A stretch of 23,357 bases of DNA from a virus, in IMG/VR virus record IMGVR_UViG_3300022858_000434, positions 1 to 23,357 of that record; one strand, given 5' to 3'. The notes under the pieces were generated by a model, which saw nothing but the letters and a program-made list of their open reading frames with translations, had not been told where the DNA came from and made no database searches. Below, in pieces: positions 1 through 23,357 of the stretch; within the stretch, counting starts at the first letter, position 1, and each line of letters begins with the position of its first letter. Both the position numbers and the translations under genes were made by a program.

Positions 1-1
1 G

Positions 2-769
2 TCGCCTATCGCAAACGTTAGGGCGGATCGTATCATCGTTCCGTGTGAGCATAACGCGGAGGCATTCGCGGACAGTGGCGTGACGGTGCCCATCAGCATC
101 GTACACGGCGGCACATCTCCGAGTGAGTTTCCGGCAATGCACTGGCAGTATGACGGCTCGGAATCCTACACGTTCCTGACGCTCGCAGATCGCGGCGCGC
201 GGAAAGGCTGGGTCGAGGTGTGGGCCGCGTTCTATCAGGCTTTTGGATCACCAAGTGACACACCAGATGCACGACTCATCATAAAAACTCGCAATGCGGC
301 GGAAGGGTACGACGATTTGATGAGCAGGATAGTCAGCGGTTGCACAGATAGCCGGATCGTGTTTTGGCGTGAGGACGTGGCGTTTATGTCTGACGTCTAT
401 TCCTCGGTGGACTGTTTCGCTATCCCCTCCCGTTCAGAGGGTTGGGGGATGCCCCACCGCGAGGCGGCAATGATGGGCCTGCCGGTTATCGTGATCAGGT
501 ATAGCGGTCTCGATGATGGGCACACCGACGACTGGGCCATAGTCATTGAGAAGATGAGTAGGCATAGAATACCCGCCTCTTTTCCAAACTGTGGCGGATA
601 CTGGCAAAAGGCAGACGTTACCGAGTTGGCTGAGAAGATGAGGTGGTGCTATGAAAACCGCACCGAGGCCGCCGAACGTGGGCGCAAGTCCGCTCAGTGG
701 CTACGTGACAATCAGACCTGGAAACATTCGGCAATGGCATTACGAGACCTGATCGAGGAGCATGGGTAA
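2..769 (+). CDS. Glycosyltransferase, GT4-like (5' truncated by window edge)
   Basis: The reading frame is open from the first bases, so the N-terminal domain is missing and only the C-terminal nucleotide-sugar-binding Rossmann domain is seen (about 255 residues). Visible marks are the ADRIIVPCEHNAEAF segment at the left edge, followed by a VHGG turn. Further on comes the family-1 (GT-B) signature EGWGMPHREA, an E-x7-E pattern that contacts the sugar nucleotide, then GLPVIV. The known role of the family is transfer of a sugar from an activated donor to a protein, lipid or glycan. The stop overlaps the next gene's ATG (TAATG), so it belongs to the late structural operon. Inference: it may glycosylate a virion protein or act on host surface glycans. 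A host metabolic role is less likely because of the tight coupling to the head-tail genes. The true start lies outside the window. Confidence 0.85.
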   Translation, partial: SPIANVRADRIIVPCEHNAEAFADSGVTVPISIVHGGTSPSEFPAMHWQYDGSESYTFLTLADRGARKGWVEVWAAFYQAFGSPSDTPDARLIIKTRNAAEGYDDLMSRIVSGCTDSRIVFWREDVAFMSDVYSSVDCFAIPSRSEGWGMPHREAAMMGLPVIVIRYSGLDDGHTDDWAIVIEKMSRHRIPASFPNCGGYWQKADVTELAEKMRWCYENRTEAAERGRKSAQWLRDNQTWKHSAMALRDLIEEHG

Positions 770-1107
770 TGGCACTCACAGCCACACAGCGCGCAGACCT
801 GCAAGGCGACTTGGGCACCGGCTCAGATGAAAGCGTATTCACCAACGACGAACTAGACCGGCTCTATGCGCGCGCTGGCAATGACTATAATCTGGCCGTC
901 TACTTTGGCTACCGCCAACTGCTGGCGCAGGCCAACAAATTCCACAACTATACCGAGGGTATGACGCGAGTCGAGCGCGTGCAAATGCGCGAGAATATCG
1001 CCGATTCGATGAGGTTCTGGAAAGATGAAGCCAGGATGGGGGTCGGAGTTAAAATGATCGGCTTACTCTCCATTCCTCCGAGCGATAAGGACGCGCCCAG
1101 TGCCTAG
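769..1107 (+). CDS. Putative head-tail connector (adaptor) protein
   Basis: A 112-residue acidic and helical protein with no membrane segment. The start ATG shares one base with the stop of the glycosyltransferase (TAATG), which fixes the start by translational coupling. The helical pattern (TNDELDRLYARAGNDYNLAV, then a second helix-rich half) and the size match the small alpha-helical adaptors that dock under the portal in siphoviruses (HK97 gp6 or SPP1 gp15 class). No diagnostic motif is visible. The assignment rests on size, fold impression and its place as first of a run of four small genes before the major tail protein, the canonical order adaptor, stopper, gp10-like, terminator. It could instead be an unrelated virion protein. 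Confidence 0.5.
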   Translation: MALTATQRADLQGDLGTGSDESVFTNDELDRLYARAGNDYNLAVYFGYRQLLAQANKFHNYTEGMTRVERVQMRENIADSMRFWKDEARMGVGVKMIGLLSIPPSDKDAPSA

Positions 1108-1480
1108 CGTAGACGCCTGGGCGGGCAATACGTTCCCGCTCGGTGACTGGCTAGATGACATTCACGCCAGTGTAGACACCGCCCGCATCCTGGCAGACAA
1201 GGCGGTATCAGTGGTACTGGTGCGCGCAAGGGTGGAACTGGCGGCGCAATCGGTAAGGATCGAGGATTTGCGAGACCGTCCGCGCCGTTACCAGACCGAG
1301 GCTGGCGAGACCGCCCTAGCCGAGATACTTATACTCGGTTACAGCGGACACCCGACCATCACCGACACCGATATACAACGCGGCGATAGATTCGCGCTTG
1401 ACGGCGCAGGATACAAGATCGTGGCCGTCGTCCCAGGGCTGCAACATAGCCTGCAAGCATTTGCCACGATGAGGGCGTAA
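1100..1480 (+). CDS. Putative head closure (stopper) protein
   Basis: A 126-residue protein with a GTG start at 1100 that overlaps the previous gene by 8 bases. AAGGA lies about ten bases upstream. The N-terminal half is helical and the C-terminal half is beta-rich. The segment IQRGDRFALDGAGYKIV resembles the 'gDrv..dG..y.V..v' strand pattern of SPP1 gp16 or HK97 gp7-like head-closure proteins and the phage head-tail joining family. These form a ring below the connector and gate DNA exit. The call is supported by order (second of four small genes between connector and major tail protein) more than by sequence identity. Confidence 0.5.
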   Translation: MPSVDAWAGNTFPLGDWLDDIHASVDTARILADKAVSVVLVRARVELAAQSVRIEDLRDRPRRYQTEAGETALAEILILGYSGHPTITDTDIQRGDRFALDGAGYKIVAVVPGLQHSLQAFATMRA

Positions 1481-1839
1481 TGCAAAGTGGTTTTGAGTGG
1501 AAAGTACCGCCGGAGAAAGCGTTTCCAGAACTGGCGGATGCATACGCAACGGCAATCCATCGGGGCATCTACGCAATTGCCCAACGCTACGCGCCGCTCA
1601 TCAAGAACTGGATGAAGGACAACGCACCCTGGACTGACCGGACGGCCAACGCCAGGCAGACACTTTGGACTGAGGCAAACGAGGTCGTGGGCCAGATGGT
1701 ACAGATTATCCTCAGTCACGGAATGTACTATGGTATCTATCTCGAACTGAACAACGCCGGACGGTATGCCATAATTGATCCGGCCCTAGACCATTTTGCG
1801 CCGCTAATTTGGAGGGATGTACAGAGGATGCTATCGTGA
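1480..1839 (+). CDS. HK97 gp10-like tail completion protein
   Basis: A 119-residue protein that starts at an ATG sharing a base with the preceding stop (TAATG at 1478). Residues around 40-60 contain the NAPWTDRTANARQTL segment, typical of the HK97-gp10 or putative tail-component family ('aPvdTG.Lr.si' region). A short beta segment with YYGIYLELNNAGRYA follows, the 'Y..yvE.Gt' motif of the same family. These proteins sit at the head-tail interface and are needed to join tails to filled heads. Position and both motifs agree, so this is the firmest call among the four small connector genes. Confidence 0.65.
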   Translation: MQSGFEWKVPPEKAFPELADAYATAIHRGIYAIAQRYAPLIKNWMKDNAPWTDRTANARQTLWTEANEVVGQMVQIILSHGMYYGIYLELNNAGRYAIIDPALDHFAPLIWRDVQRMLS

Positions 1840-2279
1840 GCACAGTTAGCGCGGCAAAGGCGGTCTTGGAAGCGGACGCCACGCTGGTTGCACTGGCGAC
1901 GGGTGGCATCTACGATTACGCCGAGACCGGCCCGGATGGAATCAGCCGAACCGCTACGCCGTCCGCTTTTGATAGCAACGAGATAATCAGGCCGTGTATC
2001 TTGCTCAAATCTCGCGGCGCTACACCGGACGGCGCACTGACCGACGAGGGCACGCAATATCTGAGCGTGCGCGAGCCGCTAGAGGCTTGGTTTTACGAGG
2101 ACACCGGCTACAGCAACATCGAGGCGATGCGCAACCGCGTGTATACGTTATTGCACGCGCAACAACTGACCGACACGTTCAAGGTCCTGTGGGCTGGTGA
2201 CGTGCGCACACAACGCGACACCAGCCTGGACGCAAACGTAGAACGTTCTGAATTTGCAGTTCACACATTCAAGAGTTAG
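1836..2279 (+). CDS. Putative tail terminator protein
   Basis: The chosen start is GTG at 1836, which overlaps the previous stop (GTGA) and has AGAGGA about ten bases upstream. An in-frame ATG at 1809 would run deep into the previous gene. This gives about 147 residues. The protein begins with a helix (SAAKAVLEADATLVALA), then GGIYDYAE, the opening of tail-terminator-like proteins (lambda gpU or SPP1 gp17 class, DUF3168-like), in which a hexamer caps the finished tail tube. Its place directly before the major tail protein fits that role. There is no catalytic motif. Confidence 0.5.
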   Translation: MSTVSAAKAVLEADATLVALATGGIYDYAETGPDGISRTATPSAFDSNEIIRPCILLKSRGATPDGALTDEGTQYLSVREPLEAWFYEDTGYSNIEAMRNRVYTLLHAQQLTDTFKVLWAGDVRTQRDTSLDANVERSEFAVHTFKS

Positions 2280-2298
2280 ATAGTAGGAGGATATAACG

Positions 2299-2853
2299 AT
2301 GGCATTCGATACTTTTGGAGCACCGCAATTTGGTTTGGAGGACGTCAAGATTGCTACCTGGAATTCCACCGATAGTTACGGCACGGCGGTGGACGTTCCG
2401 AGCGTCCAGTTGATGGGGACGGTGATGCAGACCGTCTCGGCGCAACTCGAAGGCGATGACAAGATCACCGATAGCCACGCGCAGATCATCGGCGGTCAGG
2501 TTCGCCTGCGCTTTGGCTCGGTCAGTATGGCGGCGCTTGAAGTGCTGCTCGGACTGACATCTACCGCCAGCGATTCAGACCAGGATCATTTAAAGATGAC
2601 CGGCGGCGACGACATGCCATACTTTGGCATTTGCGGCAAAATGTCGGCCACCCAGGGCGACGGCGACCTGCACGTGTTCCTTCCGATGGTCAAGATTATG
2701 GAGGATGTGACGCTGGCCCAGGCCGAGTATGGGCAGTACCTTATCCCGGAGGTTGCGGGCCAGGCGGTGGATGATACCACGTACGGCGTCATCAACCTGA
2801 TTGAGCACGCCGCCGATACTGCCATTTCGATCCCGCCGTCCAACATCAGCTAA
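2299..2853 (+). CDS. Major tail protein (tail tube)
   Basis: A 184-residue protein with one of the strongest ribosome sites in the late operon (AGGAGG, eight bases before the ATG), as expected for an abundant structural protein. Its 5' gap of about 20 bases is the first real gap in the operon. The sequence is acidic and beta-rich, with FGLEDVKIATW near the N-terminus and a repeated pattern of strands, as in siphovirus tube proteins that stack as hexamers around the tape measure. Order is the main evidence: after the terminator and before the tail assembly chaperones and tape measure. Its stop shares a base with the next ATG (TAATG). Confidence 0.7.
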   Translation: MAFDTFGAPQFGLEDVKIATWNSTDSYGTAVDVPSVQLMGTVMQTVSAQLEGDDKITDSHAQIIGGQVRLRFGSVSMAALEVLLGLTSTASDSDQDHLKMTGGDDMPYFGICGKMSATQGDGDLHVFLPMVKIMEDVTLAQAEYGQYLIPEVAGQAVDDTTYGVINLIEHAADTAISIPPSNIS

Positions 2854-3320
2854 TGGACAAGCAACCAGTCACCAGCGCGGCTGAGTGGCGAGAGCCGCGA
2901 GAGAAGGGATTTGTTGTCAATCTTCCGTCCGGCAATGCGGCGCGTATACGCCCCGTTGCCCTGGACGTGATGATTCGGGACGGGAGCTTGCCTGACTTAC
3001 TCTCTCCCATTGCCGCTAAAGCACTCTGGACAGAGACGGACGTCGAACAGATTGGCGAGATTGCGGAACTGGCAACGGGAATGGCTGAACTGTTCGGCCA
3101 GGTCTGCAAGGCCGCTTTTATGGAGCCGCGTGTCGTGGAGAATGTAGAGGATTTGGGCGAAGGCGAAATAGCCTTGTCAGACGTGGCTTTTGATGACAAG
3201 GCTTTCGTCTTTCAGTTGGCAATCCAGCCGGCCCAAATCCTCCGCAAGTTTTGTGAGCAACAAGCGCGAGCTATGGAATCTCCACGCGCTGGCGACAGCG
3301 ACGCACCAGAGGCCGAGTGA
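2853..3320 (+). CDS. Tail assembly chaperone, upstream frame (gpG-like)
   Basis: A 155-residue acidic protein between the major tail protein and the tape measure, the invariant place of the lambda gpG-type chaperone. It starts at the ATG overlapping the major tail protein stop. The C-terminal part (QPAQILRKFCEQQ) is helical. The last roughly 15 residues after that are low-complexity and acidic, as if read beyond a conserved junction. A second open frame overlaps it by up to 149 bases and continues to the tape measure (see next entry), so this product is probably made alone and also as a longer fusion. These chaperones coat the tape measure during tail polymerisation and are absent from the virion. 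Confidence 0.7.
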   Translation: MDKQPVTSAAEWREPREKGFVVNLPSGNAARIRPVALDVMIRDGSLPDLLSPIAAKALWTETDVEQIGEIAELATGMAELFGQVCKAAFMEPRVVENVEDLGEGEIALSDVAFDDKAFVFQLAIQPAQILRKFCEQQARAMESPRAGDSDAPEAE

Positions 3321-3573
3321 CATCGTAGGGATTGACGACCGCTGGGCCGCGTATCAGTTCGACGCCGCTACGTGTCTGGTGGGAACAACGGTCGAGAACG
3401 CGCTGCAAGAGACCTACGAGACAGGCGGCAAACTAACACCGCGCTACACACTGACACAACTCCTGGATGCTGGTTTTCGCTTGCCGCCACCGGCAGGCAG
3501 TGGCAGTGCAGTCAAGGCTCTTAAAAAGATGGCGGCTAAAGACAATGCCGTCAGATACCACAAGGTAAAATGA
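3190..3573 (+). CDS. Tail assembly chaperone, downstream frame (gpT-like extension)
   Basis: The frame opens after a TAG at 3169-3171 and ends at 3573, overlapping the tape measure ATG (ATGA). It is offset from the upstream chaperone so that a +1 (equivalently -2) shift would join them. Conserved-looking content starts at about 3253 (a GTG; residues SNKRELWNLHALATATHQ, then RPSDIVGIDD and FDAA), which matches the second chaperone ORF of many siphoviruses. The region just before it looks like shadow sequence. Either a programmed shift near 3253-3275 makes a G-T fusion, or translation starts at the GTG. I see no classic slippery heptamer and no good Shine-Dalgarno for the GTG, so the mechanism is open. 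The listed left end is the first possible start codon, not a proven one. Confidence 0.6.
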   Translation: MMTRLSSFSWQSSRPKSSASFVSNKRELWNLHALATATHQRPSDIVGIDDRWAAYQFDAATCLVGTTVENALQETYETGGKLTPRYTLTQLLDAGFRLPPPAGSGSAVKALKKMAAKDNAVRYHKVK

Positions 3574-6056
3574 TGCCAACTCAACTGGCGCTTCCAGGAA
3601 TGGCGGGCGGATTGGGGCACGCGCACGGTGTTGTCTCTATAGACACTTCGTCCGCGACGGCCGCCGCCGTGACGCTCCGGCGCGTTGGGCAGGATATGGG
3701 CAAGGCGTTCAAGCCTGTCCAGACTACAATCACCAGGCTGCGCGGCGACCTGCGTATGATGAGCCGCGAGATCGCCGCGATTGGCGCGGGCGCTACTATC
3801 ACAGCCGTGTTGGGCCTGAACGCCGCTCGCGACGTGCGTAACTATCGCATTCAGTTCAGAGCGTTGCTCAAAGATGAGCAAGAGGCCGAGCGCGTGATGC
3901 GCAGCCTCACCGACCAGGCCAACCGGTTCGGAATTGAGGTTAACGAGGTCTGGCAGTTGGGGCGCTCCCTCATCCCCGTGCTAGAGGACGGCGCAGCCTC
4001 CCTCGATGATTGGGTAGTACGCGCCGCCCTACTCGCCTCGACCAATCCCCTGAAAGGCACGACCGACGCTGTCCGTGCTATCCAGGAATACCTGGCTGGT
4101 CAGACCATCTCTCTGCAACGGCTGTTCAATATCGATCCGAACATGATAGCCGACGCCCAAGCGCAATTCGAGGACGTGGGAGAGCAACTTGACTTTATCC
4201 TATCCAAGATGGGCGCGAATGAGGACGCAGCGGCGGCGATGGCCAACGAGTGGGTATCGCTCAGGAACGAGTTAAAGTTGGCCCTGGCTACCGGCTTCAC
4301 CCCGCTAATGGAAACCCTCGCGCCTATCGTTCGGCAATTCACCGAGCTACTATCTAGCCTCCGCGAGACTAACCCAGAGATTTTGGCGCTTGGCGCTGGG
4401 CTGATCTCTATCGTGGCAGTGGGCGCGCCATTGCTCGTGTTTCTCGGCAAGGTGATTGATTCTCTCCAGACGATCAAGGCTCTCTCGATTGCCGGATCGC
4501 TTGGCAGGGCGGGCGTCTATGGCGCGGCAATTGCGGCGGGCACGGCGGCCGGTGTCGGGGCAACACGCGCAATCGGGAGCGCGACAGGCGACGAACGCTT
4601 GCAGAAATATGGGCTAAAAGATGTAATCGAGACCATCAAAAAGGCTATTTTCATCGCCGTGGATATGTTGACGAAAGCGGAGACGTTATGGGTGTCAATA
4701 GTGTCAAAGGCGGTCGCCGGTATAGTCAAGGCATTCGCGTTCGCTACGGACGCCCTCGGCCAGTTCGCCAGCTATTTGGGTGATAAATTGCATATCGAGA
4801 GCTTGCAGGAGGCGGGCGACAACATAAGCGCATTTGCCGACAGGTTACGAACTGCCACGGATGAAAAGCTGGAAGAGTTCGTAGCGGGCGGCGTTGAGAG
4901 CCAGCGGCTACTAATGGAAAAGATCGCGCAATTCTTGTTCCCATCCGAGGCGGTGGCAGGCGGGGCAGGGGGTGGCGCTGGTGGGCTACCGCCTGGCGGG
5001 GCTGGTGACGCCGTATCCGAGGCGGCATTGGCGGTATTCGCAGAATACCAAGAGGAGCGTGTCGCTATCGAAGAGGAAACCGAGAGGCGGCGTAACGAAA
5101 TCATAGCGGCGGCGGCAAGCGAACGTGAAAGCCTGGAAGCACGGATACTAGAGGCAGAGATTGAGTTCGGGAAACAGGAAACACGCTACGAAGAGGAATA
5201 CTACCGCAACCGCACCGCCCGCGCCGAGGCCGCCGGTAAGGAAATGGCCCGCGCCGAGGCCGACCACCAACGCAATATGCGCCGGATGAGAGAGGACAGT
5301 CTAGCGCGCCAGGATACAATGATCGGGGCGCGTGACGCCCTGGGCCTACGCCGTGAACGGCGCAGCTACGAGGTAGAGCGCCAGCGCGCGGAGGAAGATC
5401 AAGCCGTCAAAATGTCACGCCGCAACGAGAGCTTTGCCCTCGAGATGGCACAGGCAGAGGTACATTTCCAAATCCAACGCGCACGCCGCGAGCAGGATTT
5501 CACCGCGCGACAAGCCAAGTTGAGCGAAGAACTGGCGACGGTGAACACACGCCGCGATGAAGAGTTGGAATTGCTCAAGACCGTGACCGAGACGCAGTTG
5601 GACAACCTGGAACGCGCCACGCTAGAACGCATCGGCACAATAGACGCTACGCTGGTAGCAGGGATGAACGTCATCACCCAGAGCGCGACCACGACCGGCG
5701 AGATGCTGGCCTGGCTAGAACAACAGCGACAGGCGCTGGCGAGCGGAATCAGTGGCAGGCGCGGCGGCACCGGCCCCATTCCAGGCTACGCGAGTGGCGG
5801 ATACGCGAGCGGCATCATCCGCACCGGCGAGCAGGGCCGCGAGTTCGTACTGGACGCTCAAACCACCCGCGCGGCGGAGCGGGCGTTGGGCGCGCGGCTC
5901 ACACAACAGAACGTGCTAGGCGCGCAACGGGGCGGCCAGTTGGGGATACACCAAAACTTTACCTTCCGCGGGGATATGAGCGCGGGTATGCGCCAGTGGT
6001 ACAGACGCACGGCCAGAGAGGAAGCGCAGGCGGCCTTCCAGGGAGTGATGGGATAA
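3570..6056 (+). CDS. Tail tape measure protein
   Basis: An 828-residue protein, the longest of the tail core. From N- to C-terminus it has an alpha-helical region, and then a hydrophobic stretch at about 267-292 (EILALGAGLISIVAVGAPLL). An Ala/Gly-rich segment follows near 310-330, with a Gly-rich linker at about 467-480. A long charged coiled coil spans about 490-690, rich in E, R and A. The C-terminal domain carries GYASGGYASG and GEQGREFVL, a common tape-measure ending. The family sets tail length at roughly 0.15 nm per residue, which would predict a tail of about 120 nm (inference). It also helps DNA cross the membrane, which fits the hydrophobic segment. Start ATG overlaps the chaperone stop; its own stop shares a base with the next ATG. 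Confidence 0.92.
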   Translation: MMPTQLALPGMAGGLGHAHGVVSIDTSSATAAAVTLRRVGQDMGKAFKPVQTTITRLRGDLRMMSREIAAIGAGATITAVLGLNAARDVRNYRIQFRALLKDEQEAERVMRSLTDQANRFGIEVNEVWQLGRSLIPVLEDGAASLDDWVVRAALLASTNPLKGTTDAVRAIQEYLAGQTISLQRLFNIDPNMIADAQAQFEDVGEQLDFILSKMGANEDAAAAMANEWVSLRNELKLALATGFTPLMETLAPIVRQFTELLSSLRETNPEILALGAGLISIVAVGAPLLVFLGKVIDSLQTIKALSIAGSLGRAGVYGAAIAAGTAAGVGATRAIGSATGDERLQKYGLKDVIETIKKAIFIAVDMLTKAETLWVSIVSKAVAGIVKAFAFATDALGQFASYLGDKLHIESLQEAGDNISAFADRLRTATDEKLEEFVAGGVESQRLLMEKIAQFLFPSEAVAGGAGGGAGGLPPGGAGDAVSEAALAVFAEYQEERVAIEEETERRRNEIIAAAASERESLEARILEAEIEFGKQETRYEEEYYRNRTARAEAAGKEMARAEADHQRNMRRMREDSLARQDTMIGARDALGLRRERRSYEVERQRAEEDQAVKMSRRNESFALEMAQAEVHFQIQRARREQDFTARQAKLSEELATVNTRRDEELELLKTVTETQLDNLERATLERIGTIDATLVAGMNVITQSATTTGEMLAWLEQQRQALASGISGRRGGTGPIPGYASGGYASGIIRTGEQGREFVLDAQTTRAAERALGARLTQQNVLGAQRGGQLGIHQNFTFRGDMSAGMRQWYRRTAREEAQAAFQGVMG

Positions 6057-6433
6057 TGGCCTACGAAATTGGCGCAACCTACGTAGGAATGAAGGAGTTG
6101 TCCGACCTGACCGTCCCTGTGCCGGATCCAAAATCGGACTTTCAGGATTATAGCCAGTACATCACGCTTGGCAATAACAAGGTGCGCGGGGCGGGCGTAG
6201 CGATAGGCGAGTGGCGTTGGACGTATTTGGAGCGCACAACACGAGACCAGCTAAAGACTTTCTGTACCGCCGCCAGCGCGGATGTGTACATTAAGACCCG
6301 CAAGAACGATAATGAGGACGCCTACCAACTTTACACCGCTACAATGATCTGGCCGATGGATGAGGAAAAGAGTTTCAGCCGCCGAATGGACTTTGTAATT
6401 AAGTTTACGAATGCGGAGGAGTATACCCCGTGA
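6056..6433 (+). CDS. Distal tail / minor tail protein
   Basis: A 125-residue protein starting at the ATG that overlaps the tape measure stop (TAATG); an upstream in-frame start would lie inside the tape measure. The body is beta-rich, with GEWRWTYLERTTRDQLKTF, then a VYIKTR strand and a final strand SRRMDFVIKF. This is the layout of short distal-tail or minor tail proteins that link tube and baseplate. No specific residues can be named. The position directly after the tape measure and before the large tail-tip proteins is the main support. Confidence 0.6.
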   Translation: MAYEIGATYVGMKELSDLTVPVPDPKSDFQDYSQYITLGNNKVRGAGVAIGEWRWTYLERTTRDQLKTFCTAASADVYIKTRKNDNEDAYQLYTATMIWPMDEEKSFSRRMDFVIKFTNAEEYTP

Positions 6434-6633
6434 CGAATAGCCCGAACCTGCCGCCGGAAAAACTGATCAAGATGCACGACAGGATGTTTTTGGAGACTGT
6501 GCGTGCGGCAATACTAGACAAATTAAACGAAGAGACACGCGCAAACTACGCCGTAGAGGGATGGGTACAACTCCCCGACGGCGATTGGGTGATTCAATTG
6601 AAGCGAACACTAGATAGCTACGATACTGATTAA
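6430..6633 (+). CDS. Small tail-region protein, unknown function
   Basis: A 67-residue protein with a GTG start overlapping the previous stop (GTGA), so it is translationally coupled. It has an N-terminal amphipathic helix (PPEKLIKMHDRMFLETVRAAI) and a short beta C-terminus with GWVQLPDGDWVI. No family is recognised. Its place between the distal tail protein and the large tail-tip protein suggests a virion or tail-assembly role. Confidence 0.6.
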   Translation: MTNSPNLPPEKLIKMHDRMFLETVRAAILDKLNEETRANYAVEGWVQLPDGDWVIQLKRTLDSYDTD

Positions 6634-6635
6634 AT

Positions 6636-9600
6636 ATGGCGCGCATCATCACCGCTCCCGAACTTGCACACCTGCGCAGCGACGGCCAACGCTGCGAATT
6701 ATTTTTAGCCGTCCATACCCCTGCATCAGTATTCACGGCAAGGCTCAAGGGTGCGCCAGCCTCGACGGATGGGGTTTACGAGATTGATTTTGACGGCGGC
6801 TCGGCTGGCTTTGCCGATTGCATAGCGGGGCAGACCGTCTACATCGGAAGCACGGCGGGCGCGTATGACGTGGGAATGGCTCGTCTGCGCGGTGCGGTCG
6901 GCGGCGTCTCCGGTACGATGGAAATTGGCGAGGCCAGCGAAATAGACTGGACGGACAACGATTACATCACGGTGGTTGATGAGTTTGCGCTTTGGCCGCG
7001 CCACCTGCGGATCGACGGTGGCGGCACTGTCTACGTGGATTATGACGTGTCCTACACCGACCAACACGAGGTTTGCGACCCCGTGCCGGTGCTTGGGCCT
7101 CCGGCTGTAAAGTGGCTGACCGGCGCGACGGTTGACGTTGAATTTGACGCCTCGGACTCGTGGGTGTCCGGCTCTACCATCTCCGCCTATTCCTGGACTG
7201 CCACGGGCGCGAGCGCCACGAGTGGGATGGCGACCGCGACGCCTACTATCACCTACGACACGGCGGGCACGTATCGCGTTTCCTGTTTGGTGACTGCAAC
7301 GAACGGGGCAACATTCACCGGCTACCGATACGTATTTGTCTACGACACGAACAGCCAACCAGCAACTATATTTCGCCTGGATGATTGTTCCGGTGACTGG
7401 CAATCTGGCGGCTGGCGATACCGCGTCACCATGTGGGATGAGGCTCTACGCTCAGAGATCAGAGACCGCGCCCAGGTCATCTTGTTCGCCCGCGACTGGT
7501 ACGGGGACACCGAAACCAGCATCGGGCCGGTGGACGACCGCGAGAACGTCGTGGCTGTGGGCTGGATTGCAGACGAGAGTATCAAATGGAATCCCCGACA
7601 GGGCATAGTGTCATTTGATATACAAAGCCCACAGTTCTGGATGGGCAAGATGACCGGCTTCCCCACCGGCGTTGAGGATTACGACGGCACGCCTACTTCC
7701 TGGATCGAGTTCGAGGATTTGACGGTTGACAAAGGGCTTTGGCATTTCTTACACTGGCGCACCACCGCCACGCTGTGTATGGATGTGACACTCACAAGTG
7801 ACACGCGCCAGATCAAAGTCTTTGACTCGCCTGCCAGTAGCCTGTGGGCACAGATAACACAGGAGAGCAAGCGTACCATTCTGGCCCACCCCGCTTGTGA
7901 TCGCTATGGACGGTTGTTTGTGGAGATTGACCAAAACCTTATACCGGTGGCAGATCGAGGCGCTATACCGATTGTACAAACTCTGGCCACACAGGATTGG
8001 CGGGAGCAAATCGGCATAGAGCGTAAAACGGTTGATGAGATTGCCTTGCTCGACCTGTCCGGCGTGGCTTATGCCGGCGGCAGCGGCACGCCTTATTTCT
8101 CACTTTCACCGGGGCACGTGTTCAGGCGGTACGGTAGCATCCAGCGCAAGGAGCGGCTGGCGCTCAACGACCAGGCGGATACCAATACCCTAACCGGCCT
8201 ACTTGCTGGCAAGGCCAACAACGAGTACCCTAACCTCGACATTTCGCTGGCGAGCAATCACCGGATGCTCGACATTTGCCCGCAGCAATATCTGAGGCTA
8301 ACCATAGCGGAGGGTGATACCGAGCGCGGCATCTCGTTCACCAACCTTGATTTTATCCCGCGCCGCGTATCGTTCCGACATGATCCCGACACGGGCGTAA
8401 TGCTGACAGACGTCACGGTTGAGGCTTACACCACGCCAGAGCTTGCCGTCACAGGCGACCCGCCTCCTGCCCCACCCGATCCAGCCGATCCAGAGCTTCC
8501 GCCTGTACCAATCATTCCGCCCGTGCCCCCGCTGTGGACAGGGCCGGTCAAGGCGGCATTCGCCCACACGCAGACAGATTTTGGCTATACCGCCGACTTG
8601 CTCCTGCGCCACGTGGACAGCACGGCGACGGCGGGCACCGCCGGCACTGACCTATACGACACCTCAATTGACGACCATCCAGGTGAGGATTTTGACGACA
8701 TCGGAGTAGCGGTCGGTGATCACGTCGAGAATTTGACCACTCACGAAGGCACGACGGTTGCGGTCGCGGTTAGCGGCTCTCAATTGACCCTGACGGCTGA
8801 CATTGGCCTGGGCAACGGTGATGCTTACGCAATCGCCGGTACGCACTGGGTAGATGCAAGCGGGGGAGATTTTAACCCTGGTGTAGCCGAGGAAATAATC
8901 CAGTTCGTGTACATCCGCACCGGTGCGGCCACCGTTGGCGGTTGGGTGCTGACCGACGCAGCCGCCTATTATGCGGCTAACGTGTTGACGTCCTCTCCGA
9001 GTTGGAGTAACAAGTTGACGCTGGCGGCGGCGCGTGTTCTATGCGGCGGCACAGCGACCTTTGCCGCACTCGCGGTGGATGCTAATAATCCATTGTTTGC
9101 AATTGTGTCGATGGATGACGTTGATGCTGGTGCCTTAAATAGTGCGAAGGGTAGCTGTGTCACTGGTGACACAGGCGAGAATTGGTCAGTCGGTTTGTAC
9201 GAGAGTCCAGACAAAGTAAATCACCTGGTTCTAGCTGGCAGGACAGGATGGCGGGCACTAGCAGTTGATAATAATGACAGCACAATTTATGCTATACGGG
9301 GATTCCCGTGGCCTTGGACCAATCCAAAAGCTAGAAAAGCGATGTGGGTATCGACTAATGGTGGTGTGAGCTTTACCACACCAAAAACTAATATCAGTAC
9401 TACACAAACTGGCAGAGTCTTTATTCTGGCACGTGGCGGAACTGTTTTTGTGGTTCCGCGGAATCCGTGGTATGGATATGACCCTGGCGCTGCAATTGCT
9501 AATCCGCTCAAAACTGGCGATGGCGGCGGCACCTTTGCATCTGTGTCCCCAGTGGGATATACAGATTTTGGTATTGCCAACCCAATCGGGCATTATGACG

Positions 9601-9977
9601 ATGCAGACGACCTGGTCTGTTTATTTGATAGAACCACAGATGGAAAAACAGTTATCTCTCGTAGCTCCGATGGTGGCGGCACATTCACGGTCATTACAGA
9701 CGATATAGATGTGATCATTGACGAAAATATAGAGACTCGCACGCCAGTGTTGCCTGCTGGCTGGCCGTGGCCGCCCGACTCGGATATTTTGGGAATGATC
9801 AATGCCATCCCTTCTGCGGTTGGCGCTCTCCGCAAGATTTTCTATTCTGATGATAATGGCGTTACTTTTTTCAATAAGACCACCGATTTTGTAGCCTCGG
9901 TTGGCGGCTGGGATTGGGGCCATAACGGCGAGAGGTGCGGATTTATGCCGCTCCCGCGCGTGGGGGCAAACGAATGA
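6636..9977 (+). CDS. Tail-tip protein with PKD domain and Asp-box beta-propeller-like C-terminus
   Basis: A 1113-residue protein. Residues about 1-145 look like a baseplate or hub region. Residues about 149-236 form an immunoglobulin-like PKD domain with the YDTAGTYRVSC strand and an AYSWTATG turn. Residues about 240-600 are hub-like (FARDWYGDTETSIG, DIQSPQFW). A proline-rich linker lies near 609-638. The C-terminal third carries several Asp-box (BNR) units: STNGGVSFTT near 905, GDGGGTFASV, SSDGGGTFTV near 1010 and YSDDNGVTFF near 1070. Asp-boxes mark beta-propellers of sialidase-like folds, often carbohydrate-binding. Inference: host receptor binding or surface glycan recognition. No Arg triad could be assigned, so sialidase activity is not claimed. 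There is no clear Shine-Dalgarno; the start lies two bases after the previous stop. By eye, the Asp-box part is richer in A+T than its flanks. Confidence 0.8.
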   Translation: MARIITAPELAHLRSDGQRCELFLAVHTPASVFTARLKGAPASTDGVYEIDFDGGSAGFADCIAGQTVYIGSTAGAYDVGMARLRGAVGGVSGTMEIGEASEIDWTDNDYITVVDEFALWPRHLRIDGGGTVYVDYDVSYTDQHEVCDPVPVLGPPAVKWLTGATVDVEFDASDSWVSGSTISAYSWTATGASATSGMATATPTITYDTAGTYRVSCLVTATNGATFTGYRYVFVYDTNSQPATIFRLDDCSGDWQSGGWRYRVTMWDEALRSEIRDRAQVILFARDWYGDTETSIGPVDDRENVVAVGWIADESIKWNPRQGIVSFDIQSPQFWMGKMTGFPTGVEDYDGTPTSWIEFEDLTVDKGLWHFLHWRTTATLCMDVTLTSDTRQIKVFDSPASSLWAQITQESKRTILAHPACDRYGRLFVEIDQNLIPVADRGAIPIVQTLATQDWREQIGIERKTVDEIALLDLSGVAYAGGSGTPYFSLSPGHVFRRYGSIQRKERLALNDQADTNTLTGLLAGKANNEYPNLDISLASNHRMLDICPQQYLRLTIAEGDTERGISFTNLDFIPRRVSFRHDPDTGVMLTDVTVEAYTTPELAVTGDPPPAPPDPADPELPPVPIIPPVPPLWTGPVKAAFAHTQTDFGYTADLLLRHVDSTATAGTAGTDLYDTSIDDHPGEDFDDIGVAVGDHVENLTTHEGTTVAVAVSGSQLTLTADIGLGNGDAYAIAGTHWVDASGGDFNPGVAEEIIQFVYIRTGAATVGGWVLTDAAAYYAANVLTSSPSWSNKLTLAAARVLCGGTATFAALAVDANNPLFAIVSMDDVDAGALNSAKGSCVTGDTGENWSVGLYESPDKVNHLVLAGRTGWRALAVDNNDSTIYAIRGFPWPWTNPKARKAMWVSTNGGVSFTTPKTNISTTQTGRVFILARGGTVFVVPRNPWYGYDPGAAIANPLKTGDGGGTFASVSPVGYTDFGIANPIGHYDDADDLVCLFDRTTDGKTVISRSSDGGGTFTVITDDIDVIIDENIETRTPVLPAGWPWPPDSDILGMINAIPSAVGALRKIFYSDDNGVTFFNKTTDFVASVGGWDWGHNGERCGFMPLPRVGANE

Positions 9978-11659
9978 CAATCGCCGATGTATCACGACGC
10001 CGGTTTGAAGAGGTGCTGGCTCAGTACGAGCCGATCCGCCCTGCCGATCCCGCGTTGATGGGGGATGGACTGGGCAATGTCGCCGTCTCTGGCCGGGATG
10101 GGTTTGTCTACATCCGCGTGGGTAGCGAATTGGTGGTTGGGCAGGCATACAATAACCGCGTGCCGAACCGCGAGAATCTACCAATCATCGTCGGGTACTC
10201 GTCTGACCAGCCGGCTCTATTCCAGGTGCTCAGTATCCGCGAGGTGTATGCCGGCGCGGACTCTGGCCACGATATGATCCCCCAGGTCGTGGCCCATCAC
10301 AACAGTCACGAACTCGGCAATGCGGACGGCGGCGATGACGTTGTCTACGTGCAAAAGCAGCAAATCTTGCCGCTGCTGGCCTACGAAACCGATCCGGCTT
10401 CGATGTACATCAACGTAGCCTCCGACTGGTATCCGTGGCAAAGCGGATTCAAGTTCTTTGAAGGCGCAACCTCGGCGGACTTGAGCGGATACGTGCCCAC
10501 CACCAGCGGACAGGCGCGGTATCTGTTGGTGAGCGTGGACGGCGCGACGAACATCTTGCAATACACGGAAGGCGATACCTGGTCTTTGTATCTACCACCC
10601 GCCGATCTGAGCAGCCTCGTACCGGATGCGCCAGCGGGCAGCGTGCCCGTTGTGGCAATCTATCTACCATACGGCACAACCGCACTGACACGCGAGACCA
10701 ACCTTTATGATGTGCGGATTTTAATTAGTCCAGTGGGCGGCTCGTTACTGCCTGCCGTCCACGACCACAGTGATGCAGCGAATGGCGGGGCGACGCTTGG
10801 GCCATTGGCAGTTACAGTAACTAATGAGGGATTGCATATCCTTGATACGGGTGGAGATCACGATCTGATAATCAAGCCTGGGACAGACCTGGGCGCAGAT
10901 CGCATTCTTACCCTGACCACAGGTGACGCGGCGCGCACTATCACACTGAGTGGCAACCCCACCCTTGCGGACTGGTTCGACCAAGCTGTTAAGGCAGCCT
11001 CAACGCCTACCTTTGCTAGTCAGATCATAACCGATGCTGGCTATGTGGGCCTCGGTGCGGCAAAGGGACGGATTGAGTTCAATGATGAGGCAGTGGACAA
11101 CATCCAATTCCTAGATTGTAATGTAGGTGTCGGCGGAGTGCCAGATAAGAGGTTTACAGTTAAGGACGACGTGTCGGGAGTTGTAGCCTCTTTTTACAAT
11201 GATGGAAACAACAATAACCGCCAGGGTATATTGGTTCAATGTGGTGCAGACGCTAACTCCGCTTCAATGCTGGCATTGTGGCTAGACGGCGATGGTGGCA
11301 TTATAGGTTACGTCATTGGAGACGGTGGAACAGGCGTAACGTATCACTCAGCTAGTGACATAAGGAGCAAAGAGGTTATCGAGAACATTAACCAAGACAA
11401 GGCTATAACAGCCTTGCGAGAGGTCAAAGCGCTTGAGTATGTAGGCAAGGGATTGACTACGGAAACAGGACAACATAACATCGGATTCAGTGCCCAAGCC
11501 ATGGCTGTCTACTTCCCAGAAGTCACTCGCTACGATAAAGAGGCAGACCTATACACAATGGACTATGGCAGGGTGACGCCCATCCTATGGGCACAGAACC
11601 AAGCACAGCAAGCCGAGATTGACGCATTAAAAGCTCGAATTGAGAAATTGGAGGAATAA
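9974..11659 (+). CDS. Tail fibre/spike with C-terminal S74 intramolecular chaperone
   Basis: The start is ATG at 9974, overlapping the previous stop (ATGA); the in-frame upstream extension to 9935 is inside the previous gene. This gives 561 residues. The N-terminal region (about 1-200) is a virion-anchoring domain, and the middle is beta-rich and Gly-rich. The C-terminus from about 461 is a Peptidase_S74 domain. The SDIRSKEVIENI motif places the cleavage Ser at 461 and the partner Lys at 466. Then come IGFSAQ and a terminal helix (AEIDALKARIEKLEE) that forms a trimeric coiled coil. S74 domains template trimer folding and then cut themselves off before the Ser. This is established for endosialidase and T5 L-shaped fibres. 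The product is therefore a trimeric fibre, likely a host-range determinant. Confidence 0.9.
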   Translation: MTIADVSRRRFEEVLAQYEPIRPADPALMGDGLGNVAVSGRDGFVYIRVGSELVVGQAYNNRVPNRENLPIIVGYSSDQPALFQVLSIREVYAGADSGHDMIPQVVAHHNSHELGNADGGDDVVYVQKQQILPLLAYETDPASMYINVASDWYPWQSGFKFFEGATSADLSGYVPTTSGQARYLLVSVDGATNILQYTEGDTWSLYLPPADLSSLVPDAPAGSVPVVAIYLPYGTTALTRETNLYDVRILISPVGGSLLPAVHDHSDAANGGATLGPLAVTVTNEGLHILDTGGDHDLIIKPGTDLGADRILTLTTGDAARTITLSGNPTLADWFDQAVKAASTPTFASQIITDAGYVGLGAAKGRIEFNDEAVDNIQFLDCNVGVGGVPDKRFTVKDDVSGVVASFYNDGNNNNRQGILVQCGADANSASMLALWLDGDGGIIGYVIGDGGTGVTYHSASDIRSKEVIENINQDKAITALREVKALEYVGKGLTTETGQHNIGFSAQAMAVYFPEVTRYDKEADLYTMDYGRVTPILWAQNQAQQAEIDALKARIEKLEE

Positions 11660-11660
11660 T

Positions 11661-11813
11661 ATGATAAACCAAAACGAGATCAATGCACTAACCGAATTAC
11701 TCAACCGCACGCCACTCACAATGTCGGAGCGGCTGTTCGTCGGGATGCTGTTGGACAAGCTGGTTGCAATGACAGAGACAGCTAAAGCCGAGATGACTGA
11801 TCAGGAGGACTAA
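11661..11813 (+). CDS. Small 50-residue protein, unknown function
   Basis: ATG at 11661, with GGAGG about seven bases upstream, inside the end of the fibre gene. The stop TAA at 11811 is two bases before the next ATG. Translation gives a helical, acidic protein starting MINQNEINALTELL, with a central SERLFVGMLLDKLV segment that is amphipathic rather than a membrane span. It recalls small accessory proteins found beside phage lysis genes, but no family is recognised. Good ribosome sites on both sides and tight packing support it as a real gene. Confidence 0.65.
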   Translation: MINQNEINALTELLNRTPLTMSERLFVGMLLDKLVAMTETAKAEMTDQED

Positions 11814-11815
11814 CT

Positions 11816-13018
11816 ATGAGCACAGAGCCAGGGCGGGGCAGTCCCCGTATGCAATACAAGCGCACCTATATCCTGTTGCCCCCCTCCGCCAACTCGGACT
11901 GGGCGCTTGCCGCCATTGGCGCGACTTGGGATGATCACAGATACACCGTCGGCGCGAGTGCGGATGATGCTGGTGTGGGTTCACTCGACGTCCGCAACAT
12001 TATCGCCGTGAACCCTGGCGAATGGGGTGACTTGGGTGCTTTCTACGCCGAACACTATCCTGGTGTGAGTATAGAGTACGTACACGCCAGTACGCCGGAG
12101 CAGTTAGGACGGTTGCTCTCATTGCCTACACCTGAACCCCCTCCACCAACACCAGACACCCACCCCACCCACCCAATCACCGGCATCCACGACCTGGGCG
12201 GCGCGGCTTGGATGGTAGCAAACGGCATACGGGGTTGGTGCTGCGAATCCGTCTACCTGGACGGCGGCCCGCTCTCGCTCGACCTGCAACACCTCGCAGA
12301 CGCCGGTATTCGTGTCGTCTTGCGTATGAATTGGAGCTATGCCACCGACGACGGCGGAAGCGGTACAATCCCATCTGGCCCTCAACTCCCGCAATGGGAG
12401 AGCAACGCCGTTGAGACAATGCGGCGCTGTAAGGGCGTCTGGGGATATGCCATTGGCAACGAGATGAACAACTCGCGGGAGTGGTTGGATGGCGTTTACT
12501 TTTCGCCAGATGAATACGCCGCCACCTACAACCGCATCTACGACCGGAGGCCGGACGGCGCGCGGGTATCCCCTGGCGCGATTGACCCGACGAACGCCGG
12601 TTGGGGGGATTGGCGCAAGACCTGGCCGCTGGTGCTGGAAAGTTTGCACGGTGCGGAGTTCCTGGCCGTTCACGCCTATGATCACGGCCCGAATGCTGAC
12701 CGTAATATGGTATTCGGAGATCCGCCACTTGAAGGCGCGTTCTACAATCTGAGGATGCTAGAGACTCAGAAAGCCATCATTCCGGCAAGGTTCACGGGCT
12801 TGCCAGTAGTCATCACCGAGACCAACCACCTCTACCGAGGCGACGAGGAAACTGACCAGGGTTGGGAGGACAACGCCGGGGGATGGGTGACTAACGCGCT
12901 GGACTATTTCGCGCGGCAAGGCGTGGCTGGCGTCACGGCATACCGCTGGGGTTACGACAGATGGGCAATCGAGGGGAACGAGAGCGTCAAGAACGCGATA
13001 AAAGATTATGCTGATTGA
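11816..13018 (+). CDS. Clan-A TIM-barrel glycoside hydrolase, putative endolysin
   Basis: A 400-residue protein. It has an N-terminal domain of about 100 residues (RTYILLPPSAN, then SADDAGVGSLDVRNIIAVNPGEW) and a Pro/Thr/His linker at about 101-120. The catalytic barrel follows from about 122. Clan GH-A marks are visible: YAIGNEMN with the likely acid/base Glu at 216, and VITETNH with the likely nucleophile Glu at 335, both at strand ends as in GH5-like enzymes. Ribosome site AGGAGG lies eight bases upstream. It precedes a small membrane protein with holin character, so I infer it is the lytic enzyme or a virion-borne depolymerase. No amidase, lysozyme or peptidase domain is in the window. 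There is no signal peptide. Confidence 0.75.
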   Translation: MSTEPGRGSPRMQYKRTYILLPPSANSDWALAAIGATWDDHRYTVGASADDAGVGSLDVRNIIAVNPGEWGDLGAFYAEHYPGVSIEYVHASTPEQLGRLLSLPTPEPPPPTPDTHPTHPITGIHDLGGAAWMVANGIRGWCCESVYLDGGPLSLDLQHLADAGIRVVLRMNWSYATDDGGSGTIPSGPQLPQWESNAVETMRRCKGVWGYAIGNEMNNSREWLDGVYFSPDEYAATYNRIYDRRPDGARVSPGAIDPTNAGWGDWRKTWPLVLESLHGAEFLAVHAYDHGPNADRNMVFGDPPLEGAFYNLRMLETQKAIIPARFTGLPVVITETNHLYRGDEETDQGWEDNAGGWVTNALDYFARQGVAGVTAYRWGYDRWAIEGNESVKNAIKDYAD

Positions 13019-13043
13019 GGCACTATAATGGAGGCGTCACACT

Positions 13044-13400
13044 GTGGACAACACCAAAGCATTACAACAGATTCTACACCGTCAACAAGAGACGCAAACC
13101 CTTATAGCAGGCGTATTTGGCAATGGCGGCATCCTGCCCGAAGTGCTTGGTGAACTGAACAAAATCAATGTCCACCTGGCCCGCGTCAATGGGACACTAG
13201 GTGCGACGGCGGGCCAGGCTAAACGAAACACGGACAAGCTAACTCACCTCCCGTGTGCTGATCACAAGGTCAAGCTGGCCCTGTTGGGCCAGGGCCAGAC
13301 AACTAGTAAGACCAATTGGGGACGGGTGACTAGCATCATCTTAGCAATCGTACAGGCGGTGACGATTGCGGGGATGTTGTACGCGGCGGGCCTCAAATGA
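13044..13400 (+). CDS. Holin-like / XhlA-like small membrane protein
   Basis: A 118-residue protein with a GTG start and GGAGG at 13030-13034. Residues 1-60 are helical with heptad character (ALQQILHRQQETQTLIAG). A CADHKVK segment follows. The C-terminus holds one clear transmembrane helix (about residues 95-115, TSIILAIVQAVTIAGMLYAA) with a short basic end. A soluble coiled coil followed by a C-terminal anchor is the layout of XhlA-type lysis proteins. The location directly after the putative lysin, as last gene of the late operon, supports a lysis role. A second holin is not seen. Confidence 0.65.
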   Translation: MDNTKALQQILHRQQETQTLIAGVFGNGGILPEVLGELNKINVHLARVNGTLGATAGQAKRNTDKLTHLPCADHKVKLALLGQGQTTSKTNWGRVTSIILAIVQAVTIAGMLYAAGLK

Positions 13401-13408
13401 ACTGAGCC

Positions 13409-13439
13409 ACCGCAGCCAGTATTACGATGTGGCTGCGGT
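13409..13439. terminator. Perfect 10-bp hairpin between convergent operons
   Basis: Arms ACCGCAGCCA (13409-13418) and TGGCTGCGGT (13430-13439) are perfectly complementary around an 11-base loop. The hairpin sits nine bases after the late operon's last stop and overlaps the 3' end of the first leftward gene, as a bidirectional terminator should. Neither side has a long T tract, so termination would be weak or factor-assisted; the call rests on position and stem strength. Confidence 0.55.
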
Positions 13440-13658
13440 AGGGGGCAGGTCGGGTGCAGCGGGTGTTAGGCGGCGCGTCAATTCAGCGGTGATTACCTCA
13501 ACAAAATGCTTATTCGCATTAAGGCGTCTTTGCACAGAGCCGCTGCCATACGATTTAATACCGTGAGATAGCGCCAACTCACACAGTTGAATATCATCTT
13601 TGCTATCCAGCAAGTCGCTTTTGAGTTCACTTGTTGGAATAGTAGTAATATCTGTCAT
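13422..13658 (-). CDS. Conserved small phage protein, unknown function
   Basis: The start chosen is the ATG at 13658, with AAGGGAGGAA seven bases upstream, in preference to an ATG 18 bases earlier without a site. This gives 78 residues beginning MTDITTIPTSELKSDL. The middle, LCELALSHGIKSYGSGSV followed by QRRLNANKHFV, has the look of a short conserved family common in phage early operons; I know no function for it. It is the last gene of the leftward operon, and its stop lies inside the loop of the intergenic hairpin. No membrane segment or metal site is visible. Confidence 0.7.
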   Translation of the reverse strand: MTDITTIPTSELKSDLLDSKDDIQLCELALSHGIKSYGSGSVQRRLNANKHFVEVITAELTRRLTPAAPDLPPTAATS

Positions 13659-13675
13659 AATTCCTCCCTTCGCCA

Positions 13676-13703
13676 CCGCGCCCGTCGTCTAGCACGAGCG
13701 CGG
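13676..13703 (-). other. Bulged hairpin between leftward genes
   Basis: CCGCGC (13676-13681) pairs with GCGCGG (13698-13703), and inside it TCGT (13685-13688) pairs with ACGA (13694-13697) around a five-base loop, leaving a three-base bulge. It lies in the 60-base gap between the exonuclease and the last early gene. It could slow 3' exonucleases or attenuate transcription; there is no T tract. Confidence 0.35.
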
Positions 13704-13718
13704 CGGCTGGTTGTTATG

Positions 13719-14390
13719 CTACCAGTAGTAACCGCGCATCCTCCGCGCTAGTTCTCTGGTCATCTCAACGTCGTTAGCGCAGTAACGCGCGCGGGTATCG
13801 GCGTCCATCTCCGCAACCTGGCTACCGTCCAAGTCAGGAAGCGGGTTCGGGATACCATACATCTCAGCTACCGCTTTCAGGCCACGGTAACGCGGGCCTG
13901 GTGCTTTGCCCCAGTGGTATAGGAGTTGCATCAGGTCAATTACGTGGTCAGTGCTATAGCGGCGCAAGTCCAGATTGTGGGACGGCATCACGCCCAGCGC
14001 CCACGACCGGCGCAGGATGATGGGCAGGTCATAGTCCAGGACATTGTAGCCACACACGCGCCTGCCTCCTGCAGCATCCCAAAAGGCGCGCAGTACATCG
14101 CGCTCGTCGTCATCCGAGGTCGCACCTGGTACAAGTATCGGGCCGTCGTCAACCGCATATCCAAGCGAGACAATGCGAGCAAAGTCCACGTCGAGGCTCA
14201 TCTTGGCAAGCCGCGCCTGGTAGTCCTCCTGGCGCTTGACGGCCTCGCTGATCATCCAGCGTTGGATAGCCTCGTCCTTTTTGTAATTGCGCGGGGCCTC
14301 GGATGCGGTTGGCGCAACAGGAGCGGGTACGAATTGCTCCATAATGCCGTTCGGTATGGTCTCTATGTCAACATACAGGATGTTACTCAT
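13719..14390 (-). CDS. DEDD-family 3'-5' exonuclease (PolB-exonuclease-like)
   Basis: The start is ATG at 14390, preceded by GGAGGGGA and overlapping the recombinase stop by eight bases; an upstream in-frame ATG at 14429 is less likely. The protein has 223 residues. The three exonuclease motifs are complete. ExoI is YVDIET, with Asp8 and Glu10. ExoII is GYNVLDYDLPII, with Asp121. ExoIII is YCANDVEM, with Tyr203 and Asp207, giving DEDDy type. The layout resembles the predicted 3'-5' exonuclease family related to the DNA polymerase B proofreading domain, without a polymerase. The enzyme would remove nucleotides from 3' ends with two metal ions. Coupling to the RecT-like gene suggests it makes or trims the DNA ends that the annealing protein uses (inference). 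Confidence 0.85.
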   Translation of the reverse strand: MSNILYVDIETIPNGIMEQFVPAPVAPTASEAPRNYKKDEAIQRWMISEAVKRQEDYQARLAKMSLDVDFARIVSLGYAVDDGPILVPGATSDDDERDVLRAFWDAAGGRRVCGYNVLDYDLPIILRRSWALGVMPSHNLDLRRYSTDHVIDLMQLLYHWGKAPGPRYRGLKAVAEMYGIPNPLPDLDGSQVAEMDADTRARYCANDVEMTRELARRMRGYYW

Positions 14391-15474
14391 CGCTCCCCTC
14401 CTCCGGTATCTCGTTCTCCGCCTGTGCAACCAGCGGAGACAGGATATCTATTGCCTCCGCAAAGGCGGCTTTGCTATCCCCGTCGGCGGCGTCGTATTCG
14501 ATTCCAAGCGCGGCGGCCTTTTCGCGCAAGGCATCCCACTGGGCAATGACCTCCTCGCGGGTGAGCGGGGTGGGCGTCTCTGCAACCAAGAGCGTCTGGC
14601 AGTGAGCCAAGATTTTACTCATCTTGGCGGTCGGCTCTTCCAGGCCTGCGATCTGGTCTACCATGTCGCGCCAGTCGTCGGGCGACTTGCTACCCAACTC
14701 CGCGCCACTATCCAGGACGTAGCAGGTGGCATTGGCGATACGGGCCGCCTGGCCGGTGTCTGAGCCAGCGGTGCGCGCCTCGCGGTAGGCCTCGAAGCGG
14801 GCCAGAACTGCGGGCTGGTCGGTAGCGTCCAGGTCGGTGAATTTCGCCATAGTGCTGGCGAAACTGTAAGCGTTTTTGGTCAAGCCTGCCGCGGTGACTG
14901 CTTTCTCGACGTCGGAAAGGGAAGCGGTGGGCGGGCTGGTAGGTGGCTCTACGATCTCGTAACTGCCTGGGATAAACTCGCCGTCGCCGTCCACTTCCGC
15001 GCCCAGTTCGTCAGGCGTGTAGACAGGTGCGCCACTCATCACATCGGGGCAATGCCACCGCACGCCGTTACTGAGCGCGCGGGCAAAGAGCATATTGCGC
15101 GGGAATTTGTTCATATTCTGCGTCCCGGCCTTTACCGCGTCCGCCTTTGTGAAGGTGGATCGCCCTGCCTCTTTTCCACCCTCGAAAAAGACCAGTTCGC
15201 AAACTTCATCCGTCAACCGCTCAACTCGATAGTTATACCGCGAATCGCGTTTGACGGCGGCGGCCATTAGGTTAGCCGATAGCGACGGCTTGCCCTTCAC
15301 GATGTAGATGCCGGTCATACTGGCAATCGGCCCGAATCCTAGTTCGCGCCCGGCCAACACTTTGACAATGGCCTTGTTCGCATCTTTAGCGTCTGCGAAA
15401 AAACCCGACTTTGCTAGCACTTGCCCCAATGCACTGAGGGGCATTTCGTCCCTGATCGTTAAAGCGTTACTCAT
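14383..15474 (-). CDS. recT: RecT-family single-strand annealing recombinase
   Basis: A 363-residue protein. The start ATG at 15474 has AAGGAGATG upstream. The N-terminal 210 residues carry the RecT/Redbeta-like core. One conserved part is FFADAKDANKAIVKVLAGRE, then GFGPIASMTGIYIVKGKPSL and SANLMAAAVKR. The closing block is MLFARALSNGVRWHCPDV, with a GAPVYTPDELG end. The C-terminal part is variable and may contact partner proteins. The family anneals complementary single strands in phage recombination and replication. It normally works with a 5'-3' exonuclease; here the coupled neighbour is a DEDD 3'-5' exonuclease, which is unusual. No RecE, lambda Exo or SSB is seen in the window. Confidence 0.88.
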   Translation of the reverse strand: MSNALTIRDEMPLSALGQVLAKSGFFADAKDANKAIVKVLAGRELGFGPIASMTGIYIVKGKPSLSANLMAAAVKRDSRYNYRVERLTDEVCELVFFEGGKEAGRSTFTKADAVKAGTQNMNKFPRNMLFARALSNGVRWHCPDVMSGAPVYTPDELGAEVDGDGEFIPGSYEIVEPPTSPPTASLSDVEKAVTAAGLTKNAYSFASTMAKFTDLDATDQPAVLARFEAYREARTAGSDTGQAARIANATCYVLDSGAELGSKSPDDWRDMVDQIAGLEEPTAKMSKILAHCQTLLVAETPTPLTREEVIAQWDALREKAAALGIEYDAADGDSKAAFAEAIDILSPLVAQAENEIPEEGSDE

Positions 15475-15506
15475 AATTCACATCTCCTTTTCTATCACTT
15501 CTCAAT

Positions 15507-15574
15507 AATCCCCGCCTCGGCTACCCAGACCTGGCGGGGCGTCTCTATGGATTTGTGGCGGGCTTTACCCCGCC
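15507..15574 (-). promoter_or_regulatory. Tandem-hairpin leader upstream of recT
   Basis: In the leftward transcript, GGCGGGG (15568-15574) can pair with CCCGCC (15557-15562). Next, CCCCGCC (15533-15539) can pair with GGCGGGG (15510-15516), followed by ATTATT. Because the outer arms are the same sequence, the first arm can also pair with the third, which gives mutually exclusive folds as in attenuators. The 170-base gap (15475-15644) holds no convincing gene. No clear promoter was found in it. Confidence 0.4.
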
Positions 15575-15605
15575 TGGCGCTTTGGGCGTGGCCTCCTGTG
15601 TGCGT

Positions 15606-15630
15606 GTTATGCGTACTTCAAAAACTCCTG
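15606..15630 (-). repeat. 25-bp direct repeat, copy A
   Basis: Matches 15966-15990 at 23 of 25 positions (GTTATGCGTAC-T/C-TCAAAAACTC-C/T-TG), 360 bases away in the same orientation. Read leftward, copy B encodes the C-terminus QEFLRYA-stop of a 55-residue protein. Copy A encodes QEFLKYA-stop at the end of a 22-codon remnant with no start. Together they flank the Cys-rich gene. Confidence 0.8.
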
Positions 15631-15644
15631 TTCGTAGTATATCC

Positions 15645-15941
15645 CTAGCAGTAGTGGTCGCCGCAAAGGTGCTGGCTACACAGGTGACGCTCATCATAGG
15701 CGGCAGGCTTAGGGCGGTTATAGATTCTGGTTTTGATCGTTGAGCTGCGGCAGCACAGCACACACTCCTCGTGTTCAAATAGATACCAATAGCCAGAACG
15801 CGGAGGCCAGAACTCGCAACGGTGCGGCTCATCTTGCCAGTCATATTCGCCGTCATCATTTATAAACCAGTGGCGGCTCATAACAATCCCGTCATCCCCT
15901 GTGTAGATTGTTTTACCACATTCGCACATTCCGAATTTCAT
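15645..15941 (-). CDS. Small Cys/His-rich, probably metal-binding protein
   Basis: A 98-residue protein starting at ATG 15941, with a G-rich AGGGGGT site about 12 bases upstream. It contains CECG near the start, an isolated Cys in HRCEFW, then ECVLCC, and a C-terminal LCSQHLCGDHYC cluster, enough for two zinc sites. The middle is aromatic and acidic (HWFINDDGEYDWQDE). No family is recognised. It is bracketed exactly by the 25-bp direct repeats at 15606 and 15966. This suggests it was inserted, or arose in a segment duplication, between the neighbouring gene and recT. Confidence 0.65.
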   Translation of the reverse strand: MKFGMCECGKTIYTGDDGIVMSRHWFINDDGEYDWQDEPHRCEFWPPRSGYWYLFEHEECVLCCRSSTIKTRIYNRPKPAAYDERHLCSQHLCGDHYC

Positions 15942-15965
15942 TATGCGCGTACCCCCTGTATTTAC

Positions 15966-15990
15966 GTTATGCGTACCTCAAAAACTCTTG
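15966..15990 (-). repeat. 25-bp direct repeat, copy B
   Basis: Partner of 15606-15630. This copy is the intact 3' end of the 55-residue gene at 15967-16134 (codons for AQEFLRYA and the stop), so it is probably the ancestral copy. Confidence 0.8.
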
Positions 15991-16134
15991 CGCGTCCTCA
16001 CCTTCAAGGTCTAGGCGGACTCCGCTGGCAAAGATGATCTCGACAAGGGTTGGCAGCGGGTTATACACGTATGCGATGTTTTCCAGGTTTATGAGATAAT
16101 CACCGACCCTTACGAACTGACTTTTTGTTTCCAT
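15967..16134 (-). CDS. Small beta-rich protein (55 residues), unknown function
   Basis: ATG at 16134, with AAAAGGAGAG ideally spaced upstream; longer upstream readings lack such a site. Residues FVRVGDYLINLENIAYVY, then VEIIFASG and DLEGEDAQEFLRY, form a compact pattern seen in short 'INL.nI.yi' proteins of phages and bacteria. It resembles a small beta barrel with a C-terminal helix. The ribosome site overlaps the end of the preceding gene. The 3' end is duplicated 360 bases downstream. No function can be assigned. Confidence 0.7.
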   Translation of the reverse strand: METKSQFVRVGDYLINLENIAYVYNPLPTLVEIIFASGVRLDLEGEDAQEFLRYA

Positions 16135-16144
16135 TTCTCTCCTT

Positions 16145-16546
16145 TTATGCCATCGCCGGGTGACTCTGCGCGTTCCTATCATCTTCCCAATCCCTGGCGC
16201 GTGCATCAACCCCTGCGCGCCAAATCTCTCCATCTGCCCGCGCCTCTCGCGTACAGGCGGGGCAGAGGGCGTGACCGGTCTCGATAGGAAAGCTGCACTT
16301 GAAACATTTGCCTGCGCGTTGCTCCCAGTATTCAAGCGGGCAGGCGCCCAGTCCAGACGGCACGGGAATGCCGTCGCCCTCCGACTCACCGAGGAACAGG
16401 TCGGCAGGCGTGCCGCCAGTAGTATCGATCCACCAGGCGGTGACAACGGCGACAAAGTTAGTCGCGGCGTCGTCTTGGCTAGGTACTGCGGCCCAGGCTT
16501 GCCAGGCCGCGGTAACTGCTTCGTGGAATGTCATTAGGCTGGTCAT
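16145..16546 (-). CDS. Zinc-ribbon-containing phage protein
   Basis: A 133-residue protein. ATG at 16546 with AAGGGA about 12 bases upstream; an ATG four codons later is possible. The N-terminal half is helical, with Trp residues (TAAWQAWAAVPS). The C-terminal half has a four-Cys ribbon, CFKC followed by CPAC (CxxC-x11-CxxC), then a basic and acidic tail. Such ribbons bind zinc and often nucleic acid. No known family was recognised. It ends just before the strong ribosome site of the 55-residue gene, so the two are co-transcribed. Confidence 0.65.
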   Translation of the reverse strand: MTSLMTFHEAVTAAWQAWAAVPSQDDAATNFVAVVTAWWIDTTGGTPADLFLGESEGDGIPVPSGLGACPLEYWEQRAGKCFKCSFPIETGHALCPACTREARADGEIWRAGVDARARDWEDDRNAQSHPAMA

Positions 16547-16559
16547 CTCAATTTCCCTT

Positions 16560-16583
16560 GCCGGAGGTGGCAGTCCCTCCGGC
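16560..16583 (-). other. Perfect 8-bp hairpin in a 50-base gap
   Basis: GCCGGAGG (16560-16567) and CCTCCGGC (16576-16583) are perfectly complementary around eight bases. In the leftward transcript the hairpin ends directly before AAGGGA, the ribosome site of the next gene. It may be a weak terminator, a processing site or a translation modulator. Confidence 0.45.
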
Positions 16584-16596
16584 GGGTGGGTTCTGG

Positions 16597-16893
16597 TTAG
16601 TACCCGATGCCTACATCGAAATTGTTATCACGCATTTGCTGTTTCTCCGCCTCGGAGAATTCATCATCATCGCGGCCCGGCCCTGGGCGGTTCAATTCGT
16701 TGGTGGCGCGGGCGGCTTTCGTGTTGGCTTCCTCTGCGTAGCGCAAATCACCGTCGCCGTACCGATGGGTAGTGATAGTTCCATTGTCCCACCTTACCCG
16801 TATCTTCCATACTGGCGGTTGCGGCTGGTTGCGCGGGTGCTGAATCATTGTTCCTGTCTGTCCGTTCTTTTCTACTCTATCTCCGATTTTCAT
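16597..16893 (-). CDS. Small basic-acidic phage protein, first gene after promoter region
   Basis: A 98-residue protein. ATG at 16893 with GGAGATAGGGA upstream. The N-terminal half reads as an SH3-like beta barrel, beginning MKIGDRVEKNGQTGTMI. It continues with VWKIRVRWDNGTITTH, a pattern of small DNA- or RNA-binding or protein-contact barrels. The C-terminal half is charged and flexible. It is the first gene downstream of the extended -10 promoter at 16929 and so may head a separate transcript running to recT and the exonuclease. No specific function can be named. Confidence 0.65.
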   Translation of the reverse strand: MKIGDRVEKNGQTGTMIQHPRNQPQPPVWKIRVRWDNGTITTHRYGDGDLRYAEEANTKAARATNELNRPGPGRDDDEFSEAEKQQMRDNNFDVGIGY

Positions 16894-16928
16894 CTTCCCT
16901 ATCTCCTTTATTATCTCAACCTGCCCTC

Positions 16929-16937
16929 ATTATAGCA
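16929..16937 (-). promoter_or_regulatory. Extended -10 promoter for the recT-side operon
   Basis: Read leftward the site is TGCTATAAT, an exact extended -10 element (TGn-TATAAT). It lies about 40 bases before the ATG at 16893. I find no good -35 hexamer at 16-18 bases, which extended -10 promoters tolerate. The 134-base gap (16894-17027) is A+T-rich compared with its neighbours. Confidence 0.6.
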
Positions 16938-17000
16938 GGTTTCCGGCAGAGTAGAGTTACAGTTGTGTTAACGTTGCGTTGCAGAAATGAGATTTTCGTA

Positions 17001-17028
17001 ACTCTGTGTTCTATTTTTAGAACAGAGT
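17001..17028 (-). terminator. Inverted repeat at end of upstream early operon (terminator or operator)
   Basis: ACTCTG-TG-TTCTA (17001-17013) pairs with TAGAACAGAGT (17018-17028) around TTTT, with a two-base bulge. The core TGTTCTA/TAGAACA is a perfect 7-bp palindrome. It begins at the stop of the 17028 gene and lies upstream of the promoter at 16929, so it could end the first transcript or bind a regulator. There is no T tract in the leftward direction. Confidence 0.45.
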
Positions 17029-17354
17029 CAAGGCCGCCCGAACCATCTCAGAATGTCCTCGGCGTACTCGGCCTTGAGCGGGATGTCACCACCGCCGCCA
17101 AGTTCTGCAACCTCGGCCCAGAACTTGCGCTCGTTCTCGTTCAAGTCCTCGCCTGGCATTTTAACCTCGACCGGCAGACACATCACGCGCCCGTGCTTAA
17201 ATGAGTAAGCGTATACGTACACATCCACACCGGCCAGCCGGACGGGGAGAGAGGACACGTCACACCAGACGTGAGGGAAACCGCACGCCACGAGGTCGGC
17301 GCGGATCTCGGATTGGTTCGCGTCGGTGCGGGGGTGATGGGGGCGGTAGGTCAT
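17028..17354 (-). CDS. VRR-NUC-like PD-(D/E)xK nuclease
   Basis: The start is ATG at 17354, in the ATGA overlap with the upstream gene's stop; a longer reading to 17453 would lie inside that gene. The protein has 108 residues, the size of stand-alone VRR-NUC or Holliday-junction-resolvase-like domains. Candidate catalytic residues are Glu16 in the first helix (DANQSEIRADLV), Asp44 in GVDVYVY, and Glu63 and Lys65 in PVEVKMPGE, followed by the helix LNENERKFWAEV. That is the E...D...ExK order of the fold, with the helix after ExK that VRR-NUC proteins share. Expected activity is metal-dependent cutting of branched or flap DNA during replication or packaging. Confidence 0.7.
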   Translation of the reverse strand: MTYRPHHPRTDANQSEIRADLVACGFPHVWCDVSSLPVRLAGVDVYVYAYSFKHGRVMCLPVEVKMPGEDLNENERKFWAEVAELGGGGDIPLKAEYAEDILRWFGRP

Positions 17355-17698
17355 CTCCCGTCCTCCGGGCTTGGCGGTAACGGCATCCACCAGGTCGGGC
17401 CGTCTGCTGTATGACTGTTTTTCAATAGCTCTCGTGGATGTTCTATGTCCCAATACCGGCCCTTGTCGTAGAAATATGTGCCGCGTTGGTTAATGATTAA
17501 AAAGCCCCCGTGCCATTCCTTGAGCCTACAGTGCCACCAAAGCACCTTGACGCCTGGCTTTGGCAAGTTATCTAGTTCGTCACCGGTGTAGCGGGGACGG
17601 TAGGCGTCTAGTTCGGCACGGAGATAGTCACTCTGTGCAGCGAGTCGGTCAATATGATCCAGCGTCAAGTCATTCAATGCCTCAATTTGCTCTTTCAT
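17351..17698 (-). CDS. Small early protein with coiled-coil N-terminus, unknown
   Basis: About 115 residues. I chose ATG at 17698, with GGAGGAG ending six bases upstream; a GTG one codon earlier is also possible. Residues 1-40 form a helix with heptad spacing (MKEQIEALNDLTLDHIDRLA). The rest is beta-rich and aromatic (KVLWWHCRLKEWHGGFLI), similar to small phage proteins with an SH3-like half. It overlaps the nuclease gene by four bases (ATGA). The function is not recognised. Confidence 0.65.
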   Translation of the reverse strand: MKEQIEALNDLTLDHIDRLAAQSDYLRAELDAYRPRYTGDELDNLPKPGVKVLWWHCRLKEWHGGFLIINQRGTYFYDKGRYWDIEHPRELLKNSHTADGPTWWMPLPPSPEDGR

Positions 17699-17707
17699 CA
17701 CTCCTCC

Positions 17708-17998
17708 TCAAATCATCCCTGCAATTGCCCGGCTGATTGCAAGTGCGCGGGTCTCACCAGTGCCCATTGCCCACTGGCCTCCGGCTTTATCTACCGGTAT
17801 AAAAACAGCGCGCCAGTCGGTGTTATGGTTTCCCACAATACTGAAGCTGCCCCATTTTATCGGGTCAAGTAGCGCATCTACCGCCGCAAGCGCCCTGCCG
17901 TCGTCGGTACTGTAGCACCTCGGAAAGCGCACATCTAATCCAAGCGCTCCTGCTACCTTTGCGTCTAGCTCCATTCCGGCTTTAAGTTTATTAGTCAT
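17708..17998 (-). CDS. Phage ABA-sandwich-like small protein
   Basis: A 96-residue protein. ATG at 17998 within ATGA, with GGAGGAGAG directly upstream. It opens with a helix (LKAGMELDAKVAGALGL), then RCYSTDDGRALAAVDALL, a central beta region, and ends with TGETRALAISRAIAGM. The order 'YSTD...A...' followed by a C-terminal 'ALAI.RA' helix is the pattern of the phage ABA sandwich domain and DUF2591-like families in early operons. No enzymatic role is known for them. The start context repeats almost exactly that of the DUF5131 gene one kilobase upstream. Confidence 0.65.
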   Translation of the reverse strand: MTNKLKAGMELDAKVAGALGLDVRFPRCYSTDDGRALAAVDALLDPIKWGSFSIVGNHNTDWRAVFIPVDKAGGQWAMGTGETRALAISRAIAGMI

Positions 17999-18171
17999 CT
18001 CTCCTCCACTATCCGCAGCGCATTACGCGAGATGCACTCCCGCTGCCCATTCTCAAACTCCACCACGGCGCTGTTGAAGGCAAGCCGCGCAATGACACGG
18101 CAGTGACGGCCTTTTAAAATGGCGCGCTTGGAATTGTTGCCCCAGGCGTAGCGGTAGGGGTAATAGGTCAT
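17995..18171 (-). CDS. Small basic protein (58 residues), unknown
   Basis: Start chosen at ATG 18171, in the ATGA overlap with the DUF5131 gene and preceded by GGGGGAT; a longer reading from 18198 runs inside that gene. The protein begins MTYYPYRYAWGNNSKRAI and reads as a small beta barrel (HCRVIARLAFNSAVVEFENG), ending in IVEER. The last codons double as the ribosome site of the next gene. No family is recognised. Confidence 0.6.
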   Translation of the reverse strand: MTYYPYRYAWGNNSKRAILKGRHCRVIARLAFNSAVVEFENGQRECISRNALRIVEER

Positions 18172-19001
18172 TTGTATCCCCCCGGCATCTCGTTCCATTC
18201 ACGGCCATCAATCTGGCGTGTCCCATTCGTATTCTTTTTGAGGAAAAATGGCACGCCTGCCTCCACGCACTGGTTACGCAAGCCCCTGGCGCGTGGCTCA
18301 AATTCTTGAATCCCCCGTGCCCCTGGGCCAGTTTCAGGGCCGCAGATGACCCAATCGAGACTTGGCCCAGGCTCTCCCATCAATTCGCTGCCAATGTCGC
18401 GGCTTTCCATCCAAGCTACATCGCCGGTAAGTGCATCAATGCAATAGTCGCTGTCTGATATTCCGCGCAGGTTCACCGGCTCCAGCATCGGCTCCACGCT
18501 CACAAACCTGACTGCCGCCGGGGTCTCTAACAGAATCGGGATGCGCTTGTCGGCCTGCTCTTGGTTCTCAGCAGTGACGCCAAGCCAGACATTAGTAAGA
18601 TACTGATCCATTTTATCCCAATTTCTTTTGATATAACGCTGCATACGTTCGGGGCGCTTGGTCAGCACCTGAAAAGTATGCGTTCTCGCCTTTTCCATTA
18701 CTTCAAAAACGTGCGTAATGTAACTGCTAGGCACATCCTCGTGAAACAGGTCCCCCATGCTCACCACGAACACCATCTTGGGCTTTCTCCACTTCAACGG
18801 TTGCCCCAGCCTGTCAGGCCGCAACGTCACATCAAAGTGATTTGGCGCAGCTGGGTAGCCATAGCGCCCCGCCAATCGCCGCGCCATTCTCTCGGCGTAG
18901 CAATGAGCACAGTCTGCACTGATCTTGGTACAGCCAGTCACGGGATTCCAGGTTTTGCCCTTTGTACCATCTGAGTTCCGTACCCATTCTATTTTAGTCA
19001 T
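18168..19001 (-). CDS. Phage Gp37/Gp68 family protein (DUF5131), radical-SAM-like
   Basis: A 277-residue protein, usual length for the family. The N-terminus has IEWVRNSDGTKGKTWNPVTG, a family opening. A Cys cluster C24-x6-C31-x2-C34 follows (GCTKISADCAHCYAERMA). Then come VVSMGDLFHEDVP, the VLTKRPERM motif, WLGVTAENQEQAD, FVSVEPMLEP, and WVICGPETGP near the C-terminus. The fold is a TIM barrel related to radical-SAM proteins with an unusual three-Cys spacing. The biochemical role is not established. The gene recurs in phage early regions and beside restriction or modification genes. It overlaps both neighbours by ATGA, so it is co-translated with the methyltransferase group. Confidence 0.85.
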   Translation of the reverse strand: MTKIEWVRNSDGTKGKTWNPVTGCTKISADCAHCYAERMARRLAGRYGYPAAPNHFDVTLRPDRLGQPLKWRKPKMVFVVSMGDLFHEDVPSSYITHVFEVMEKARTHTFQVLTKRPERMQRYIKRNWDKMDQYLTNVWLGVTAENQEQADKRIPILLETPAAVRFVSVEPMLEPVNLRGISDSDYCIDALTGDVAWMESRDIGSELMGEPGPSLDWVICGPETGPGARGIQEFEPRARGLRNQCVEAGVPFFLKKNTNGTRQIDGREWNEMPGGYK

Positions 19002-19216
19002 CTCTCCTCCTCCACTATCTTAGCGCTAGCCTCCTCCGAATATAATTTATCGCACCAAGCCCGTAGCTCGGCCAGCGTCATCCTTGCGCCAAGTTGCCCA
19101 ATCGCGCCCCGAACAAGGTCCGCCAGTTCCTCGGCAGACTCGGCATCCAGCAGTATTTCATCAAAGGCCTGGCTGATTTGCCTGCGCAACCTTGCTTTCT
19201 GTCTAGTTGCTGACAT
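18998..19216 (-). CDS. Small helical protein (72 residues), unknown
   Basis: ATG at 19216, with GGAGGAG seven bases upstream, is preferred to the in-frame ATG at 19249, which lies in the previous gene. The protein is mostly helical: a basic N-terminus (MSATRQKARLRRQISQAF), an acidic middle (DAESAEELADLVRG), and a TLAELRAWCDKLY helix. The size and charge pattern would suit a small DNA- or protein-binding factor, but no family is recognised. The terminal codons (KIVEEER) form the ribosome site for the DUF5131 gene. Confidence 0.6.
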   Translation of the reverse strand: MSATRQKARLRRQISQAFDEILLDAESAEELADLVRGAIGQLGARMTLAELRAWCDKLYSEEASAKIVEEER

Positions 19217-19217
19217 T

Positions 19218-19424
19218 TTACTCCTCCTCCACAATCTCAGCCCCGACAATGCGCCGAAGCTCTTTTCCGTGCGTAACCCAGTCCAGGTTGCCCAATTGCG
19301 TAGCGACCACTTCCATATAGATGATGCCCGTCTCCGTGATCGCCAGTATCACGCCTCGGTACCGCGCCCCTGCCTCTGAGCGGACGGTGTGGCGCGTGCC
19401 GGCGTGGGCGGAGGTGGGGGTCAT
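19218..19424 (-). CDS. Small beta-rich protein (68 residues), unknown
   Basis: ATG at 19424 overlaps the methyltransferase stop as ATGA. The sequence MTPTSAHAGTRHTVRSEAG, then YRGVILAITETGIIYMEVV, reads as a five-strand barrel with a C-terminal tail ending IVEEE. It is one of three consecutive small proteins sharing that tail because the codons serve as the next gene's ribosome site. No function is assigned. Confidence 0.55.
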   Translation of the reverse strand: MTPTSAHAGTRHTVRSEAGARYRGVILAITETGIIYMEVVATQLGNLDWVTHGKELRRIVGAEIVEEE

Positions 19425-21178
19425 TGGTCAAGCCTCAATACTAGCTGCTTCGGTATCCGTTGCGCCGCGATTTCGCAGTATTCCTCTACGGTATCAATCC
19501 CGATGGCTTGTCGGCCCTCCTGGAAGGCTGCCACCAGCGTTGAGCCGCTGCCCATAAACGGATCGAGAACTATACCGCCTGTGGGGGTGCGGGTAAGGCG
19601 GCAGAGGTAACGCATCAGGGCCAGGGGTTTCACGGTTGGATGTCCTGGTATCCTGTTACATTCTTGTTCTAGCCTTTCGAGCACGCTTTTTATCAACGAC
19701 GATTCTGATGTGGCACTTTCGGCATCGTCCGTAGAGAGGCCATCCTTCTTTGGAGAAGTACCAGTGATCTGTGGTGATTGGCTTGAATTCTCCGCAGACG
19801 TGGCAAGGCTTCCACCAGACGCCATCGCGCAACTCACACCCGCTGTGGATTCGCTTGTGTTCCAAGAATGTAACAAGCTGCAAATTTTCGAGGCGGTTGT
19901 CTTGTTTGTCGCCGTTGATGTGGTGTAGAGTAAAGCCTTTAGGAACCGGCCCATTGGCCTCCTCCCATTCATACACATGAGCAAACACAAGTCGGCTACT
20001 TTTGGTGGTAGAATCCCAAAGGCAGATACGATGATACCCCGCTTTTGTTGTATATCCCCTTCCGCTTGGATGCTTTGACTTAGGCCCAGATTTTCCCACG
20101 TTGAAACCTCCCTTTCGTTTAATGGTATGGTTTCATTATAGTATACTTGTTCTGTGCTGTCAAGCCCCTCCAACCCCGCGTTCCTCTCCGCCCGCGATGC
20201 CTTTGCACAGTAAAAGAAGCGGGAGGCGGAGCCAGAGTCAGCATAACCTATATCCTTTGTATCAGCCTCTCGTGCTCCATAGATTGCATTTTTACTGTGT
20301 CCTTGCCGATTCCTTCCAGTATACGCACCAGCGTTGCCCAGGCCAGGAAACAACCCCACCACTTCATCGCTGCCGTCGTGGATGACATTGGCGGGCCAGC
20401 GGCCCAGTCTATCTGACGGATTAGGCATCGCTTTCTTGATCGGATCTGACCTATCTCGCAAAGCTCCCCGCGCTTCTGAATCAGCAGCCTTTTCCATATT
20501 CGGCGTGAAGCCATAATCTCGGCGTTTAGCTGTCGGATTCTCCCCATTCGTCTCCACCCTTCCCCCATCCACCCACAAGCCCGCCACCCCGTGCTCGAGC
20601 GCGTTAGCTGCAAACGTCCCGTCAGGCGGTTTCATTGCCAGGATGATCGGCTCCCAGGCAGGCTTGAGCGCAGTGCCCCATCCGTCCCAGGTGCGGGCGG
20701 CGTCGGTGGCGGGGGCAGTGATGTCGCCCGTTTGTCCACAGTGCGCTGCATAGGTATTGTTTGCGTCATTGTCGCGCCTGTATCGCGCAACGTCGTTCCC
20801 CACAATCTCCCTTTCCGCCCCCGCTGCCTTGTCAATCGCCTTACTGATGTCGTGGCTCTTCGGAAATCCGCTGGCATATATCCACATCACCACGTCCCTG
20901 ATCTCCCACCCCGCGTCCTCAATCGCACACATCAATCTATGATGCGTCCGTGTCCCTCCAAAAGCCAAGAGCATCGCCCCTGGCTTTGCCACCTTCAACG
21001 CTGCCTCCCAGAACGCCACCCCTGGCACGCCGCGATCCCAGTCCTTGCCCATAAACTTTAACCCATAGGGTGGGTCTGTGATGACGGTATCCACGCTGGC
21101 GGCGTCCATCTCTGCCATCACGTCCAGGCAATCCCCGTGATAAATTGCAATTCCGCCTCTCTCATAATACGGTTGCAC
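19421..21178 (-). CDS. Site-specific DNA methyltransferase (N4/N6, beta class) interrupted by an HNH cassette
   Basis: A 585-codon frame from a GTG at 21178 with GGAGG upstream. Motif IV is DPPYG at residues 35-39. Motif I is DPFMGSG at 539-545, with GHPTVKPLALMRYL just before it. The motif order IV then I marks the beta class, which methylates the amino group of adenine or cytosine. Phage relatives run NAGLEGL ... HPTVKP with a short loop between. Here about 161 extra codons (residues 345-505) lie in that loop, bounded by an AGAACAAG direct repeat. They coincide with an HNH gene in another frame. Without the insert the protein would be 424 residues, a normal size. The insert in this frame is Ser/Thr-rich. 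Whether the interrupted enzyme is active is unknown. It probably protects phage DNA from host restriction. Confidence 0.85.
   Translation of the reverse strand: MQPYYERGGIAIYHGDCLDVMAEMDAASVDTVITDPPYGLKFMGKDWDRGVPGVAFWEAALKVAKPGAMLLAFGGTRTHHRLMCAIEDAGWEIRDVVMWIYASGFPKSHDISKAIDKAAGAEREIVGNDVARYRRDNDANNTYAAHCGQTGDITAPATDAARTWDGWGTALKPAWEPIILAMKPPDGTFAANALEHGVAGLWVDGGRVETNGENPTAKRRDYGFTPNMEKAADSEARGALRDRSDPIKKAMPNPSDRLGRWPANVIHDGSDEVVGLFPGLGNAGAYTGRNRQGHSKNAIYGAREADTKDIGYADSGSASRFFYCAKASRAERNAGLEGLDSTEQVYYNETIPLNEREVSTWENLGLSQSIQAEGDIQQKRGIIVSAFGILPPKVADLCLLMCMNGRRPMGRFLKALLYTTSTATNKTTASKICSLLHSWNTSESTAGVSCAMASGGSLATSAENSSQSPQITGTSPKKDGLSTDDAESATSESSLIKSVLERLEQECNRIPGHPTVKPLALMRYLCRLTRTPTGGIVLDPFMGSGSTLVAAFQEGRQAIGIDTVEEYCEIAAQRIPKQLVLRLDQ
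19656..20099 (-). CDS. HNH homing endonuclease nested in the methyltransferase gene
   Basis: A 147-residue protein with a GTG start at 20099 and AAAGGGAGG seven to eight bases upstream, so it is translated on its own. It lies in a different frame from the host gene on the same strand. The HNH core is at about 57-85: LHHINGDKQDNRLENLQLVT, with HH at 59-60, Asn68 and Asn72, and later His81 and His85. A C-terminal zinc ribbon follows, CHVC (Cys99, Cys102) and CRKC (Cys126, Cys129). This is the layout of phage HNH_3-type homing enzymes. Its last codons (aga-aca-aga-atg-taa) include the downstream copy of the 8-bp repeat. The stop codon therefore seems to be supplied by methyltransferase sequence. 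Confidence 0.88.
   Translation of the reverse strand: MGKSGPKSKHPSGRGYTTKAGYHRICLWDSTTKSSRLVFAHVYEWEEANGPVPKGFTLHHINGDKQDNRLENLQLVTFLEHKRIHSGCELRDGVWWKPCHVCGEFKPITTDHWYFSKEGWPLYGRCRKCHIRIVVDKKRARKARTRM
19663..19670 (-). repeat. 8-bp direct repeat AGAACAAG, downstream copy
   Basis: Read leftward it is AGAACAAG, identical to 20146-20153 and 483 bases (161 codons) away. Both copies encode E-Q in the methyltransferase frame. Together they mark the probable ends of the HNH cassette. Confidence 0.7.
20135..20163 (-). promoter_or_regulatory. Perfect consensus sigma70-type promoter for the HNH gene
   Basis: Read leftward: TTGACA (20163-20158), a 17-base spacer, then TATAAT (20140-20135), both hexamers perfect. 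The HNH GTG is about 35 bases further on, with a strong ribosome site between. The -35 lies in methyltransferase codons (GLDS) outside the cassette and the -10 inside it; one copy of the 8-bp repeat falls in the spacer. Confidence 0.85.
20146..20153 (-). repeat. 8-bp direct repeat AGAACAAG, upstream copy
   Basis: Upstream boundary copy of the HNH cassette, identical to 19663-19670; it lies inside the promoter spacer. Confidence 0.7.
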
Positions 21179-21195
21179 TTGTCGCCTCCGTCACC

Positions 21196-22137
21196 TCATC
21201 CTCCAATCTGGTCCGCAGCTTGCGCTCTCTCTTCTTTGAGCCTTTTCATTGCGGCGAGCGCAATCCGTTGCTGTTCTCGTATCACAGGATCAACGCTTTC
21301 TGCCTGCGGCTTTTTGCGCATAGATGGATCCGCTTGCACTATCCGCTTTTGCAGACCGCCATTGCTGAAAGCGTCCAGCATCCCTGAAACGTTGGTCGGA
21401 TTGTATCCCCGGCCCACCCATTCCAGGACAAGCGCGCCCCACCGTTCCAGGTTGTCAGAATCTTCCCCGACCGCCTCACCCACTCGCGTATACCACGCCT
21501 TCGGCGGGTAGCGGTGGGCATTCTCTCGGAATACCTGGACGGCTTTCGGCACAGGGGCTTTCGGTTTAGCCTTGCGTTTCCGGGGTTTTGGAGGGGCAGG
21601 TGGAGGTTCGGGGGTCGGGGAGGGTGGTTTCGCCGCGGAAGCGGCGCAATCTTCTTTTGTACTTAACTTAACTTTAACTTTACCTTCTCCTTCTGCTGGC
21701 TTTTTGGCGGCATCTTGCGGGCTATCATCCTGCAACTTGCCGCCATCCTGCGGGCTTTCGCTGTCCTCTGGCGGGGCTTCTGGCTCTGACCATCCAGGGG
21801 GCGGCGGGTATTCTGTGCGTTCCCGTTCGGCCCGTAGCCCTATCTGGTTGTGTGCAAAGCCTGGCCAGGATTGCCAAAGTTCTCCGCGCACCTCGAAAAC
21901 TTCAATCAGGCCGGCCTCTTGCATTGCGTCCAGATAGCGCGCCACGTCATCTATGGTGATGTCTGTGCGCCTGGGAAAAACCATAGACTTGACGACGGCT
22001 GGATCGGCATAGAACACACCGCGATAGTCTAGCTGCGAGATAATCCAAGTTGCCAGGAGGCGACAAGTGTCATCTGGCAGGTCGTGAAACTTTAACGAAA
22101 GTGAAACTGTCTTGTTGAGCATTCTACCGCGTGCCAT
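21196..22137 (-). CDS. Replication initiation / replisome organiser-like protein
   Basis: A 313-residue protein. ATG at 22137 has GGGAGG seven bases upstream. Residues 1-110 form a winged-helix-type domain. It opens MARGRMLNKTVSLSLKFHDL and continues with CRLLATWIISQLDYRG, DITIDDVARYLDAMQEAGLI and SWPGFAHNQIG. That is the N-terminus common to phage replication proteins of the lambda O or DnaD-like type. A Pro/Glu/Lys linker (about 110-190) leads to a helical C-terminal domain (WYTRVGEAVGEDSDNLERWG, then VSGMLDAFSNGG) expected to bind helicase or loader. Inference: it binds an origin nearby; the large inverted repeat just upstream is a candidate target or leader. Confidence 0.75.
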   Translation of the reverse strand: MARGRMLNKTVSLSLKFHDLPDDTCRLLATWIISQLDYRGVFYADPAVVKSMVFPRRTDITIDDVARYLDAMQEAGLIEVFEVRGELWQSWPGFAHNQIGLRAERERTEYPPPPGWSEPEAPPEDSESPQDGGKLQDDSPQDAAKKPAEGEGKVKVKLSTKEDCAASAAKPPSPTPEPPPAPPKPRKRKAKPKAPVPKAVQVFRENAHRYPPKAWYTRVGEAVGEDSDNLERWGALVLEWVGRGYNPTNVSGMLDAFSNGGLQKRIVQADPSMRKKPQAESVDPVIREQQRIALAAMKRLKEERAQAADQIGG

Positions 22138-22154
22138 AAATCCTCCCTATATGC

Positions 22155-22264
22155 AAAAACACCCTTTGTCGTATGCGGCCCCGGCAACCATAACGCTTGG
22201 GGCTGGCGACCCCTTTTTTCAAAGGGCCGCACACTACAAAAGGTGTTTTTTCCATTATGGTTGC
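22155..22264 (-). ncRNA. Structured leader: 27-bp imperfect inverted repeat interlocked with 10-bp inverted repeat
   Basis: Arms 22155-22181 and 22224-22250 pair at 24 of 27 positions. The loop holds GCAACCATAA (22184-22193), which pairs perfectly with TTATGGTTGC (22255-22264) just beyond the second arm. Order is therefore arm1-armA-arm2-armB, the H-type pseudoknot geometry, or two competing folds. In the leftward transcript the last arm ends about nine bases before the ribosome site of the replication gene. It could be a translational switch, an origin element or a remnant mobile repeat; which is unknown. Confidence 0.55.
22199..22219 (+). terminator. Short rho-independent-type terminator, rightward
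   Basis: GGGG (22199-22202) and CCCC (22210-22213) enclose seven bases, followed by six T residues (22214-22219). It faces rightward, inside the loop of the large inverted repeat, and could stop antisense transcription into the early control region. The stem is short. Confidence 0.4.
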
Positions 22265-22311
22265 TCCAGGCCATTTTGTGGGTTGCCACCCCCACGGCCT
22301 CATCTATGCAC

Positions 22312-22340
22312 ATCTTACTTTATTTCTCCGATCTTGTCAA
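22312..22340 (-). promoter_or_regulatory. Sigma70-type promoter for the replication gene
   Basis: Read leftward: TTGACA (22340-22335), a 17-base spacer, then TAAGAT (22317-22312), a perfect -35 with a 4/6 -10. It would give a leader of about 165 bases containing the whole inverted-repeat element before the ATG at 22137. The 217-base gap 22138-22354 holds no convincing gene. Confidence 0.5.
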
Positions 22341-22354
22341 GCGCCCAGGCCATA

Positions 22355-22555
22355 TCAACCGCACTTCCCGCAGTATGCACCGTCAGCCACATATTGCCCC
22401 GTTGTACCGATATAGCCGCGCTCGTGGATGATCTCCACGAACGGGTGGCTCTCTGGATATAATGCCCAGAGCGACAACCTGAGCCAGCACGTGTCGGCTC
22501 TCCTGTCTAGCAGTGTCGCTATTTGCCAGCGTAGCCATTTGCATAGACTTGTCAT
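22355..22555 (-). CDS. Small phage protein (66 residues), unknown
   Basis: ATG at 22555, with GAGAGGGAGGG seven bases upstream. It begins MTSLCKWLRWQIATLLDRRA, an amphipathic Trp- and Arg-rich helix, and ends with CGKCG, a possible half zinc site. Between them is HPFVEIIHERGYIGTTGQYV. The strong site and close packing with the next gene upstream support coding. The function is not recognised; a short host-takeover peptide is one possibility. Confidence 0.55.
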   Translation of the reverse strand: MTSLCKWLRWQIATLLDRRADTCWLRLSLWALYPESHPFVEIIHERGYIGTTGQYVADGAYCGKCG

Positions 22556-22559
22556 AATC

Positions 22560-22579
22560 CCTCCCTCTCGTTGTCAAGT
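22560..22579 (-). repeat. 20-bp direct repeat in gene leader, copy A
   Basis: CCTCCCTCTCGTTGTCAAGT on the + strand, identical to 22767-22786 at a distance of 207 bases. Read leftward it contains a stop (TGA) and the ribosome site GAGAGGGAGG of the gene starting at 22555. Confidence 0.85.
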
Positions 22580-22762
22580 ACGCCGTTGGCCTGGGCTGTA
22601 CTCCCACCGCCACCAGCCGAACAACCGCTTTAACACCCACCCGCGCACGTGCCAGAACAAGCGGCGGAGCGGGGGGATTGGTAGACCTGGATCGCTGGCG
22701 CAATAACTGTCACCGTGTCCTTTACACCAAAGTTCAAATACCCAAGTTGGTTTAGCTGACAT
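22574..22762 (-). CDS. Small Trp/Cys-containing basic protein (62 residues), unknown
   Basis: Start chosen at the second ATG of ATGATG (22762), with GAGGGAGG at better spacing. It reads MSAKPTWVFELWCKGHGDSY, then PLRRLFWHVRGWVLKRLFGW, an aromatic and basic amphipathic helix, and a polar end. It could touch membrane or nucleic acid, but nothing is recognised. Its leader repeats in front of the next gene, which suggests duplication of a gene-start cassette. Confidence 0.5.
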   Translation of the reverse strand: MSAKPTWVFELWCKGHGDSYCASDPGLPIPPLRRLFWHVRGWVLKRLFGWWRWEYSPGQRRT

Positions 22763-22766
22763 CATT

Positions 22767-22786
22767 CCTCCCTCTCGTTGTCAAGT
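22767..22786 (-). repeat. 20-bp direct repeat in gene leader, copy B
   Basis: Identical to 22560-22579. It forms the ribosome site of the gene starting at 22762 and follows the end of the 22791-22976 gene. Confidence 0.85.
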
Positions 22787-22790
22787 CTTA

Positions 22791-22976
22791 TTACGACAAC
22801 CCTGCTCGCTCAGTGTTTCTGCGAGCCTGGATGAGACTTGCCGCTGCTTTTTTAACCAAGTCCTGGAACTCAAATATATGACTGTTAGAGCACCCATATT
22901 CATCGACGCGGGCGTCCGCATCTTCCACAACCTGCGGCAGCAATTCCAACATACGCAAAACTTCATTCTCTGTCAT
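22791..22976 (-). CDS. Small acidic helical protein (61 residues), first early gene seen
   Basis: ATG at 22976 with AGGAGG six bases upstream. It begins MTENEVLRMLELLPQVVEDA and continues with HIFEFQDLVKKAAASLIQAR: acidic, mostly helical, no membrane span. An alternative frame over the same bases lacks a ribosome site. It lies just after the tRNA-like sequence, so it may be the first gene of the leftward operon. No family is recognised. Confidence 0.6.
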   Translation of the reverse strand: MTENEVLRMLELLPQVVEDADARVDEYGCSNSHIFEFQDLVKKAAASLIQARRNTERAGLS

Positions 22977-23021
22977 AATTCCTCCTATTGATCTTCTAGC
23001 ACGGGGCTGAGTTGTTAAGAA

Positions 23022-23094
23022 AGCTCCGCCTGGGATCGAACCAGGAACTATAGACTACCGGAGCAGCCTATAGCGGATCCATCTTCTCGGAGCT
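23022..23094 (-). tRNA. tRNA-like sequence, degenerate D arm (possible tRNA pseudogene or attachment site)
   Basis: 73 bases with a perfect 7-bp acceptor stem (AGCTCCG / CGGAGCT) and a perfect T arm (CCTGG-TTCGATC-CCAGG). The middle folds as a long hairpin: CTATAG pairs with CTATAG and continues through G-U pairs to a six-base CTCCGG loop instead of a normal seven-base loop. A D stem of at most two pairs forms. A CCG (Arg) anticodon can be read but is not reliable. No CCA is encoded. It may be a divergent phage tRNA, a decayed tRNA or the remnant of an integration site. Confidence 0.5.
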
Positions 23095-23191
23095 ATATAT
23101 TGTTAAAAGTGACGCGGGCCGGGTACGGTTCTGGCTATCTGAGATTCAGAGTTTCCCGATCTTGGTTACGGGCGCACGCTACTCGGCTTCA

Positions 23192-23357
23192 CCAATCCCC
23201 TACGCGTGTGTGGGGTGCACCGCTGGGGCGCTTCCCCTGGCGCGTTTGTCAGCCAATCCCCTACGCGTGTGTGGGGTGCACACCATCCGGCGTAAGTCGC
23301 GTAGAATTGCTTGCCCAATCCCCTACGCGTGTGTGGGGTGCACACCATCCGGCGTAA
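23192..23357 (-). CRISPR. CRISPR array, type I-E-like repeats, running off the window
   Basis: Three identical 29-bp repeats at 23192-23220, 23253-23281 and 23315-23343. Spacers are 32 bases (23221-23252) and 33 bases (23282-23314), and a partial third starts at 23344. Read on the - strand the repeat starts GTGCACCCC and has GGGGATTGG at its end, like type I-E repeats (GTGttCCCC...GGGGATgaacCG), and the 61-62 bp period fits. By that homology the array is transcribed leftward and the window shows its leader-distal end. The 97 bases before it (23095-23191) lack an A+T-rich leader. No cas gene is in the window. Confidence 0.9.

Follow-up and report, generated by a model that had tools for sequence, protein, structure and literature searches.

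The virus record IMGVR_UViG_3300022858_000434 of IMG/VR ends in a CRISPR array that is situated next to phage early genes, and the question is to whom this array belongs: to the phage itself, which would then have to borrow the Cas proteins of its host, or to a host chromosome that became joined to the phage by integration or by faulty assembly. The window considered in the following is the whole record (23,357 nt, classed as linear). Its array is compared with that of a distant relative, the 68,190-nt viral contig IMGVR_UViG_3300010413_000023 (hereafter L021). The features of the window on which the argument rests are, with the basis of each call in parentheses:

6636..9977, plus strand: tail protein, with relatives that include Virus Rctr41k and L021 (sequence matches)
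14383..15474, minus strand: RecT-like single-strand annealing protein, which led to L021 (phrog_561, E 2e-22)
21196..22137, minus strand: replication initiation-like protein (phrog_1408, E 4e-9)
22791..22976, minus strand: nearest early ORF, 61 aa, with an AGGAGG ribosome-binding-like site upstream (ORF list)
23022..23094, minus strand: 73-nt tRNA-like element (fold z = -4.1 versus shuffles)
23192..23220, minus strand: CRISPR repeat 1, probably leader-distal, in crRNA sense GTGCACCCCACACACGCGTAGGGGATTGG (exact repeat)
23221..23252, minus strand: spacer 1, 32 nt, without target match (array layout and spacer searches)
23253..23281, minus strand: CRISPR repeat 2 (exact repeat)
23282..23314, minus strand: spacer 2, 33 nt, without target match (array layout and spacer searches)
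23315..23343, minus strand: CRISPR repeat 3 (exact repeat)
23344..23357, minus strand: start of a repeated spacer 2 (14 nt), from either a duplicated spacer or an assembly loop (43-nt duplication)

The array is a real CRISPR array, in which identical repeats are regularly spaced and separated by unrelated spacers of uniform length. The 29-nt repeat (CCAATCCCCTACGCGTGTGTGGGGTGCAC) occurs in three exact copies with a start-to-start spacing of 61 and 62 nt, and the next best match elsewhere in the window has 11 mismatches. Left of 23192 no further degenerate repeats are found above the level of shuffles. The initial annotation had placed a CRISPR array at 23192-23357, with the same spacer bounds as obtained here and at about 215 bases from the first early gene; the distance between the ORF start at 22976 and the first repeat is 216 nt. 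The final 14 nt are the same as those with which spacer 2 begins, and the record stops there, hence its end consists of an exact 43-nt duplication (23253-23295 = 23315-23357) that is either a real duplicated spacer-repeat unit or a loop at which the assembler stopped. With the record breaking off inside this repeated spacer 2, the array is truncated, and its full length is not given by the record; the two distinct spacers are those visible in an array cut by the contig end.

By its 29/32-nt layout and the stem-loop of its repeat the array would be type I-E-like. The sizes agree with type I-E (a repeat of ~29 nt with a hairpin, a spacer of ~32 nt), and the predicted hairpin (CCCCAC/GU-bulge-GGGG, -7.6 kcal/mol) is not better than those of shuffles. 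Scans of most ORFs of the record with PHROGs, Pfam and PADLOC gave no match to cas genes, and Cas6e (PF08798) and Cas1 (PF01867) are absent from both the window record and L021 in searches that detected their positive controls. The array was originally described as type I-E-like and as having no cas genes beside it: the latter is borne out, and the former agrees with the sizes and the stem-loop. The genes associated with type I-E (Cas8e, Cse2, Cas7e, Cas5e, Cas6e) do not accompany the array within the record, which is uninformative on the host because the contig ends in the array.

The genes to the left of the array are those of a phage. On the plus strand a glycosyltransferase is followed, from left to right, by tail genes (major tail protein, tail assembly chaperone, large tail protein, tail fibre). 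The early genes on the minus strand encode an exonuclease, RecT, a DUF5131 protein, a DNA methyltransferase with an embedded HNH gene, the replication initiation-like protein and three small proteins of no assigned function. No close relatives were found for the replication initiation-like protein, and none at all for the 61-aa ORF. Within the record, the array is flanked by phage genes on its left side only. Several further observations concern this early region. The DUF5131 protein (18168-19001, minus strand; PF07505, E 5e-76) also matches the PADLOC candidate defence models PDC-M41B and PDC-M30B. The methyltransferase ORF (19421-21178, minus strand) contains an in-frame insert at ~19645-20173 (residues ~336-512) that is missing in a relative (L072) and that encodes, in another frame, an HNH_3 endonuclease at 19656-20099; Rfam gave no intron match at the insert, which may be an intron that escaped detection or the gene of a homing endonuclease. 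Upstream of the small early genes, a 30-nt block recurs around the ribosome-binding site and start codon (22550-22579, 22757-22786 and 22971-23000), with 90% identity between the first two copies and 67% for the third.

Between the early genes and the array lies the 73-nt element that had been described as a tRNA-like sequence. By eye, it combines a 7-bp acceptor-like stem (AGCUCCG/CGGAGCU) with a T-arm-like CCUGG-UUCGAUC-CCAGG; an 11-12-bp hairpin with a UCCG loop replaces the anticodon arm, a proper D-arm is absent, and the predicted minimum-energy fold leaves the T-arm unformed. The description holds insofar as the fold is real by comparison with shuffles, but we reject the element as a tRNA, as it is called neither by ARAGORN nor by the Rfam tRNA model. 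Its 3' side faces the phage genes.

Relatives of the phage were found via two of its proteins. Relatives of the tail protein occur in 12 viral contigs, in none of which the early proteins of the window were found. A search profile built from the RecT of the window and a cyanophage RecT retrieved 80 contigs. Two of the 12 contigs with the tail protein, L003 (metagenome 3300031227) and L004 (metagenome 3300005915), are 98.3-98.4% identical in nucleotide sequence to positions 1-8653 and 1-8373 of the window, respectively, which places the same phage species in at least two other samples. Both stop at these positions, short of the right end of the window. L004 reaches 2.3 kb further to the left, into apparent capsid genes.

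Evidence on this question comes from L021, whose source metagenome is MaiPo-9, from Mai Po wetland sediment (PMC6461988). The identity between the proteins of L021 and the window is 63% for RecT, 30% for the tail protein and 27% for the tail fibre. L021 contains an array of five repeats (locus 5577-5851; repeats at 5577, 5639, 5701, 5762 and 5823) with a period of 61-62 nt and four spacers; three of the repeats are identical (CCAATCCCCCACGCGCATGTGGGTTCAAC) and two are degenerate. The L021 repeat matches the window repeat at 23 of 29 positions, and none of 200,000 shuffles reaches 22 of 29. The array is located ~40.0-40.3 kb into the contig, near its middle. One flank is occupied by a phage protein of 173 aa (phrog_20637) and by homologues of the tail genes of the window; the other begins with a gene for a TnpB transposase and includes those for RecT, a DnaD-like replication protein, DnaB, a primase and, further on, the terminase. 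With phage genes on both sides, this array is in a phage.

The two arrays share a related repeat, the 61-62-nt period, the absence of Cas1 and Cas6e, and a setting in genomes with RecT and tail genes. They differ in that the L021 array is complete, internal and placed between tail and early genes beside TnpB, whereas the window array lies upstream of the early operon; their spacers are unrelated. The different positions speak for recurrence or mobility rather than simple inheritance of a locus. L021 is the single supporting case, as the repeat family was found in none of the records of 49 other relatives. Two other candidates from the array scan were judged by eye not to be CRISPR: the copies in L075 are unevenly spaced, and L037 contains a short tandem repeat. 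In L021 we also note a degenerate inverted copy of the repeat at 5875-5901, between the array and the TnpB end, for which none of 1000 shuffles gives as good an alignment; together with the last repeat it folds into a long hairpin (z = -3.7) that may represent a leader-repeat hairpin or belong to an IS605-type end.

Because the genome of L021 has an internal array without cas genes, the most likely reading is that the array of the window is likewise carried by the phage and relies on Cas proteins of the host. We consider this reading probable. It was one of two possibilities raised by the initial annotation, and it gains from the internal array of L021, which is flanked on either side by phage genes and for which no Cas1 or Cas6e was found, but is weakened by the fact that the window array touches the contig end and has no phage gene to its right. 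It is also weakened by having L021 as its single supporting case and by the negative outcome of the searches for a host and for spacer targets described below.

The same position at the contig end speaks for the other possibility raised, namely a phage integrated beside a host array. In this reading the prophage would adjoin a CRISPR array of the host or interrupt it, the tRNA-like element would serve as attachment site, and the sequence to the right of ~23095 would be host DNA. The element indeed separates the phage genes from the array, and its orientation corresponds to the usual geometry of integration into the 3' end of a tRNA gene, where the 3' side of the tRNA is towards the phage. Against a prophage junction, the 23 kb contain no recognised integrase, the surroundings of the junction included, no host gene is located within the window, and an element that neither ARAGORN nor the Rfam model calls is not an intact host tRNA gene. 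As, moreover, a related phage has such an array inside its genome, we judge integration beside a host array to be less likely and give it a minor though appreciable chance. A false join of the phage to a host array by the assembler, somewhere between 22980 and 23190, appears improbable. The exact 43-nt terminal duplication indicates that the assembler was in trouble at this end, which has no independent confirmation from L003 and L004; however, the interval shows no repeated sequence that could have led to such a join, the GC content of the last kilobase (58%) is like that of the remainder (51-63%), and, given L021, an array carried by a phage is plausible a priori.

It is also conceivable that the array is of the phage, yet serves as a decoy: the repeats would act as an RNA anti-CRISPR (Racr) that soaks up Cas6/Cas7 of the host, and the spacers would be irrelevant. 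Phage-borne repeat units are known to inhibit host CRISPR systems (PMC10651486), no spacer targets were found, and the array adjoins small early genes of no assigned function, a setting in which anti-CRISPR genes occur. Racrs and the array have in common that CRISPR repeats are encoded by a phage without cas genes. Racrs are, however, defined as solitary repeat units, a single repeat without neighbours, and SRUFinder discards arrays (PMC10651486), whereas the window has three repeats in a regular array. From at least three intact, identical and regularly spaced repeats, with spacers of the usual length, normal crRNAs would be expected, and a decoy function is therefore very improbable.

The direction in which the array is transcribed can be proposed from the repeats. 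In normal arrays, degenerate repeats are found at the leader-distal end. The degenerate repeats of L021 are located at the low-coordinate end of its array, which implies the same reading direction as assumed for the array of the window. In the sense of the transcript, the repeat would accordingly read GTTGAACCC...GGGGATTGG in L021 and GTGCACCCC...GGGGATTGG in the window, the latter corresponding to the minus strand and pointing into the early genes. With this orientation the leader would sit beyond the contig end. Between the array and the early genes no promoter was seen, except for a weak match inside the first ORF. We propose that a leader or promoter beyond the contig end would drive transcription of the array on the minus strand, that a Cas6e-like protein of the host would cut the transcript into crRNAs, and that a type I-E-like Cascade/Cas3 of the host would use these crRNAs, the most plausible targets being competing phages or other mobile elements.

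The searches for a host and for targets covered several collections. Exact cores of the repeat have no matches in viral and genome collections, and there is no real match of the repeat in plasmids and phages. Two-copy patterns of degenerate repeats gave no hits; such patterns would also miss the repeat of L021 and hence do not speak against hosts with a related repeat. In these narrow scans, two of which covered genome contigs, no host with the same repeat or a compatible cas system was found. A comparison of the spacers with virus databases, as suggested at the outset, matched no target for either of them: spacer seeds with every sixth base left free have no hits in viral contigs, and INPHARED contains short matches at chance level only, as is also the case for two spacers of L021. 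Against the window and all fetched relatives, the spacers of the window have at least 11 mismatches and those of L021 at least 9, which corresponds to chance level. Environmental spacers are commonly without a database match.

To our knowledge, cas-less arrays in tailed phages of bacteria are uncommon, and few are known together with their setting. The occurrence of related repeats in two distantly related phages suggests that such arrays recur in the group, and the repeat, in the sense given above, and the two spacers provide handles for finding the host and rival phages. A more far-reaching and rather doubtful proposal is that a loose lineage of phages from anoxic waters and sediments retains cas-less I-E-like arrays that exceed the usual one or two spacers, and that the array of the window is transcribed into the early operon, with the tRNA-like element as a processing site.

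With respect to known systems, the array resembles bacterial type I-E arrays in its 29-nt repeat with a CCCC...GGGG stem and its 32-nt spacers. The type I-E repeat of E. coli terminates in ACCG; compared with it, the stem-loop of the window repeat is shifted and its end is ATTGG. Among viruses, cas-less mini-arrays that work with the Cas proteins of the host are established and are aimed at related viruses (PMC6858448, PMC7099407, PMC11656645). The array of the window agrees with these mini-arrays in that no cas genes are found in the virus, here in a record that is a fragment. The closest counterparts are the arrays of SPV1 and SPV2 (Sulfolobales) and the mini-arrays of phages and prophages (Faure et al. 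2019, cited in PMC7099407), which consist of an intergenic cas-less array in a virus, with a repeat of standard type and few distinct spacers; the array of the window, if phage-borne, would share these features. In those cases the repeats are those of the host and most spacers target related viruses, neither of which was found for the array of the window. The mini-arrays have one or two spacers each, in contrast to the four spacers of L021 and to the array of the window, which is cut off.
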